Shown here in pieces: positions 1 through 64,000 of a DNA stretch of 64,000 nucleotides (positions are counted from its first letter, which is position 1; every line of letters starts with the position of its first letter). The translations under genes and the position numbers were made by a program. Source of the DNA: Pseudoxanthomonas sp. CF125 (GTDB lineage Bacteria; Pseudomonadota; Gammaproteobacteria; Xanthomonadales; Xanthomonadaceae); assembly GCF_900104085.1 (NCBI RefSeq), contig NZ_FNLD01000001.1, positions 186,001-250,000 on the forward strand, written 5' to 3'. The notes beneath the pieces are model-generated. The model was given only the letters and a program-made list of their open reading frames with translations, ran no database searches and was not told the DNA's origin.

Positions 1-447
1 CGGCATCCGGATACCGTCTCCATCATGGTCAACCATGCGGGCACGCTGGAGCAAACCGGGCAGTACGCCGCTTCGCTGAAGGAACTCCAGCGCGTACTGC
101 CGCTGGCGCGCGAAGTGCTGGAGAAAGGTCACCCGCAATTGCAGATGGCGTTGATGGTGCTTGCCCAGGCATCGGAGGGCTTGGGCGACACTTCGGGCGA
201 GATCGGCGCCTATCGCGAGTTGCTCGGGATCAGGCGCGCGCAGCTGGGGGAGGAAGACGCCAAGACCATCGACGCGGCATGGCGGCTGAGCCAGGCCCTG
301 GACGCCGCGGGGAAACGCGAAGAGGCCGCGAGCCTGCATTCCGAATACGTCGCGCCGCTGCTCGCCGCCGATGCCAAGACGCTTGCACCCGACCTGGCAA
401 AGTTGGCGGATGGCATACGCAAAGCCGGGAAAGAAGAAGCTTCCTGA
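1..447 (+). CDS. C-terminal part of a TPR-repeat protein (5' end outside window)
   Basis: The frame is open from the first base (reads RHPDTVSIMVNHAG) and stops at 445-447, so only the last 148 residues are visible. The sequence is helical and repetitive, with TPR-like units of the type seen in TPR_10/TPR_12 proteins (HAGTLEQTGQYAASLKELQRV, then MALMVLAQASEGLGDTSGEI, then AAWRLSQALDAAGKREEAAS). In this family such tails often follow a Ser/Thr kinase or stand alone as interaction scaffolds, but no kinase domain is visible here. It converges on the next gene with a 10-base gap. Function beyond protein-protein interaction cannot be assigned. Confidence 0.75.
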   Translation, partial: RHPDTVSIMVNHAGTLEQTGQYAASLKELQRVLPLAREVLEKGHPQLQMALMVLAQASEGLGDTSGEIGAYRELLGIRRAQLGEEDAKTIDAAWRLSQALDAAGKREEAASLHSEYVAPLLAADAKTLAPDLAKLADGIRKAGKEEAS

Positions 448-457
448 AAACCCCGCG

Positions 458-721
458 TCAGCGCACCACCACCGTGGTCGCCTTGTTGGCGATCAGGTAG
501 GGTTTCAGATCTTCGATCTGGCTGACCTTGCCGATCGCGCGCTGCGCGAATTTCTGGCCGGTGATGCGGACATGGCAATTCAGGAAAGGCCGCTCCTTGT
601 CCTTGCCCTTCGAGCAGTACACCACGCGCCCATCGCGGTCCCAGCCCAGTACCAGGCGTTCCTGGTTGTGGCTGGTGCGGTAGATCCAGCCTTTCTGGAT
701 ATCGGATTCGGACATCGCCAT
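458..721 (-). CDS. Small hypothetical protein
   Basis: An 87-residue protein with start ATG at 721 (a second ATG two codons on, at 715, is equally possible; a GAGA stretch lies about 8 bases before the first). It has no signal peptide and no membrane segment. The middle is a compact beta-rich stretch (RLVLGWDRDGRVVYCSKGKDKERPF) and the tail is basic. I do not recognise a family with certainty. Composition and codon use look like the surrounding core genes, which supports it as a real gene. It is transcribed towards the TPR gene and lies 74 bases downstream of the permease gene on the same strand, so it may be read through from it. Confidence 0.6.
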   Translation of the reverse strand: MAMSESDIQKGWIYRTSHNQERLVLGWDRDGRVVYCSKGKDKERPFLNCHVRITGQKFAQRAIGKVSQIEDLKPYLIANKATTVVVR

Positions 722-795
722 GGGATTGATCTCGTTGATTAAAGTTGTTTGATCGAGGCCGCGACAGCGGCCAATCATCTGCGGGAAAGTAAAGC

Positions 796-1701
796 TTACT
801 CGCCCGGTTTGGCCGCCGAGGTCGGCGCTTCCGATTCGGCGCGCCGGGCCAGCACCGCTTCGCGGTGCGCGATGTAGGCATTGGCGCCGAAGATGATGGC
901 GGCGCCCAACAGGGTCCAGTGATCCAGCGGCTCATCGAACAGCCACCAGCCGAACAGCACCACCAACGGCAGCTGCATGAAGGTGATCGGGGTCAGCGCC
1001 GAGACTTCGCCCAGCTTCAGCGCCCGCGTCCACAGCATGTGCCCGCCGGTGCCCATCACGCCTGCCGCTATCACCCATAGCCAGACGATGCCCTGCGGCC
1101 ACTGCCACACGCCCAGCGCCGGCAGCAGCGACATCGGCACCCACAGCAGCGTGGTGTAGATGACGATGCGGTCGGCCGGCTCGGTTGCCGACAGTTGCTT
1201 GATCTGGATCGCCACGATGCTGCTGAGCACGGCCGCCAGCACCGCGATGATCGAGTTGCTGCTGAACCCGGTCATGCCCGGGCGCACGATGATCAGCACG
1301 CCGATGAAGCCCAGGATCACCGCGGTCCAGCGCCGCGCACGCACCTGTTCGCCCAGCATCGCGGCGGCGGCGATGGTCACGAACAATGGCGTGGAATAGG
1401 ACAGCGACACCGCCTGCGCCAGCGGCAGGTGCCCGATGGCCCAGAACCCCGCCAGCATCGAACAGATGCCGATCAGGCAGCGGAACAGGTACTTCGGGAA
1501 CTGGGTGGTGCGCAGAAAGCCGGGTCCATGCCTGAGCAGCAGAGGCAGGGCGACGATCAGGCCGAAGAAGTTGCGGAAAAACGCGATCTCGAAGGTATGC
1601 AGGCTGGCCGAGGCCAGCCGTATCGCCACCACCATCAACCCGAAGAACAGCGTGCTGCCCAGCATGAGCAGGGCGGCGCGGACGGGAATGGGGAGGGGCA
1701 T
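796..1701 (-). CDS. DMT-superfamily (EamA) inner-membrane transporter
   Basis: A 301-residue polytopic membrane protein starting at MPLPIPVRAALLMLG (ATG at 1701). About ten hydrophobic segments are arranged as two EamA halves, with the typical first helix LMLGSTLFFGLMVVAIRLAS and a second-half repeat ending LLGAAIIFGANAYIAHRE. The family exports metabolites or amino acids, and the substrate cannot be told from sequence. The open frame extends 25 codons upstream of 1701, but those residues (QHPQPQTSVTNREP) look non-coding and fall in the duplicated block upstream. The promoter region therefore lies in a tandem duplication (1722-2380). Confidence 0.85.
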   Translation of the reverse strand: MPLPIPVRAALLMLGSTLFFGLMVVAIRLASASLHTFEIAFFRNFFGLIVALPLLLRHGPGFLRTTQFPKYLFRCLIGICSMLAGFWAIGHLPLAQAVSLSYSTPLFVTIAAAAMLGEQVRARRWTAVILGFIGVLIIVRPGMTGFSSNSIIAVLAAVLSSIVAIQIKQLSATEPADRIVIYTTLLWVPMSLLPALGVWQWPQGIVWLWVIAAGVMGTGGHMLWTRALKLGEVSALTPITFMQLPLVVLFGWWLFDEPLDHWTLLGAAIIFGANAYIAHREAVLARRAESEAPTSAAKPGE

Positions 1702-1800
1702 AGTGAAGAGCGGTTCGCGGTTCGTGACGCTAGTTTGCGGCTGCGGGTGCTGGTATGCAATTGCGGCCTGCATCACTGATGCGAGATCGCGTCGCTTCGC

Positions 1801-1894
1801 CCCCTTTTTGAAAAGGGGGCTACGGGGGATTTGCTCTTGATCTTGCTTCTAAAGCAAGAGCAAATCCCCCTCGATCCCCCTTTTTCAAAGGGGG
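1801..1894. repeat. Long palindromic repeat element, copy 1
   Basis: A large inverted repeat. The central stem pairs GGGGGATTTGCTCTTG with CAAGAGCAAATCCCCC around a short loop, flanked on each side by smaller CCCCTTTTTGAAAAGGGG-type hairpins. This arrangement is known as a dispersed intergenic repeat in many proteobacteria. It could also end transcription from murB, although no clear U-tract follows the outer stem. Confidence 0.75.
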
Positions 1895-1908
1895 AGGGAG
1901 AAGCGGTG

Positions 1909-2044
1909 CTACCAGACAGTTCCGACGATCTTGGGTTCCGGTTCGATAGCGACACCGAGACGCGCATGCACGGATTTGGCGATGCGACGCCGCGCCTGCG
2001 AAAGCAGCTGCTGCCCAGTCGCCGAACCATGATTCACCAGCACC
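1909..2044 (-). pseudogene. Duplicated 3' fragment of murB
   Basis: Read on the minus strand, this stretch encodes a diverged copy of the last ~45 residues of MurB ending in its own TAG at 1909-1911. It keeps VNHGSATG, the [15 protein letters not shown] motif with the catalytic-region glutamate, and a terminal VW in place of IW. One codon is inserted relative to the real gene (ARRRIA against ARRIA), so the reading frame is kept. There is no N-terminal part, so it cannot be a functional enzyme. Confidence 0.8.
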
Positions 2045-2380
2045 TCGTGACGCTAGTTTGCAGCTGGAGCTGCGGCTGCTGGTATGCGATTGCCGATTCC
2101 GGCCCACATCAATGATGCAAGGTGGCTTTAGCTTTGCCCCTTTGGAAAAGGGGGCTACGGGGGATTTGCTCTTGATCTTGATCCTGGACTGCGCCAAGAG
2201 CAAATCCCCCTCGGTCCCCCTTTTTCAAAGGGGGAGGAGAAGCGGTGCTACCAGATAGCTCCGATGATCTTGGGCTCCGGTTCGATAGCGACGCCGAAGC
2301 GCGCATGCACCGATTCGGCGATGCGTCGCGCCAGCGAAAGCAGCTGCCGCCCGGTTGCCGAACCATGATTCACCAGCACC
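2045..2380. repeat. Tandem duplication unit B (includes true 3' end of murB)
   Basis: This is the second copy of the unit starting TCGTGACGCTAGTTTGC at 2045. It contains the palindrome at 2137-2235 and then the authentic 3' end of murB (stop codon complement at 2248-2250). The similarity to unit A ends inside murB near 2380, where the gene continues uniquely. Confidence 0.8.
2137..2235. repeat. Long palindromic repeat element, copy 2
   Basis: This is the second copy of the palindrome described at 1801-1894, located immediately after the murB stop codon. The stem GGGGGATTTGCTCTTG/CAAGAGCAAATCCCCC is preserved while the loop differs (GATCCTGGACTGCGC-type sequence), consistent with selection on, or origin by, the hairpin. 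It may act as a 3' stabiliser or terminator for the pyrD-murB transcript. Confidence 0.75.
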
Positions 2381-3288
2381 AGCGCATGCGAAGCGGCCAC
2401 GCCGGCATCGCCGTCGCGGTACCCCTTCCAACCGCAATTTTCGATCATCCATGCGGCGGAAATCTTGCGGTTGTCGGCCGCATCGCCACGGAATACGGGT
2501 AGCCCGGCGTGTTGCCGTTGCAGCTCTTCGGCCAACGCGACCGGAACGATGGGATTCTTGAAGAAGCTGCCGGCGTTGCCGATGACGGCCGGGTCGGGCA
2601 GCTTGCGGCTGCGGATGCGGATCACCGCCTCGGCCACGTCGCGGAAAGTGGGCGAGTCCACTTCCATCGCCTGCAATTCCTCCGGAATGCCGGCGTAGTC
2701 CAGTTTCAATGCGCGCTGGCGCGGCAATGCGAACTCCACGGCGGTGACGATATAGCGATCGGGCACGCGCTTGAACAGGCTGTCGCGATAGGCGAACGCG
2801 CAGCTGGCGCGGTCCAGGCGCGTCACTGCGCCCGCGCTGCGGTCCCAGGTTTCCACGGCATGCACGAACTCGCCGACTTCCGTGCCGTAGGCGCCGATGT
2901 TCTGGATGGGCGCAGCGCCTGTCGTACCTGGGATCAGGGCCAGGTTCTCCAGGCCCATCAAGCCCTGCTGCAGCGTCCACAGCACCAGCGCATGCCACTG
3001 CACGCCGGCGTCGACGCGGACGATGGCCATCGAGCCATCGTCTTGGAGTATGTCGATGCGGTGGGTGTCCAGCGCGAGCACTGTGACTTCCGGATCGCCG
3101 GCGAACAGCAGATTGCTGCCGCCACCCAGCACCAGCGGTGCGGTTCCCCGAAACTCGGGCAGCGCCAGCACTTCGCCCAGCGCGCTGCTGTCGCTTACTT
3201 CCACCAGCCAGGGCGCGCGGGCCGCGACACCGAAGGTATTGCGCGAGCGCAGGTCCGCATCGGCGGTCAATCGCCACCGTGGATTCAT
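2248..3288 (-). CDS. murB: UDP-N-acetylenolpyruvoylglucosamine reductase MurB
   Basis: This flavoenzyme performs the second step of UDP-MurNAc synthesis in the cytoplasm. The 346-residue protein starts at [20 protein letters not shown] (ATG 3288), and that ATG overlaps the pyrD stop by four bases (ATGA), which decides the start. The FAD-binding half holds [11 protein letters not shown] and [16 protein letters not shown]. The C-terminal substrate domain holds YRDSLFK, the catalytic serine motif [10 protein letters not shown] and the late glutamate motif EPEPKIIG, as in type I MurB (E. coli-like). It is translationally coupled to pyrD. Its last ~45 codons are also present as a diverged downstream copy (1909-2044). 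Confidence 0.95.
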
Positions 3289-4340
3289 GCCGGAGCGACC
3301 GGACCGCCGCTGCGGTGTTCGCGGCGGCGGCGGATGGCTTCCACGCATTCGTGCACCAGCTCAGGCCCGCGGTAGACCAGGCCGGTGTAGCACTGGACCA
3401 GGGTCGCGCCGGCCGACATCTTGGCCACCGCATCGGCGCCGGACAGAATGCCACCCACGCCGATCACCGGAATGCTGTCGGGCAGGCGGGTGCGCAGTTT
3501 GCGCAGCACCATGGTGGACTGGTTCATCAGCGGTGCGCCGGAAAGGCCGCCGGTTTCGTGGGCCAGTGGATGGTCCTGCACGCTGATGCGCGAGACGGTG
3601 GTGTTGGTGGCGATGACGCCATCGACGGAAAGATCGCGCAGCACGCGCGCCACCGCGTCGATGTCTTCATCCGACAGGTCGGGCGCGATCTTCACCAGCA
3701 TCGGCACGCGCTTGCCGTGCTGCGCCCCCAGTTCCTCCTGCGATTCGCGCAGGGCGCCGATCAGCTGGCGCAGGGCCTGTTCTTCCTGCAGTTCGCGCAG
3801 GCCGGCGGTGTTGGGCGAGGAGATGTTGACGGTGATGTAGTCGGCGAGCGGATACACGCGTTCCAGGCAATACAGATAATCGGAAGCGGCGCGGTCGTTG
3901 GAAGTGTCCTTGTTGCGGCCGATGTTGATGCCCAGCAGTCCGGTCTTGCGGCGCGCGCGCTCCACATTGGCCACCAGCGCGTCCACGCCCTCGTTGTTGA
4001 AGCCCAGGCGGTTGATCACCGCCTTGTGCTGCGGCAGGCGGAACATGCGCGGCTTGGGATTGCCCGGTTGCGCGCGCGGAGTGATCGTGCCGATCTCGAT
4101 GAAACCGAAACCCAGCGCCAGCAGCGCGTCGATGTGCGCACCGTTCTTGTCCAGTCCCGCCGCCAGCCCGACCGGGTTGGGGAAGGTCAGACCGAAGGCC
4201 TTGGTGGGCAATGGTTCGATCTTTCTGGCCAGCAACGGACTGGTGCCCGTGCGGTAGGCCAGTTCCATGGCCTTGAGTCCCAACCCATGGGCGTGCTCGG
4301 CATCAAGACCGAATAGGAAGGGACGGGCGAAGTTGTACAT
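3285..4340 (-). CDS. pyrD: Dihydroorotate dehydrogenase (quinone), class 2
   Basis: This enzyme oxidises dihydroorotate to orotate using ubiquinone at the inner membrane, in de novo pyrimidine synthesis. The 351-residue length and the N-terminal amphipathic helix ([29 protein letters not shown]) are typical of class 2. Motifs seen are [13 protein letters not shown], the FMN and substrate segments [10 protein letters not shown] and [16 protein letters not shown] (with the catalytic serine region), [17 protein letters not shown] and the phosphate-binding IGVGGILSG. It is cotranscribed with murB, which overlaps its stop codon. The DUF4190 gene ends 3 bases upstream of its start. Confidence 0.96.
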
Positions 4341-4343
4341 TCG

Positions 4344-4619
4344 TCAGCGCGTGCTCAGCCAGGCCAGGCCGCCGAAAAACAGCACGAAGGCGAAAATGGC
4401 CAGGACCGTGCCGATCACGACCACCCAGCCCAGCACCAGTCCGATGATGGCCATGGAATCGCCGTCCAGCGCCGGGTCCTGGCGGATTTCCTTGCGCGCC
4501 ATATGCCCAGTGACGATGGCGACCAGGCTTCCGAGAAACGGCAGCAGGGTCCAGCCCAGAATGCCGGATACCAGGCTGACGACGGCCAGCGTGCTGGTCT
4601 GTCGAACGGGAACGTTCAT
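4344..4619 (-). CDS. DUF4190-type small membrane protein
   Basis: A 91-residue protein starting MNVPVRQTSTLAVVSLVSG (ATG 4619). It has two hydrophobic helices (LAVVSLVSGILGWTLLPFLGSLVAIVTG and MAIIGLVLGWVVVIGTVLAIFAFVLFF) separated by a short loop with HMARKEIRQDP. This layout matches the DUF4190 family of small integral membrane proteins with no defined activity. It lies 19 bases after the aldehyde dehydrogenase and 3 bases before pyrD on the same strand, so one transcript could cover amaB, this gene, pyrD and murB. Confidence 0.8.
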   Translation of the reverse strand: MNVPVRQTSTLAVVSLVSGILGWTLLPFLGSLVAIVTGHMARKEIRQDPALDGDSMAIIGLVLGWVVVIGTVLAIFAFVLFFGGLAWLSTR

Positions 4620-4638
4620 CGGTCGGCTCCTGTGGTGA

Positions 4639-6171
4639 TCAGAGGTCGAACTTGATGCCCTGCGCCAGCGGCAGCGAGTCGGAGTAGTTGATGGTGTTGG
4701 TCTGGCGGCGCATATACACCTTCCACGCATCGGAGCCCGATTCGCGGCCACCGCCGGTTTCCTTTTCGCCGCCGAACGCGCCGCCGATCTCGGCGCCGCT
4801 GGTGCCGATGTTTACGTTGGCGATGCCGCAGTCCGAACCGGCCGCCGACAGGAACTGCTCGGCCGCCTTCAGGTTCTGGGTGAAGATCGAAGACGACAGG
4901 CCCTGCGGCACGGCGTTCTGCATGTCGATGGCTTCGTCCAGGGTTTCGTACTTCATCACGTACAGGATCGGCGCGAAGGTCTCGTGCTGCACCACTTCAT
5001 CGGTGTTCTTCAGGCCGGTGACGATCGCCGGCAACACGAAGTTGCCCGGGCGGTCGATGGCGGTGCCGCCGGTTTCGACGGTGCCGCCGCTGGCCTTGGC
5101 CTTCTCGATCGAAGCCAGGAACTGCTGCACGGCATGCGGGCTGTTGAGCGGGCCCATCAGGTTGGCCGGGTCCAGCGGATCGCCGATCTTGCTTTCCACC
5201 TGCTTGTAGGCCTTGATCAGCGTGGCCAGCACGTTGTCGTAGATCGATGAATGCACGATCAGCCGACGGGTAGTGGTGCAGCGCTGGCCGGCGGTGCCGA
5301 CCGCGCCGAACACGATGCCGGGGATGGCCAGCTTCAGTTCGGCGGTTTCGTCCAGGATGATGGCGTTGTTGCCGCCCAGTTCCAGCAGGCTGCGGCCCAT
5401 GCGATGGGCGACGCGTTCGCCGACGCGGCGGCCGACGGCGGTGGAACCGGTGAAGCTGATCAGCGGGATGCGCTTGTCATCGACGAACTTCTCGGCCAGC
5501 TCGATGCCGGCGTCGTTGATCAGGAAGAAGATGTCCGGGAAGCCGCCGGCCTTAAGCGCCTCGTTGCAGATCTTCATGCTGGCGATGGCGGTGAGCGGGG
5601 TCTTGTTGGACGGCTTCCAGATGCAGACGTCGCCGCAGATCGCGGCCAGGAAGGAATTCCAAGCCCAGACAGCGACCGGGAAATTGAATGCGCTGATGAT
5701 GCCGACCAGGCCCAGCGGCTGGTACTGCTCGTACATGCGGTGGCCAGGGCGTTCCGAATGCATGGTGTAGCCGTACAGCATGCGCGACTGGCCGACTGCG
5801 AAATCGGCGATGTCGATCATTTCCTGCACTTCGCCGTCGCCTTCGGGCTTGCTCTTGCCCATCTCCAGCGCGACCAGCGAACCCAGTGCGTCCTTGTGCT
5901 TGCGCAGCGCGTCGCCGCACAGGCGCACCGCTTCGCCGCGGCGCGGGGCCGGAGTGGTGCGCCACACCTTGAAGGCGGCCTGGGCGCGCGCCACGATCCG
6001 CTCGTAGTCCGCATCGCCGGTGGCTTCCACTTCCGCGATCACTTCGCCCGTAGTCGGATTGATCGATTGCAGCACCCCGGCGCCGGTGGCGGTGGACCAC
6101 TCGTCGCGGCCGAGATAGGTGCCGGAATTGGTCGGGCCAAGGCCAAGCGCCTTGAGCAGGTCAGCGGACAT
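4639..6171 (-). CDS. amaB: Aldehyde dehydrogenase, ALDH7/antiquitin type (aminoadipate-semialdehyde dehydrogenase)
   Basis: A 510-residue NAD(P)+-dependent dehydrogenase. The sequence resembles the ALDH7 family, whose bacterial members (AmaB) oxidise L-2-aminoadipate 6-semialdehyde in lysine/pipecolate breakdown. Seen directly are the cofactor-binding stretch [13 protein letters not shown], the general-base motif [10 protein letters not shown], and the catalytic cysteine in [12 protein letters not shown]. The C-terminal [22 protein letters not shown] and a long N-terminus are both typical of antiquitins. No other lysine-catabolic gene is adjacent, so the exact substrate is inferred from family only. 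Confidence 0.85.
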
Positions 6172-6292
6172 GTGTTGCTCCTGGGTTCGGGTTTGGCCGC
6201 AGGCGGGGGAGCGCGGCCGAGAGTCCGGAATTTTAGCAGACGGGCGCTGCCGTCCGGGTGCTTCGATGCAGCGGCGGGGCAGCCGCAGAAGC

Positions 6293-6368
6293 GTGTAGGA
6301 GCGACGTGAGTCGCGAAGCCCGTATCGCGTCCAGGTCCAGAGCTTCGCGACTTACGTCGCTCCTACAC
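6293..6368. repeat. GTAGGAGCGAC palindromic (REP-like) repeat
   Basis: An inverted repeat whose arms read GTGTAGGAGCGACGTGAGTC and, 76 bases later, the complementary ACTTACGTCGCTCCTACAC. The same family occurs at 23451-23518, 60919-61013 and 62850-62918. It sits 16 bases past the stop of the Mur ligase gene and upstream of the amaB start at 6171, a typical intergenic REP position. The rest of 6172-6384 shows no gene. Confidence 0.85.
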
Positions 6369-6384
6369 CGTTCCCACAACGCTC

Positions 6385-8661
6385 TTATGCGGGCAGTTGG
6401 GGCAGCGCTTGGCCTGCTTGCCAGCCGCTGGCGGCCAGGTGGTCGAGCAGGGCGGTGACCTGCTCGCGTGCTTCCATTTCGTGGATAGGCAGCACCAGCA
6501 GGTCGCCTTCGCGGGCCCAGGCCAGCGGGATACGCGCTGCTTCCACTTCGTCCAGACAGGTGGTGAGAGCGCTCGGCGGCACGCCATCCTGCAGCAGTTG
6601 CGCGCGCATGATGTCCGCGATCTCGCCGGAAGCGCGGCCGCGTTCGTAGCCGGCGATGTCCTTCAGCACCACCAGTTCCGGCCGTGCGCGCGCTGCGGTG
6701 GCGGCCACGGCACGCAGATCGGCGTCCTCGCGATTGCCGGCGTGCCCCAGGATCAGGGCCAGTCGCCCCGTACGCCCCTGCGCATCCACTGCGTCGAGCA
6801 GGCCCTGCAGGCCGTCGGGGTTGTGCGCGTAGTCGACGAATACGTCCAGCTTTCCCAAACGCCAATGCTGCAAGCGGCCCGGGTTGTCGCCGCGGGCTCG
6901 CCCAAAGCGGCCAGCCACTTCGGCCAGCGTAGCGGCACCGATGCCGAGGGCCGCACCCGTCAGCACCGCACCGGCAAGATTGGCGATGTTGTAGCCGGCG
7001 CGTCCGCCCAGGGTCAGCGGCATCGAAGCCACATCGCCCAGATCGTGGGTGATGCCGTCGAAATGCAGCAGCAGCCGGCCCTGCCGTACGCCGCTGGTGC
7101 TGCCGCCGCCTTCGCGGTGCGTCACTAGCCAGGGCAGGTCGAAATCCATTGCGAACCAGCCCAGCGGACAGTCCAGAGTTGCGGATTGACGCCGCAGCAC
7201 GGGATCGTCGGCATTGAGCGTCAGCAGCCCTTGCTCATCGACCGCACGGGCTACGACCAGTTTGACCAGGGCCAGATCGTCTAGGTCGTGGATGCCGTAC
7301 TCGCCGAAATGATCGGCGGCGATGTTGGTGACGATGGCGGCGTTGGCATGGGCTATCGCCAGTCCCCGCCGCAGCATGCCGCCGCGTGCGGTTTCCAGGA
7401 TCGCGGCCTGCGCGCCACTTTGGCGCAAGGCGGTGCGCGCGCCGGTGGGGCCGGAGAAATCGCCGGCTTCCAGCGGCATGCCTTCGAAGTAGACGCCATC
7501 GGTGCAACTGTGCGCGGTGCGCCAGCCGTGCGCGCGCGCCATCGCGGCCAGCAGCCGCACGGTGGTGGTCTTGCCGTTGGAGCCGGTGACCAGAGCGGTG
7601 GGAATGGCGTGCAGCTCGGACCAGGGAACAGCATCGGGATCCGGCAGTTCGTCGATGAACCAGGTGTGGCTGCCTTCGCCTTCGCCGATGGTGGCTTCGT
7701 CGTCGTCGGCGAGGAAGGGCAGGCTATGCGCGTCGGCTGCGTGCATCAGTGCGATCAGGGCAGGGCGCGACTCGGCTTTTGCGGCCGCGCGCAAGGTATG
7801 CAATGCGGATTCTTCGTCCCAGATTGCAGCGTGCCCAGGGGAATGAGGTGGCTCTGGTGCTTCCCTTCTCCCACTGGGAGAAGGTGCCCGAAGGGCGGAT
7901 GAGGGAATGGACTCTCCGTCGTCAGTGTCGCCAGCTACACGGGCATGAACTTGATCCCAAATGCTTTCCAGAACCCATTCGGTCCGATCAAGCACATCGT
8001 GGTTCCAATAGCGCAGAGTCGTGACTCCCTGGCCCGCGACATACGCATCGCGTTTGGCGTCGCGTACCAAGTTTTCCGGCTCATTGTGCTGGCTGCCATC
8101 CAGTTCGATAACCAGTTTCAACTCGTGACAATAGAAGTCGAGCACGTATGGACCCATTGCCTTCTGTCGTCTGAATTTCTGGCCATGTAGGCGACGGTCG
8201 CGCAGAAAGGACCAGATCAAATGTTCGGGTTCTGTCGAGTTCTTTCTGAGTTCGCGGATGAAATCCCGGGTTCCCGCGTCGAAAGGCAGCTTCTTTCGGG
8301 AAGTGGCGCTGGTGTCCGGAACTCCCTCCCTCATCCGGCCTTCGGCCACCTTCTCCCGGTGGGAGAAGGGAAAGGCAAGGGCGGCCCACCAGGCCCACTC
8401 GTTGACCTCGGTGGCGGTGTAGAGCTGGTCGGCTGGTGCAGTGAAAGCGAGGGAAACGCCGCTGCGGTGGCGACGCAGGACTAGCGTGTCCTCTGACCAG
8501 CCCAACGCTTCGCGCGCAACCCGCACATTACGCTTCCACGCCTCCAGTACAGAATCGTCGAACAACAGCCCACGCAACGTCTCCAGCGCCGCGCCGGTGC
8601 CGGGGAAATACAAGTTATTGCCGGTGAGCCGGCGCGAGTCCTCGAACGGTTCGGGAAGCAC
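6385..8661 (-). CDS. Cyanophycin synthetase-like Mur ligase interrupted in frame by a DUF559 nuclease domain
   Basis: A 758-codon frame starting with GTG at 8661, 7 bases after the cphA stop. Residues 1-96 (PFEDSRRLTGNNLYFPGTGAALETL) and 268-758 form a Mur-ligase-type protein. It has the P-loop TGSNGKTTT (359-367), a second ligase motif LETARGG and the DYAHNPDG motif near the end of the central domain. It lacks the ATP-grasp half of CphA. Such short CphA-like ligases accompany cphA in related bacteria; their exact reaction is not settled. Residues ~97-267 are foreign: a DUF559 (PD-(D/E)XK, Vsr-like) domain with VLDFYC (D175) and VIELDGSQH (E186, D188), bounded by inverted repeats. Without the insert the protein would be 588 residues. 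Whether the hybrid still works is unknown. Confidence 0.85.
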   Translation of the reverse strand: MLPEPFEDSRRLTGNNLYFPGTGAALETLRGLLFDDSVLEAWKRNVRVAREALGWSEDTLVLRRHRSGVSLAFTAPADQLYTATEVNEWAWWAALAFPFSHREKVAEGRMREGVPDTSATSRKKLPFDAGTRDFIRELRKNSTEPEHLIWSFLRDRRLHGQKFRRQKAMGPYVLDFYCHELKLVIELDGSQHNEPENLVRDAKRDAYVAGQGVTTLRYWNHDVLDRTEWVLESIWDQVHARVAGDTDDGESIPSSALRAPSPSGRREAPEPPHSPGHAAIWDEESALHTLRAAAKAESRPALIALMHAADAHSLPFLADDDEATIGEGEGSHTWFIDELPDPDAVPWSELHAIPTALVTGSNGKTTTVRLLAAMARAHGWRTAHSCTDGVYFEGMPLEAGDFSGPTGARTALRQSGAQAAILETARGGMLRRGLAIAHANAAIVTNIAADHFGEYGIHDLDDLALVKLVVARAVDEQGLLTLNADDPVLRRQSATLDCPLGWFAMDFDLPWLVTHREGGGSTSGVRQGRLLLHFDGITHDLGDVASMPLTLGGRAGYNIANLAGAVLTGAALGIGAATLAEVAGRFGRARGDNPGRLQHWRLGKLDVFVDYAHNPDGLQGLLDAVDAQGRTGRLALILGHAGNREDADLRAVAATAARARPELVVLKDIAGYERGRASGEIADIMRAQLLQDGVPPSALTTCLDEVEAARIPLAWAREGDLLVLPIHEMEAREQVTALLDHLAASGWQAGQALPQLPA
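7862..8371 (-). mobile_element. 510-bp element with 45-bp inverted repeats encoding a DUF559 domain
   Basis: The two ends, 7862-7906 and 8327-8371, are inverted copies of one 45-base sequence (TCCCTTCTCCC...ATGAGGGA) with about four differences. Each arm itself folds into two small hairpins (TTCTCCCnnTGGGAGAA and GCCCTTCGGGC/GGCCTTCGGCC), and some differences between arms are compensatory, keeping the stems paired. Between the arms lies a complete DUF559 domain. The length is exactly 170 codons without an internal stop in the host frame, so the host gene stays open. No obvious target-site duplication is visible. An internal ATG inside the arm (residue 110 of the fusion, MREGV) could also start the nuclease independently. 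Confidence 0.75.
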
Positions 8662-8668
8662 GGAGATC

Positions 8669-11458
8669 TCAGTCGCTGTCTTCGCGCTCGAACACCAGTC
8701 CGCGTTCCTCGCGGATCACGCCTTCCATGCTGGCGAAGGGCGCCTCTTCCGGCGAGGTCTCCAGCGAAGGCAGTTCCACACGCGGCGAGGCCTTGGCTAC
8801 TTCGCCCTGCGGCTGGAACTTGATGATCTGCTTCCACGAACGCGTCAACGCATCGGCGAAGATCAGAATCAGGTCGCCCGGCTGGCCCATGCGCAAAGCG
8901 GCGTCGATGGCTTCCTGCTCGTCGGGGATGATCGACATCGCGTTTTCCGCGATGCCCGCCGATAGCAAGGCCTTGGCGATGATGCGCGGCACTTCGTCGC
9001 CGTCGCGACCGCGCAGCGCGTCGTCGCGGCGCACCACGTAATGGTCGAACTTGCCGGCCACCACCTCCGCAATCGCACGCAGATCCTCATCGCGGCGATC
9101 GCCCGGCCCGGTCAGCACCACGATGCGGCGTCCGGTCACGTCCAGGCGCTGGGCCAGGTCGGCCATCATGCCCACCGCATGCGCGTTGTGGCCGTAATCC
9201 ATCAGCACCTTGAACGGATGCTCGCTGTAGACGTTCATGCGGCCCGGAGCCTGGAAGAACGTGGTGTCGAAGGTACGCAGACCCTGGCGGATCGCATCGA
9301 GCTTGATGCCCAGCGAGAACGCCATCGCTGCGGCCACCATCGCGTTCTGCACGTTGTGCAGGGCGCGGCCTTCCAGCGTAGCGGGAATCAGATGCGTCCA
9401 CATCAGAGGAATGTGGCTGCCCTTGTCGTACAGCGTGATCATGTGGCCGTTGACGCCGGCCTCCAGCGCGCAGGCGCGGCCACCGGCACGGATGTGTTCG
9501 CGCACCAGCGTGTGCGAAGGGTTCAGGGTGACGTAGCAGATCACCTTGGCGTCGGTGTAGGCCGACATCTTCAACACGTTGGGATCGTCGGCGTTGAGTA
9601 CTGCGCAATCCCTGGCCACTTCGACCACGATGCGCTTGATCTCGGCCAGCTGCTCCAGCGTGTCGATGCCCTTCAATCCCAGATGATCGGAAGCCACGTT
9701 CAACACCGCGCCCACGTCCACCTCCGGCACGCCCATGCCGCTGCGCAGCAGCCCGCCGCGCGCGGTTTCCAGTATCGCCATGTCGATCTGCGGGTCCGAC
9801 AGCACCATGCGCGCCGATACCGGCCCGGTCATGTCGCCTTCCACCGTGCGCTGGCCGTCGATATAGACGCCGTCGGTGGTAGTCAGGCCCGGCGTATAGC
9901 CGGCCATCTTGGTGATGTGGGCCAGCATGCGCGCAGTGGTGGTCTTGCCGTTGGTGCCGGTGATGGCGGCGATCGGCACGCGGGTCGGCGTACCGGGTGG
10001 AAACAGCATGTCGATCACCGGGCCGGCCGCATCGCGCGGAGTGCCTTCGCTGGGCGCCACGTGCATGCGGAAACCGGGCGCGGCGTTGATTTCGCAAATG
10101 CCGCCGCCGATGGATTTGTAGCTCTCGGCGATGTTGGGGGAAATGAAATCCACGCCGCCCACGTCCAAGCCGATGGCGCGCACCGCGCGCACCGCCATGT
10201 CGCGGTTGTCGGGGTGGATGATGTCGGTGACGTCGGTGGCGGTGCCGCCGGTAGAGAGGTTGGCAGTGGAACGCAGGTAAACGACTTCTCCTTCCTTGGG
10301 TACGGAGAAGTGGTTGTAGCCCACGCGTTCCAGCATCAGGTCGGCTTGCGCGTCCAGTTCCAGGCGGGTCAGTACTTTTTCATGGCCGACGCCGCGGCGC
10401 GGATCGGAATTCACTTGGTCTACCAGCTCGGCGATGTCGCTCTTGCCGTCGCCGATCACATGGCCTGGGGTGCGCTTGGTCGCGGCGATCAGTTCCCCGT
10501 TGACCACCAGCAGGCGGTGGTCGTCGCCGCCGATGTAGGTTTCCACGATGACCGAACGCGAGTGCTCGCGCGCGGCGGCGAAGCCTTCGCGGATTTCGTC
10601 CTCGCCGGAAATATTGATGGTGATGCCGCGGCCGTGGTTGCCGTTGTAGGGCTTGGTGACCACGGTCCCGCCCAACTTGCGTGCCGCGCGCAGCGCGCCG
10701 CTGGCGTCGTTGACCAGTTCCTGGCGCGGCACCGGCAGGCCCAGCGAGCCGAGGATCTTGTTGGTTTCCTCCTTGTCGCTGGCCAGTTCCACCGAGATGT
10801 GCGGGGTCTTGCCGGTGACGGTGGCCTGGATGCGCTGCTGGTATTTGCCGTGGCCGAACTGGATCAGCGATTGCTGGTTCAGGCGCAACCAGGGGATGCC
10901 GCGCTCTTCGGCCGCGCGCACCAGCGAAGCGGTGGAAGGGCCCAGCGCACGGCGTTGCGCGTAGCGGATGAAATCGTCGCGGGCGGTATCCCAGTCCCAA
11001 TCCCCGGGCACGCTGTCCTTGGGCCTCAACTCGGCGGGCAGCAGCGAGGACAGCAGCTTCAGCGCCAGTTCGCCGGCGGCGATGCCTTCCTCTTTCTGCG
11101 CGTATTCGTAGATCACGGTGTAAACACCGGGACGGTCGTCGCCGACGCTGCGGGTCTTGCCGAAGGTGACGTTTTCGCCGGCCACGTTCTGCAGTTCGAT
11201 CGCCACGTGCTCCAGCACGTGGCCCAGCCAGGTGCCTTCGCCTTCGCGCATGCGGCGGATGAAGCCGCCGGGTTCGCGGTAGGAACAGCCGTGTTCGGCC
11301 AAACCGGGCAGCGCGGCGATCAGCCCGTCAACGAACGCGGCACCGAGTTTGCCGGTGGGCCAAGCCTCCAGCGCCTGCAGGTCCAGCTCCAGGCGGATGA
11401 CCGGGAAATGGGCGTATTGCGAGGGACCGACGTAGACGGAGCGTTCGAGGATGCGCAT
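8669..11458 (-). CDS. cphA: Cyanophycin synthetase CphA
   Basis: This 929-residue enzyme makes multi-L-arginyl-poly-L-aspartate, a nitrogen storage polymer, from Asp and Arg with ATP. The N-terminal domain (residues ~1-160, MRILERSVYVGPSQYAHFPVIRLELDL) is followed by an ATP-grasp domain (LGLPVPRQELVND, TKPYNGNHGRGITINI, GGDDHRLLVVNGELIAATKR, ICEINAAPGFRMH). The Mur ligase half has the P-loop TGTNGKTTTARML, LETARGGLLRSG and MDYGHNAHAVG. The start is ATG at 11458. It lies 79 bases downstream of cphB and 7 bases upstream of the CphA-like ligase, giving a cphB-cphA-ligase operon on the minus strand. Length and motif order are normal. Confidence 0.96.
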   Translation of the reverse strand: MRILERSVYVGPSQYAHFPVIRLELDLQALEAWPTGKLGAAFVDGLIAALPGLAEHGCSYREPGGFIRRMREGEGTWLGHVLEHVAIELQNVAGENVTFGKTRSVGDDRPGVYTVIYEYAQKEEGIAAGELALKLLSSLLPAELRPKDSVPGDWDWDTARDDFIRYAQRRALGPSTASLVRAAEERGIPWLRLNQQSLIQFGHGKYQQRIQATVTGKTPHISVELASDKEETNKILGSLGLPVPRQELVNDASGALRAARKLGGTVVTKPYNGNHGRGITINISGEDEIREGFAAAREHSRSVIVETYIGGDDHRLLVVNGELIAATKRTPGHVIGDGKSDIAELVDQVNSDPRRGVGHEKVLTRLELDAQADLMLERVGYNHFSVPKEGEVVYLRSTANLSTGGTATDVTDIIHPDNRDMAVRAVRAIGLDVGGVDFISPNIAESYKSIGGGICEINAAPGFRMHVAPSEGTPRDAAGPVIDMLFPPGTPTRVPIAAITGTNGKTTTARMLAHITKMAGYTPGLTTTDGVYIDGQRTVEGDMTGPVSARMVLSDPQIDMAILETARGGLLRSGMGVPEVDVGAVLNVASDHLGLKGIDTLEQLAEIKRIVVEVARDCAVLNADDPNVLKMSAYTDAKVICYVTLNPSHTLVREHIRAGGRACALEAGVNGHMITLYDKGSHIPLMWTHLIPATLEGRALHNVQNAMVAAAMAFSLGIKLDAIRQGLRTFDTTFFQAPGRMNVYSEHPFKVLMDYGHNAHAVGMMADLAQRLDVTGRRIVVLTGPGDRRDEDLRAIAEVVAGKFDHYVVRRDDALRGRDGDEVPRIIAKALLSAGIAENAMSIIPDEQEAIDAALRMGQPGDLILIFADALTRSWKQIIKFQPQGEVAKASPRVELPSLETSPEEAPFASMEGVIREERGLVFEREDSD

Positions 11459-11537
11459 GCCTTACCTCTGGATCGTAGGGTTTTGTATCGCGGAGTTTTA
11501 AATCATCGCCGGGTTTTGAATCACGGAGTTCGGAACA

Positions 11538-12380
11538 TCAGGATTTCGGCTGGGCCAGCGAACCGGCCGAAGCTTTGCGGGTGTGCAGGTTGAAGGTAGC
11601 GCCTGCGACCAGGATATGCACGGTCAGTCCGAGCAGGCACACCGGTTTGTTCTCGCTGACCTGGGCCATCGAAGAGAAGGTGAGCCCGTCGGCGTCGACC
11701 ACGGTGACCGCGCCGCTGCCTTCGACTTCCAGGGTGTTGTCCGGGCCGATGAAGGCGGCGGTGTCCTCGTCCAGGCCGATGCCGATGGCGAACGGGTTGT
11801 AGGCCAGCGCCGCGACCAGGCGGCCCAGGCGGTCGCGCTGGCGGAAATGCTGGTCGATGATGAAACGGTTGGTCAGGCCCAATCCTGGCGCAAGGCGCAC
11901 GCTGTCGGCCTGGGGCGAAGCGCCCTCCTTGCCGAAGCCGATCATGTGCTCGCTGAGGATGCTGGCGCCGGCGCTGGTACCGCCGACGGTGATGCCGGCG
12001 GCGTTGCGTTCGCGGATCAGTTTGGCCGCCGGGGTGCCGCCCAGAATGGTGGACAGGCGCAACTGGTTGCCACCGGTGAAGAAGATGCCGCTGGCGCCTT
12101 CGATGCGGTCCAGCCGATTTTGTTCATGGCAATCGCGGCGGGTGTCGAAATCCAGCACGTCGACCCGGCTGGCGCCCAGGTCGCCGAAAATGCCTTCGTA
12201 ACGGGTGCCGGTGTCGGCCAGCTGGCTGGCGGTGGGAATCACCACTATCTCGGCATCGCGACCGCCGCAGAGATCGAGGAATCGTTTGAGGATACGGGGG
12301 TTGTCTTCCTTGTTCTCGGCGCCGCCGATGGGAACGATCCAACCTCTTTCGCCACCATCGGCGACCTTACTGGGACACAT
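11538..12380 (-). CDS. cphB: Cyanophycinase (peptidase S51)
   Basis: This intracellular serine peptidase cleaves cyanophycin to beta-Asp-Arg dipeptides, so it reverses cphA. The 280-residue protein starts at MCPSKVADGGERGWIVPIGGAENK (ATG 12380); the frame is open further up, but those residues are arginine- and alanine-rich and not family-like. Diagnostic motifs are IVPIGGAE, VVIPTAS, FFTGGNQLRLS and the nucleophilic serine motif GGTSAGASILSEHMI. It is first in the operon with cphA. The tail (ASAGSLAQPKS) is unremarkable. Confidence 0.94.
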   Translation of the reverse strand: MCPSKVADGGERGWIVPIGGAENKEDNPRILKRFLDLCGGRDAEIVVIPTASQLADTGTRYEGIFGDLGASRVDVLDFDTRRDCHEQNRLDRIEGASGIFFTGGNQLRLSTILGGTPAAKLIRERNAAGITVGGTSAGASILSEHMIGFGKEGASPQADSVRLAPGLGLTNRFIIDQHFRQRDRLGRLVAALAYNPFAIGIGLDEDTAAFIGPDNTLEVEGSGAVTVVDADGLTFSSMAQVSENKPVCLLGLTVHILVAGATFNLHTRKASAGSLAQPKS

Positions 12381-12630
12381 GCAACACGACTCCTGAAGCT
12401 GAAGGGTTCCGCGCAACGCCGCCGCGACGGGAGCCGGCAGCGCCTCGCGCCGCTTGGTTTTCCCGATTTCCCCCGATGAAGCCGCCCCCGATGCCGGCGC
12501 GCTGAAGCAGCTGACCGGCCAAGGGAAGTTAGCACGGCAGCGCAGCAACAGCCCATGCTGAGACGCCGAAGCCGGCTAATGTGAGGCGGCTCGCCAACGG
12601 CGCATCGGCAGCCGTTACAATTTCGCCCAA

Positions 12631-12707
12631 GGCCCCGTAGCTCAGCTGGATAGAGCGGTCCCCTCCTAAGGGACAGGTCGTGCGTTCGAATCGCGCCGGG
12701 GTCACCA
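12631..12707 (+). tRNA. tRNA-Arg(CCT)
   Basis: A 77-base cloverleaf. The acceptor stem GGCCCCG pairs with CGGGGTC (one G-U), the D arm is AGCTCAGCTGGATAGAGC, and the anticodon stem GTCCC/GGGAC encloses loop CTCCTAA with anticodon CCT. The T arm contains GTTCGAATC and a genomically encoded CCA ends at 12707. It reads AGG arginine codons. It lies between cphB (divergent) and the threonine operon leader. Confidence 0.95.
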
Positions 12708-12838
12708 TACTTTTCGGTTGCAAGTGCAACTTTCGGCTGCAAATGCAGCTTGTCGCACTGCAACACTTGACAGCCCCCCGGGTCATCCTGTCCCCTAGGG
12801 CCATGCTTCCCGTCGCCACCCACGCAAACGCCCACCCG

Positions 12839-12949
12839 ATGCCGGCCTCCGCGCTGCTGCACGGACAGGGCGTGGCTGGCTTTGGTCGCAGCATTATTAC
12901 TACCGCCACTACCGCGATTAGCGGGGTGCGGTGGATCGTGTTCGCGTAG
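12839..12949 (+). CDS. thrL: Threonine operon leader peptide (attenuator peptide)
   Basis: A short frame ending at TAG 12947-12949 contains a run of regulatory codons, ATT ATT ACT ACC GCC ACT ACC GCG ATT (12893-12919), encoding IITTATTAI. This matches the Thr/Ile-rich logic of the E. coli thr leader. It lies just upstream of thrA and is followed by RNA arms that can pair in alternative ways. The start is uncertain: ATG 12839 (36 aa), ATG 12803 or GTG 12872 (25 aa, with GGACAGGG before it) are in frame. None has a strong Shine-Dalgarno sequence. Confidence 0.65.
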   Translation: MPASALLHGQGVAGFGRSIITTATTAISGVRWIVFA

Positions 12950-13033
12950 TCTCGCAAACCACGTCCCCGCACCCGGATCAGGATGCGGGGGAACCCGGAA
13001 CCTGAGCCGCGCGGGGACCTCACCCAGAGGTTC
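12924..13033 (+). promoter_or_regulatory. Candidate thr attenuator with RBS-sequestering hairpin
   Basis: GGGTGCGG (12924-12931), just after the regulatory codons, is complementary to CCGCACCC (12967-12974). The latter overlaps CCCCGCA (12965-12971), which instead can pair with TGCGGGG (12984-12990). These two structures exclude each other, as in attenuation. No U-tract follows the second hairpin, so it is not a standard intrinsic terminator. A further hairpin, GAACCT (12998-13003) with AGGTTC (13028-13033), covers the AGAGG that precedes the thrA ATG, suggesting control may act on translation. Confidence 0.5.
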
Positions 13034-13041
13034 GTCGCTTT

Positions 13042-15537
13042 ATGTCGTCCGCAGCACAGCCACAGCCAGAGAGTTCTTCCAACCGCACCATCGTGCACAA
13101 ATTCGGCGGCACATCGGTCGCCGACGCCGAGCGCTTCCGCCATGTCGCTGTCCTGCTGCTGGCGCGCGAAGAGCGCGAGCAGATCACCGTGGTGTCGGCG
13201 ATGAAAGGCGTGACCGACGCGCTGATCGAGTTGTGCGAACTGGCCGCGCGCAGCCGCAGCGACTGGCGCGACCCCTGGCACGAATTGCGCGCCCGCCATC
13301 GCGGAGCAGTAGTGGCGCTGCTGGGCGAAGATTCCGGCCCGACCCTGGAGTGGTTGGACGAACGCTTCGACAAGCTGGCCGAAATCCTGGCCGCACTGTC
13401 GGTCATCGGCGAATTGCCGCGCGAAGTGCTGGACCGCGTGCAGGGGCTGGGCGAAATCTGTTCGGCCCGCCTGCTCGGCGACTACCTGAAATCCAAGGGC
13501 GAGGACTGCGCCGTGCTGGATGCGCGCGAAGTACTGGTGGTGGACCGCAGCGACCTGGGCGTGGAAGTGGACTGGGACACCAGCGGGCAGCGTTTGGCCG
13601 ACTGGCGCGCGAAGAACCCGCAGCGCCGCGTGGTGGTCACCGGCTTCATCGCGCGCGACCGCGACAACCGCGTCACCACTCTGGGCCGCAACGGCAGCGA
13701 CTACAGCGGCGCCATCTTCGCAGCGCTGTTCAACGCCGCCGAACTGCACATCTGGACCGATGTGGACGGCGTGCTGTCCGCCGATCCGCGGGTGGTGCCC
13801 GAAGCGGTGCAGTTGAGCGCGCTGAGCTACGACGAGGCCTGCGAACTGGCTTATTTCGGCGCCAAGGTCGTGCACCCGCAGACCATGTCGCCGGCCATAG
13901 AGCGCGGCCTGCCCATCATCATCCGCAACACCTTCCATCCCGAGCATCCCGGCACCCGCATCACCGCCGAGCGCGATGTCACCGGTCCGGTGAAAGGCCT
14001 GACCCTCAGCCCGGACCTGGCGGTACTGAATCTGGAAGGCACCGGCCTGATCGGTGTGCCCGGCACGGCCGAGCGCGTGTTCGCGGCGCTGCGCGATGCG
14101 CGTGTGTCGGTGGTGATGATCTCGCAAGGTTCTTCCGAACACTCCATCTGCTGCGTGGTGCGCAGCGCCGAGTCGCTGCGGGCGCAGGCCGCGTTGCTCA
14201 ATGCGTTCGCCCATGAACTCAACATCGGCCAGATCCAGCGCGTGCAGCTGACCGAAGGCGTCAGCGTGCTGGCGGCGGTCGGCGACGGCATGGCCGGGCA
14301 GCCGGGCGTGGCGGCGCGCCTGTTCGAGTCGCTGGGCCGGGCGCGGGTCAACATCCTGGCCATCGCGCAGGGCTCTTCGGAACGCAACATCTCGGTCGCC
14401 ATCGACAGCGCCGACGCCACCAAGGCCTTGCGCGCGGCGCATGCCGGCTTCTGGCTGTCGCCGCAGACATTCGCGGTCGGCGTGATCGGGCCGGGCAAGG
14501 TCGGTGCCGCGCTGCTGGATCAACTGCGCGCCGCGCAGCCGCAACTGCTGGGCAAGGCCAACCTGGATCTGCGGCTGCGGGCGATCGCCTCCAGCACCAA
14601 GATGCTGCTGGACGGGCGCGGCATCGGCGGCGACTGGCGCACGAGTTTCGGCGCTGACAGTGAAGCGCTGGATCTTGATCGCTTCACCGCGCACCTGGTC
14701 GGTTCGCACTTGCCGCATCTGGTGATCGTCGATTGCAGCGCCAGCCCGCTGGTGGCCGACCGTTACGCCGACTGGCTTGCGGCGGGCATCCATGTGGTCA
14801 CCCCCAACAAACAGGCCGGTGCGGGCCCGAGCCTGCGCTACGACGCGATCCGCGAAGCAGCGGCGGCCAGCGGCGCGCGTTTCCGCTACGAAGCGACGGT
14901 GGGCGCGGGTTTGCCGGTGATTTCCACCTTGCGCGATCTGATCGATACCGGCGATGCGGTGCTGTCGGTGGAAGGCATCTTCTCCGGCACGCTGGCCTGG
15001 CTGTTCAACAAGTTCGACGGCAGCGTGCCGTTCTCGCAGCTGGTGAGCGAAGCGCGCGGCCTGGGTTACACCGAGCCGGATCCCCGCGACGATCTTTCCG
15101 GCACCGACGTCGCCCGCAAGCTGGTGATCCTGGCGCGCGAGGCGGGACGTTCCATGACTCTGGACGATGTCGTTGTCGAAAGCCTGGTGCCGGCAGCGTT
15201 GCGTGAAGCCAGCGTCGAGGACTTCATGTCGCGCCTGGGCGAAGTGGATGCGCTGTTCGCCGACAAGCTGGCAACCGCCAAGGCGGCGGGCCAGGTGCTG
15301 CGTTACGTCGCCAAGCTGGATGCGGAAGGCAAGGCCACGGTGGGTCTGGTAGCGCTGCCGAAGGAGCATGCTTTCGCCAATCTGCGCCTGACCGACAACA
15401 TCGTGCAGTTCACCACACGCCGCTATTGCGACAACCCATTGATCGTGCAGGGACCCGGCGCGGGGCCGGAAGTCACCGCCGCGGGCGTATTCGCCGATGT
15501 GTTGCGCGTGGCGGCGGGGCAGGGGGCCAAGCTGTGA
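13042..15537 (+). CDS. thrA: Bifunctional aspartate kinase / homoserine dehydrogenase
   Basis: An 831-residue fusion catalysing the first and third steps of the aspartate pathway to threonine and methionine. The kinase domain shows [41 protein letters not shown] and [14 protein letters not shown]. Two ACT-like regulatory segments follow ([19 protein letters not shown] and [20 protein letters not shown]). The homoserine dehydrogenase half has [39 protein letters not shown] and [17 protein letters not shown]. The start ATG 13042 has AGAGG 11 bases upstream. It is first gene of thrABC, preceded by a Thr/Ile leader. The stop overlaps the thrB start by four bases. Confidence 0.96.
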
Positions 15538-16466
15538 AGCAAGCGGCAACTGCATTTTCTCCCGCCTCGGTGGGCAACGTCGGAGTCGGCTTCGACATTC
15601 TTGGCCATGTGATAGAAGGACCGGGCGACACGGTCACGGTGCGTCGCATCGACTCGCCCGACGTACGCATCGCCGCGATCCGCGGAGCGACGGTGGATCT
15701 GCCGCTGGATGCGGCCGGCAATACCGCCGGCGCGTCGCTGATCGCATTGCGGGAGGCGTTGGGGTTGCCGTTCGGTTTCGAAATCGAGATAGACAAGGGC
15801 ATCCCGCTGGGTTCGGGAATGGGAGGCTCTGCGGCTTCCTGCGTGGCCGCGCTGGTGGCGGCCAATGAACTCCTGGATGCGCCTTTGTCTCGGGAGGCGC
15901 TGTATCCGTTCGCATTGACCGGCGAAGCGGTGGCCAGCGGCGGACGCCATGGCGACAACCTGGGGCCGATGCTGCTGGGCGGCCTGGTGCTGTCCACCGC
16001 CGATCGGCTGGTGAAGATTCCGGTGCCCGGCGCCTGGCACAGCGTGCTGGTGCATCCGGACGCGATTCTGGAAACGCGCCGTGCGCGCGAGGCGTTGAAA
16101 GGCGGTTATGCGCTCGGCGAATTCGTATCGCAGTCGGCCAATCTCGCGCTGGTGCTTGCGGGTTGTTACGCGGGCGATGACGGACTGGTGCGCGCCGGCC
16201 TGCAGGACGTGCTGGTGGAACCGAGGCGTGCGCCGTTGATCGTCGGTTTCGATGCGGCCAAGCGGGCCGCGCTGGAAGCGGGCGCGATGGGTGCGAGCAT
16301 TTCCGGCGCCGGGCCCAGCGTGTTTGGCTGGTTTGGGACGCGTGCGCAGGCCGAGGCCGCAGTACCGGCGATCCGGACGGCTTTCATGGCGGCCGGTTTC
16401 GACAGCCAGGCTTGGGTGTCTCCGATCAACAGTCCGGCGGCGAAGGTGTTGAACGCAGTCGAGTAA
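15534..16466 (+). CDS. thrB: Homoserine kinase
   Basis: This GHMP kinase phosphorylates homoserine to O-phosphohomoserine in threonine synthesis. The start is GTG 15534, overlapping the thrA stop (GTGA) and giving a 310-residue protein beginning (M)[23 protein letters not shown], the normal family start. The ATP-binding GHMP motif is [17 protein letters not shown], and the C-terminal GHMP motif region is [17 protein letters not shown]. It is translationally coupled to thrA and followed by thrC after an inverted repeat. Confidence 0.96.
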
Positions 16467-16480
16467 ACGAAAATTCCGAG

Positions 16481-16573
16481 GTCATCCCAGCGAACGCTGG
16501 GATCCATTTTGATCTGGCTCTTCCGGCCCTCACAGAAAAATCAAAATGGATTCCAGCGTTCGCTGGAATGACG
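16481..16573. repeat. GTCATCCCAGCGAACGCTGG inverted repeat
   Basis: The arms GTCATCCCAGCGAACGCTGG (from 16481) and its near complement ending at 16573 (CCAGCGTTCGCTGGAATGAC) are extended by GATCCATTTTGAT / ATCAAAATGGATT, around a short centre. This is a dispersed intergenic palindrome also present at 51069-51199 and in a related form at 57952-58110. It separates thrB from thrC and could affect transcript processing between them. Confidence 0.85.
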
Positions 16574-16611
16574 ACTTCTTTCTTGTCGGCATTCACGCAT
16601 CCTGGTTCGCA

Positions 16612-17904
16612 ATGAATTTCATATCCACACGCAGCAATTCCCCCGCAGTAGGCCTCAGCCAGGCCATCGCCGCCGGCCTTGCCCCCGACGGCGGTCTCTA
16701 CGTCCCGGAAACCCTACCGCCCATGCGCCCGCTGGAAGTCGGCGCCGACCTGGCCGATACCGCCACCCAGCTCATCGCACCGTTCTTCGAAGGCGACGCG
16801 CTGTCCGCCGAGCTGCCGGCGATCTGCCGCGAAGCCTTCGACTTCCCCGCGCCCCTGTTGCCGCTGGCGACCACCGACGACCACGTGCTCGAGTTGTTCC
16901 ATGGCCCCACCGCGGCCTTCAAGGACTTCGGCGCACGCTTCCTGGCCGCTTGTCTGACCCGCCTGCGCAAGCGCGAAGACCGTCCGCTCACCATCCTGGT
17001 CGCTACGTCCGGCGATACCGGTGCGGCGGTCGCCGCCGCTTTCCACAAGCAGCCCGGATTGCGCGTGATCGTGCTGTATCCCGATGGCCGCGTGTCGCCG
17101 CGCCAGGCGCACCAGCTGGGCTGCTTCGGCGACAACATCGCCGCATTGCGCGTAGCCGGTTCGTTCGATGATTGCCAGGCGCTGGTCAAGCGCGCATTGA
17201 ACGATGGCGACCTGCAGGCGCAAGCGCCCATGAGTTCGGCCAACAGCATCAGCCTGGGTCGGCTGCTGCCGCAAATGAGCTACTACGCGCATGCCGCGCT
17301 CGGCCACAAGCGCGCTACCGGCGAAACGCTCAATGCGGTCATTCCCACCGGAAACCTGGGCAACGCCATGGCCGCGATCATCGCGCGCAAACTGGGCGTA
17401 CCGTTGGGCCGCATCGTGCTGGCGACCAACGCCAACGAGGTGTTGCCCAAGTTCTTCTCCGGCGCCGAATACGCGCCTGCGGCCAGCGTCGCCACCCTGG
17501 CCAACGCGATGGATGTGGGTGCGCCGAGCAACTTCGAACGCCTGCGCTGGCTGTACCGCGGAGACGATGCCGCACTGCGCGCGGACTTCACCGCCGAAAG
17601 CGTCAACGACTACCGGATCCGCAATACCATCCAGAACCGCTATGCGAAGCATGGGGAGGTCTTCTGCCCACATACGGCCACCGCCGTGCAGGTGCTTGAA
17701 GATATGCGCTCGCAAGGCGCGGCCGGCGATTGGATGGTGGCGGCGACCGCGCACCCGGCCAAATTCGAAAGCGTGGTGGAGCCGTTGATCGGCCGGTCGC
17801 TTGAAGTGCCGCCGGCGCTGGCGGACTTGCTGGCGCGTCCGGCCCATGCCGACCCGATTCCAGCGGATTATGAAATTTTCCGGACACGGATTCTCGGACA
17901 ATAG
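16612..17904 (+). CDS. thrC: Threonine synthase
   Basis: This PLP enzyme converts O-phosphohomoserine to threonine. The start is taken at MNFISTRSNSPAVGLSQAIAAGLAPDGGLYVP (ATG 16612, 430 residues); upstream in-frame residues are translated repeat sequence. Motifs are the PLP lysine region FHGPTAAFKDFGARF, the phosphate-binding TSGDTGAAVAAAF, and IPTGNLGNAMAAIIARKLG. The size fits the fold-type II ThrC of E. coli type. It lies 145 bases after thrB with the inverted repeat between them, still likely in one operon. Confidence 0.95.
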   Translation: MNFISTRSNSPAVGLSQAIAAGLAPDGGLYVPETLPPMRPLEVGADLADTATQLIAPFFEGDALSAELPAICREAFDFPAPLLPLATTDDHVLELFHGPTAAFKDFGARFLAACLTRLRKREDRPLTILVATSGDTGAAVAAAFHKQPGLRVIVLYPDGRVSPRQAHQLGCFGDNIAALRVAGSFDDCQALVKRALNDGDLQAQAPMSSANSISLGRLLPQMSYYAHAALGHKRATGETLNAVIPTGNLGNAMAAIIARKLGVPLGRIVLATNANEVLPKFFSGAEYAPAASVATLANAMDVGAPSNFERLRWLYRGDDAALRADFTAESVNDYRIRNTIQNRYAKHGEVFCPHTATAVQVLEDMRSQGAAGDWMVAATAHPAKFESVVEPLIGRSLEVPPALADLLARPAHADPIPADYEIFRTRILGQ

Positions 17905-17976
17905 CCTTGCCCCGGGCTTCCCGCCCGGTGTGCGGCGCGCCATGCCTGGGTCCGGCATTTCTGCCAACATGTCGCC

Positions 17977-19008
17977 ATGAACATCAAAGGCAAGGCTACT
18001 TCGCTCGATATCGCGCACCTGGCGGGGGTTTCCCAGCCAACGGTGTCGCGCGCCCTGCGCGGCAGCCCCATGGTCAACGAGGAAACGCGCAAGCGCATCC
18101 AGGCCATCGCCGAGCAGCTCAACTACAAGGTCGACAAGAACGCGTCCAACCTGCGCACCCAGCATTCGGGAACCATTGCGTTGTTGTTCTTCGAGGACCC
18201 CACTCCCGACGATTCGCAGATCAACCCGTTCTTCCTGTCCATGCTGGGTTCCATCACCCGCGCTTGCGCCCTGCGTGGCTACGACCTGCTCATCTCCTTC
18301 CAGCAGTTGTCGACCGATTGGCAGGCCGATTACGAAGACAGCAACAAGGCCGACGGCCTGATCCTGCTGGGTTACGGCGATTATCTGGAATCGCAGTCGC
18401 GGCTGGAGCGCCTGGTGGAGCAGGGCACGCATTTCGTCCGCTGGGGCGCGGTGCTGCCGGGGCAGCCGGGTATTTCGATCGGCTGCGACAATTTCCAGGG
18501 CGGGCACGACATCACCCAGCATCTGCTGCGCCAGGGCCGGCGCGACATCGCTTTCCTGGGCCATGCTTCCAACCACTACCCCGAGTTCTTCGAGCGCTAC
18601 CGCGGTTACGCGCATGCGCTGCTGACCAGCGGACAGAAAGTGCAGGCCGGTTTGCAGTTCGACGCGATCACCACCGAGCAGTCCGGTTATGAGGCCGCCC
18701 GCCAATTGTTCGAAAAGGGAACGCCTTTCGACGCGATCTTCGCCGCCAGCGACCTGATTGCCATCGGCGCGATGAAGGCACTCCACGAACGTGGCATGCG
18801 CGTGCCTGAGGATGTGGCGGTGGCGGGTTTCGACGATATTCCGATGGCCGGATTCGTCAATCCCAGCCTGTCCACCGTGCAGCAGGACACCAAGCTGGCC
18901 GGCACGATATTGGTGGAGACCTTGCTGGCCCTGGTCAACAACGAGCCGGCGGAAAGCCGGACCATTCCGGTGACTTTGGCCTTGAGGCATTCTTCGGGCG
19001 CCATCTGA
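17977..19008 (+). CDS. LacI-family transcriptional regulator
   Basis: A 343-residue DNA-binding repressor. The N-terminal helix-turn-helix reads [33 protein letters not shown] and the hinge helix region is [20 protein letters not shown] periplasmic-binding-protein-like effector domain follows ([13 protein letters not shown]..., [19 protein letters not shown]). LacI regulators usually sense sugars. The only sugar genes in the window are the maltodextrin cluster at 23.5-31.9 kb, which carries LacI-type operator candidates, so control of that cluster is plausible but only inferred. The next gene downstream is an iron-receptor operon with its own promoter. Confidence 0.9.
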
Positions 19009-19045
19009 AGCAGCGTTGCCGCACTGCGGCATAGGGTTTACAATT

Positions 19046-19064
19046 GGGAATGATTCTTATTTGA
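19046..19064 (+). promoter_or_regulatory. Candidate Fur box upstream of siderophore receptor
   Basis: The sequence GGGAATGATTCTTATTTGA lies 64 bases before the receptor start and resembles the half-sites of Fur boxes (AATGAT...ATT-rich). Iron-dependent repression would fit the downstream TonB receptor and PepSY gene. The match is by eye only. Confidence 0.5.
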
Positions 19065-19127
19065 ATTGGTGCTCTTCGCCGAGCGAAAAAGCGCCTTTTC
19101 ACCTCATTCCCACAAGGCCGATGTCCC

Positions 19128-21281
19128 ATGTCCATGCGCATCTCCGGCACGCGAACCCTATCGCGAAGCTCCATCGCTTCCAGCCGTTGCAGCCTTTCAT
19201 TGGCCATCCGCGCCGCACTGGCGTTGTCGATACTGCCGGGCATCGCGGTTGCGCAAGAGTCGCAGCCGGCGCCGACCGAACTGGAAACCGTGCAAGTCAC
19301 CGCGCCCATCGCCAAGGACAGCGGCACGGCGACCAAGACCGACACCCCGATCACCGAAATACCGCAATCCATTTCGGTAATCACCGATCGGCAGATGCGC
19401 GACCGCGGTATCCACGGCGTAGAGGAAGCGGTCTGGTATACCGCCGGCGCCCAGGGCGGCGGCTACGGTACCGACAGCCGCAGCGACTGGTTGCTGGTCC
19501 GCGGCTTCACGCCCGCTCGCTACCTGGATGGCCTGGCATTGCCGGAAGGTTCCGGCACCGGCATCACCCGCATCGAGCCCTATGGCATGGAGCGCGTCGA
19601 AGTGCTGAAGGGTCCGGCTTCGGTCAATTACGGCGCGATGCCGCCGGGCGGACTGGTCAACTACGTCAGCAAGCGCCCGACCGAAGACACCCTGCGCGAA
19701 GTCGAGCTGCAAGTCGGCAGCGAAGATATGCGCCAATTGGCCTTCGATTTCGGCGGCAAGTTGAACGACAGCGGGACTTTGCTTTATCGCCTGACCGGCT
19801 TGGCGCGCAATGGCGATACGTCGGTGGATTACATCCATGATGACCGCTATTTCCTGGCCCCGGCGCTGACCTGGAAGCCGGACGACGCCAATACCTTCAC
19901 CGTACTTGCGCGCTACCAGAAGGCCGACACCAAATCCGGCGCCGGTTTCCTGCCGGCCGAGGGCACCTTGTTGCCGAACCCGAACGGCAAGATCCCCACC
20001 CACCGCTTCACCGGCGAACCCAACGCCAACGACTACGTGAAGACCATGAAGTCTCTGGGTTATGAATTCGAACACGATTTCGGTGGCGGCACCGTGTTCC
20101 AGCAGAGCCTGCGCTACGGCACCGCTGAAGTGGACCCCAGCGTGGCGGTGGGTGCGTTCGGTTTGCTTGCCGACCAGCGCAACCTGTTCCGCTATCTGTG
20201 GTCGACCCGCGAAGACGAGAAGACCCTGGGCGTGGACAACAACCTCCAGTGGCATTTCGGCGACCGCGTCCAGCACACCTTATTGGCCGGGCTGGATTAC
20301 CGCCGTTCGCGCTACAGCTACGATTCCAATTTCGTGTTCAACGCTACTTCGCTGGACGTATTCAACCCCGTGTACGGCTCGATGCCGGATCTGGCGCCCG
20401 ATTTCGATCCGGCGACCACGGCAAGCACGCGGCAGACGCAGTCGCAGCTGGGACTGTACGTGCAGGATCAGATCAAGGTCGATCGTTGGGTGTTCACCCT
20501 GGGCGGCCGTCAGGATTGGGTGGGTACCGATACCAACGGATCGCACCAGAGCGACGACAAGTTCTCCGCCCGCGTGGGCGTGAATTACGTATTCGACAAC
20601 GGACTGGCGCCGTACGTGGGCTGGTCGCAGTCGTTCCAGGCCACCATCGGCAGGGAGCATGAGGATCGCGGGGGCAGCGCCTTCGTGCCCACTTCGGGCG
20701 AGCAGGTCGAAGTGGGCCTGAAGTACCAGCCAAGCGGCAGCAATCTGCTGGCGACGCTGGCCTTGTACGAGATCACGCAGGAAAACACGCTGACGGTCGA
20801 CCCCGACCACACTCTGTTCCAGATCCAGCAAGGCGAAACCAGGGTGCGTGGCGCCGAACTCGAAGCGCGCTGGAATGTCGGCCGCGGTCTGAGCCTGTAT
20901 GGGGCCTATGCCTACATCGACTCGGAAGTGACCAAGACCACGGTTGCCGAAACCCTCGGCAAGGAAATCGCGCTGCAGCCCAAGCATGCGGCTTCGGCGG
21001 GCGGCGACTACACCATTACCGAAGGCGCGCTGGCCGGCCTGGGCTTCGGCGCGGGTGTGCGCTACACCGGTGATCATTACGGCGATGCGCCGAATCTTTG
21101 GAAGACTCCTTCCTACACCGTGTTCGACGTAGCGGTGCATTACGACTTCGGCAACTGGCGCCTGCAGTTGAACGCGCAGAACGTGACCGACAAGGAATAC
21201 ATCAGCGCATGCAACGCCATCTACTGGTGCTACTACGGTTACGCACGCAACGTAACCGCGACCGCGCGCTACCAGTGGTAA
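19128..21281 (+). CDS. TonB-dependent siderophore receptor
   Basis: A 717-residue outer-membrane receptor with an N-terminal signal peptide (basic start, then SLAIRAALALSILPGIAVAQE). It has a TonB-box-like LETVQVTAP, plug domain (ITEIPQSISVITDRQMRDRGI, the siderophore-type plug signature; MERVEVLKGPASVNYGAMPPGGLVNYVSKRP) and a beta barrel ending in an aromatic residue (TARYQW). It resembles the FhuA/FoxA-like TIGR01783 group of ferric hydroxamate-type receptors; the exact ligand is unknown. It heads an operon with DUF3325, DUF3649 and PepSY genes. Confidence 0.9.
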   Translation: MSMRISGTRTLSRSSIASSRCSLSLAIRAALALSILPGIAVAQESQPAPTELETVQVTAPIAKDSGTATKTDTPITEIPQSISVITDRQMRDRGIHGVEEAVWYTAGAQGGGYGTDSRSDWLLVRGFTPARYLDGLALPEGSGTGITRIEPYGMERVEVLKGPASVNYGAMPPGGLVNYVSKRPTEDTLREVELQVGSEDMRQLAFDFGGKLNDSGTLLYRLTGLARNGDTSVDYIHDDRYFLAPALTWKPDDANTFTVLARYQKADTKSGAGFLPAEGTLLPNPNGKIPTHRFTGEPNANDYVKTMKSLGYEFEHDFGGGTVFQQSLRYGTAEVDPSVAVGAFGLLADQRNLFRYLWSTREDEKTLGVDNNLQWHFGDRVQHTLLAGLDYRRSRYSYDSNFVFNATSLDVFNPVYGSMPDLAPDFDPATTASTRQTQSQLGLYVQDQIKVDRWVFTLGGRQDWVGTDTNGSHQSDDKFSARVGVNYVFDNGLAPYVGWSQSFQATIGREHEDRGGSAFVPTSGEQVEVGLKYQPSGSNLLATLALYEITQENTLTVDPDHTLFQIQQGETRVRGAELEARWNVGRGLSLYGAYAYIDSEVTKTTVAETLGKEIALQPKHAASAGGDYTITEGALAGLGFGAGVRYTGDHYGDAPNLWKTPSYTVFDVAVHYDFGNWRLQLNAQNVTDKEYISACNAIYWCYYGYARNVTATARYQW

Positions 21282-21304
21282 GCGGCGGCTAAGCGGCAGG
21301 GCCG

Positions 21305-21595
21305 ATGGAGACCATGTTCGCCGTTGCCGCGTTCGCCGCCTCGCTGGCTTCGGCGTTGGCGCTGTATGCGGGATCGCCGCACTGCCGCTGGCCGGCACTG
21401 CAAGGCTGGCGCGGCACCGGTGGCTGGGTGGGGCTGGCGCTTGCCGGCCTTTCCCTGTGGCTATGGGTGCTGACGCTGGGCGGAGGCGCCGGGCTGTGCG
21501 CGATGCTGGGAACCTGGATGCTGGCGATGATGGCGCTGCCGTACCTTGCGGCGTTGACCAGTGCCGGCGCATCGTCGTCGAGGGGCGAGGAATGA
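21305..21595 (+). CDS. DUF3325-type small membrane protein
   Basis: A 96-residue protein made of three hydrophobic segments (FAVAAFAASLASALALYAG, GWVGLALAGLSLWLWVLTLG, AMLGTWMLAMMALPYLAAL). Its position directly between a siderophore receptor and a PepSY protein matches the DUF3325 family found in iron-uptake operons. The stop overlaps the next start (ATGA at 21592-21595). Its role is unknown, presumably inner-membrane handling of the ferric siderophore. Confidence 0.7.
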   Translation: METMFAVAAFAASLASALALYAGSPHCRWPALQGWRGTGGWVGLALAGLSLWLWVLTLGGGAGLCAMLGTWMLAMMALPYLAALTSAGASSSRGEE

Positions 21596-21858
21596 TGTGG
21601 TCCCGCGCGTTGGCCGGCGTGGTCCCCGGATTTTTCCTGTCCGCAGCGCTGCTCGGGCTGGTGAGCTGGTCGTTGCCAGGCCCCTGGCAGGCGACGCTGG
21701 TGCCCGGAATGATCGCGTTCTTTCCTATCTGGATGATCGTGATGGGCGCGAGCTTGTTCTTTTCCACCGGAGTCCGCGCGTGGATCTGGCTCAGCGCTTT
21801 GGCGGTGGTGGCGACCGGCGCGCTATGGTCGATGCAGTCCTTGCAATGGATCGGCTGA
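21592..21858 (+). CDS. DUF3649-type small membrane protein
   Basis: An 88-residue protein starting MMWSRALAGVVPGFFLSAALLG with three hydrophobic helices. It is translationally coupled to the preceding gene by a 4-base overlap and lies 10 bases before the PepSY gene. Small proteins of this type accompany PepSY transporters in siderophore operons of xanthomonads and pseudomonads. Assignment to DUF3649 is by context and general layout. Confidence 0.65.
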   Translation: MMWSRALAGVVPGFFLSAALLGLVSWSLPGPWQATLVPGMIAFFPIWMIVMGASLFFSTGVRAWIWLSALAVVATGALWSMQSLQWIG

Positions 21859-21868
21859 GCAGGCGCGC

Positions 21869-23440
21869 ATGAAGATCAAGTCGGCCACGCTGCGTACTTT
21901 CACCACGTTGCACACCTGGGTGGGGCTGGTGGCGGGCTTCGCGCTGTTCGTGGCGTTCTATGCCGGCGCCATCACCGTGTTCCACCATGAGCTGCAAGTC
22001 TGGCAATCGCCGCACGCGGCCGACCGTCCGCAACAGACGCTGGACGATGCGCAACGCCTGCTGGATGCAACCCTGCAGCGGCATCCGGAAGCGCGCAAGC
22101 ATGTGGGTATGCTGTTTCCGGGCAAAGAGTCGCCGCATTCGGTGATCTACTGGCAGGACGCGAAGGGCATCTGGCTATTCGCCACCCTGGACGACCTGCA
22201 GGGTTCGGAAAAACCACCGCAAGCCGCGTTGTCCGAGCTGGTCAACGCGCTGCATTACTCGCTGGGCATTCCGGTTGCCGGCACCTATCTGATGGGCATC
22301 GTCAGCCTGCTCTACGGGGTCGCTCTGCTTTCCGGACTGGTGATCCATCTGCCCAGGCTGGTCCAGGATCTGTTCGCGCTGCGGCCAGGCCGCAACCTTA
22401 AGCGGTTCTGGCAGGACGCGCATAACGTGATCGGCGTGCTCAGCCTGCCCATGCATTTGATGTTCGCAGTCACCGGCGCGCTGCTGTGCCTAGCCTTCGT
22501 CGCCATGATCGCGCTTGACCCGCTGATCTATCGCGGCGGTTTGACCGCCGCCGTGCCCGCAGCCATGGATACCGCGCCGGTTCTGTCCGCCGCCAATGCG
22601 CCCGAGCCGACCGGCAAGTTGACCATGTGGCATGCGCGTTCGGTGGAGATCGCATTGGCGCAAGGACAGCGCGCATTCGAACCGGCGTATTTGAAGCTGA
22701 CCAATGCGGGCGACCGCAATGCGGTAGTGGAAGTGACCGGCGAATCGCCGGGGGCGCTCGGTCCGCTGGGTGCAGTGGCGCTGGACGCCAATACCGGAGC
22801 TCTGCTGGCCACGCAGCTGCCCGGCACACGCGACGCCAACCATGCCACCCTGGCCTCGGCCTACGCGCTGCATTTCGGCGAGTACGGCAATGGGTGGGTG
22901 AAGGCGTTGTACTTCCTGATGGGTCTCGGTGGCGCTTTCCTGTTCTATTCCGGCAACCTGCTTTGGGTGGAATCGCGGCGCAAGCGTCGGCAGGCGCAAC
23001 AAGGCCGCGCACAGGTCAATATGGCCCGGGCCACGATCGGTGTCTGCATCGGCTTGTGCGTGGCGGTCTCGGCGGCCTTCGTCGCCGCGCAAGGGCTGGA
23101 ATGGCTGGCGCAACGGCGCAGCTTGGACGTCGCTGCCGGTATAGGCTGGGTGTGCTTCGTCGGCTGGGGGCTGTGCGCGCTGTGGGCGGCGTTGCGGCCA
23201 CCGGTGCGCGGCGCACAGGAATTGTTGTGGCTGGCATCTCTGCTAACGCTGATGGTGCCCATGGCCCATGGCCTGGCCACGGGCTGGTGGCTCTGGCGCA
23301 GCGCGACGGCAGGGCAGTGGGGTTTGTTTTCCATCGACGCAGGGGCGCTGGCTTTGGCGTTCGGCTTTGCCGCGTTGGCGCGCGCCACCTCGCAGCGCGC
23401 TCGTCTGGGCGAACCCAACAGCGTGTGGTCGGCGGCGTAG
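21869..23440 (+). CDS. PepSY-associated transmembrane protein (putative ferric-siderophore reductase)
   Basis: A 523-residue inner-membrane protein. The first helix (TFTTLHTWVGLVAGFALFVAFYAGAITVFHHE) has the conserved His-Trp typical of PepSY_TM proteins. Periplasmic PepSY-like parts include HPEARKHVGMLFPG and VEVTGESPGALGPLGAVALDANTG, and four or more further helices follow, with histidine pairs that may bind haem. Relatives reduce ferric siderophores or bring iron across the inner membrane after TonB uptake. It is the last gene of the receptor operon and is followed by a REP palindrome. Confidence 0.85.
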   Translation: MKIKSATLRTFTTLHTWVGLVAGFALFVAFYAGAITVFHHELQVWQSPHAADRPQQTLDDAQRLLDATLQRHPEARKHVGMLFPGKESPHSVIYWQDAKGIWLFATLDDLQGSEKPPQAALSELVNALHYSLGIPVAGTYLMGIVSLLYGVALLSGLVIHLPRLVQDLFALRPGRNLKRFWQDAHNVIGVLSLPMHLMFAVTGALLCLAFVAMIALDPLIYRGGLTAAVPAAMDTAPVLSAANAPEPTGKLTMWHARSVEIALAQGQRAFEPAYLKLTNAGDRNAVVEVTGESPGALGPLGAVALDANTGALLATQLPGTRDANHATLASAYALHFGEYGNGWVKALYFLMGLGGAFLFYSGNLLWVESRRKRRQAQQGRAQVNMARATIGVCIGLCVAVSAAFVAAQGLEWLAQRRSLDVAAGIGWVCFVGWGLCALWAALRPPVRGAQELLWLASLLTLMVPMAHGLATGWWLWRSATAGQWGLFSIDAGALALAFGFAALARATSQRARLGEPNSVWSAA

Positions 23441-23450
23441 GTTGGCGCTG

Positions 23451-23518
23451 GTGTAGGAGCGACGTGAGTCGCGAAGCCGTGAGAGTTTACGAGCTTCGCG
23501 ACTCACGTCGCTCCTACA
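23451..23518. repeat. GTAGGAGCGAC palindromic (REP-like) repeat
   Basis: The arms GTGTAGGAGCGACGTGAGTC and GACTCACGTCGCTCCTAC form a near-perfect hairpin between the two converging genes. It belongs to the same family as 6293-6368. It may serve as a bidirectional transcript end, as no T-tract terminator is seen. Confidence 0.85.
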
Positions 23519-23527
23519 AGAGCATGG

Positions 23528-25222
23528 CTATCGCTCTTTGTGGGCCATCGAATCGGCCAGGCGCGCGCGCAAGTCCTTGCGCGTCAGCGGCCGGTCGAAG
23601 AACAGCACGCGCACGCCATGCGCCGGTACTTCAAGGCGCAGCTGCTTGCCTATGTTGATCCGCTTGCCGGTGAACGCATCGCGCCATGCGCCCGATTGCA
23701 GGTAGTCGCTTACCGCAAGCGTGCTGGCCGCATCGCCCTTGTTCAGAAGCACCAGCGCGGTCTGGGCCATGCCTTCATGCTGGTATACGCGGTAGAAAAC
23801 GGCTTCGTCGCCTTTCATGCGCAGGTTGAATTGCAACCCCCGCTGCAGCGCAGGCGACTCACGGCGCAGATTGGCGATGCGCTTGAGTGCGGGATGGATA
23901 GGGCTCTTGCCCGCCGCATCCACACGCTCCTGCCCGTAGTAGTTGCGGTTGCCCATGTGCTCGGCGCGGCCGCGCATGAAGCCGATTTCCGAACCGTAGT
24001 AGACCGCCGGGATGCCACGTGCGGTGAACAGCCAGTTGTTGGCGTCGATGAAGCCTTCGTCGCTGGCGTTCATGCGCGCCATGTCGTGGTTGTCGTAGAA
24101 GGTCACCAGGTCGTAGGGGTTGGCGTAAGGGCCGTCTTCCAGATAGAGCGCGGTGGCCAGCTCGGCGAAGTCCGTGCCCTTCTTCTCGAAGGTCGCCGCC
24201 ATCTTTCCGCGCATCGGGAAATCCAGCACGCTGTAGTGCCCGTTGCGGTCCAGCGTGTGTCCGGCGATGGTCGCGGCGTCGTAGTTGAAGGCTTCGCCGA
24301 ACATGAAAAAGCCCGGCCGCTTGGCGCGGATGCGGTCGGCGAATTTCTTCCAGAACGAGTGCGGCATCCAGGCGATGGTGTCCACCCGGAACGCCGCCGC
24401 GCCCTGGTCGATCCACTGCTCGTAGGCGCCCACCAGGTATTCCAGTACGGCCGGATTGTCCTGATTGAAATCGGACAATTGGGCCAGGCCGCCGCTGGTG
24501 TTGTAGAAGGCATGCATAGGCTTGTGCGCCCGGTCCAGCTTGTCCGGAGCCAGGTTCTGGTGATCGGCGACCAGTTTGCCGTCGCGGTCGTAGACCTTGC
24601 CGTACTGCGGCTGCATCTTCGGCATGCTGTAGGCAGGCGAACCGTGGTTGCCGACGATGTCCAGTACCACGTCCAGCTTCTGTTGCTTCATCGCCTTGGT
24701 GAAGCCGGCGAAATCCAGGCCTTCGCTGGGCAGATGCTCGTCGAGTTTGTAGAAATTGATTCCCCAATAGCCGTGGAAACCGGTCTTGCCGCGGTCGGTG
24801 AACATGCCGCCCCACTTGGCCGCGTCGCCGCCGGTGAAGGCTTCGTCGGGGTTGTCGACGATGGGCGTCACCCATACCGAGGTGAAGCCCATGTCGCGGA
24901 TGTACCCCGCGTTGTCCACGATGCCTTTGAAGTCGCCGCCCAGGTAGCCGATGTTGTCGGTTTCGCCCGGCGGCGCGCCAGGGGTGGGCACGTCGAAGGT
25001 GCGGTGCTTGCCGCCCTGGTCGCGGTGATCGTTCGATGGGTCGCCGTTGACGAAGCGGTCGGTCAGGACGAAGTAGATGGATTCGCTGGCGAAGGGTTCG
25101 GTGGTGCCGTAGAACTCTTCGGCGTCGGCAGCCAGCGCGCAGGTTGCGACCGTCGATCCTGCGCACAGGACCGCAAGGACGAGCGTCTTCATGCGGGGCC
25201 GGCTCATGCGAGGGGAGTTCAT
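23528..25222 (-). CDS. Secreted GH13 alpha-amylase / cyclomaltodextrinase-type glucanohydrolase
   Basis: A 564-residue GH13 enzyme with signal peptide MKTLVLAVLCAGSTVATCALA, so it acts in the periplasm or outside. ATG 25222 overlaps the symporter stop (ATGA), which sets the start. Catalytic features are the DIVGNHGSP region I, FRVDTIAWMP (nucleophile Asp), MFGEAFNYD (acid Glu) and FYDNHDMAR (transition-state Asp). The N-terminal FYGTTEPFASESIYFVLTDRFVNGD is typical of amylase/CGTase-like members. It probably shortens maltodextrins delivered to the periplasm. The cluster also holds a symporter, a cytoplasmic glucosidase and a TonB receptor. Confidence 0.9.
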   Translation of the reverse strand: MNSPRMSRPRMKTLVLAVLCAGSTVATCALAADAEEFYGTTEPFASESIYFVLTDRFVNGDPSNDHRDQGGKHRTFDVPTPGAPPGETDNIGYLGGDFKGIVDNAGYIRDMGFTSVWVTPIVDNPDEAFTGGDAAKWGGMFTDRGKTGFHGYWGINFYKLDEHLPSEGLDFAGFTKAMKQQKLDVVLDIVGNHGSPAYSMPKMQPQYGKVYDRDGKLVADHQNLAPDKLDRAHKPMHAFYNTSGGLAQLSDFNQDNPAVLEYLVGAYEQWIDQGAAAFRVDTIAWMPHSFWKKFADRIRAKRPGFFMFGEAFNYDAATIAGHTLDRNGHYSVLDFPMRGKMAATFEKKGTDFAELATALYLEDGPYANPYDLVTFYDNHDMARMNASDEGFIDANNWLFTARGIPAVYYGSEIGFMRGRAEHMGNRNYYGQERVDAAGKSPIHPALKRIANLRRESPALQRGLQFNLRMKGDEAVFYRVYQHEGMAQTALVLLNKGDAASTLAVSDYLQSGAWRDAFTGKRINIGKQLRLEVPAHGVRVLFFDRPLTRKDLRARLADSMAHKER

Positions 25223-26712
25223 GCGACGGTCTCCTTGCGCACCATCAGCACGCATAGTCCTGCCACGATCAGGCTGATGCCGCCAATCATCAGCGCATTG
25301 ATCGCCTGGTTATCGAAGAAGGTCTTCAGCAGGAAACCCAGCAGGCTGGCGGCGACCAGTTGGGGTATGACGATGAAGAAGTTGAAGATGCCCATGTACA
25401 CGCCCATCTTCTTCGCCGGCACCGCGCCGCTGAGCAGCGAATAGGGGATCGCCAGGATCGCGGCCCAGGCGATGCCGATGCCGGCCATGGGAAGCAACAG
25501 CCAATCCGGATTGCGGATGAAGTTGAAAGCGATGAACGACAGGCCTCCGATCATCAGGCAGACCAGATGGGTGGCGCGCAAACCTATGCGGCGCGACAGG
25601 GGCGCCAGGCCGAAGGCCGCTATCGCCGAGAATCCGCTATAGGCGGCGAATAGCACGCCCACCCAGTCCGCACCGTCGTTGTAGGCGGCGGAGGTGGTGT
25701 CCGAACTGTGGAAGTGCAGGGAAGTCACCGCGGGAGTGGTGTATATCCACATCGCGAACAAGGCGAACCACGAGAAGAATTGCACTACCGCCAGTCTCTG
25801 CATGGTGGTCGGCATGTTGCGCACATCGTGGATGATTTCGCCCAGGCCGCCTCCGCGCTTTCCACCGGCAGTGACCAGCAGCAACAGCGCGTAAACCACC
25901 AGTCCGGCCGCCAGCAGATAGAGCGACTTGTCCAATGCGTAGTGGCGGATGCAGAAGGCCAGGATCGCTGCAGGAACGGTGAACAACGCCACTTCCGCCG
26001 CCAATCGTGTGTTGGACACCGGTGCGGGAGCGTCGATGGCCTCGGGTTCTGCGTCGTCGAAGCTTTGCAGCTGCTCGGGCGGGTATTCGCGGGTGCGGAA
26101 GATGGTCCAGCCCATGGCGCAGATCAGCACGGCGCCGCCGATGTAGAACGACAGGCGCACGCTGGGCGGGATCTCGCCCGCCGCCGCGGTGTTGGCGACG
26201 CCCAGTTGGGCGAGTGTCTCCGGCAGCAGGTAGGCCACGACCGCGCCGGCACCGATGAAGAAGCTCTGCATCGCGTAACCGCGGGTGCGTTGCTCGGGCG
26301 GCAGCTGGTCGCCGACGAAGGCGCGGAAGGGTTCCATCGAGATATTGATCGATGCATCCAGCAGCCACAGCATGATCGCGGCGAACCACAGCACCGACGA
26401 GTTCGGCATCACGAACAAGGCAAGCGTGGCGAGGATGGCGCCGACCAGGAAGTACGGGCGGCGGCGGCCCAGCCGGGTCCAGGTGCGGTCGGAGTAGTAG
26501 CCGATGATCGGCTGCACCAGCAGGCCGGTCATGGGCGCGGCGATCCACAGGATGGCCAGGTCGTCCATCTTCGCGCCCAAGGTCTGGAAGATGCGGCTCA
26601 TGCTGCCGTTCTGCAACGCGAAGGCGAACTGGATGCCGAAGAAACCGAAGCACATGTTCCATATCTGCCAGAACGAAAGCTGCGGTTTGCTGTTCGTGCC
26701 CGATCTATTCAT
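25219..26712 (-). CDS. MFS sugar transporter (SLC45/GPH-like, probable maltose/maltodextrin symporter)
   Basis: A 497-residue protein with 12 hydrophobic segments. The start MNRSGTNSKPQLSFWQIWNMCFGFFG (ATG 26712) has GGGGA about 9 bases upstream; an earlier ATG at 26733 is possible. Motifs are QPIIGYYSDRTWTRLGRRRPYF (loop 2-3 MFS signature) and QSFFIGAGAVVAYLLPE, as in bacterial relatives of the sucrose/maltose SLC45 carriers. It is coupled to the amylase gene and diverges from the alpha-glucosidase. Maltose as substrate is inferred from the neighbours. Confidence 0.88.
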   Translation of the reverse strand: MNRSGTNSKPQLSFWQIWNMCFGFFGIQFAFALQNGSMSRIFQTLGAKMDDLAILWIAAPMTGLLVQPIIGYYSDRTWTRLGRRRPYFLVGAILATLALFVMPNSSVLWFAAIMLWLLDASINISMEPFRAFVGDQLPPEQRTRGYAMQSFFIGAGAVVAYLLPETLAQLGVANTAAAGEIPPSVRLSFYIGGAVLICAMGWTIFRTREYPPEQLQSFDDAEPEAIDAPAPVSNTRLAAEVALFTVPAAILAFCIRHYALDKSLYLLAAGLVVYALLLLVTAGGKRGGGLGEIIHDVRNMPTTMQRLAVVQFFSWFALFAMWIYTTPAVTSLHFHSSDTTSAAYNDGADWVGVLFAAYSGFSAIAAFGLAPLSRRIGLRATHLVCLMIGGLSFIAFNFIRNPDWLLLPMAGIGIAWAAILAIPYSLLSGAVPAKKMGVYMGIFNFFIVIPQLVAASLLGFLLKTFFDNQAINALMIGGISLIVAGLCVLMVRKETVA

Positions 26713-27062
26713 GCTGCGGTTTCCCCATGGCATCGCGCCTCGACCTTGGACATGTTGCAGGCAACGCGGCCGGAAACCATGCTGCACTGCAAACATTCGA
26801 AGGCTTTAGCACTGTGGCCTGCGCAACGCCACTGATCCTGCGCCATCGAATGAAAAGCTCTGTATTTTCCCTGCGCCGTTGGATTTCAGTGCGATTTTCC
26901 GCTGTAGAGCCGCGAGCCATCGCCTCTTGTGGGCGCGCTTGTCTGCATACGTATTCATGGCGGGCATGCCGATAAGGCCAATGCCTGCGGGTGCGCGGCA
27001 TGGAATAGTGGCGTCCGTTGTGCGGACAAGGCAGGATCGCAATTCCAATGTTGGGGATAAGG
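26713..27062. other. Divergent promoter region between symporter and alpha-glucosidase
   Basis: These 350 bases hold no credible gene. They must contain the promoters of two divergent genes. The one clear signal is the LacI-type palindrome at 26944-26957. No terminator or repeat element was seen. Confidence 0.6.
26944..26961 (+). promoter_or_regulatory. LacI-family operator candidate, copy 1
   Basis: TGCATACGTATTCA (26944-26957) is an imperfect palindrome centred on CG, fitting the general LacI-family pattern TGNANNCGNNTNCA. The 18 bases 26944-26961 recur exactly, in reverse orientation, upstream of the TonB receptor (28945-28962). It lies 105 bases before the alpha-glucosidase start. Confidence 0.65.
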
Positions 27063-28679
<1,617 letters not shown>

Positions 28680-28883
28680 TCCTCGAGCGGCCATGAAGCG
28701 GCCGTACAACCAGTCGTCCTGGCGCGCATCTTGCCGCTGTTTCCGATCTTGGACATCAGACATACGACGTCGACCCTGTCGATACGCGCTGACTTGCTGA
28801 TCCTGTTCCGCTTATCGAAATATTGGTGGCAGCAGCGATGTTGCATTGCAGCGCAATCCACCAATGGTTGCGTCAGAACCCAT

Positions 28884-28897
28884 TGAAACCGGTTTCC
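28884..28897 (+). promoter_or_regulatory. Second, different LacI-type operator candidate
   Basis: TGAAACCGGTTTCC contains the perfect 12-base palindrome GAAACCGGTTTC and matches 13 of 14 positions of the LacI-family consensus TGNAANCGNTTNCA. It is 216 bases before the receptor start and has no visible copy at the alpha-glucosidase promoter. It may be bound by a different LacI-type protein. Confidence 0.5.
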
Positions 28898-28944
28898 TGA
28901 AGCAACGCTTCGATGACGGAAGTAGCGGCGGAACATCGCCGGAT

Positions 28945-28962
28945 GCCATGAATACGTATGCA
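28945..28962 (+). promoter_or_regulatory. LacI-family operator candidate, copy 2
   Basis: GCCATGAATACGTATGCA is the exact reverse complement of 26944-26961. The core TGAATACGTATGCA (28949-28962) is an imperfect palindrome with central CG, 150 bases before the receptor start. Shared presence at two promoters of one pathway supports a real regulatory site. Confidence 0.65.
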
Positions 28963-29112
28963 ACATAAGTTGTGCGGGGAGCGCCACGACTACCATTGCC
29001 GCACGTATCGGAGGCGGTCTGCGTATCCGGACGGACTGGTTTCAGCGAGCGCCGAAATGGCGGGTCGCCGGCCTTTCAAAACTAGAAAACCAACCATGGG
29101 AGTGGAGGGGAG

Positions 29113-31893
29113 ATGGTGAAGCTCAAGCGCAATCTGCTGAGCGTGTCCTTGGTGTCCGCGATGACACTGAGCGCCACGAGTGCTTATGCACAATCGACTG
29201 AAGAGACCGCGGAACAAACTCCGCAACCGGCCAGCACCGAAGCGACGGAGCTGGACCGGGTCACGGTGACGGGCATCCGCGCCGGCATCGAGGGCGCTAT
29301 CTCGGTCAAGCGCGACTCCACTTCCATCGTCGAGGCGATCACGGCCGAAGACATCGGCAAGCTGCCGGATGTCAGCATCGCCGAATCGATCGGTCGCCTG
29401 CCTGGCCTGGCCGCGCAACGCGTCGCCGGCCGCGCGCAGGTGATCAGCGTGCGCGGCTTGTCGCCAGACTTCTCCACCACCACGCTCAACGGTCGCGAGA
29501 TGGTCAGCACCGGCGACAACCGCAGCGTGGAATTCGACCAGTACCCATCGGAACTGGTCAGCGGCGTGACCGTGTACAAGACTCCTGACGCCGGCCTGAT
29601 CGGCCAGGGTCTGTCGGGCACCATCGACATGCAAACGGTGCGTCCTCTGAGCTACGACGGCTCGGCGGCCATCGTCGGCATTCGCGGCCAACGCAACTCG
29701 CTGGGTTCGGCGGCGAACCAGGATGCCACCGGCTCCCGCTACAACCTCAGCTACATCGACCAGTTCGCCGACAACACCTTCGGCATTGCGCTGGGTTTCT
29801 CCTATTCCGACACGCCTATCCAGGAAAACCAGGTCGGTCTGTACGAACCTTGGCAGGCCATCGGCGACAACTGGCGTCCAGGCGTGCCCGCAGGAACCTT
29901 CTATTCCGACGGCATCAAGGCGCTGCGCCGCACCGGCAACCAGACCCGCACCGGCCTGATGGCCACGCTGCAGTACCGTCCCTCCAATGCCTGGACCAGC
30001 ACGCTGGACATGTTCCATTCCTCGGCCGAGCAGGTGGATACCGCCAACCAGTTCGAAGTGCATATCGGCGACTACAACGGCGGCTTCGGTCGGTTGAACG
30101 TCACCAATCCGGCCATCAACGGCAACAACACTTTTACCGGCGGTACGATGGGCAACGTGTACCCGCTGGTGCGCGGCATGTACAACCGTCGCGAAGACGA
30201 GATCAACGCTTTCGGCTGGAACAACGACTTCACCGTCGGTCAGGCGCGTATCGTCGCCGACATCGGCTGGTCGCGCGCCAAGCGCGACGAACTCAACCTG
30301 GAGAACAACACCCAGATGCTGCCGGCGCCGCAACTGGACACGTTGCAATTGCAGATCAGGAACAATGGTTTCTCGCAGATCAATCCGGGCCGCGACTACT
30401 CGAATCCGGATTCGCTGTTCCTGACCGGCACGATCTATGGTTCGGGTTACGGCAAGGTGCCGAAGGTGGTCGATGAACTGAAAACCGCCAAGCTGGCTGT
30501 TTCGCTGCCGGCACCGGCCTGGACCAAGTTCTTTTCGGACATCGATTTCGGCTTGAATTACGCCGAGCGCGAGAAGAACAAGCGCCAGCCCGAGGGCAAC
30601 ATCAACCTTGGCGCCCAGGGTATAACGGCCATCGAGTCGGACTTGCAATATGATCCGGTCGACCTCGGCTTCGCCGGCATTGGCTATATCCCGGCCTGGA
30701 GCGTTCCAGGCGCGGTTGCTCGCTACATGACCTTTGAACCCAGCGCCACGGCGTTCCCCTATCTGGTCGCCAAGGCCTGGGACGTGAACGAGAAAACCAC
30801 CACCGCCTATATACGGGGCAATATCGACACCGAGTGGGGCGACGTCAGTGTGCGCGGTAATGCCGGCGTGCAAGTCCAGCGAGTCGATCAATCCTCGGAT
30901 GCAATTCGGCTCTCCGGCGGCAGCGATCCGCAGCCCATCCATCAGGGCAAGACCATTACCGACGTGCTGCCGAGCATGAACCTGGTTTTCGGTTTCGCCA
31001 ACGATCAGACCTTGCGCGTAGCCCTTGCCAAGCAGGTGGCGCGTCCGCGCGTGGATCAGTTGCGTGCCTCGCTCGAAGTGACCGCTTCGGATGGCCCGAA
31101 CCCGGACACTGGCACCAACTTGCGCGACAGCTTCGCCAGCGGCGGCAACCCCATGCTCGATCCGTGGCGTGCCTACGCATTCGATATTTCCTACGAGAAG
31201 TACTTCGGCACCAGGGCTTATGTCGCGGCTGCCTACTTCTACAAGGATCTGCAGTCGTACATCTACACCCAAACCGATCCGTTCTACGATTTGTCCCAGT
31301 ACACATCCGACATCCCTCAGCATCCGAACTTCCCGGGCGTAGGCGTCAATCCGATCGGCAGCTACTCCAGACCGGTAAATGGCGAAGGCGGCACGCTGCA
31401 GGGTCTGGAACTCACCGGTTCCTTGCCGTTCGATATGTTCAGCGAGACCTTGAGCGGTTTCGGTGTGGTCGCCAGCGCCACCTTCAACGACAGCAACATC
31501 AAGATCCGCGACCCGGAAAGCGCCTCCAGCGTGGGCAGCGGCGACATCGACCTGCCGGGCCTGTCCAAGCGCATCTACAATCTGACCGTGTACTTCGAGA
31601 AGAACGGGTTCGAAGCGCGCGTCAACCAGCGCCGTCGTTCGGACTTCATCGGCGAGATCGGCAACTTCAACGGCAACCGCACCTTGCGCTATGTCGTTGG
31701 TGAAAACATCACCGATGCGCAGGTCAGCTACACCTTCAGCGACGAAAGCGCCTTCAGCGGGTTGTCCCTGCTGCTGCAGGCCAGCAACCTGACCAACGAG
31801 GCCTACCGGACTTACGCCGGCAGCAAAGACCGTCCCCTGGAATACGTCGAATGGGGCCGGAGCTTCCTGCTGGGCCTGACCTACAAGTTCTGA
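29113..31893 (+). CDS. TonB-dependent receptor (maltodextrin type)
   Basis: A 926-residue outer-membrane receptor with signal peptide (LLSVSLVSAMTLSATSAYAQ). It has the TonB-box-like ELDRVTVTGIRAGIEGAISVKRDSTSIVEAITAEDIGKLPDVSIAESI, typical of the long carbohydrate-type receptors (TIGR01782), a plug with VISVRGLSPDFSTTTLNGREM, and a C-terminal barrel ending LLGLTYKF. The neighbouring amylase, symporter and glucosidase suggest it imports maltodextrins, as MalA does in Caulobacter. ATG 29113 is preceded by GGAGGGGAG. A strong terminator follows. Confidence 0.92.
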   Translation: MVKLKRNLLSVSLVSAMTLSATSAYAQSTEETAEQTPQPASTEATELDRVTVTGIRAGIEGAISVKRDSTSIVEAITAEDIGKLPDVSIAESIGRLPGLAAQRVAGRAQVISVRGLSPDFSTTTLNGREMVSTGDNRSVEFDQYPSELVSGVTVYKTPDAGLIGQGLSGTIDMQTVRPLSYDGSAAIVGIRGQRNSLGSAANQDATGSRYNLSYIDQFADNTFGIALGFSYSDTPIQENQVGLYEPWQAIGDNWRPGVPAGTFYSDGIKALRRTGNQTRTGLMATLQYRPSNAWTSTLDMFHSSAEQVDTANQFEVHIGDYNGGFGRLNVTNPAINGNNTFTGGTMGNVYPLVRGMYNRREDEINAFGWNNDFTVGQARIVADIGWSRAKRDELNLENNTQMLPAPQLDTLQLQIRNNGFSQINPGRDYSNPDSLFLTGTIYGSGYGKVPKVVDELKTAKLAVSLPAPAWTKFFSDIDFGLNYAEREKNKRQPEGNINLGAQGITAIESDLQYDPVDLGFAGIGYIPAWSVPGAVARYMTFEPSATAFPYLVAKAWDVNEKTTTAYIRGNIDTEWGDVSVRGNAGVQVQRVDQSSDAIRLSGGSDPQPIHQGKTITDVLPSMNLVFGFANDQTLRVALAKQVARPRVDQLRASLEVTASDGPNPDTGTNLRDSFASGGNPMLDPWRAYAFDISYEKYFGTRAYVAAAYFYKDLQSYIYTQTDPFYDLSQYTSDIPQHPNFPGVGVNPIGSYSRPVNGEGGTLQGLELTGSLPFDMFSETLSGFGVVASATFNDSNIKIRDPESASSVGSGDIDLPGLSKRIYNLTVYFEKNGFEARVNQRRRSDFIGEIGNFNGNRTLRYVVGENITDAQVSYTFSDESAFSGLSLLLQASNLTNEAYRTYAGSKDRPLEYVEWGRSFLLGLTYKF

Positions 31894-31918
31894 TCGCGAA
31901 CCGACTGCAAAAGAAAAA

Positions 31919-31946
31919 GGGCTGCGGAAAACCGCAGCCCTTTTTT
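31919..31946 (+). terminator. Rho-independent terminator of the TonB receptor gene
   Basis: The perfect 9-bp stem GGGCTGCGG / CCGCAGCCC around AAAA is followed by TTTTTT (31941-31946), 26 bases after the receptor stop. The A-rich bases before it could let it also work for the opposite strand. Confidence 0.93.
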
Positions 31947-31953
31947 GTTGTCC

Positions 31954-32029
31954 TGGTGGAGCGGAGGGGGATCGAACCCCTGACCTCCACGATGCGAACG
32001 TGGCGCTCTCCCAGCTGAGCTACCGCCCC
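31954..32029 (-). tRNA. tRNA-Ala(CGC)
   Basis: On the minus strand, 76 bases starting GGGGCGGTAGCTCAGC fold into a cloverleaf. The anticodon stem CCACG/CGTGG encloses loop TTCGCAT (anticodon CGC), the T arm is AGGGG TTCGATC CCCCT, the acceptor 3' strand is CCGCTCC, then A and an encoded CCA ending at 31954. It reads GCG alanine codons. The accessory island begins beyond its 5' end, which is not the usual side for integrase-mediated insertion. Confidence 0.95.
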
Positions 32030-32255
32030 AGGTACCTGCATAGTCTATCCGTGTCGGGTGGGGCTGCGCCAGTCCTTCCCGGGGCTCTCAATAGCCCTCA
32101 AGCCACGTAAATACCTTTGACCTCATGCCCATTTCTAAGTCCGCCGTAGTTTTACTACGCCAGTTACCGGGGGTGGCCTGGTCGGCGCTAAAGCACGAAC
32201 TTCTGAGGATCGGTTCAGCCACTACACGCTTGAGGGCGAGCCGGGCCCGGCAAGA

Positions 32256-32303
32256 CGCGACATTTCCACGACATCCAAGGCCGATCATCGAATAAGACCC
32301 GAA
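32256..32303 (+). repeat. Orphan direct-repeat copy of the RND promoter segment
   Basis: This block (GCGACATTTCCACGACATCC onwards to AAGACCCG) matches 34537-34584 with about six mismatches in 48 bases, in the same orientation. It includes the regulator box CGACAT-TTCCA-CGACAT at 32258-32263 and 32269-32274. No gene of plausible length follows it. The pair of copies flanks the phosphoethanolamine transferase gene. Confidence 0.7.
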
Positions 32304-32404
32304 GCCGCGGTTCGGCATGGAACAGCGCGCGGCAAGGCCGATCATGCGCCTTTACTTGCGCAGGCGGTTGAGTTCGAAGATGCGGATCAGGAGGCGAATG
32401 TGCG

Positions 32405-32527
32405 GTGGTGGGCAATCAAAGGAACCTGATCGGCACAGACAGAACCGGCGCAGCACTCGAGGCAATGCTTCAGGACTTGGCCGGAGTCCTCGTCTCAGAA
32501 TCGTACGACGGAGGAATGTGTGCCTGA
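32405..32527 (+). pseudogene. Possible transposase remnant
   Basis: A 40-codon frame contains TDRTGAALEAMLQDLAGVLVSESYDG. The part AMLQDLAGVLVSESYDG recalls the segment around the second catalytic Asp of some DDE transposases (consensus near GVLVSDFYAAYD), but with Glu in place of Asp and truncation straight after. It is weak evidence, by memory of family motifs only, and is compatible with a past insertion event at the island edge. Confidence 0.25.
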
Positions 32528-32604
32528 TCGCGCAGATTGTCTGGGAGGCTCTGAGAGCATATCGTTTGAACGATTTGACCTCTTCTACCTATTGCCGGTG
32601 AGGA

Positions 32605-34347
32605 CTAATCCCGACGAGTTCGGCAGGAGTAGAATACGTCCAGGTTGGGGATATAAAGCGTAGTCTCTACGTCGAGCAGACCTAGGATGGACGAGAACAG
32701 GTTGTCATGGCTTACGGGTTTGTTGGCAACACTTTTAAGGCAATCCATATCAATGTCTGCGGTTATTGAAAACGCAGCCGATAGCCAAATCACCATTGGC
32801 ACTTCAAGTTGCTCGTCAGGAGCTATGGCATAGGGAATTCCGTGCAGGAACAATCCGTTCTCACCTAGAGATTCGCCGTGGTCGGAAACATAGATCATCG
32901 CCGCGTCGTAGTGGGACTGCCCCTCAAGCAGAGAGATTGTTTCAGCCAGAATATGGTCCGTGTAGAGAGCTGCATTGTCGTAAGCGTTGACGATACTGCC
33001 AACGGTGCACTTACCTAGATCAGGACTTTCGCATGGAGGCATGAATCGCTTGAAGCGATCGGGATACCTTTCGAAGTAGTTGGGTCCGTGATTCCCTAGT
33101 TGATGCAATACGACCAGTCGATCTCCCCTGGCCGGAATGATGTGCGATGCCAGGGCCTTGACAAGAATTTCGTCGTGGCAGCGAGTGCCATTGCAAAGCA
33201 CGGTATCTTGATCATCGCCGACGTGCAGGTATGGGAGACCGGCACATACTCCCTTGCACCCCGATTGATTGTCGATCCATAGGGTTTGAACTCCACCGCG
33301 ATTGAGCACATGAAGCAATGATTGGTGACTGCGAATCCTTTTTTGATCGTAGTTCGATCGTCCGTATGGAGAAAACATGCAAGGGAGTGAAACTTCGGTA
33401 CTGCTTCCACAGGCGACAGAGTTGCTAAAATTAACTAAACCAGGGATCGTAGATAGCCTGGGTGTCGTCTGCCTTGCGTAGCCGTTGAGCTCCCAGTTTT
33501 TCGCGCGAACCGTCTCACCCACCACCAACACTACCAGCCGCGGCTTCCTGGCGGCAGACGACGGCTTTTGCACTGCATCCTCTCCAATAGGTAGGGGCGA
33601 TGCTTTCTTGCCGGGTGGTGCAGCCAGTAACACCTTTGACAAAGCAACGAGGTAGTTCGCCGGCGTAACGAGGTAGCGGATCTCGCGCTGGTTACGCAGC
33701 AGCGAGCTTACATCGCGTGAGGAGAGGGATACACCAACTAGTATTACGAGCACAGACGTTGCCAGAAAGGCTAAGCGAACCAAGCTCGCTCGGGCGATAC
33801 TTCTCCTCTTGATCTGCGTCCACCAAAGCAGCGCTACTGGAAATAACGCCAGTGCGACGGGAACGAGCAGGCTTATCGTCATAAGCTCCTCCGATTCTTT
33901 GGTATCGGTATTCAGCACATTGCGCAGCATGTCTGCGTCTAGGTAGATGCCATAGGCGCTCATGAAATGAGCAGCCAGTGCGGTGGCGATCAGCAAAACG
34001 GTCAACACTGGTTTTACGATCCAACGATTCACGATGATCCCAAGAAGAAGGCAGTGCAGCGCCGTGAGGATCAAAAAGAGCGAGAGTGAGAGCTTCCATT
34101 GCACCCAAGGGCTTGGCACAGCGCTTGACCAGAATGATTTGTTGAAGAGAACAGAGAAAGCGATGCTGCTCATGAGTATCATGAGCTCGCTACTCACCAC
34201 TGGTCGTTTGAAGGTCAGTACGGCGAGATAGGACGATCGCACCGCATGAGAAAGAGAGGTGGCCGGCCTGGGCTCGGCTCTGCGTGCAGCGCCAAAGACC
34301 GAGGGACCGTGCGGGGCTGTTATGCGAGTGGCGGATGAGCGCAGCAT
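32605..34347 (-). CDS. MCR-5-like lipid A phosphoethanolamine transferase
   Basis: An inner-membrane enzyme that adds phosphoethanolamine to lipid A, lowering negative charge. Five N-terminal helices (ILMSSIAFSVLF, WKLSLSLFLILTALHCLLLGI, VLLIATALAAHFMSAYGIY...) precede a periplasmic sulfatase-fold domain. Metal and catalytic motifs are all present: VVGETVRA (Glu), ACGSSTEVSLPCMFS (nucleophile Thr), LHQLGNHGP (His) and VSDHGESLGENG (Asp-His). Stretches such as DNQSGCKGVCAGLP and LHGIPYAIAPDEQ recall MCR-5. ATG 34347 gives 580 residues without a clear RBS; GTG 34242 gives 545, nearer the MCR-5 length. A regulator box lies upstream at 34390-34406. The base composition is low in G+C (25 of 60 in 33301-33360). 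Confidence 0.9.
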   Translation of the reverse strand: MLRSSATRITAPHGPSVFGAARRAEPRPATSLSHAVRSSYLAVLTFKRPVVSSELMILMSSIAFSVLFNKSFWSSAVPSPWVQWKLSLSLFLILTALHCLLLGIIVNRWIVKPVLTVLLIATALAAHFMSAYGIYLDADMLRNVLNTDTKESEELMTISLLVPVALALFPVALLWWTQIKRRSIARASLVRLAFLATSVLVILVGVSLSSRDVSSLLRNQREIRYLVTPANYLVALSKVLLAAPPGKKASPLPIGEDAVQKPSSAARKPRLVVLVVGETVRAKNWELNGYARQTTPRLSTIPGLVNFSNSVACGSSTEVSLPCMFSPYGRSNYDQKRIRSHQSLLHVLNRGGVQTLWIDNQSGCKGVCAGLPYLHVGDDQDTVLCNGTRCHDEILVKALASHIIPARGDRLVVLHQLGNHGPNYFERYPDRFKRFMPPCESPDLGKCTVGSIVNAYDNAALYTDHILAETISLLEGQSHYDAAMIYVSDHGESLGENGLFLHGIPYAIAPDEQLEVPMVIWLSAAFSITADIDMDCLKSVANKPVSHDNLFSSILGLLDVETTLYIPNLDVFYSCRTRRD

Positions 34348-34389
34348 GGTTCGACACGATTGAGGCGTGCCGAGCAAGCTAGGGGCTCG

Positions 34390-34406
34390 ATGTCGTAGTT
34401 AAGTCG
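34390..34406 (-). promoter_or_regulatory. OmpR-type direct-repeat box before the phosphoethanolamine transferase
   Basis: On the minus strand the sequence reads CGACTT-AACTA-CGACAT, two hexamers with an 11-base period, matching the box upstream of the RND and mipA genes with one mismatch. It is 43 bases before ATG 34347. Confidence 0.6.
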
Positions 34407-34538
34407 GCTCTTGGTTATCGGATCGTTATAGAGATGCGCCCGGTGCAGACGGCCTGGGCTGCTCTTGTTGCGCACGCGTTTAGCAAAACACCCCGCATTC
34501 CGGTTGTTCCAGTCCGGGTCCCGCTGATCACAGCGGCG

Positions 34539-34555
34539 CGACATTTCCACGACAT
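34539..34555 (+). promoter_or_regulatory. OmpR-type direct-repeat box before the RND operon
   Basis: CGACAT-TTCCA-CGACAT, perfect hexamer repeats with an 11-base period, 78 bases before the GTG of the adaptor gene. Direct repeats spaced one helical turn apart are the usual target of OmpR/PhoB-class response regulators, and one such regulator is encoded in the same operon. Confidence 0.7.
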
Positions 34556-34632
34556 TCAAGGCCAATCATCGGCGAAGACCCGGATTCGCCACGGTCACAA
34601 GTCGTGCGTGATGCCCTTGATAAGGACTCTTA

Positions 34633-35766
34633 GTGGATAGAAAGAAAAGCAAGACCGCGCTAACTGGGGCGGCGATCATCGTTGTTGGAATACTGACAGC
34701 GCTGTATTTCTCGCTCAGCAGCGACGTCGCCCCCAAAACGGTAGCCGCAACGCCCGTGCTGACCGTGGCCATGACGCGAGCGCAACTCTCTGTACTGCCT
34801 CAACGAATTGCGGTAAGCGGCCACATCGCCCCTTGGCAAGAGGCGAGCGTCGGCACCGAAGCAGAGGGTTTGCAGCTTATTGAGGTTAAGGTCAATGTGG
34901 GCGACCGGGTTCGCCGCGGGCAAGTATTGGCTGTTTTCAAGCCGGAAATGGTCGCGGCCGAGCTAGCCGAGGCGCAGGCTGCTGTAGCGCAGGCCGAGGC
35001 GCAACTCGCCGAGGCCCAAGCCAATGCTGAGCGGGCTAAGGGCCTGGACGCCTCTGGCGCCATGTCCGCCCAGCAGGTTAACCAGTATGTGGTGGCGGCT
35101 CGGACGGCCTTGGCCAGGCTGGAGGCGGCCAAAGCGGTCAAACAGCGGAATCGCCTTCGGCTTGCACAGACCCGCGTGCTGGCGCCGAGTGATGGGATCA
35201 TCACCGCGCGCACCGCCACCGTGGGCGCCGTAATGCCCGGCGGGCAGGAGCTATTTCGCCTGATTCAGGATGGCCGCCTGGAATGGCGAGGCACCGTGGC
35301 GATGGCGGACATGACCTTGCTTGCGCCAGGGCAACTTGCGCAGATCAGTGTTCATGGCCAAACACCTATCCAAGGTCGCCTAAGAATGGTGGCGCCTTCC
35401 ATAGACACCCAGACTCACAACGGGTTGGTCTATGTGGATTTGCCAGCAAATAGTCCGGTCCGTGCTGGCGCATTCGCTAGAGGCTTTATTGAGGTGGGAC
35501 AAGGGCAGGCATTGACGGTGCCGCAGCAAGCGGTGCTGCTACGCGATGGGTTTAGCTTTGTCATGCGCCTGGATCCGGCGTCCAAAATCCTAATGACCAA
35601 GGTCTTGGTCGGCAGGCGCGTAGGTGATCAAGTGGAAATCACCGATGGACTAACAACTTCCGAGCCCATCGTCGCCTCAGGGCTGAGCTTCCTCAGCGAA
35701 GGGGATACGGTCAAGGTAGTGCGAGCCCCCGCCCAGGCTTTGACGCAGACGGCGGGCACGCCATGA
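34633..35766 (+). CDS. RND efflux periplasmic adaptor (membrane fusion protein)
   Basis: A 377-residue HlyD-type adaptor with one N-terminal helix (TALTGAAIIVVGILTALYFSLSS). The start is GTG 34633, with AAGGA 6 bases upstream. The lipoyl half-motifs are GLQLIEVKVNVGDRVRRGQVLAVF and TRVLAPSDGIITARTATVGAVMPGGQELFRLI. A coiled-coil hairpin rich in Ala, Glu and Gln lies between (AELAEAQAAVAQAEAQLAEAQA), and beta-barrel and MP domains follow. It links the inner-membrane pump to an outer-membrane channel. The stop overlaps the pump start by four bases (ATGA). Confidence 0.92.
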   Translation: MDRKKSKTALTGAAIIVVGILTALYFSLSSDVAPKTVAATPVLTVAMTRAQLSVLPQRIAVSGHIAPWQEASVGTEAEGLQLIEVKVNVGDRVRRGQVLAVFKPEMVAAELAEAQAAVAQAEAQLAEAQANAERAKGLDASGAMSAQQVNQYVVAARTALARLEAAKAVKQRNRLRLAQTRVLAPSDGIITARTATVGAVMPGGQELFRLIQDGRLEWRGTVAMADMTLLAPGQLAQISVHGQTPIQGRLRMVAPSIDTQTHNGLVYVDLPANSPVRAGAFARGFIEVGQGQALTVPQQAVLLRDGFSFVMRLDPASKILMTKVLVGRRVGDQVEITDGLTTSEPIVASGLSFLSEGDTVKVVRAPAQALTQTAGTP

Positions 35767-38700
35767 ACCTCAACGTATCCACCTGGTCAATCCATAACCC
35801 AGTCGCAGTCACCCTGCTTTTCATCCTGTTGACCGTAGCAGGGATTGGCGGCTTCTTGGCGATGAAGGTGCAGAACTTTCCGGACATCGATTTTCCAATC
35901 ATCACCGTTACGGCTGAGTTGCCCGGGGCCTCGCCGCCTCAGCTAGAGAGCGATGTGGCACGCAAGATCGAAGATGCCGTGGCCAATATTCCCGAAATCC
36001 GACACATCAGTAGCACCCTGACGGACGGGACGGCGACGATCACGGCCGAGTTCCTGCTTGATAAGCCAGTGCAAGAGGCGATGGACGATGTGCGAGACGC
36101 GGTAGCGGGCACCCGGTCCGAGTTGCCTGCCGATCTCCGAGACCCGGTGATCAGCAGAAGCACGCTGGCTGGCTCGCCTGTTATGACTTACACACTCACT
36201 TCCACGCGTCTGGATGCCGAAGCACTGTCTTGGTTTATTGACAATGAAGTGCGTAAGCGTCTGCTGGCTATAGCAGGGGTCGGCGCGGTGTCGCGCGTGG
36301 GCGGCGTTGATCGGGAAGTGCGCGTCTCCTTGGAACCAGACCAACTGCTTGCTTTGAATGCGAGCGCAGCAGATATCTCCCGCCAGCTCGCCGAGCTGCA
36401 GCAAGAGGCTTCAGGCGGTCGGGTAGAAGCCGGTGGAGGCGAGAAGTCGGTGCGTACGATCGCCACGCTCGCTACAGCGCAAGAAATCGCGGGCCTGGAC
36501 ATATCGTTGGGCGATGGGCGCCGGATACGATTGGATCAGGTAGCCACGGTGTCGGACACCATCGCAGAGCCTAGATCGATGGCGCTGTTCAACGGCAAGC
36601 CGGCGGTGGGTTTCGAAGTTATACGGGCCAAAGGGGCAGGCGAGATCGAAGTGGCCGAAGCGGCGCAGGCGGCGGTAGAAGAATTGAAAGCCGCGCACCC
36701 GGAGATAGTATTCGTCGAAGCGGTCAATTCGATTGATCCCATTGTGGATAATTACCACGGTTCGATGACGCTGTTGCTGGAAGGCGCAGTGCTGGCTGTC
36801 ATTGTGGTGTTCTTCTTCCTGCGCGACTGGCGGGCTACTTTTATTGCGGCGGTGGCATTGCCGCTTTCGGCAATTCCTGCATTTGCCGCAATGTACTTGA
36901 TGGGATTCACGCTCAACACGGTCTCACTTCTTTCCTTATCTTTGGTCATCGGTGTGCTGGTGGACGATGCGATTGTGGAAATTGAGAATATAGAACGGCA
37001 CTTACTGATGGGTAAATCGCCCATGCAGGCCTCGATCGATGCTGCCAGCGAGATCGGACTGGCGGTGATTGCCACAACGTTCACGCTAATTGCAGTGTTT
37101 CTGCCAACTTCCTTAATGGGTGGGATTGTAGGGAAATACTTTGTTCAATTTGGCTGGACTGCAGCCGTTGCGGTGTTCTTCTCTTTGGTGGTCGCGCGAA
37201 TGCTCACCCCTACGATGGCCGCCTACATGTTGAAGGCACCTGAAAAGACGCCCCGGCCGCCGCGGTGGGTCGAAACCTACATCCGTACTGTGCGGTGGTG
37301 TTTAAATCACCGCCGTGCGACGGTAGCGGCCGCTATCGTCCTGATCTTGGGCGGCGTTGCCCTTGCCTCGACGCTGCCAGAAGAGTTCATACCTGCTGAC
37401 GACGGCGATCAGACGCAGGCGACGTTGTCGCTGCCACCAGGCAGCACCATCGCCCAAACACGCGCTCTGGCCGAAATTGCGCGCGTTGTTGTAGCGAAGA
37501 ACCCGCACGTGGTATCGGTTTACACCGCCATTGGTGGGAGCTCAAGAGCATCAGGACCTGAAGATGACGAAGAGTCCGCAGGATCGAGCGGAGGCGTTGG
37601 GACTGCCGTGCTGACGATGAACCTCGCGCCTCGAAGTGAACGTGGAGGGCTGGATCGCCAAGGCCTTGAGGGCCAGCTCCGCAATGCCTTGTCTGTCGTG
37701 CCCGGGGCGCGCGTGAGCGTTGGCATGGGGGGGGTGGGCGAGGGCTATTCGCTTGCTTTATCGTCAGAAGACGGTGAGCTTCTTGCTCAACAAGCAGCGT
37801 TGGTTGAGCAAGAGCTCAGGACGATTCCAGGCATTGGCGCGGTTACTTCCTCGGCAAGCCTGGTGCGGCCGGAGTTGGTCATCCGCCCAGATTTCGCACG
37901 TGCTGCGGATCTGGGCGTAACCTCCGCCGCCATTGCCGAAACCCTTCGCGTCGCTACCTCTGGCGATTACAGCCAAGCATTGTCGAAGCTCAATCTTAGC
38001 GAGCGTCAAGTTCCGATCGTGGTGAGATTGGCCGACAGTGGTCGCGACGACCTTGAAATCCTGCGACGACTGCCCGTGCCTGGTGCGCGCGGGTCGGTGC
38101 CGTTGGAAAGCGTGGCAGACCTGCAGATCCTGAGCGGACAATCAGAACTGACTCGTTATAATCGGGCACGCAACATCAATCTCACTGCTGAGCTGAATGG
38201 GCTGCCATTGGGCGATGTAGAGGAAGCGGCCGGCCAACTGCCGAGCCTCAAGAAGCTACCCAAGGGGGTCACAATTACGGCCACGGGCGATGCCGAGGAA
38301 ATGGATGAGTTGGCCGCCGGGTTTGGTATTGCCATGCTTGCTGGCGTGTTATGTGTGTATATGGTGCTAGTACTGCTGTTGAAGGATTTTGGTCAACCAC
38401 TTACGGTCATAGTGGCTCTGGCGCTATCGGTGCCCGGTGCCTTCCTGGCGCTGAAACTGACAGGTTCCTCGCTGTCGATGCCCTCGATGATCGGCTTGAT
38501 TATGCTGATGGGGATCACCACCAAAAACGCTATCTTGCTCGTGGACTACATCATTATCGCGCGGCGGGATCACGGCATGGAACGGTTGTCCGGAATCATC
38601 GATGCTTGCCGCAAGCGTGCCCGGCCCATCGTCATGACGACCATCGCGATGGGAGCGGGTATGTTGCCCATTGCATTAGGCCTGGGTGCCGATGCCAGCT

Positions 38701-38876
38701 TTCGCTCGCCCATGGCCATCGGTGTGATTGGAGGCTTGATCACCTCGACCGCGCTCTGCTTGCTGGTAATACCGGTGGCATACAGCTACATCGACGACGC
38801 GATTGGGGCAATGAAGGCTCGTTTGGGCATTTCCATGGGCAAACCCGTGGCTGGAACCACGGAGCGCTTGGCATGA
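35763..38876 (+). CDS. RND multidrug efflux permease
   Basis: A 1037-residue pump of the AcrB/MdtBC/MuxBC superfamily. It has 12 membrane helices in two repeats with large periplasmic loops. The first loop starts VQNFPDIDFPIITVTAELPGASPPQLE. Helix 4 has the proton-relay pair in VIGVLVDDAIVEIENIERH, and helix 10 has the matching lysine in MGITTKNAILLVDYIIIARR. It is normal full length. Translational coupling to the adaptor and the OmpR-type box upstream suggest induction by the nearby two-component system. The substrate is unknown. Confidence 0.94.
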   Translation: MNLNVSTWSIHNPVAVTLLFILLTVAGIGGFLAMKVQNFPDIDFPIITVTAELPGASPPQLESDVARKIEDAVANIPEIRHISSTLTDGTATITAEFLLDKPVQEAMDDVRDAVAGTRSELPADLRDPVISRSTLAGSPVMTYTLTSTRLDAEALSWFIDNEVRKRLLAIAGVGAVSRVGGVDREVRVSLEPDQLLALNASAADISRQLAELQQEASGGRVEAGGGEKSVRTIATLATAQEIAGLDISLGDGRRIRLDQVATVSDTIAEPRSMALFNGKPAVGFEVIRAKGAGEIEVAEAAQAAVEELKAAHPEIVFVEAVNSIDPIVDNYHGSMTLLLEGAVLAVIVVFFFLRDWRATFIAAVALPLSAIPAFAAMYLMGFTLNTVSLLSLSLVIGVLVDDAIVEIENIERHLLMGKSPMQASIDAASEIGLAVIATTFTLIAVFLPTSLMGGIVGKYFVQFGWTAAVAVFFSLVVARMLTPTMAAYMLKAPEKTPRPPRWVETYIRTVRWCLNHRRATVAAAIVLILGGVALASTLPEEFIPADDGDQTQATLSLPPGSTIAQTRALAEIARVVVAKNPHVVSVYTAIGGSSRASGPEDDEESAGSSGGVGTAVLTMNLAPRSERGGLDRQGLEGQLRNALSVVPGARVSVGMGGVGEGYSLALSSEDGELLAQQAALVEQELRTIPGIGAVTSSASLVRPELVIRPDFARAADLGVTSAAIAETLRVATSGDYSQALSKLNLSERQVPIVVRLADSGRDDLEILRRLPVPGARGSVPLESVADLQILSGQSELTRYNRARNINLTAELNGLPLGDVEEAAGQLPSLKKLPKGVTITATGDAEEMDELAAGFGIAMLAGVLCVYMVLVLLLKDFGQPLTVIVALALSVPGAFLALKLTGSSLSMPSMIGLIMLMGITTKNAILLVDYIIIARRDHGMERLSGIIDACRKRARPIVMTTIAMGAGMLPIALGLGADASFRSPMAIGVIGGLITSTALCLLVIPVAYSYIDDAIGAMKARLGISMGKPVAGTTERLA

Positions 38877-38894
38877 GTTTCTTGGCGACCATCG

Positions 38895-39125
38895 ATGTGC
38901 CTTATGAAGAGGGCCTTGACGGGTCTGCGTCTTTCACAGTTCCTATGGCTGATCACGATGCTTGTGCTCGAAGCACTTATTGGGCAGGGCGGGGAGGCGA
39001 CGCTACAGGAGCGCCCGTGGTTCTATATGGCTCACGCCGCCGTTGCACTCCATCTGCTGGGCTATATTCAAACGGTCTGCGTCGTGGTGAAGTTTGTGGC
39101 GAGCGGCCTGGCCGGGTTGATGTGA
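38895..39125 (+). CDS. Small membrane protein of the RND operon
   Basis: A 76-residue protein with two hydrophobic stretches (LRLSQFLWLITMLVLEALI and FYMAHAAVALHLLGYIQTVCVVVKFVAS). Start 38895 or 38904 (MKRALTGL) is uncertain and neither has a good ribosome-binding site. It fits between the pump and the response regulator, leaving 16 bases to the latter. A different frame starting at 38873 overlaps the pump stop but encodes a non-hydrophobic, unlikely protein. I do not recognise a family. It may be an accessory subunit of pump or sensor. Confidence 0.55.
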   Translation: MCLMKRALTGLRLSQFLWLITMLVLEALIGQGGEATLQERPWFYMAHAAVALHLLGYIQTVCVVVKFVASGLAGLM

Positions 39126-39141
39126 TCGAGGATCAAAAGAT

Positions 39142-39855
39142 ATGACAAACGGAAGAAAAGTGAACAAGGAACCCTTGTCGATCTTAATCATCGAAGACAA
39201 CGCTCAGTTGGCCGCGAACGTGTATGACTATCTGGCCGCTTGCGGACATCTGCTCGACGCAGCCCCCGACGGACTATCTGGGTTGCACCTGGCGTCCTCG
39301 AAGGACTATGACGCGATCTTGCTGGATTGGAACTTGCCCAGGCTCGACGGCCTGACAGTGCTGCGTCGAATCAGAAAAGAGGCGAAGAAGAAAGTGCCTA
39401 TTATCATGCTGACGGCACGGGACCAGTTGGCAGACAAGATCGATGGTTTCGAATCCGGTTTGGATGACTATCTCGTCAAACCGGTAGCACTACCGGAGAT
39501 CGAGATTAGATTGCGCTCAGTGGTGAGTCGTTTGAGGCAGGCGGCGGCACCCGATGACGTACTTGTTGTGGGTGATCTGCATTTCGACCTGCGGAAACTG
39601 CAAGTGCGTCGAGGCGATCGGAATGTGGCAGTTTCCCGGATTGGCCGCCGCCTCTTGGAGCTTTTGATGCGGGAGAGTCCGAACATCGTCAACAGGTCCC
39701 GCTTAGAGCGTGCCGGATGGGGCGAGATCGTACCCGACGGCGATCTATTGCGCTCGCATATCTACGTGCTGCGCCGGGAAATTGATACGGCCGCGGACAA
39801 ACCGCTTCTGCATACTGTTTCGGGTGCCGGTTATAGGATCTGTGAGAATGAGTAG
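39142..39855 (+). CDS. OmpR-family response regulator
   Basis: A 237-residue regulator. The receiver domain contains ILIIEDNAQLAANV (acidic pocket), the phospho-acceptor Asp in AILLDWNLPRLDG, conserved Thr in PIIMLTARDQ and Lys in DDYLVKPVALPEIE. The winged-helix output domain follows from about residue 135 (LHFDLRKLQV to LLRSHIYVLRREIDTAADKPLLHTVSGAGYRI). It pairs with the overlapping histidine kinase and is the natural candidate to bind the CGACAT direct repeats in this island. An earlier residue stretch (MTNGRKVNKE) precedes the domain, and MTN is kept as start. Confidence 0.93.
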   Translation: MTNGRKVNKEPLSILIIEDNAQLAANVYDYLAACGHLLDAAPDGLSGLHLASSKDYDAILLDWNLPRLDGLTVLRRIRKEAKKKVPIIMLTARDQLADKIDGFESGLDDYLVKPVALPEIEIRLRSVVSRLRQAAAPDDVLVVGDLHFDLRKLQVRRGDRNVAVSRIGRRLLELLMRESPNIVNRSRLERAGWGEIVPDGDLLRSHIYVLRREIDTAADKPLLHTVSGAGYRICENE

Positions 39856-41203
39856 GCTCACTGCGCTTATCAGCACTCCGCGCAGTGTTCACTGGTGGAT
39901 CAGCGTGGCCTTGATTTTCTTCGGACTGGCAATGATGGCCGCGCTCACCATCCAGAGTTTCAACAGTCAATCTTTGATCGAGCACAAATTCTGGGCAAGC
40001 CTTCTTAGGGACACATCGGCCGAACATGCCAAGCAGTTGCGGGAGCATCCGAATGTTGCGCTTCCCGACTCCGGAATCGTTCGATCATGGTATGTCGACA
40101 AATCACGTGGCGCCTCACAGGCGCCCAGCTACTTAGTTGATCATCCCCCGGGCCTTTATTCGACCGAGGCGGGCTCTTTTTTTACCGGCGTTAGCACGTT
40201 CACTGAGGATGATTCGTTCGATGATCAGTCCAGTTTCCACGCACTGATTGTAGATCTTCCTCCGGGCCGGCTTATCACGGTCATTGATATAGCCCAGCTT
40301 GAAGATCAACAGAATCAGGATGCGGTGGTCACGGTAGTTTGGGCGGCGTTTCTCGTATTGTTCATTGGCGGGCTCATTTTCTGGCTGCATCTAAATCTTG
40401 TCCGGCCTGTAAGAGACCTGGCCCGGCGCATGCAGGCGATTGTGCCTGGTGCGCCTGGCGGACGCCTACCCACGAGCTATCAAAGAGAGGAGATCCAGGT
40501 CATTGCCCAGGCGAGCAATGCGCATTTAGAGCGGGTAGAGCAGTTCATCGAGCGCGAACGAAGTTTGCTCGATCAAGCCAGCCATGAATTTCGGACGCCT
40601 ATTGCCGTGATCGCAGGGGCGGTGGACGTGCTCAAACAGCTTTCGTTGCCCGACGCGTCCGCGCCCGTGCTGGCGCGTATCGAGCATGCCGTGGAAGATC
40701 TGTCGGAAACAATGGTCGCCCTGCTCTATCTCGCCCGCGAGCCTTCGAACCAGGCGGGGACGCCAGAAATTACCGCCCTGCACGATCTGCTGCCCAGGAT
40801 ATTGGCCGACCATGAGCATCTTCTGGGCGATAAGCCGGCAAGGCTGCGGATTGGCGTGATCGAGTCGGCTTTTATCGCGGCCCCGGAGGCCATGGTTCGC
40901 ATTGCGGTGAGTAATCTGATCCGCAATGCGGTGGAGAGCACAGAGGATGGAGAGGTCGAGCTGTCTCTCGAAGGCTTCGTAATCTCGGTAACCGACTCGG
41001 GAAGTGGCTTTAACCCCGTCGAGGCGGCGCGTAGGTATCGCGACAGCTTGCGCCAGTCTGTGCCCATTCGCGGGCAGGGTTTGGGGCTGTTTCTCATTGG
41101 AAGAATTTGCGATCGGTTTAACTGGAAACTCACGATTGAGCAGGTTGCCCCCGGCGGCACGCGTGCGGCTTTGGATGTAAGAGCAAGCGCCATCGAGTTT
41201 TAA
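39848..41203 (+). CDS. Sensor histidine kinase
   Basis: A 451-residue membrane kinase starting MSRLTALISTPRSVHWWISV (ATG 39848, overlapping the regulator by 8 bases). Helix 1 (SVALIFFGLAMMAALTIQSF) and helix 2 (VVTVVWAAFLVLFIGGLIFWL) enclose a ~130-residue periplasmic sensor domain with acidic patches (TEDDSFDD). HAMP-like linker, dimerisation box with phospho-His in LLDQASHEFRTPIAVIAG, then ATP-binding N box (VSNLIRNAVES), G1 (SVTDSGSGF) and G2 (GQGLGLFLI). An acidic periplasmic sensor would suit cationic peptides or cations, as in PmrB/PhoQ; that is inference. Confidence 0.92.
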   Translation: MSRLTALISTPRSVHWWISVALIFFGLAMMAALTIQSFNSQSLIEHKFWASLLRDTSAEHAKQLREHPNVALPDSGIVRSWYVDKSRGASQAPSYLVDHPPGLYSTEAGSFFTGVSTFTEDDSFDDQSSFHALIVDLPPGRLITVIDIAQLEDQQNQDAVVTVVWAAFLVLFIGGLIFWLHLNLVRPVRDLARRMQAIVPGAPGGRLPTSYQREEIQVIAQASNAHLERVEQFIERERSLLDQASHEFRTPIAVIAGAVDVLKQLSLPDASAPVLARIEHAVEDLSETMVALLYLAREPSNQAGTPEITALHDLLPRILADHEHLLGDKPARLRIGVIESAFIAAPEAMVRIAVSNLIRNAVESTEDGEVELSLEGFVISVTDSGSGFNPVEAARRYRDSLRQSVPIRGQGLGLFLIGRICDRFNWKLTIEQVAPGGTRAALDVRASAIEF

Positions 41204-41243
41204 GGGGTAGACAGCCGTCGTTCAGCGCAATTGGCAGATCACG

Positions 41244-41260
41244 CGACATTTGGACGACAT
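41244..41260 (+). promoter_or_regulatory. OmpR-type direct-repeat box before mipA
   Basis: CGACAT-TTGGA-CGACAT, perfect hexamer repeats with the same 11-base period as upstream of the RND operon. It is 100 bases before the mipA start, in the 156-base gap after the kinase gene, so mipA and the genes after it probably have their own promoter. Confidence 0.7.
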
Positions 41261-41359
41261 CGCCTCGTCATTCTGTTGGGGTTGGTTGCAGCGAGCCGTG
41301 CAAGCACACGGGACGTTCGCAAAGGACAAATCCCCATCATTGAAGAGACCCGGTGTCCG

Positions 41360-42175
41360 ATGAAGAAACTTCTATTGTCCGTATTGCTATCCACTTTGCC
41401 GTTGGCCACCTTGGCTCAGACTGCAGATCCGGAACAGGCCTTCCCGGAAGAGGATGGTCCGCAAGAAGGCCCCCCGCGCTGGAGCTTGGGTATCGGAGTG
41501 ATCATCGAAGACAGTGGATACGCCGGCGAAGGGACGGATGTGCAGCCGATCCCATTTGTGGGCTTTGAGGGCGAGAAGTTCTACGTAAGGGGTCTAACGG
41601 CTGGCTGGCGGTTCATTGATAACGACTCTTTCGAGTTGGCGGCAATCGCAAAGTACAAGTTTGATGGCTTCGAGGTCGCGGATCTGGGTAAGGCTGAGCT
41701 CGCGGCGAACGGGATCGACTACCGACTGCTTGAAGATCGCGATGGTGGTTTGGATCTAGGTCTGAGCGCCAAATGGAAGGGTGGCTTCGGCGAGCTGGAA
41801 ACGGAGATCTTGGCCGATGCCACCAATACCAGCAGTGGACAAGAGGTTTCTTTGCAATACAGCTATGAGTTTGAAGTCGGTAAAGGAGAGCTGACCCCAA
41901 ATGTGGGCGTCAAGTGGCTGTCGAAGGATACGGCCAATTACTACTACGGCACACTGGATAAAGAGGTAGCGCGAGGCGTGGTGAATTACAAGCCCGGCTC
42001 GGTCGTCATTCCAAGTGTTGGCGTGTCTTACTTCCGTCCGGTTGGCGAGAAGTGGTCGTTCATTGGTTTTGCCGACTATAACTTCCTGCCCAATGAGGTC
42101 AGCGATAGTCCGTTGATCGAGAAAGATACAAACGGCGCCTTCTTCGTCTTCGTAGGTTTCTCACGCGGCTTCTAG
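41360..42175 (+). CDS. MipA/OmpV-family outer-membrane protein
   Basis: A 271-residue protein with signal peptide MKKLLLSVLLSTLPLATLAQ and an acidic mature start (DPEQAFPEEDGPQEGPP). The body is made of amphipathic beta strands (WSLGIGVIIEDSGYAG, FYVRGLTAGWRF) and ends in FVGFSRGF, an outer-membrane barrel C-terminus. MipA was named for interaction with the lytic transglycosylase MltA. In Pseudomonas aeruginosa a MipA protein has been linked to polymyxin sensing, as I recall. The regulator box upstream ties it to the island's two-component system. Confidence 0.82.
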   Translation: MKKLLLSVLLSTLPLATLAQTADPEQAFPEEDGPQEGPPRWSLGIGVIIEDSGYAGEGTDVQPIPFVGFEGEKFYVRGLTAGWRFIDNDSFELAAIAKYKFDGFEVADLGKAELAANGIDYRLLEDRDGGLDLGLSAKWKGGFGELETEILADATNTSSGQEVSLQYSYEFEVGKGELTPNVGVKWLSKDTANYYYGTLDKEVARGVVNYKPGSVVIPSVGVSYFRPVGEKWSFIGFADYNFLPNEVSDSPLIEKDTNGAFFVFVGFSRGF

Positions 42176-42190
42176 GTTCTCTCCTGACGT

Positions 42191-42206
42191 GCCCCCTCGC
42201 GGGGGC
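42191..42206 (+). other. Small G+C-rich hairpin between mipA and the outer-membrane factor
   Basis: GCCCCC TCGC GGGGGC forms a 6-bp stem 15 bases after the mipA stop. No T-tract follows, so it is not a standard terminator. It may partly reduce read-through into the next gene or protect the mipA message. Confidence 0.4.
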
Positions 42207-42266
42207 ATTGGGTCCAGCGCCCGACACTTGGCGCGGAGTTGTCCACCGAAACCATCCGAGCCTCCC

Positions 42267-43697
42267 ATGCGTGCCTGTATTCAAGTGATCCAACCAAAGC
42301 TTGTGGGTGCGCTCATATCGAGCCTGCTGGTGGGCTGCTCACTGGCGCCGGCTTACCAGCGGCCCCCAGCGCCTGTGCCGGAAATGTGGACAGACGGCAC
42401 GCAGGGCCAGGCAAGCAGCGATACTGCTACGCGACTGGAATGGCAGTCTTTTGTTGAAGATCAATCGCTTAGGCATCTAATTGACCTGGCGCTGGCCAAT
42501 AATCGAGATCTACGTCAGACCCTGCTGAATGTTGAAGCCGCCAGGGCACAGTATCGGATCCTGCGGGCTGATCGATTGCCCCATGTGTCATTGGACGCAA
42601 CTACGACTCGTCAGCGAGTGGGTGAATTCTCGGCTGTGGAGAGCAGCTATCAAGCCGGCATTGGACTTACCACGTTTGAGCTTGATCTTTTCGGACGAGT
42701 GCGGAACCTTTCCGAAGCTTCTTTGGAAGAGTATCTGGCTGCGGAGCGGGCGGGGCACTCGACCGAAATTAGCTTGGTGGCCGAGGTTATCCAAGCGTTT
42801 CTGACTCGCGATGGCGCGCAGCAACGCTATGCCATCGCCACCCAGGCCCTTGAAGCGCGCGAGACTTCCTTGACACTTTTAGCGCAGTTGCGCGCGCGCG
42901 GCTTTATCAACGAGCTCGACCATCAAGAGGCCATTGGCCTCCGCGACCAGGTAAAAGCAGATCGGGAAAGGATTGATCGCGAGTTTCGGCAATCCTCCAA
43001 CGCTTTGTCTTTGCTCGTCGGAGTTTCTAATGTCAGTGAGATCCTGCCGAAGATGTATAGCGATCGTCTTCTTCTGGCGCAGGAGATCGCACCGGGAACG
43101 CCGTCAACGCTGTTGATGCGCCGTCCCGATATCCGCTCGGCCGAACACCAGCTAAAAGCACGCAACGCCGACATTGGCGCTGCCCGCGCCGCTTTTTTTC
43201 CGCGCATCTCACTGACAGGCTCATTGGGCAGCAGCAGCCCCGAGCTTTCAGGTCTCTTTGGCTCTGGCACACGTACGTGGTCATTCACACCACAGATTAT
43301 CTTGCCCATCTTCAGTGGGGGTGCGAACCGAGTAAATCTGGATCTGGCGCATGTCCGCAAAGACATCGCCGTGGCCGCTTATGAGTATTCCATTCAGGTC
43401 GCCTTCCGCGAAGTCTCCGATGCACTAGCAGCAACTGACACGCTAAGACGTGAAGAGATTGCACGGGCGGAAGTGGCTGTCGCATCGGGCAACGCAATGC
43501 TGCTATCCGAAGCGCGTTATCGCGCGGGACTGGACGACCATCTCCGCTTCTTAGATGCACAGCGCACCGACTATTCCAATCAGATTGCGTTGATTGAAAT
43601 TCATACCCAACGACAGATCGCCCTGTCGGCGCTATTTCGCGCACTAGGCGGCGGCTGGCGGGGAGAACTATCGGGCGATGTGGTGTCGGTTCGATGA
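42267..43697 (+). CDS. NodT-type outer-membrane efflux lipoprotein
   Basis: A 476-residue TolC-family channel starting MRACIQVIQPKLVGALISSLLVGCSLAPAYQRP (ATG 42267) with lipobox LLVGC. It has two OEP repeats: LALANNRDLRQTLLNVEAARAQYRILRADRLPHVSL and the second-half equivalent ARNADIGAARAAFFPRISLTGSLGS. MRRPDIRSAEHQLK is a family signature. It supplies the outer-membrane duct for the RND pump encoded 3.4 kb upstream, although it is separated from it by the two-component genes and mipA. Confidence 0.92.
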   Translation: MRACIQVIQPKLVGALISSLLVGCSLAPAYQRPPAPVPEMWTDGTQGQASSDTATRLEWQSFVEDQSLRHLIDLALANNRDLRQTLLNVEAARAQYRILRADRLPHVSLDATTTRQRVGEFSAVESSYQAGIGLTTFELDLFGRVRNLSEASLEEYLAAERAGHSTEISLVAEVIQAFLTRDGAQQRYAIATQALEARETSLTLLAQLRARGFINELDHQEAIGLRDQVKADRERIDREFRQSSNALSLLVGVSNVSEILPKMYSDRLLLAQEIAPGTPSTLLMRRPDIRSAEHQLKARNADIGAARAAFFPRISLTGSLGSSSPELSGLFGSGTRTWSFTPQIILPIFSGGANRVNLDLAHVRKDIAVAAYEYSIQVAFREVSDALAATDTLRREEIARAEVAVASGNAMLLSEARYRAGLDDHLRFLDAQRTDYSNQIALIEIHTQRQIALSALFRALGGGWRGELSGDVVSVR

Positions 43698-43784
43698 ATT
43701 GGCAAGGCCCCCTTGGCTAGCGAACTTTCAGGCCAGGGAAATGAGTAGAGAAAAAAGCGTCCCCACCGCTTCGAGACCCCTGAT

Positions 43785-44000
43785 ATGCACACCTACAACA
43801 CTCGGAATGCGCACGAGTTGCGCAAGAGCCGTCATATGCTGATATTGCAGGACTTGCCTGACTTGCCTCCCCCCTTGGTAAGCAGCAAACGCAGTTCCCC
43901 CGCCAAATGGCTACGTCGGGTGTCGGTGTTGTTCGTGTTGATTTCTCTGGTTCTGGGCACACGCTCGGCTTGGTTGAGCTTGATCGGATTAGGGTCATGA
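43785..44000 (+). CDS. Small hypothetical protein coupled to mlaA
   Basis: A 71-residue frame whose stop overlaps the mlaA start (ATGA at 43997-44000), which argues that it is translated. The C-terminal half has one hydrophobic helix (VSVLFVLISLVLGTRSAWLSLIGLG) after a basic stretch (SSKRSSPAKWLRR). The true start may be ATG 43836 (MLILQDLPDL, 54 residues). No family is recognised. Confidence 0.45.
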   Translation: MHTYNTRNAHELRKSRHMLILQDLPDLPPPLVSSKRSSPAKWLRRVSVLFVLISLVLGTRSAWLSLIGLGS

Positions 44001-44932
44001 CGCGCGTGGTCTTCTGGAAGGTGCTGCTGAGCTTGGGACTCGTAGCGAGCTTGGTGGGTTGCGCAACTGTTTCCGAAAAGCAGCCTCACTCGGCGCTTGC
44101 CCAAGCCGACACTCCAGTGTCGATGATTGTCTCAGACCCTGCGCCCGCGGCCGTGCCGATTGCACCTGACTTTGTGCCAACGGTTCCTGACCGAGTCGAT
44201 GTGGAGCGTGATGAAACAAGGGTAGCGGCCAAGTTTGTGGAATCTGGGGGTGATAAGAAGAGTGAGAACCTTGAGATGCCCGCCGGAAAGGTTGGGATCT
44301 ATGATCCATGGGAGCGGTATAACCGGAAAATGCATCGGTTCAATATCGCGGCCGATCGGTCAGTGGCGCGGCCTGTGGCCAGGGCCTATGTGAAGGTCGT
44401 GCCGGCGCCAGTGCGCTCTGGAGTGAGTAACTTTTTTGACAATCTGGGACAGCCAGCTACCGCGGTGAATGCGCTGCTTCAAGGCAAGGTCAAGCATTCG
44501 GCGCAAGCGTTGGGGAGATTTGTAGTGAATAGCACAATCGGGGTGGCCGGAATCTTCGACCCGGCAAGCCGCATGAAGCTTCCGGAACGCGATGAGGATT
44601 TTGGACAGACGCTTGCCACCTGGGGCTGGCGGCGCTCCCGTTACTTTGAACTACCTTTTTTCGGTCCTAGCACGGTGCGCGATGCGTTTGGCATCGCAGG
44701 AGACTTGCCATTGCAGCCTCTCTCCTATGTAGAGGCCGATAAGGTCCGTCTCGGCTTAAAAGCCATCGGCCTAATCGATATGCGCGCGCGCCTCCTGGCT
44801 TTCGACTCGTTGAAGGATGAAGTCATCGACGACTACCTGTTGGTTCGAGACACATGGTCGCAGCATCGCAATTTTCGGATAAAGGAAGACACGGGCCGCG
44901 ATGCGTCGCTGCCTGACTATTTGAAAGAATGA
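43997..44932 (+). CDS. mlaA: MlaA (VacJ) family lipoprotein
   Basis: A 311-residue lipoprotein with signal and lipobox MTRVVFWKVLLSLGLVASLVGCATVS. After a proline-rich linker comes the MlaA domain: YDPWERYNRKMHRFNIAADR, NFFDNLGQPATAVNALLQGK, NSTIGVAGIFDPASRM, DEDFGQTLATWG and ELPFFGPSTVRDAFG. MlaA removes mislocalised phospholipid from the outer leaflet of the outer membrane. Here it stands apart from any mlaBCDEF genes and ends the island operon. Next to a lipid A modifier it fits an outer-membrane repair role. Confidence 0.93.
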   Translation: MTRVVFWKVLLSLGLVASLVGCATVSEKQPHSALAQADTPVSMIVSDPAPAAVPIAPDFVPTVPDRVDVERDETRVAAKFVESGGDKKSENLEMPAGKVGIYDPWERYNRKMHRFNIAADRSVARPVARAYVKVVPAPVRSGVSNFFDNLGQPATAVNALLQGKVKHSAQALGRFVVNSTIGVAGIFDPASRMKLPERDEDFGQTLATWGWRRSRYFELPFFGPSTVRDAFGIAGDLPLQPLSYVEADKVRLGLKAIGLIDMRARLLAFDSLKDEVIDDYLLVRDTWSQHRNFRIKEDTGRDASLPDYLKE

Positions 44933-44942
44933 GCCGGTGAGG

Positions 44943-46037
44943 CTAGCCCGCGGCTTCACGCGGCGGGGCGAGCAGGGGCGAAAGCAGCGGCTCCAGTTCG
45001 GCGCGGCGCCAGCCGGCAAGCGCCGCGGGCCAGTTTCCGGTTTCCTGCAATGCTTCCAGGTAACGGCGCGAAGCCAGGATGCCGTCGGGAAGGCCGAGCT
45101 CCGCGCTGCGTGCCGAGACTACGTCCTGCAAGCGTTTCAGGGCGTTCTTGTCGTCGCTGCTCGCATTGCGCGCCCGTGGGGCTTGCAGCTCATCGGCAAG
45201 CGGGGTGCTGAGCGCCTGCCAGATGGCATCGCCGAGTTTGCGCGGAGCCTTGGGGTGGGATTCCAGCTGCGCCTGCAACTGGGCGCGGTCGGCCGGCGGC
45301 GTGCGTGCGAGGTTGGTGGCCAGCTCATTGTCCAGAATCCAGCTGCGCGGCTTGTCGCTGGTCCTTGCCTGCGCATCGCGCCAGCGCAGCAGGCGCAGCA
45401 AGCGCAGCTGCGCGTCCGCTTCCAGGAACTGCGCGCTGCGCATGGACAGATGCGGCCAGCGTTCGCCTTCCTCGGTGGCGTTGGCCAGCATGCGGGAACC
45501 GTCCTGATCCAGCCATTCGCGCCGGTCCAGCGCGCGCAGGCGGGAATCCAGTTCGCGGTAGATCGCTCCCAGGTGCACCACGTCGTCGGCAGCGTATTCC
45601 AGCTGCGAATCGCTGAGTGGGCGGCGCAGCCAGTCGGAACGGGTCTCGCCCTTGACCAGGGCCACGCCGGTGATTTCCTGCACCAGTTTCTGGTAGCCCA
45701 TGCCGCCGCCCAGGCCGCACAGCGCGGCGGCGATCTGGGTATCGAACAACGGCGCAGGCAGCACGCCGCAATCGTGCGACAGCGCCACCAGGTCTTCGCT
45801 GGCGCTGTGCATCACTTTCAGCACGCCCGGGTCGGCCAGCAGCGGCCGCAGCGCTTCGGCGATGCCGGGCGCCAGCGGGTCGATCAGCAGTATCCGGTCG
45901 CCGATGGCCATCTGCACCAGGGCCAGTTGCGGCCAGTAAGTGCGCTCGCGAACGAATTCGGTATCCAGCCCCACCCAGTCGGGCGGGGATTGCAGCTGCG
46001 CACGCAGGGCGGCGGGTTCATCTATCCAAAGAGGCAC
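44943..46037 (-). CDS. rnd: Ribonuclease D
   Basis: This 3'-5' exoribonuclease trims tRNA precursors. GTG 46037 (VPLWIDEPAALRAQL, 364 residues) has GGAGA five bases upstream and is preferred to ATG 46058, which has none. The DEDDy exonuclease domain includes GLDTEFVRERTYWPQL (D-E), MHSASEDLVAL, and the late LEYAADDVVHLGAIY with the tyrosine/aspartate. The HRDC domain follows (KNALKRLQDVVSARSAELGLP). G+C-rich core codon use resumes here, so the island ends in the 10 bases before its stop. Confidence 0.94.
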   Translation of the reverse strand: MPLWIDEPAALRAQLQSPPDWVGLDTEFVRERTYWPQLALVQMAIGDRILLIDPLAPGIAEALRPLLADPGVLKVMHSASEDLVALSHDCGVLPAPLFDTQIAAALCGLGGGMGYQKLVQEITGVALVKGETRSDWLRRPLSDSQLEYAADDVVHLGAIYRELDSRLRALDRREWLDQDGSRMLANATEEGERWPHLSMRSAQFLEADAQLRLLRLLRWRDAQARTSDKPRSWILDNELATNLARTPPADRAQLQAQLESHPKAPRKLGDAIWQALSTPLADELQAPRARNASSDDKNALKRLQDVVSARSAELGLPDGILASRRYLEALQETGNWPAALAGWRRAELEPLLSPLLAPPREAAG

Positions 46038-46127
46038 GAAATCTCCACGTGAATGCATCGGTTGCCGGCTCGGGCGACAATAGCCTAACGTCCGGCGTAC
46101 CGTTCGGGACCGACATTGTGGAGGAAG

Positions 46128-47999
46128 ATGCACGCAACCCGGTATCCGATGCGGTTGGCGACGGCGGCTTTGGCCGTGTGTCTTGCCGTGTGCCTGGCCG
46201 CCTGTACGCGTACGCCCGAGGCAGCGCCGCCGCCGCCCCCGGCCGCCGAAGCCGTCGATCCGCGCCTGCCCAGCATCACTGTAAGCGGCGATGAGACCGG
46301 TGCGGCGGCATGGAACTGGCAACCGCCACAACGCGCACTGACCATTCAGGATATGGCGGCGGCCAAGCGCGATGCGGCGAGCGCGTTGGCGCGGAACCGG
46401 CTGTATGCCGAGGCCGGCGATGCGATTCCGTTGTACCTGGCGTTGAGAACGCTGGCGCCGGAGGACCGTCAGGTCGCCCAAGGCCTGAAAAAATCGCTGC
46501 AGGCCCTGCTGAAGCAAGGCGCAGCAGCATTGCGCGATGCCGGCGACGATGCCGATGCCCTGAGCCTGGCAGGCGAAATCGGGGCGGTGGCGCGGGCCCT
46601 GGCCCCGGACGATCCCGCGGTTGCCGCTTATCTGGTGCAGGTGGACAGCGCCGACCAGCTTTGGCGGTTGAATGCCGAAGGAGAACGCTTGCTCCGCAAC
46701 GGGCAGATCGGCCAGACGGGCGAGACGGTGCTGGCGCCTTTCCGGGAAGTGCTGCAGTTGCAGCCTGGGCAGGCACGCGCACTGCAAGGCCTTGCGGCGA
46801 GCGAAAGCGCGATGATCCGGCAGGCCGAGGAAGCGGCGGCAGCTAGCGATTTCGCGGCGGCTTCGCGCTGGTTGGCGCGGGCGGCGCAGGTGCGCGATTC
46901 GGCTCCCACCGTAGAGGACGCGCGGCAGCGTGTCGGCGCCATCCGCAATGCGCGCATCGCCGCCTTGCGCGAGCGCGGCATCAGCGACCTGACCACGCTT
47001 CGCGGCCAGCGCACCGCGCGGGTATTGCTGGCCGAGGTGCTGCGCATCGCCGAGCCGGGCGATACGGTAGCCGCCGATTTCCGCACGCGTATCGATCTGG
47101 CCACGCACTACGGTTTGTTCAGGCCCGGACAGGCATTCACCGATGCCATGACCGCGGGAGGCCGCGCGCCGGAAATGATCGTGATCCCGCATGGTGGTTT
47201 CCGTATGGGCGCGACGGAGTCGGAACTGGGTTCGGTGGAATCGGAAAAGCCCGCCCACTACGTGCGCTTCGATCGCGGTTTCGCCATGTCGCGCCAAGCC
47301 ATTACCGTGGGCGAGTTCCGGCGTTTCGTGCAGGCCACGCGCTACCGGCCGCGTGCAACGCGGCGCGGGCATTCGGTGGTGTACGACGAGCGCAGCGGCA
47401 ATTTCGCGCGCCGCAGCGGCGTGGACTGGCAATCGGACTACGCCGGGGCGAGGGCCGCCGACAGTCTTCCGGTCCTCCACGTCAGCGTGCGCGATGCCGA
47501 GGCCTATGCGCAATGGCTGTCCGTGCAGACGGGAAAGAGCTATCGCCTGCCCAGCGAGGCGGAATTCGAATACGTCCTGCGCGCGGGCAGCCAGGGACGC
47601 TATCCCTGGGGCAGCGACGGCGTGCCCACTGCGCGTTTCGGCAATCTGACCGGCGGCAACGATGTTTCGCCCAGCGGGCGGCATTGGAACAATGCGTTCG
47701 TGTCCTATGGCGATGGCTATTGGGGCCCCGCACCGGGAGGCAGCTATCTGCCGAACGCTTTCGGACTGTACGACCTGGGCAGCAATGTCAGCGAATGGGT
47801 CAGCGACTGCTGGCACGCCAGTTATCGCCGCGCCCCGGCGGACGGCGCATCGTGGTTCAATCCTGGCTGCCGTTCGCGCGTGGTGCGCGGCGGTTCCTGG
47901 GCCAGCTCGCCAACCCAGGCGCGTGCGGCATGGCGTTCGGCGTCGGATTCGGATATGACTAGTGCGCGGGTGGGTTTCCGCGTGGTGCGTGGGATCTGA
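46128..47999 (+). CDS. FGE-fold (SUMF1-like) lipoprotein lacking the catalytic cysteines
   Basis: A 623-residue protein. Start ATG 46128 lies just behind GGAGGAAG. Signal peptide MRLATAALAVCLAVCLAAC with lipobox, proline-rich spacer, then about 300 residues of alpha-helical repeats (AGDAIPLYLALRTLAPEDRQVAQGLKKSLQALLKQG). The last ~260 residues have the formylglycine-generating-enzyme fold: IPHGGFRMGATESELGSVESEKPAHYV, AEAYAQWLSVQTGKSYRLPSEAEFEYVLRAG, YDLGSNVSEWVSD, RVVRGGSWASSP and RVGFRVVRG. The active-site Cys pair expected in the final strands is missing, so it is probably a binding protein, not an FGE. It is followed by an M48 protease gene. Confidence 0.85.
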   Translation: MHATRYPMRLATAALAVCLAVCLAACTRTPEAAPPPPPAAEAVDPRLPSITVSGDETGAAAWNWQPPQRALTIQDMAAAKRDAASALARNRLYAEAGDAIPLYLALRTLAPEDRQVAQGLKKSLQALLKQGAAALRDAGDDADALSLAGEIGAVARALAPDDPAVAAYLVQVDSADQLWRLNAEGERLLRNGQIGQTGETVLAPFREVLQLQPGQARALQGLAASESAMIRQAEEAAAASDFAAASRWLARAAQVRDSAPTVEDARQRVGAIRNARIAALRERGISDLTTLRGQRTARVLLAEVLRIAEPGDTVAADFRTRIDLATHYGLFRPGQAFTDAMTAGGRAPEMIVIPHGGFRMGATESELGSVESEKPAHYVRFDRGFAMSRQAITVGEFRRFVQATRYRPRATRRGHSVVYDERSGNFARRSGVDWQSDYAGARAADSLPVLHVSVRDAEAYAQWLSVQTGKSYRLPSEAEFEYVLRAGSQGRYPWGSDGVPTARFGNLTGGNDVSPSGRHWNNAFVSYGDGYWGPAPGGSYLPNAFGLYDLGSNVSEWVSDCWHASYRRAPADGASWFNPGCRSRVVRGGSWASSPTQARAAWRSASDSDMTSARVGFRVVRGI

Positions 48000-48013
48000 A
48001 CAGGAGAGGGGAA

Positions 48014-48952
48014 ATGAGGAACGACCCATTCGGACAAGGCCGCTACGAACAGCAGCAAGGCGCCCCCCGGCGACGCGGGCTGTTCGGCAACGTGCGCTGG
48101 TGGATCCTGATCGCGTTCGCTGGTTACGCGGCCTTCAGCTGGTTCAGCAGCAAGGAAGTCGATCCCTATACCGGCGAGGATGCGCACTACGGAGCCACAC
48201 CGCAGGAAGAATCCCAGCTTGGCGCCCAGGCCTATCAACAGGTACTCGGTGAGGCGCAGGCGCAGCGCGCGCTGCTGCCGGCCGATAACCAGACCAGCCA
48301 GCAGATCCGCCAGATCGCGCAGCGCCTGGTGGCGCGAGTGCCGCAGGTGGCGGCGGACCTGGCCGCCCTGCATCAGCAGCCGACGCCGGACCTGAGCAGC
48401 TATCAGTGGGACGTCAACGTCATCCAGTCCGAGGAAGCGAATGCGTTCTGTCTGCCGGGCGGAAAGATCGCCGTCTACACCGGGCTGATACCCGTGGCCA
48501 AGAATGCAGATGCCATGGCGGTGGTGATGGGGCACGAAATCGCGCATGCGCTGCAGCGGCACGGCGCGCAGCGCATGGCGCAGCAGAAGCTGGTGCAGAT
48601 GGGGCAGGTGGCGGCAGGCGTGTCCGGCATGGACCAGTCCATGATGTCGGCCATCGGCGCCGCTACCCAGTACGGCGTGGTGCTGCCCTACGGCCGCAAG
48701 CATGAGAGCCAGGCCGATGAAGTGGGCCTGATGCTGGCGGCGGCGGCCTGCTTCAATCCGGAAGAAGCGATTCCGTTGTGGGAACGCATGTCCGAACTCG
48801 GCGGCGGCCAGCGTCCGCCCGAATTCGCTTCCACCCACCCCGATCCGGCCAACCGCATCCAGCACCTGCAATCGCTGATGCCGCAGGCCAAGCAGTTCTA
48901 TCAGAAATATTGCTCGCAGAGCGGCGCTTCCGGAACGACGGGCGCGCCATGA
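48014..48952 (+). CDS. M48-family zinc metalloprotease
   Basis: A 312-residue membrane-anchored peptidase. After a basic start comes one helix (WWILIAFAGYAAFSWF), so the catalytic domain is periplasmic. Zinc motif MGHEIAHALQRHG and the third ligand region ESQADEVGLMLAA mark a peptidase M48 of the BepA/LoiP type. NAFCLPGGKIAVYTGLI is also conserved. It probably degrades misassembled outer-membrane proteins. It begins 14 bases after the previous gene and its stop overlaps the next start (ATGA). Confidence 0.92.
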   Translation: MRNDPFGQGRYEQQQGAPRRRGLFGNVRWWILIAFAGYAAFSWFSSKEVDPYTGEDAHYGATPQEESQLGAQAYQQVLGEAQAQRALLPADNQTSQQIRQIAQRLVARVPQVAADLAALHQQPTPDLSSYQWDVNVIQSEEANAFCLPGGKIAVYTGLIPVAKNADAMAVVMGHEIAHALQRHGAQRMAQQKLVQMGQVAAGVSGMDQSMMSAIGAATQYGVVLPYGRKHESQADEVGLMLAAAACFNPEEAIPLWERMSELGGGQRPPEFASTHPDPANRIQHLQSLMPQAKQFYQKYCSQSGASGTTGAP

Positions 48953-49491
48953 TCAGGTCATGGTGTTTGCTGCTCGCCATCCCGCTTCTCGGTGGCCTGC
49001 ATGCGCCTGCGCATGCGGAAGTGAAAGACCAGGCGCCGAATGGTTTCACCCTGGAGAACTCGCAATGGGTGCCTGTCGATCCCGGCACCGCCTGGAAAGC
49101 CTTCGTCCACGATGTGGGCAAATGGTGGCCGGCCGACCATAGCTGGTGGGGCGACGCCTCGAAGCTTTCCATTTCCGAAAAAGCCGGCGGCTGCTTCTGC
49201 GAAATCAACGGCGCGCAGCAGGCCTGGCACATGACGGTGACATTCGTCGATCCCGGCAAGCTGATGCGTATGACCGGCGGTTTGGGCCCCTTGCAGGGCA
49301 TGGGTCTGGATGGCGCGCTGGAATGGCGTTTCGTGGAAGAAAAGGGCGGCACGCGCATCACCCTGTGGTATCGGGCCGGTGGTTATACGCCCGACGATCT
49401 GGGCAAGTTCGTGCCAGTGATCGACAAGGTGCAGGGATTGCAGCTGGGCGGCTTGGCCGATTACCTACGGAAGCAGCACCCGCGTCCGTAG
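48949..49491 (+). CDS. SRPBCC (START-like) domain periplasmic protein
   Basis: A 180-residue protein with signal peptide (MIRSWCLLLAIPLLGGLHAPAHA), translationally coupled to the M48 protease gene. The mature part resembles the polyketide-cyclase/AHSA1-type SRPBCC fold (VPVDPGTAWKAFVHDVGKWWPADHSWWGD, GALEWRFVEEKGGTRITLWYRAGGYTP, then a C-terminal helix). The fold binds hydrophobic ligands, but the ligand is unknown. The stop codon lies inside a GTAGGTCGG-type repeat. Confidence 0.8.
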   Translation: MIRSWCLLLAIPLLGGLHAPAHAEVKDQAPNGFTLENSQWVPVDPGTAWKAFVHDVGKWWPADHSWWGDASKLSISEKAGGCFCEINGAQQAWHMTVTFVDPGKLMRMTGGLGPLQGMGLDGALEWRFVEEKGGTRITLWYRAGGYTPDDLGKFVPVIDKVQGLQLGGLADYLRKQHPRP

Positions 49492-49562
49492 GTCGGCCCC
49501 ACGTGGCCGACTCTCCGTAAACCGTGATCGCGCCTGCAGTCGGGGACGTAGCCCCGACCTAC
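49488..49562. repeat. GTAGGTCGG palindromic repeat
   Basis: The arms GTAGGTCGGCCCCACGTGG and, 3'-ward, GGGGACGTAGCCCCGACCTAC form inverted repeats between two converging genes and overlap both stop codons. A single arm of the same family (GTAGGTCGGGGTTACATCCCC) follows folE2 at about 62757. Confidence 0.7.
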
Positions 49563-50302
49563 TAGAAGCTCATGAACAGGCCGCCATTCACCGGTACGTT
49601 GGCGCCGGTGATGTAGCCGGCTGCGTCGTCGGTCAGGAAAGCGACGGTGCGGGCGATATCTTTTGGCTTGCCCATGCGTCCGGCAGGAATGGCGGTGGTG
49701 ATCTTGGCCAGCACCTCGGTGGGCATAGCGCCGGTCATCGCGGTTTCTATATAGCCTGGCGAAATGCTGTTGACGGTGATGCCCTTGGTGGCGACTTCGC
49801 GTGCCAGCGACATGGTGAAACCGTGCAGGCCGGCTTTGGCGGCCGCATAGTTGGTCTGGCCGAAATTGCCGGTCTGGCCGCTGACCGAACTGATGTTGAC
49901 CACACGCCCGAAGCCGCGCGACTGCATGCCTTCCACGGCATGTCCGCACAGGTTGAACGCGCTGCCCAGGTTCACGTCCAGCACCGCATCCCATTGCGAA
50001 CGGTCCATCTTGCGCAGGGTCGAGTCGCGGGTGATGCCGGCGTTGTTGACCAGGATGTCCAGCGAGCCGTGACGGCTTTCGATGTCGCGCACCAGTGCGC
50101 CGCAGTTTTGGTAATCGGCGACATCGGCGGCGGCGAAGTGGATGTCGTGGCCTTCCACTTCCTGCCTGAAAGAGGCAACGCGCTCTTCACGGGAATCCAG
50201 GTCCACCGCGATCACCGTGCGCCCGGCCTGCGCCAAGGCCTTGCAGATTTCGGTTCCCAATCCGCCGATACCGCCGGTGACCACCGCTACGCGCTTGCTC
50301 AT
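49562..50302 (-). CDS. Acetoacetyl-CoA reductase-like SDR (paralogue 2)
   Basis: A 246-residue short-chain dehydrogenase. The cofactor motif is TGGIGGLGTEI, the structural NNAGITRDSTL, and the catalytic triad Ser (NISSVSGQ), Tyr and Lys (TNYAAAKAGLHGF). The ITRDSTLRKM and C-terminal GANVPVNGGLFMSF resemble PhaB. PhaB reduces acetoacetyl-CoA to (R)-3-hydroxybutyryl-CoA with NADPH. It lies downstream of phaR, behind a terminator, and about 40-50% of aligned positions by eye match the second copy at 51243-51983. Confidence 0.85.
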   Translation of the reverse strand: MSKRVAVVTGGIGGLGTEICKALAQAGRTVIAVDLDSREERVASFRQEVEGHDIHFAAADVADYQNCGALVRDIESRHGSLDILVNNAGITRDSTLRKMDRSQWDAVLDVNLGSAFNLCGHAVEGMQSRGFGRVVNISSVSGQTGNFGQTNYAAAKAGLHGFTMSLAREVATKGITVNSISPGYIETAMTGAMPTEVLAKITTAIPAGRMGKPKDIARTVAFLTDDAAGYITGANVPVNGGLFMSF

Positions 50303-50335
50303 GCTTTTCGTTTCCGGTCTTGTTTCGTTGACATT

Positions 50336-50363
50336 AAAAAAGCCCGCACAGCGATGTGCGGGC
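50336..50363 (-). terminator. Rho-independent terminator after phaR
   Basis: On the minus strand the stem GCCCGCACA / TGTGCGGGC with a 4-base loop is followed by TTTTTT (complement of 50336-50341). It sits 37 bases after the phaR stop and before the second reductase gene, which therefore probably has its own promoter or relies on read-through. Confidence 0.9.
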
Positions 50364-50399
50364 CCGGCGTTGCGGTTCGGGGGTTTCGATTCGGAACTT

Positions 50400-50900
50400 T
50401 CAGCGCGTGCGCGATTTCGGCGCTTCGCGCTGCTGCGTTTCCGGCTTGACCGTCGGCCGGCCCAGCCCGCCGCTGAGGTTGCGCTGGAATTCCTGCCACA
50501 GCTCCATGTTGCGCTCGGTCAGCTGATTCATCATGGTCCAGGGCGTCTGCCCCAGCATGCCGCCCATTTGCTGGCGGAATTGCTGCTGCTGCTCCATGAA
50601 CAGGGTCATGCTGCGCTCCAGGTAGTTGCCCATGAAGCCCTGCATGGAGTCGCCATAGAAACGGATAATGTGGCTGAGCAGCTGGGTGGACAGGATCGGT
50701 TCGCCGTCCTGCTCCTGCTCGGTAATGATCTGCAGCAGCACGGTGCGGGTCAGGTCGTCGCCGGTCTTGGCGTCGCGGACTTCGAAGTCCTCGCCGTCGA
50801 CGATCAGCTGGCGCACGTCCTCGATGGTGATGTAGCTGGAAATCTCGGTGTCGTAAAGACGGCGGTTCGGATACTTCTTGATGATGCGGATCGCAGCCAT
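50400..50900 (-). CDS. phaR: Polyhydroxyalkanoate synthesis regulator PhaR
   Basis: A 166-residue DNA- and PHA-binding repressor. The N-terminal DNA-binding domain is MAAIRIIKKYPNRRLYDTEISSYITIEDVRQLIVDGEDF, the PHB accumulation regulatory domain follows (LSTQLLSHIIRFYGDSMQGFMGNYLERSMTLFMEQQQQ), and the tail is basic (KPETQQREAPKSRTR). PhaR represses phasin and its own gene until it binds polymer. It lies between two PhaB-type reductase genes, but no PHA synthase or phasin gene is in the window. Confidence 0.93.
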   Translation of the reverse strand: MAAIRIIKKYPNRRLYDTEISSYITIEDVRQLIVDGEDFEVRDAKTGDDLTRTVLLQIITEQEQDGEPILSTQLLSHIIRFYGDSMQGFMGNYLERSMTLFMEQQQQFRQQMGGMLGQTPWTMMNQLTERNMELWQEFQRNLSGGLGRPTVKPETQQREAPKSRTR

Positions 50901-51068
50901 GGAGCAATCACTCTAAATCAATTGAGGTGCAGCATGACGCAGCGCAGCAGTGCTTGCAACTGCCGGAGGGCGGGGTAGGCCTGTTCAGGAAGGGCGGAAA
51001 TGCTGCGCAGCATTTTCTGATCCTCCTGCCTTTGCCAAGGAGGCTCAGAAAGCCTCAGCCCCTATGTC

Positions 51069-51199
51069 GTCATCCCAGCGAAAGCTGGAGGCGCTTTTCA
51101 ACAGCCGAATGGCTGGTCATCCATCTTGATTTTGATTTTGACGTTGGGGCGGCAAATCCCGAGCCAGGTCAAAATGGATCCCAGCTTTCGCTGGGATGA
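51069..51199. repeat. GTCATCCCAGCGAAAGCTGG inverted repeat
   Basis: The arms GTCATCCCAGCGAAAGCTGG (51069-51088) and CCAGCTTTCGCTGGGATGAC (51180-51199) are exact complements, with a ~90-base centre containing TTGATTTTGATTTTGACG. It is the same family as 16481-16573. It sits between phaB (stop at 51243) and phaR, 43 bases downstream of phaB. Confidence 0.88.
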
Positions 51200-51242
51200 C
51201 GGGGTCGGGTATTCGCCGCGCTGGACTCCCTGAACCGGCCGC

Positions 51243-51983
51243 CTACCAGCCCATGTACTGCCCGCCATTGGCGGACAGGTTGGCGCCGGTGATCCAGCTG
51301 GCTTCGTCGGGAATGAAGAAGGACACCGCGTAGGCGATCTCCTCCGGGCTGCCCAGGCGACCGGTGGGGATCTGCGCGACGATCTTGTTGCGCACTTCTT
51401 CCGGCACCGCCATCACCATGTCGGTGCCGATGTAGCCGGGCGATACGGTATTGACGGTGATGCCGAACTTGGCGTTTTCCTGCGCCAGCGAAATGGTGAA
51501 GCCATGCATGCCCGCCTTGGCGGCGGCGTAGTTGGCCTGGCCGTACTGGCCTTTCTGGCCGTTGATGGAACTGATCTGGATCACGCGGCCCCACTTGCGT
51601 TCGCGCATGCCCTCGATCACCGGACGGGTCATGTTGAATACGGAGTTGAGGTTGGTGTTGATGACCTCGTTCCAATGCTGCGCGGTCATGCGGTGGAAGG
51701 TGGTATCGCGGGTGATGCCGGCGTTGTTGACCAGAATGTCCACCGGTCCCAGCTTGGCTTCGACTTCGCGCACCAGCGCTTCGGCTTCTTCCGGCGAGGA
51801 CACGTCGCCCTTGACGGCGGTGATGTCGTAACCCTGGTCGCGCATCTGCTGCAGCCAGGCCTGGGTCTTTTCCTCATTGCGGTAGTTGGTGGCCACCTTG
51901 TGGCCCATGTCGGCCAATTTCTTGCAGATGGCGCTACCGATACCGCCGGTGCCGCCAGTCACCAATGCGACGCGTGCTGTCAT
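51243..51983 (-). CDS. phaB: Acetoacetyl-CoA reductase
   Basis: A 246-residue NADPH-dependent SDR that makes (R)-3-hydroxybutyryl-CoA for polyhydroxybutyrate. Motifs are TGGTGGIGSAI, NNAGITRDTTFHRM, the catalytic Ser in ISSINGQKGQ and YAAAKAGMHGF. The cofactor loop NYRNEEKTQAW and C-terminus GANLSANGGQYMGW match PhaB of Cupriavidus type closely. It is upstream of phaR on the same strand, with an inverted repeat between them. Confidence 0.92.
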   Translation of the reverse strand: MTARVALVTGGTGGIGSAICKKLADMGHKVATNYRNEEKTQAWLQQMRDQGYDITAVKGDVSSPEEAEALVREVEAKLGPVDILVNNAGITRDTTFHRMTAQHWNEVINTNLNSVFNMTRPVIEGMRERKWGRVIQISSINGQKGQYGQANYAAAKAGMHGFTISLAQENAKFGITVNTVSPGYIGTDMVMAVPEEVRNKIVAQIPTGRLGSPEEIAYAVSFFIPDEASWITGANLSANGGQYMGW

Positions 51984-52031
51984 GTGGGGGTTTCCTTTTT
52001 TCCCGCCGGAAAGCGACGGTCTGCAAGGATT

Positions 52032-52943
52032 CTAGACAGCGTTGGCGTCAGCCGCGTTGTGCAGTGCAGCGAGTGATAAAGATGTCACGCGAGGCAGTCG
52101 ATCGGGGGTGAAGGCCCGCTTCGCCGACGCCAGGAAAGAAGTCGTATCGAAGCTTGCCGCGACCGCTGCGGAAGCCTGTCCCAACGCAAGCCAGGCCGCA
52201 TGAAGCGCCGGTAGCGGATCGTCCGCATCGACCGCGGGGGCCTCGGAGGACTTGGACAACTTCTGGCCATTGGCATCGACGATGAGCGGCAGATGCAAAT
52301 AGCGCGGTGTCGGAAGTCCCAATGCCTGTTGGAGCAGGATCTGGCGCGGCGTGGAATCGAGCAGGTCGGCCCCGCGTACGATATCGGTCATGCCCTGCGC
52401 TGCGTCGTCCACCACCACCGCCAGCTGATACGCCCATAGACCATCGGCGCGCTTGAGAACGAAATCGCCGACCTCGCGCCAGACGTCCTGAGCCATACCG
52501 CCTTGCAGGCCATCTTCGAAAGAGATCGTAGCGCCCGGGGGCACGCGCAAGCGGATGGCCGGATTGGGGCGCTGCGCCTTGCCCGTGCATCGGTGATGGG
52601 CGCCATCGCCGGCGGCCAGGTCGCTGCGGCTGCAATGGCAGGCGAAGGCTTTGCCTTCGGCGAGCAAACGGTCCAGCGCGTCTTGGTAAAGGGCCGAACG
52701 CTGGCTCTGCCATTCCACCGTACCGTCCGGGCGCAGGCCGAAAGCGTCGAGCGTGGCGAGTTGTTGCGTGGCCGCGCCAGCGACCTCGCGCGGCGGGTCC
52801 AGGTCTTCCATCCGCACTCGCCATTCTCCGCGGGCATGGCGGGCCAGTAACCAGCTGCCCAGCGCAGCCACCAGCGATCCCAGATGCAAGGGACCGGTCG
52901 GCGAGGGCGCGAAGCGTCCACGGTAGGAAGGGGAGTCGGACAT
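52032..52943 (-). CDS. gluQ: Glutamyl-Q tRNA(Asp) synthetase
   Basis: A 303-residue paralogue of the GluRS catalytic core that attaches glutamate to queuosine in tRNA-Asp. Class I signatures are [15 protein letters not shown] (HIGH-like) and GQKLSKSS (KMSKS-like). A zinc-binding pattern CHCSRSD...HRC is present. It lacks the anticodon-binding half of GluRS, as expected. ATG 52943 starts [17 protein letters not shown]. It diverges from htpX across 132 bases. Confidence 0.95.
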
Positions 52944-53075
52944 GCGGAAGCGATTCTCCGAAAGCTGAATCGTCGGTCACTTGCGCGCTTGAATTCAACT
53001 GCCGACAACCGCAGATCGGTGTTCGTGGGCCGTTGCGGTCCGCACATTCGTCACCGAAATCTGCCGGAGTCCGTA

Positions 53076-53957
53076 GTGTTCAACCGTATCGCGTTGTTTC
53101 TTGCCACCAACCTGGCAGTCATGCTGTTGGCGGGCGTGGTCATGTCCCTGCTGGGGGTCAACCCCAACCAGATGAGCGGATTGCTGGTGATGGCGGCGAT
53201 CTTCGGCTTCGGCGGTTCCCTCATCTCCCTGTTGCTGTCCAAGACCATGGCCAAACGCGCCACCGGCGCGCAAGTCATCGTGCAGCCGCGCAACGAGGGC
53301 GAACAGTGGCTGCTGGCCACGGTGCAGCGCCAGGCCCAGGCTGCCGGCATCGGCATGCCGGAAGTGGCGGTGTACGACGCGCCGGAAATCAACGCCTTCG
53401 CCACTGGCGCCAATCGCAACAATGCGCTGGTGGCGGTGTCGACGGGATTGCTTCGCAGCATGAGTCGCGACGAAGCAGAAGCCGTGCTGGGCCATGAAGT
53501 CAGCCATGTCGCCAACGGGGACATGGTCACCATGGCTTTGCTGCAAGGCGTGCTGAACACTTTCGTGATCGTGCTGGCGCGCGTGGTCGGCGGCATCATC
53601 GACGGCTATATCTCCGGCAACCGCGAGAGCCGCGGGCCGGGCTTGGCCTATTACTTGATCGTCATGGCGCTGGAAATGGTGCTGGGCCTGTTCGCCACCA
53701 TGATCGCGATGTGGTTTTCGCGCCGCCGCGAATTCCGCGCCGATGCCGGCGGCGCTTCGCTGGCCGGCCGCCAGAAGATGATCGCCGCACTGGAGCGCCT
53801 GGAGGCCAGCCACCGGCCGAGCACGTTGCCAGCGCAAGTGGAGGCCTTCGGCATCGCCGGCGGCATCGGCCAGGGCCTGAAGAAGCTGTTCCTGAGCCAT
53901 CCGCCGATGCAGGAGCGGATCGCCGCTCTGCGCAACCAGGCCAGCGTAGTCAGCTGA
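53076..53957 (+). CDS. htpX: Membrane protease HtpX
   Basis: A 293-residue M48B zinc protease for membrane-protein quality control. GTG 53076 ((M)[23 protein letters not shown]) has GGAG 7 bases upstream and gives the normal family start; the longer upstream frame is not family-like. It has two N-terminal helices, zinc motif [14 protein letters not shown], two further helices and the third ligand in [16 protein letters not shown]. Catalytic domain faces the cytoplasm. A bidirectional terminator follows. Confidence 0.95.
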
Positions 53958-53984
53958 CCCGGACGGCCGTTTCGGCAAGAAAAA

Positions 53985-54010
53985 AGCCCGCTGCAAGGCG
54001 GGCTTTTTGT
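53985..54010. terminator. Bidirectional Rho-independent terminator
   Basis: The stem AGCCCGC / GCGGGCT around a 6-base loop is flanked by AAAAA before and TTTTTGTTT after, placed between the converging htpX and fimX genes, so it can serve both. Confidence 0.9.
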
Positions 54011-54029
54011 TTGGTTGGCGGCACGAGGA

Positions 54030-56105
54030 TCAGGAGAAGTCGTAGTTCATCAGGCCCGAAGGCGCCGCCAGGAAGAACCCTTCCACGTAGTCCACGCCCG
54101 CACCGAACAGGAAGCTCATGGTGGCCGCGTCCTGTACGTATTCGGCGATGGTGTGCATGCCGTCGGCGCGGGCGCGTTCGGCGATCTCGCGGATCTTGGG
54201 CTGGTGTTCGGCCATCTTGGTCTGGTCTTCGGTGAAGCCGCGGTCGATCTTGAGGAACGCCGGCTTGAAGTGCGCAAGCAATTGGAACGAATCCAACCCG
54301 GAACCGAACTTCTCCAGCCCCACCTTGCAGCCCAGACGCGAAGCGCCGGCCAGGAACTCCTGCGCTTGCCGCAGGTGGGTGAACACCTTGGCTTCCTGCA
54401 CTTGCAGCCACAGCCGTTCGCCAGGCACGCCGTGTTCGGCGAGTTGCTGCCCGATCAGCGACAACAGGCGATCGTCGGCGAAAGAGAACGGGCTGACCTT
54501 GACCAGCATCCGCGTCTCGTGGCCGGCGCGCATGCGTTCGCCCAGGATCTGGATGGAACGCTTCACCACCCAACGGTCCAGCGCATCCAGCATGCCTTCG
54601 TCTTCGGCGATGCCAAGGAAGGCGTGCGGTTGCACCAGTTCGCCTTCGTTCTCCAGGCGCAGGAAAGCTTCGTAGAACTCGCCCGGCTCGCCCTGCAGGC
54701 TGACGACCGGCTGGTAGTGCAGGGTGAAGCCGTCGTTTTCCAGGGCTTCCCGCATCAGCCTGACCCAGCTCTGCACGCGTTCTTCCTCGGCGCGATCCAC
54801 CGCGCCCGGGTCGAAGATCTCGCTGCGGTTGCCGCCCAGCGCGCTGGCGTTCTGTAGGCTTTCGCTGGCGCGGTTGAGTACTTGGCCGACGGTGGCGATT
54901 TTCTCGCCGATCTGCACGCCGCCGATACTGGCGGTGATGATGGCCGAACGTCCGCCGACATTGATCACGTGCGAGGCAAAGGCGGCGCGCACGCGCTCGC
55001 TGAGATCGGCGGTTTGCGCGTGGTCGCCCTTGAGCAGCACGGCGAAACTGCGCTCGCCGAAGCGGGCGGCGCTGACCTCGCCAGTCAGCGTCTCGCTGAG
55101 GCGCGCAGCCAGCGCGGCGATCAGCGCATCGGCCGAATCCATGCCGAAATCCTGCAGCAGGCGCTGGTAGTGGTCCGGTTCGATCAGCAGCAGCGCATGC
55201 TGGCCCTCGCCGCGCGCGGCTTCGCTGACCACGTTTTCCAGCGCGTGCAGGAAAGTGGGGCGGTTCAACAGGCCGGTGACCATGTCGCGCTGGCGCAGAC
55301 CTTCGACTTCGCGCGCCAGTTCCGGATCCTGCTCGAATTCGCGGCGGCGGAATACCACTTGTACGCAGGATTCGCCCTCGTAGCTGGCGGTGGCGAATTC
55401 CAGCGAGGCGGGGAAGCTTTGCCCCTCCAGCGTCCGCGCTTCCAGTTCGAAGCGCGCCGGCGCCTCGCCCTTGCTCAGTTTCTTCAGCAGCAGCTTGAAC
55501 TCGGCCACGTACTGCGGCGCAACCAGGTCCAGCAGCGACAGGCCTTCCACGTCTTCGAACGACTCGAAGCCGAACATCTCAAGGTAAGCCTCGTTGGCCC
55601 GGATGTGCATGCCTTCGTGGATGTAGGCGATGGGGTCGCGCGAGGAGGCGATCAGGGCATCGCAGCGGCGCTCGGTCTCGCGCAGCTGGGCTTCCAGCAG
55701 GCGCAGGGCGCGGCGCGCTTCCAGGTCCGCCCACTCCGATTGCAGCACCTTGATCAGATGTTCGTTGCGGCCGCGTATGGCCACGGCGCGGGCGCCCAGG
55801 GCCAGGTCGCCGATGAATCCGGTTTCGTCGATGGCGTCGGCCAGCGCGATCACCGGGATGTCTTTGCCGCTGGCAGCCGTCTGCGCCAGCACGGCCTCGA
55901 GCGAGATCGCCTGCGAGGACTTGGCGGCCAGCACCAGGTCGATGGGCTGGGAAGCCAGCGTGGCGGCCAGTTCGGCTAAATCGAGCGGGCGGTGGGGACG
56001 GATGGCGATGCCGCCGTTGCGGAATGCGCTGACGACCGCTTCGGCGTCTTCGCCGCTATCGTCGACGATCATCAATCGAATCGTGGTGTCTTTGCCGATC
56101 TGCAT
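54030..56105 (-). CDS. fimX: FimX-type degenerate GGDEF/EAL protein
   Basis: A 691-residue multidomain protein. It has an N-terminal receiver-like domain (LMIVDDSGEDAEAVVSAF, lacking a clear phospho-site), a PAS domain (~150-260, DPIAYIHEGMHIRANEAYLEMFGFES), a GGDEF domain whose signature reads FGERSF, and an EAL domain reading YEAFLRLEN. Both catalytic signatures are degenerate, so it should bind rather than make or destroy c-di-GMP. Length and domain order match FimX, which works with PilZ and PilB in type IV pilus assembly. It stands alone, facing htpX. Confidence 0.88.
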   Translation of the reverse strand: MQIGKDTTIRLMIVDDSGEDAEAVVSAFRNGGIAIRPHRPLDLAELAATLASQPIDLVLAAKSSQAISLEAVLAQTAASGKDIPVIALADAIDETGFIGDLALGARAVAIRGRNEHLIKVLQSEWADLEARRALRLLEAQLRETERRCDALIASSRDPIAYIHEGMHIRANEAYLEMFGFESFEDVEGLSLLDLVAPQYVAEFKLLLKKLSKGEAPARFELEARTLEGQSFPASLEFATASYEGESCVQVVFRRREFEQDPELAREVEGLRQRDMVTGLLNRPTFLHALENVVSEAARGEGQHALLLIEPDHYQRLLQDFGMDSADALIAALAARLSETLTGEVSAARFGERSFAVLLKGDHAQTADLSERVRAAFASHVINVGGRSAIITASIGGVQIGEKIATVGQVLNRASESLQNASALGGNRSEIFDPGAVDRAEEERVQSWVRLMREALENDGFTLHYQPVVSLQGEPGEFYEAFLRLENEGELVQPHAFLGIAEDEGMLDALDRWVVKRSIQILGERMRAGHETRMLVKVSPFSFADDRLLSLIGQQLAEHGVPGERLWLQVQEAKVFTHLRQAQEFLAGASRLGCKVGLEKFGSGLDSFQLLAHFKPAFLKIDRGFTEDQTKMAEHQPKIREIAERARADGMHTIAEYVQDAATMSFLFGAGVDYVEGFFLAAPSGLMNYDFS

Positions 56106-56213
56106 GCAGCGTATCCGCCGGGGGAGCGGGTTTAATACACGATGAGTGCAAAGGCGTCCATCTTGGAGTTCGCCGAAGTGGGCGATCAGTCCCGCCTTCG
56201 GCGCCAGCCGGGG

Positions 56214-57251
56214 TCAGAGCGGACGCTTTCCGGTGTCCCCGGCCACCTCGCGCACCAATCTGGGCACCAGATAGCCGGATACGCGAGCGGCTAGGGCGGC
56301 ATGCAGCCTCTTGGCCTGGTGGTCCGGAACCTCGAAATGGGCCACGCCCGCCACCCGGTCCAACTGGTGCAGGTAGTAGGGCAGCACGCCGGCGGCGAAG
56401 CTGCGCTCGCTCAATTCGGCCAGGGCCTGGACGCTGTCGTTGACTCCGCGCAGCAGTACCGCCTGGTTGAGCAGCTGCGCGCCGGTACCGCGCAGGCCGG
56501 CCATCGCGGCGTCCACCTGGGCGTCGAACTCGTTGGCGTGGTTGGCGTGCAGCACCACCGCTACCGGCCAGGGCAGACGGCCCAGCCATTCAAGCAGACC
56601 GGCGTCCACGCGCTCCGGCAGGACCACCGGCAGACGGGTATGGATGCGCAGCCGCTTGAGGTGCGGAATGCCTTTCAGCGCCTCGGTAAGTTCGGCCAGC
56701 TTGGAAGTGGCCAGGGACAAAGGATCGCCGCCGGACAGGATCACTTCCTCGATACTGGCGTCGGCGCGGATCGATTCCACCGCCTCGCGCCAGCCTTCGC
56801 GCGCCGCGGTTTCTTCCGCGTAGGGGAAGTGGCGGCGGAAGCAATAGCGGCAGTTGACCGCGCAGCTGCCGGTGGCCACCAGCAGGGCGCGGCCGCGGTA
56901 CTTCTGCAGCAGTCCGGTGCCGGCCCGCGCCGCGGCGTCGCCCACGGCATCGAGCGAAACGAAGCCCGCCACCATCCGCATCTCGTCGTCCAGCGGCAAC
57001 ACCTGGCGCAGCAGTGGGTCGTGGGCATCGCCTTTGCGCATGCGGGCCACGAATCCGCGCGGCACCCGCAGAGGAAACTGCGCAGCAGCGGCCTCGGAGA
57101 TCCGGCCGGAGAGCGCCTCCAGCCCCAGCATCGACAGCAATTCCCGCGGGTCGCGCACCGCTTCGCGCCACAACTGTTGCCAGCGGGCGGGCTGCAAGTG
57201 GGGCGGGGATGGGGGGCTGACGTGTAAGGAAACGGTGGCTGCGGGTATCAT
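56214..57251 (-). CDS. epmB: EF-P beta-lysylation protein EpmB (radical SAM lysine 2,3-aminomutase-like)
   Basis: A 345-residue radical-SAM enzyme that converts alpha-lysine to beta-lysine for EF-P modification. The start MIPAATVSLHVSPPSPP (ATG 57251) is chosen because upstream residues are alanine/arginine-rich and non-conserved. The Fe-S motif is CAVNCRYCFRRHFPY (CX3CX2C). SGGDPLSL and LRIHTRLPVVLPERV are typical of KamA-like proteins, and the PLP lysine region lies in the C-terminal half. It diverges from efp, its substrate gene, across 101 bases. The partner epmA is not in the window. Confidence 0.94.
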   Translation of the reverse strand: MIPAATVSLHVSPPSPPHLQPARWQQLWREAVRDPRELLSMLGLEALSGRISEAAAAQFPLRVPRGFVARMRKGDAHDPLLRQVLPLDDEMRMVAGFVSLDAVGDAAARAGTGLLQKYRGRALLVATGSCAVNCRYCFRRHFPYAEETAAREGWREAVESIRADASIEEVILSGGDPLSLATSKLAELTEALKGIPHLKRLRIHTRLPVVLPERVDAGLLEWLGRLPWPVAVVLHANHANEFDAQVDAAMAGLRGTGAQLLNQAVLLRGVNDSVQALAELSERSFAAGVLPYYLHQLDRVAGVAHFEVPDHQAKRLHAALAARVSGYLVPRLVREVAGDTGKRPL

Positions 57252-57352
57252 TGGCGGTCTGAAAACAAGCGCCTGCCGGTCCCGGCGGGCTTCCCATTCT
57301 ATCCGGCCGGCCGCATTGCGCGGCGGGCTTGCCACACCTCAGGAGTTTCCCC

Positions 57353-57919
57353 ATGGCCAGCTATGGCATGAACGACGTCAAGACCGGGCAGAAGATCCTG
57401 GTCAACAACGAGCCCTGCGTCATCACCGAGACCGAATACGTCAAGCCGGGCAAGGGCCAGGCCTTCACCCGCATCAAGTACCGCTTCATCAAGTCGGGCC
57501 GCGTGGTGGAAATGACCATGAAGGCGACCGACGACGTGGAAGCGGCCGACGTGGTCGATACCGACATGCAGTTCCTCTACGCCGATGGCGAGTACTGGCA
57601 TTTCATGCAGCCGGAGACCTTCGAGCAGGTCCAGGCCGACAAGACCGGCGTGGGCGAGGCGGCCAAGTACCTGAAGGGCGAAGAGCAGTGCGTGGTGACC
57701 CTGTGGAACGGCGTGCCGATCCAGGTGACGCCGCCCAACTTCGTCGAACTGAAGATCGTCGAGACCGACCCGGGCGTGCGCGGCGACACCTCCGGCGGCG
57801 GCGGCAAGCCGGCCACCCTGGAAACCGGCGCGGTCGTGCGCGTGCCGCTGTTCGTCAACCAGGACGAAATCATCAAGGTCAACACGCGTACCGGCGAATA
57901 CGAATCGCGGGTGAAATGA
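57353..57919 (+). CDS. efp: Elongation factor P
   Basis: A 188-residue three-domain factor that relieves ribosome stalling at polyproline. Start [19 protein letters not shown] (ATG 57353) with AGGAG upstream. Lys34 in VKPGKGQAF is the expected beta-lysylation site, in agreement with epmB next door. The C-terminal OB domain carries the EF-P signature region [26 protein letters not shown]. Confidence 0.97.
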
Positions 57920-57951
57920 CGCATTGGCCCGCGCCAGCGCGGCTTTGCCAA

Positions 57952-58110
57952 TGCGTCATCCCCGTGAAGGCGGGGATCCAGCGTCTTGGCTCCGCAATGC
58001 CCGTGCGCATGGCGCACGGCTTTGCCGAATCGTCGTCTCCGTCCTTCGACAGGCTCAGGACAGGCGGGTCTTCGGCCATGCGGGGATCCAGTGCCTTTGA
58101 GGGCATGACG
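57952..58110. repeat. Composite repeat region after efp
   Basis: This contains a GTCATCCCCGTGAAGGCGGG arm of the GTCATCCC family, a TTCGACAGGCTCAGGAC motif (a separate common dispersed repeat), and a second arm CGGGGATCCAGTGCC...GAGGGCATGAC in inverted orientation. No gene is evident between efp and mtaD. Confidence 0.7.
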
Positions 58111-58127
58111 AACACAAGCAAAAGCAA

Positions 58128-59465
58128 ATGACCCAAACCGCTCCCGAATCCTGCGACCTCCTGATCGAAGCCGGCTTCGTGGTGCCGGTCGAACCGCATG
58201 GCGTGGTGCTGGAAGACCACGCCGTGGCGGTGCGCGATGGCGAAATCATCGCAGTGCTGCCCCGTGCCGAAGCGCGTGCGCGCTTCGACCCGGCGGAAAT
58301 CGTGTCGCGGCCGGAAGCCGCCCTGATTCCCGGCCTGGTCAACGCCCACGCCCACAACCCGATGACCTTGCTGCGCGGCGTCGCCGACGACCTGCCGCTG
58401 AAAGTCTGGTTGCAGGAACACATCTGGCCGATCGAGGGCGCGGTGATCGGCCCGGAGTTCGTCGCCGACGGCGTGACCCTGGCCATCGCCGAAATGCTGC
58501 GCGGCGGCACCACCTGCTGCAACGAGAACTATTTCTTCCCGGATGTGCAGGCCGCGACCTACAAGCGCTACGGATTCCGTGCACGCGTGGGCCTGCCGGT
58601 GATCGATTTCCCGACCGCCTGGGCCAAATCGGACGACGAATACTTCGCCCGCGCCGGCGAAGTGCACGACCAGTGGCGCGACGACGCGCTGATCGCCACT
58701 GCCTTTGCCCCGCATGCGCCCTATACCGTGTCCGACGCCAATTTCGAGCACATCCGCATGCTGGCCGACCAGTTGGATCTGCCCGTGCACCTGCATCTGC
58801 ACGAGACCGCGCAGGAAGTCGCGCAGTCGCAGCAGAAGCACGGCCAACGTCCCATCGCCCGCCTGGACCGGCTGGGGCTGATCAACGACCGCCTGATCGC
58901 CGTGCACATGACCCAGTTGACCGAAGCCGAGATCCATCTGTGCGCCGAGCGCGGTGTATCGGTGGTGCATTGCCCCGAATCCAACCTCAAGCTCGCCTCC
59001 GGTTTCTGCCCGGCCTGCGCCTTGCAAAAGGCGGGCGTGAACCTGGCCATCGGCACCGATGGCGTGGCCAGCAACAACGATCTGGACATGTTCGGCGAGA
59101 CGCGCACCGCGGCGATCCTGGCCAAGGCGGTGGCGGACGATGCCGCCGGCTTCGATGCCTTCAGCGCGCTGCGCGCAGCCACCTTGGGCGGCGCCAAGGC
59201 GATGGGTTTCGACCATCTGGTGGGTTCGATCGAGCCAGGCAAACAGGCCGACCTGGTTTGCGTCGACCTTTCCGCGCTGGAAACCCAGCCGCTGCACCAT
59301 GTGGTGTCGCAACTCATCTACGCCACCGGCCGCCATCAGGTCGGCGATGTCTGGATCGCCGGCAAACCCAGGCTGGCCCGGCGCGAGCTGGTCGACATGG
59401 ACATGACTGGAATACTGGCCAACGCCAGACAATGGCAGGCGCGCATCGCCGCCGTCCTGCGTTGA
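58128..59465 (+). CDS. mtaD: 5-methylthioadenosine/S-adenosylhomocysteine deaminase-type amidohydrolase
   Basis: A 445-residue TRZ/ATZ-family metal-dependent hydrolase that probably deaminates methylthioadenosine or related adenosines. Metal ligands lie in [20 protein letters not shown] (HAH), [14 protein letters not shown] (His), VAVHMTQL and [16 protein letters not shown] (Asp). Length and C-terminal [15 protein letters not shown] fit the family. It is followed after 25 bases by ubiG and then a HAD phosphatase, the same order known from pseudomonads (mtaD-ubiG-mupP). Confidence 0.88.
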
Positions 59466-59490
59466 CCCCATCGGATTCAGGAAGCTACGC

Positions 59491-60228
59491 ATGACCGGTT
59501 CCAACGCCCACGCCAAGGAAAACTTCGATCAGGCCGAACTGGACAAGTTCGGCGCACTGGCCAATCGCTGGTGGGACCCGCAGGGTCCGCAGAAAGCGTT
59601 GCACGCACTCAATCCGGTACGGCTGGACTACGTGAAGCAGCGCGTCGCGCTGCATGGCGCCGCAGTGCTGGACGTGGGTTGCGGCGCCGGCCTGCTCAGC
59701 GAGGCGCTGGCCAGGGAAGGCGCGCAGGTCACCGCCACCGATCTGGCTCCGGAGCTGATCAAGGTGGCCAAGCTGCACAGGCTGGAATCGCAGGTCAGCG
59801 TCGATTACCGGCTGCAGTCGGTCGAGTCGCTGGCAGCGGAACAGCCCGGCAGCTTCGATGCGATCACCTGCATGGAAATGCTGGAGCACGTTCCCGATCC
59901 CTCGGCCATCGTCGCCGCTTGCGCGACCTTGCTGAAGCCCGGCGGACAATTGTTCCTTTCCACGCTGAACCGCACGCCGGCCGCCTTCGCTCTGGCCATC
60001 GTCGGTGCGGAATACGTGGCGCGGTTGCTGCCCAAAGGCACCCACCACTACCAGGATTTCATCAAGCCTTCCGAGCTGGCTGCCTGGCTGCGCGCTGCTG
60101 GGCTGCAGTTGGAAGACGTCAGCGGTCTGGCCTACGAGCCCTGGCGCAATGCCGCGCGCATCATCGGACGCACCGATGTGAACTACCTGGCCTGTGCGGT
60201 GAAGCCGGGAATCGGGAATGGAGAATAG
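59491..60228 (+). CDS. ubiG: Ubiquinone biosynthesis O-methyltransferase UbiG
   Basis: A 245-residue SAM-dependent methyltransferase for both O-methylations in ubiquinone synthesis. It shows [37 protein letters not shown], the SAM motif [30 protein letters not shown] and [20 protein letters not shown]. All are standard. The last codons and the stop fall in a heptanucleotide repeat that also includes the start of the next gene. Confidence 0.96.
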
Positions 60229-60239
60229 GGAATTGGAGA
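60205..60239 (+). repeat. Imperfect heptanucleotide tandem repeat at the ubiG/phosphatase junction
   Basis: Five 7-base units, CCGGGAA TCGGGAA TGGAGAA TAGGGAA TTGGAGA, span the end of ubiG and the start of the phosphatase. The ubiG stop TAG (60226-60228) and the downstream ATG (60218-60220) are both inside it. GGGAATN-type heptads are common between genes in xanthomonads. Confidence 0.75.
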
Positions 60240-60922
60240 GGCAGGCAAGCGGCTTTCCGTTCCCTCGCGCGGTATTGTTCGATCTGGATGGCACGCTGCT
60301 GGACAGCGCGCCGGACATGCTGGCCACCGCCAACCTCCTGCGCGATGCGCACGGATTGGCGCCGATGCCGCTGGCGCAGATACGTCCGCACGTTTCCAAG
60401 GGTTCGCGGGCGATGCTGGCTGCGGCCTTTCCGCATATCGAGGTGGCCGCGCGCGAGGCGATGGTGCCGCTGTTTCTGGAAATCTACCTGCAGCAACTGG
60501 GCAGGCATAGCGTGCTGTTCGGAGATATCGAAGCGATGCTGGCGACGCTGGAAGCCGATGGCGCGGCCTGGGGCATCGTCACCAACAAGCCCGAATACCT
60601 TGCGCGCGAAATCCTGCCGCAGCTCGGCTGGGAAACGCGCTGCGCGGTGTTGATCGGCGGCGACACCCTGGCCGAAAAAAAACCGCATCCGCTGCCGTTG
60701 CTGGTCGCGGCCGAACGCATGGGCTTCGCTGCCGGCCAATGCGTCTACGTGGGCGACGACGAGCGCGATATCCAGGCCGCGCGCGCTGCGGGCATGCCGT
60801 CGATCGCCGCGTTGTGGGGATACCGCCAGGATCACGAAGACCCTGCGAAGTGGGGCGCGGACGCAATGCTGCAGTTTCCCTCCGATCTGCTGGACGCCCG
60901 CAACTGGCCGCAATCCCCGTAG
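60218..60922 (+). CDS. gph: HAD phosphatase (phosphoglycolate phosphatase / MupP type)
   Basis: A 234-residue HAD-superfamily phosphatase with nucleophile motif [16 protein letters not shown], motif [12 protein letters not shown], and motif [20 protein letters not shown]. Relatives are called phosphoglycolate phosphatase; the position after mtaD-ubiG recalls MupP, the N-acetylmuramate 6-phosphate phosphatase of pseudomonads, so the substrate is not certain. ATG 60218 overlaps ubiG by 11 bases and lies in the heptad repeat. The first ~15 residues ([15 protein letters not shown]) are therefore repeat-derived. Confidence 0.88.
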
Positions 60923-61013
60923 GAGCGGCGTAAGCCGCGACCGGAGCGTCGAAGTGCCCCGGAAGAATCGACGGGTTTCCATTGCGCCGGTCGCAGCTTA
61001 CGCAGCTCCTACA
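60919..61013. repeat. GTAGGAGCGGCGTAAGCCGCGAC palindromic repeat
   Basis: The arms GTAGGAGCGGCGTAAGCCGC and GTCGCAGCTTACGCAGCTCC flank a ~55-base centre, a variant of the REP-like family seen at 6293, 23451 and 62850. It overlaps the phosphatase stop and lies 8 bases before the next start. Confidence 0.8.
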
Positions 61014-61021
61014 ATTACGAT

Positions 61022-61741
61022 ATGACCGACTCCACTGCACTCGACAGTTTCCTGGACAAATGGCGCGCCCGCTGGCCGGAATGGCGCGTGGTCGAAGTAT
61101 TCGTTCCCGTTGCCCAACGCCAGCTCGCCGTCGCCTGGTTCGCCTTGCTGCAGGAATTCACCGATGCGATGAACATCGCCGGCGATCCCTTGCCGGCCGA
61201 CGCCAAGCTGGCGTGGTGGGGCGAGGAACTGCGCGACTGGAGCAGGCAGCGTTCCCGCCATCCCCTGGGCCGCGTGCTGGAACCCAGCCGTGCGCCCTGG
61301 TTCGAACTGGCCGAGACGCTTCCGGTCTTGATCCGGTTGCGCGAACGTCCCCAGGACCCGGCGGCGGCATTCGAGCTGGTACGGCCCCTGGCAACGGCGG
61401 TCGCCAATGTGGAGTCCGTCTTGTTCGGCACCGCGGCAGTAGTCGGGCAGCCGCTGGTTCGGTCGATCGGCGCCCAGTGGCTGGCGACTCGGCTGGAGGG
61501 GGCAGGGGATGCGGCGGTGCCGGTCCATTCCGGTAGCCAGACAGACCTCTTCCAGCACGGCTGGTCCCAGGAGTTGCTCGAACAATGGCCCGTACGCAAC
61601 GGCGGCGCCGTTCCCCGCAGGCTCTGGTCGGCGCTGGCGCGGTCGCGGCTGCGGCGTTTCACCGCTGCCGGGGAAGGTTCTGCGCCCCTGTCGCCGGTGC
61701 GCGCACTGTGGCTGGGGTGGCGCATGGCAAGGCGGCGCTGA
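61022..61741 (+). CDS. Phytoene/squalene synthase-like protein
   Basis: A 239-residue all-helical protein. The segment LPADAKLAWWGEELRDWSRQRSRHPLGRVL strongly recalls the KLxWWREEL...HPVxxAL motif of the squalene/phytoene synthase family. However, the first aspartate-rich motif is reduced to LLQEFTDAM and I see no second DxxxD motif, and the protein is shorter than typical (~270-300). It may be a non-catalytic relative. No terpenoid genes are nearby. Confidence 0.65.
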   Translation: MTDSTALDSFLDKWRARWPEWRVVEVFVPVAQRQLAVAWFALLQEFTDAMNIAGDPLPADAKLAWWGEELRDWSRQRSRHPLGRVLEPSRAPWFELAETLPVLIRLRERPQDPAAAFELVRPLATAVANVESVLFGTAAVVGQPLVRSIGAQWLATRLEGAGDAAVPVHSGSQTDLFQHGWSQELLEQWPVRNGGAVPRRLWSALARSRLRRFTAAGEGSAPLSPVRALWLGWRMARRR

Positions 61742-61818
61742 CGTAACGGACCGTTGCAGGGGCGGCCGGCCCCCAGCCGGTACAATTCACGCCTGACCCG
61801 CCCCCACGGTTTGCCAAG

Positions 61819-62751
61819 ATGTCCGCTTCACGTCCCCTAGTTCCACGTACAGACCTTCCCGATGTCGCCGGCCATGCCGTGCCTCTGGCGCGCCCGCTGG
61901 ACTGGGTAGGCATGGAAGGCATCGCCTTGCCGGTGCGCGTGTCCGATGGTGCGGGCGGGCAGCTGCAGGTCGCCGCCAATATCGATCTGTCGGTGAACCT
62001 GTCCAATCCCGACGCGCGCGGCATCCACATGTCGCGCCTGTACCTGCAACTGCAGGAAGGCCTGGCGCGCGAAGCCATCACTCCGGCCGGCTTGCGCCAT
62101 CTGCTGCAGGAAAGCATCGCCTCGCAATCGGGCCTGGCTTCGCAGGCGCGGCTGAAGATCCGCTACGAAGCGCTGCTGCAGAGGCGTGCGCTGGAGAGCG
62201 AATTCACCGGTTGGAAACGCTACCCGGTGGAGATCGAAGCCACCTTGAGCGAAGGCCATCTGCATCTGGCGCTGGGATTCTCGCTGGAATACTCCAGCAC
62301 CTGTCCGGCGTCGGCTGCGCTGTCGCGCCAGGCCAACGCGGAGCGCTTTTCCGAGGATTTCGCCGCCGCGCGTCCGCTGTCGGTGGAAGTGGTGCACGAC
62401 TGGCTGGAATCCGAGCGCGGCATGGCCGCCACGCCGCATGCGCAGCGCAGCCGCGCGCAGGTGCGGGTGGACCTGCGCGCGCAGTTCGACGAACTGCCGC
62501 TGGTGCCGTTGATCGACGCATTGGAAGCGGCCCTGGCCACGCCGGTGCAGACCGCGGTCAAGCGCGTCGACGAGCAGGCCTTCGCGCGTTTGAATGCAGA
62601 AAACCTGATGTTTTGCGAAGACGCGGCGCGCCGGGTGGCTTCGGTGCTATCCAGCGATGCTCGCGTGGAGCGCTACGAAGCGACCGTGTCGCATTTCGAA
62701 AGCCTGCATCCGCACGATGCGGTGGCCCGCGTCAGCGGCACGAATCCCTGA
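61819..62751 (+). CDS. folE2: GTP cyclohydrolase FolE2 (type IB)
   Basis: A 310-residue enzyme catalysing the first step of folate synthesis with non-zinc metal use. It has VGMEGIALPVRV near the N-terminus, SARGIHMSRLY-like DARGIHMSRLYLQL, YSSTCPASAALSRQ (metal-ligand cysteine) and CEDAARRVASVL near the C-terminus. FolE2 is often zinc-responsive, but no Zur-like site was recognised in the 77 bases upstream. Confidence 0.93.
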   Translation: MSASRPLVPRTDLPDVAGHAVPLARPLDWVGMEGIALPVRVSDGAGGQLQVAANIDLSVNLSNPDARGIHMSRLYLQLQEGLAREAITPAGLRHLLQESIASQSGLASQARLKIRYEALLQRRALESEFTGWKRYPVEIEATLSEGHLHLALGFSLEYSSTCPASAALSRQANAERFSEDFAAARPLSVEVVHDWLESERGMAATPHAQRSRAQVRVDLRAQFDELPLVPLIDALEAALATPVQTAVKRVDEQAFARLNAENLMFCEDAARRVASVLSSDARVERYEATVSHFESLHPHDAVARVSGTNP

Positions 62752-62849
62752 TCCCGTAGGTCGGGGTTACATCCCCAACGGCTTTATCGCCAGTTTGCGA
62801 AGAGCTGACAGCCATCATCGTCCGGATGCATGGTGTGCATAGATGTGGC

Positions 62850-62918
62850 GTAGGAGCGACGTAAGTCGCGAAGGATTTTTGTTTCGAAAGGCCCATTCGC
62901 GACTTACGTCGCTCCTAC
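62850..62918. repeat. GTAGGAGCGAC palindromic (REP-like) repeat
   Basis: The arms GTAGGAGCGACGTAAGTCGCGAA and TTCGCGACTTACGTCGCTCCTAC are perfect complements around a short centre. It lies between converging folE2 and the M23 peptidase. The bases 62752-62849 show only a single GTAGGTCGG arm. Confidence 0.9.
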
Positions 62919-62922
62919 GGCT

Positions 62923-62970
62923 CTACTTTCGCTCCAGCACCAATAGCGGGTCGATGCGCACATCGAACCG
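62923..62970 (-). pseudogene. Duplicated 3' end of the M23 peptidase gene
   Basis: On the minus strand this encodes FDVRIDPLLVLERK and a TAG stop (62923-62925), the same last 14 residues as the intact peptidase gene at 63045, with several synonymous changes. Homology ends upstream at about 62970, and the bases from there to 63044 show no peptidase sequence. Confidence 0.75.
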
Positions 62971-63044
62971 CGCCCACCGGATCTTGATGTGTTGGTGATG
63001 ACGAACGCGCCGCAGCGCGCGGTGAAGATGAACCGCCGTGAAGG

Positions 63045-63875
63045 CTATTTCCGCTCCAAAACCAGCAGCGGATCGATGCGCACATCGAACCAATTCATCC
63101 CCCAATGCAAATGCGGCCCGGTTGCACGCCCGGTCGCACCGACCGCAGCGATCACTTGGCCTTGCTCGACCCGGTCGCCCACCTTCACGCCAATACGCGA
63201 AAGGTGCAGAAAATTGGAGCTGACGCCAAAACCGTGGTCCAGCAGCAGCGTGCCGCCGGTGAGATAGAGATCGGGCGCGGCAAAGGTCACTACACCGGCC
63301 GCGGGCGCCTTGACCGGTGTGCCGGCGGGTGCCGCGATATCCATTCCGGAATGTCCCGCACCGGGTTGCCCGTTGTAGACGCGGGCGTTGCCGAAACGGC
63401 CGCTGATACGTCCCTGCACCGGCCACACGAAAGGTTTGGCGAAATCGGTGCGGTCGTCGTCGCGTGCTCTGGCGGCGGTCACCAGCGCCTGTTCGCGCTT
63501 GATCCTTTCGGCGATGGCCGGCGGCGGGTTAACGGTTTTGGGCGGCACGCCATCGACTTTTTCCTCGGGCCACTGGCGGGGAGTCACCACGATCTGCGCC
63601 GCGTCGCGGATTCCATCCGGCCGCTTGATCTCGATTTCCAGCGGCCCGGATTCATCGCGGCCCACGCCGAACACCACCGTGCCATAGCCGCTGACCCGCA
63701 GGTCGCGCCCGGCATAGCGCACCTTGCTGCCGGGCGGCACCTTGCCCAGCACCAGTGCGCCTTGCTGCACGCTGGCGGGAAAGACGATCTTCGAGTCCTG
63801 CAGCGGATCCTGTTGCGCGGAAACCGAGGAGGGAAGCAAAGCCAGCCAAAGCAACAAAGCGAAAGCCGCCTTCAA
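63045..63875 (-). CDS. M23-family peptidoglycan endopeptidase
   Basis: A 276-residue secreted peptidase. TTG 63875 ((M)KAAFALLLWLALLPSSVSAQQ) has GGAG 8 bases upstream, overlaps the upstream stop (TTGA) and gives a clean signal peptide. The LytM domain shows GRISGRFGNARVYNGQPGAGHSGMDIAAPAGTPVKAPAAG (His and Asp zinc ligands) and the final GRATGPHLHWGMNWFDVRIDPL (HLH). The N-terminal part forms beta-rich repeats typical of such enzymes. It cleaves cross-bridges in peptidoglycan or acts as an amidase activator if catalytically weak, but the zinc residues are intact here. Confidence 0.9.
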   Translation of the reverse strand: MKAAFALLLWLALLPSSVSAQQDPLQDSKIVFPASVQQGALVLGKVPPGSKVRYAGRDLRVSGYGTVVFGVGRDESGPLEIEIKRPDGIRDAAQIVVTPRQWPEEKVDGVPPKTVNPPPAIAERIKREQALVTAARARDDDRTDFAKPFVWPVQGRISGRFGNARVYNGQPGAGHSGMDIAAPAGTPVKAPAAGVVTFAAPDLYLTGGTLLLDHGFGVSSNFLHLSRIGVKVGDRVEQGQVIAAVGATGRATGPHLHWGMNWFDVRIDPLLVLERK

Positions 63876-64000
63876 CGATCGAACTCCAACCGCTGTCCGT
63901 TCGGCGTGCCCACCAGGTGCTCGCCATTCCACACCATGCGTCCGTTGACCCAGGTCGCGCCGATGCGCGACTGGAAAGTGGTGCCTTCGAAAGGCGACCA
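63872..64000 (-). CDS. C-terminal part of a dihydroorotase-type amidohydrolase (5' end outside window)
   Basis: The last 42 codons are visible, reading WSPFEGTTFQSRIGATWVNGRMVWNGEHLVGTPNGQRLEF then DR and a stop that overlaps the peptidase start. The closing segment SPFEG...ATWVNG...LVG resembles the end of PyrC/AllB-type dihydroorotases and hydantoinase relatives. The rest lies beyond 64000, so the assignment is provisional. Confidence 0.65.
   Translation of the reverse strand, partial: WSPFEGTTFQSRIGATWVNGRMVWNGEHLVGTPNGQRLEFDR

Follow-up and report, generated by a model that had tools for sequence, protein, structure and literature searches.

A predicted one-locus envelope-defense regulon inserted between tRNA-Ala and RNase D in Pseudoxanthomonas sp. 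CF125

Gene content and borders of the block

The window, i.e., the whole stretch of 64,000 nucleotides of Pseudoxanthomonas sp. CF125 DNA that was analyzed, contains a block of envelope-related genes between a tRNA-Ala gene and the gene for RNase D. The eight genes named in the initial annotation, encoding an EptA-family transferase, an RND adaptor and permease, a response regulator (RR), a sensor kinase, MipA, an outer-membrane channel, and MlaA, were all found to be present and open by Pfam and NCBIfam searches. For eptA, mipA, the channel gene, and mlaA, likelier starts than the first in-frame ones on the list lie further downstream and were placed by eye at about 34242, 41360, 42267, and 43997, respectively. 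The features are as follows.

31954..32029, minus strand: tRNA-Ala(CGC), left border (ARAGORN and Rfam)
32036..44939, no strand: inserted block of ~12.9 kb, delimited by comparison with the sister genome G033
32258..32288, plus strand: orphan box (tandem CGACAT plus -10 element), which fits the extended pattern exactly and ranks second in the window at 38.5 bits
32605..34377, minus strand: eptA, EptA-family lipid A phosphoethanolamine transferase (EptA_B_N and Sulfatase domains), probable start GTG at ~34242
34376..34406, minus strand: weaker box facing eptA, CGACTT-N5-CGACAT, two mismatches, -10 positions kept, rank 5 in the window
34539..34569, plus strand: pump-operon box, exact match, conserved in orthologous loci
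34633..35766, plus strand: RND periplasmic adaptor, HlyD type (TIGR01730, 200.5 bits, cut-off 94.9)
35763..38876, plus strand: RND permease (ACR_tran), drug type (PF00873, 740.9 bits; best PDB match MdtB, 9lyq)
38904..39122, plus strand: hydrophobic 73-aa ORF between pump and regulator, no family match
39142..39855, plus strand: OmpR-type RR (Response_reg and Trans_reg_C), orthologs at 61-82%
39848..41203, plus strand: sensor histidine kinase (HisKA and HATPase_c) with a periplasmic domain of ~110 aa (alignment of 18 kinases)
41244..41274, plus strand: box ahead of mipA and the genes that follow it, exact match, best in the window (45.4 bits)
41360..42175, plus strand: mipA, acidic outer-membrane barrel (PF06629)
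42267..43697, plus strand: outer-membrane efflux channel, OEP/NodT family (TIGR01845, 342.4 bits, cut-off 210.05)
43997..44932, plus strand: mlaA lipoprotein (PF04333, 238.7 bits)
44943..46040, minus strand: RNase D, right border (TIGR01388, 365.8 bits, cut-off 298.95)

In G033 tRNA-Ala adjoins RNase D, i.e., the site is empty, and the alignment to this genome stops at 32035 and restarts at 44940, with 30 nt intervening in G033. Because this comparison places the left edge at 32036, the block begins before the start of 32605 proposed initially; the earlier description of a ~12-kb block beside tRNA-Ala was thus accurate as to the adjacency and inaccurate as to the limits. The low G+C content that had been claimed was borne out, with 0.570 in the block versus 0.638 at 12.0-31.9 kb and 0.654 at 45-64 kb; in most other copies the module has a G+C content near that of its flanks. 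RNase D was found in all 38 genomes of the genus, and in the 19 of these loci that were checked its distance to tRNA-Ala is at most 160 nt in 10 and 884 nt in 1, whereas 8, the window's own included, have no tRNA-Ala within 1.5 kb of it. G033 carries its own module at another site, and adaptor, pump, RR, kinase, and MipA are 73-83% identical between the two genomes, versus 96% for RNase D. The block may have moved horizontally. Since there is no integrase among its eight annotated genes and the 3' end of tRNA-Ala faces away from it, the tRNA is best regarded as a marker of the site, and a classical tRNA-integrated island was rejected. A plasmid-borne module was rejected as well, the best plasmid matches listed being 38% identity for MipA and 47.6% for EptA.

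The transferase possesses both Pfam domains of the EptA family (PF08019 and PF00884) and passes the general lipid A transferase model NF028537 (555.1 bits, cut-off 500). Its initial designation as MCR-5-like proved to be loose: it shares 45% identity with MCR-5.1, the host's resident EptA being nearer at 61%, and membership of the MCR-5 family was rejected on a score of 516.7 bits against the cut-off of 1250 of NF033463. The structural model of MipA (pLDDT 84.5) has OmpG (2x9k) as best PDB match, with a TM-score of only 0.43, and the protein carries a net charge of about -20. The periplasmic domain of the kinase is not uniformly acidic, with net charges of 0, 0, and +1 in 3 of the 18 kinases. 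For the 73-aa ORF, Pfam gave no match and tblastn none of at least 45 bits in the 17 compared loci described below. As the host also has a resident EptA near a two-component system, a resident MipA beside a two-component system, and a second MlaA, the block may be redundant.

Recurrence of the module and of its promoter box

Orthologs of the RR were found in 16 of 394 other genomes of the family, at 61-82% identity. The 17 loci compared contain the kinase in 17 cases, MipA in 16, the adaptor and the RND permease in 14 each, an LpxO-type enzyme in 11, MlaA in 7, the channel in 3, and EptA in none; these counts do not represent independent events, since several loci come from close relatives. 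The co-occurrence that had been suggested as a check on the block as one unit was thus seen for kinase, MipA, and pump, with MlaA and the channel variable and EptA absent from the 17. A 29% channel match in locus L159, on the minus strand and part of another pump, was left out of the channel count; in the same locus mlaA (60%) lies directly behind mipA. Locus L165 is reduced to a box, the RR and kinase genes, a second box, and mlaA, with pump and MipA absent. The LpxO-type protein of L029, the 1 of the 11 that was scored, contains PF05118 and reaches 282.4 bits with NF033391 (cut-off 500), which identifies it by sequence as an LpxO-type relative and not an LpxO equivalog. Adaptor, pump, RR, kinase, and MipA have diverged in parallel, their pairwise distances being correlated with r values of 0.72-0.94, and 2 further loci with the core were found after the 17.

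The tandem CGACAT-N5-CGACAT box, separated by 8 nt from a downstream -10 element, was fixed as a pattern from the window alone. Its exact form is absent from the rest of the genome outside the block. In the window scan the channel gene, mlaA, and rr had no box of their own. The orphan box has no recognizable gene behind it: a 94-aa ORF there is without a Pfam match, and the stretch gave no protein-level match in the related loci searched once copies from the own genome were filtered out. Its 14 best nucleotide matches listed are all module promoters except for one 26-nt fragment.

Of the 32 upstream regions taken from the compared loci, for which tblastn hit starts and not annotated starts served as gene starts, 30 contain the box when two mismatches are allowed; shuffles lead to an expectation of 0.01. 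Another 7 matches occur in 656,546 other positions of these loci, of which 6 precede mlaA and 1 precedes lpxO. Adaptor and mipA are preceded by the box in nearly every copy, and the A and the T of the -10 element stand at fixed spacing in 36 of 36 boxes each. An extended pattern built from the boxes of the 17 compared loci had 37 exact matches in 18 genomes, 36 of them inside the module, and a reversed control had 0; the matches inside those modules are not independent because the pattern was built from them, but the rarity outside is. Within the genus, 8 of 38 genomes possess the RR, the same 8 contain the box, and none of the other 30 do; a Fisher test on this 8/0/0/30 table takes no account of the relatedness of the genomes. 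The 2 loci found later had the box (up to two mismatches) in all 3 testable places.

A second lineage has a similar arrangement. Of 80 pump loci, 10 show distant matches to MipA and the RR close to a related pump. All of these 10 have a GGTAAG-N5-GGTAAG box (up to two mismatches) that faces mipA, 8 have one facing the pump operon, and in one locus (L027) such a box also precedes mlaA. The raw count of 29 matches in these ten loci comprises 10 at mipA, 8 at the pump operon, 1 at mlaA, and 10 others.

The block is therefore a recurring unit in which the sensor core and the box stay and the effectors vary. The sequences give good support for a single unit controlled by a single switch, since the core genes co-occur and a nearly private box precedes, in this copy, adaptor and mipA and, in others, mlaA or lpxO; binding of the RR to this box is predicted. 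The box provides a sequence rule for finding further members of the module and for predicting targets.

Predicted function and alternative explanations

We consider it reasonably probable that the inserted module is a one-locus regulon that senses cationic membrane-active compounds and switches the two-component system, MipA, pump, and lipid A genes together. Such compounds are the likely signal by analogy with P. aeruginosa, for which PMC10936184 describes that MipA binds polymyxins, that ParR binds the mipBA promoter, and that induction of mexXY is abolished on loss of mipBA. The same source adds that the induced pump does not export polymyxins, that indolicidin activates ParRS without binding MipA, and that most mipA loci have a two-component system beside mipA. 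We infer the sense-and-respond role put forward in the initial annotation from the genes and their arrangement, and the P. aeruginosa MipA/ParRS data (PMC10936184) strengthen it. The kinase would phosphorylate the RR, which would bind the box and activate transcription. The acidic barrel MipA may be a co-sensor in the outer membrane, binding the cationic ligand and passing the signal on to the kinase, and induction of MipA itself would provide positive feedback. The pump would export a toxic or displaced amphiphile, lipid A would be altered by EptA here and by an LpxO-type enzyme elsewhere, and MlaA would clear misplaced phospholipid from the outer leaflet. Their joint induction would likely protect the envelope against membrane-active cationic compounds.

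The alternative that survives best, unlikely on balance yet to be taken seriously, accepts pump, two-component system, and MipA as one unit and holds that eptA was captured by chance and is controlled separately. It is in agreement with the absence of EptA from all 17 other copies and with the imperfect first half-site, CGACTT, of the box facing eptA. However, the 4.2-Mb genome contains no more than 6 two-mismatch sites, this one and 5 elsewhere; the site facing eptA keeps the -10 positions, and a lipid A enzyme of another family is present in 11 of the 17 copies.

Rather improbable in our view is a general response of outer-membrane lipid homeostasis, in which the kinase would sense lost outer-leaflet asymmetry or a misfolded envelope, MlaA and LpxO/EptA would restore the leaflet, the pump would remove lipid breakdown products, and cationic drugs would be incidental. 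This would account for the boxes that mlaA and lpxO, beyond the core, carry in other copies, and for the reduced locus L165, whereas the drug-type score of the permease, the presence of the pump beside the core in 14 of 17 loci, and the specific binding of polymyxins by P. aeruginosa MipA (PMC10936184) argue against it.

A reading as a Czc/Cus/Sil-type metal-responsive efflux module, in which the envelope genes would be accessory, is very improbable. The best NCBIfam score of the RR is for cztR_silR_copR (160.5 bits, cut-off 279.2), the second-best model of the kinase is cztS_silS_copS (75.4, cut-off 292.55), and the channel also matches a Cu/Ag channel model (329.8, cut-off 598), but these scores are all below cut-off, and the eight annotated genes include no metal-resistance gene. 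The metal reading was rejected because the permease is nearer to drug-type models, scoring 695 with RND_permease_2 and 470.1 with MdtC versus 357 with CusA/CzcA, all below the respective cut-offs. Finally, an accidental cluster of genes without joint action in an insertion hotspot, to which the ~2 kb that two relatives have in the same interval, including a DEAD-box helicase gene, might point, is scarcely credible given the conserved gene order, the parallel divergence, and the nearly private promoter element.

Within the reading of a cation-sensing regulon, a broader idea is advanced tentatively, as possible rather than probable: MipA, kinase, and regulator may together be a portable cassette for sensing that assembles regulons through promoter capture. 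An envelope effector landing beside it would acquire the same tandem-box promoter, and EptA, LpxO, MlaA, and the pump would be interchangeable outputs of one cation sensor at the outer membrane because each acquires this promoter. The same design would have arisen or persisted in the second lineage with the half-site GGTAAG, including the box before mlaA.

Relation to known systems

In the open-license literature, no paper was found that joins MipA with LpxO and a two-component system, or with MlaA, RND, and lipid A, or that deals with a gene neighborhood of MipA, two-component, and RND genes. E. coli MdtABC-BaeSR combines an adaptor, RND permeases, and a two-component system in one cluster and uses two permeases. 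Adaptor, permease, and two-component system are likewise clustered here, and MdtB is the nearest solved permease, but there is a single permease, accompanied by MipA and by lipid A and phospholipid genes.

As in PmrAB-EptA operons and MCR-5 (PMC10285318), an EptA-family transferase lies beside a two-component system; here, however, eptA is divergent from a pump operon, and its product scores below the MCR-5 cut-off. The DzrR-DesABC system of Dickeya, Ralstonia, and Burkholderia (PMC10052836) also comprises an RR-driven RND pump, which answers envelope-targeting agents, and a tandem six-base box with an 11-bp step ahead of the pump genes. Its box reads CTCCAT-N5-CTCCAT, in contrast to the CGACAT-N5-CGACAT of the window, and was rejected as a candidate: with up to one mismatch, on the plus strand, 0.9-3.6 kb ahead of the permease, it occurs in 0 of the 74 testable loci among the 80 related ones, a set that leaves out the window. 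In the main text of PMC10052836, MipA is mentioned 0 times.

Another of the closest systems is P. aeruginosa ParRS-MipBA/MexXY-OprA, with which the block shares an OmpR-type RR and a histidine kinase beside a MipA barrel and, as predicted from sequence for this block, a common regulator box on the RND operon and mipA. As described in PMC10936184, the regulon there too includes an RND pump and, in strains with arn, lipid A modification. In two Pseudomonas loci that have a pump and MipA (L051 and L064), the RR, which may or may not be ParR, shows 31-32% identity. The pump genes in the P. aeruginosa system lie away from parRS-mipBA, whereas the module keeps everything in a single block with its private box. 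A counterpart of MipB, a lipoprotein of beta-lactamase fold, is absent from the eight annotated genes, and arn is replaced by EptA or, in other copies, an LpxO-type enzyme. The kind of system is already known, and the box is what is new. The module bears on the open question of how polymyxin-like compounds are detected at the outer membrane of Gram-negative bacteria. A co-sensor role of MipA was earlier put forward for one clade of P. aeruginosa; here MipA recurs with kinase, regulator, and effectors in a small, self-contained unit that is probably mobile and whose promoter code can be read. This makes the co-sensor idea testable in a minimal system, and phospholipid repair by MlaA and lipid A change are tied to what is apparently the same switch.

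Gene content and insertion site

The leftmost gene of the block inserted between tRNA-Ala and the RNase D gene (window 32036-44939) encodes, on the minus strand, a lipid A phosphoethanolamine transferase of the EptA family. It is followed on the plus strand by genes for an RND adaptor, an RND permease, an OmpR-type response regulator (RR), a histidine kinase, a MipA barrel, a NodT-family channel and an MlaA lipoprotein. The envelope-defence gene set named in the initial annotation is present, as is the low G+C content (0.570 versus 0.638 and 0.654 in the flanks). The label "MCR-5-like", however, denotes simply the nearest among the MCR models, since the transferase passed the general lipid A transferase model (555.1 bits, cut-off 500) but scored 516.7 bits with the MCR-5 model (cut-off 1250), and is 45% identical to MCR-5.1 and 61% to the resident EptA of its own genome. 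This resident eptA shares a stretch (L139, C5:228000-246000, 5149-12729) with a two-component system (TCS; RR 48%, kinase 29%) and is devoid of the box described below. A resident mipA is divergent from a second TCS (L140, C5:443000-458000, 7226-10707), with no box within 3 mismatches in that stretch; a resident MipA beside a TCS is expected from PMC10936184.

The match to the sister genome G033 stops at window 32035 and restarts at 44940, with 12.9 kb of window sequence in place of 30 nt in G033. In G033, tRNA-Ala(CGC) adjoins the gene for an RNase D that is 96% identical to that of the window. This adjacency is common in the genus: at 19 scanned loci of the 38 RNase D loci, the distance was at most 160 nt in 10 and 884 nt in 1, and tRNA-Ala was absent within 1.5 kb in 8, the window's own among them. 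The interval is a variable site, and in two relatives (G026 and G019) it holds a DEAD-box helicase gene in about 2 kb of sequence, as seen in L206 (2590-4716) and L207 (3285-5583). None of the eight annotated block genes encodes an integrase, and the 3' end of tRNA-Ala points away from the block. G033 possesses a module copy of its own, which lies on a different contig some 2 kb away from a tRNA-Gly, with identities of 77% (adaptor), 83% (pump), 81% (RR), 76% (kinase), 73% (MipA) and 60% (MlaA). The contrast between 96% identity for a core protein and 60-83% for the module's proteins, together with the different sites, favours a separate acquisition in the two genomes, although module G+C is close to flank G+C in most other copies. 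Two near-identical hairpin-like repeats (CGTCATYCCAGCGAA...) at window 16573 (-) and 51201 (-) are probably REP elements.

The promoter box

A repeat scan of the block revealed a 21-nt element in three copies, a tandem CGACAT-N5-CGACAT with an 11-bp step, the shape typical of OmpR-family boxes. The exact element, CGACATTTNNACGACAT, has three copies in the 4.2-Mb genome, all inside the block.

Boxes in the window (extended pattern: box, 8 nt and -10 element)
34539 (+): pump adaptor box, ahead of the adaptor gene
41244 (+): mipA box, ahead of mipA
32258-32288 (+): orphan box, a full module promoter not followed by a recognisable gene
34406 (-): weaker eptA-facing site, 2 mismatches to the extended pattern, fifth-ranking in the window

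The orphan box lies past the 3' end of eptA within a 53-nt stretch that duplicates the pump promoter region (85%) and is perhaps the remnant of a lost effector gene. The genome contains 6 two-mismatch sites of the extended pattern, the eptA-facing one included, versus 1 for the reversed control. The window scan found no own box for the channel, mlaA and rr genes, whose transcription would depend on read-through from the promoters of mipA and the pump.

The first box pattern was set from the window alone, before other loci were fetched, and then applied to 17 loci, namely, 16 fetched loci (L159-L174) and L030 (Tahibacter soli); L170 and L029 (Lysobacter sp. ISL-50) were taken as one contig on the basis of length and gene content, and L170 alone was counted. 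The 32 upstream regions examined comprise 14 of the adaptor, 16 of mipA and one each of rr and mlaA; the box was present within 2 mismatches in 30 of them, with 0.01 expected by chance (200 dinucleotide shuffles each). The two exceptions are the L170 adaptor (3 mismatches) and L165 mlaA, where the tblastn match begins inside the gene. The 7 further matches in 656,546 other positions were all ahead of mlaA (L164, L165, L168, L169, L170, L171) or lpxO (L162). In an alignment of 36 boxes, from which the L170 adaptor box and the L164 minus-strand box were omitted, a -10 hexamer follows at constant spacing, with A at the second and T at the sixth position in 36/36. Across 18 genomes, the extended pattern matched exactly at 37 places, of which 36 lie in the module and one lies elsewhere in G017; its reversed control had 0. 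Among 38 genomes of the genus, the RR was found in 8 and the extended pattern in the same 8 and 0/30 others; the pattern was derived from most of these modules, so that its presence inside them is not independent, whereas its absence outside is. In the later loci L211 and L212, the first pattern was found within 2 mismatches in 3/3 testable places.

Recurrence of the module

A search of 394 other genomes of the family detected orthologues of the RR in 16 (61-82%, E up to 1e-85); an overlapping order-wide draw gave 13 of 398, own genome included, and added 2 genomes from another family. The gene combination highlighted initially recurs in part: by tblastn over the 17 loci, the kinase was found in 17, MipA in 16 and adaptor and pump in 14, but MlaA in 7, the channel in 3 and EptA in 0. 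An LpxO-type gene was present in 11 (two pieces in L166); its L029 product has an Asp_Arg_Hydrox domain but, at 282.4 bits, falls short of the LpxO model's cut-off of 500. L163 also encodes a second module-type kinase (16102-17439, 61% identity), 3' of the LpxO-type gene. Between the pump and regulator genes, a hydrophobic ORF of 73 aa (window 38904-39122, +) had no Pfam match, nor a tblastn match in the 17 loci. Pump-less minimal forms are box-mipA-rr-hk in L173, which has an LpxO-type gene, and in L174, which begins 1.4 kb from a contig end; L165 is box-rr-hk-box-mlaA. For adaptor, pump, RR, kinase and MipA, the pairwise distances are correlated with one another (r 0.72-0.94, uncorrected for species relatedness). 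Protein cluster P0002 (ENA source, 37 member sequences, one 21-kb contig) holds a MipA 94% identical to that of the window, so that metagenomes may contain almost identical islands.

Among the 80 nearest named pump loci, matches to the RR and to MipA occurred together in 12: the close L029 and L030 and ten distant loci (RR 29-35%, MipA 24-30%), which form a second lineage. The putative box of these ten is GGTAAG-N5-GGTAAG, facing mipA in 10/10 and the pump operon in 8/10 within 2 mismatches, with 10 more such matches elsewhere. L027 (labelled Thiobacillus denitrificans) has an exact copy at 13151-13306, ahead of an mlaA directly 3' of the pump.

Predicted function and known systems

A ligand would act at MipA and/or the kinase, leading to RR phosphorylation and activation at the predicted boxes, which would in turn raise the levels of MipA, the pump and the lipid A enzyme; RR binding, signal and phenotype are predictions. 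The kinase has a periplasmic domain of about 110 aa with a net charge of -7, though three of the 18 kinases aligned have a value of 0 or +1. MipA is a predicted beta-barrel (pLDDT 84.5) with a net charge of about -20, and the best PDB match of its model is the porin OmpG (E 9e-7, TM-score just 0.43), which is also named in PMC10936184. According to the same paper, ParR binds the P. aeruginosa mipBA promoter, MipA binds polymyxins, loss of mipBA abolishes mexXY induction, and mipA adjoins a TCS in most cases screened (PMC10936184); MexXY does not export polymyxins, and indolicidin, an inducer, is not bound by MipA.

Every part of the module belongs to a known family. TCS-controlled RND pumps are likewise already known, as in BaeSR-MdtABC. 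Another is DzrR-DesABC, as described in PMC10052836. No earlier account of such a one-locus MipA unit was found in the open-licence literature searched. What is new is the recurring one-locus unit with MipA as a near-constant partner and a nearly private promoter code, within which the lipid A and phospholipid effectors seem to be exchangeable.
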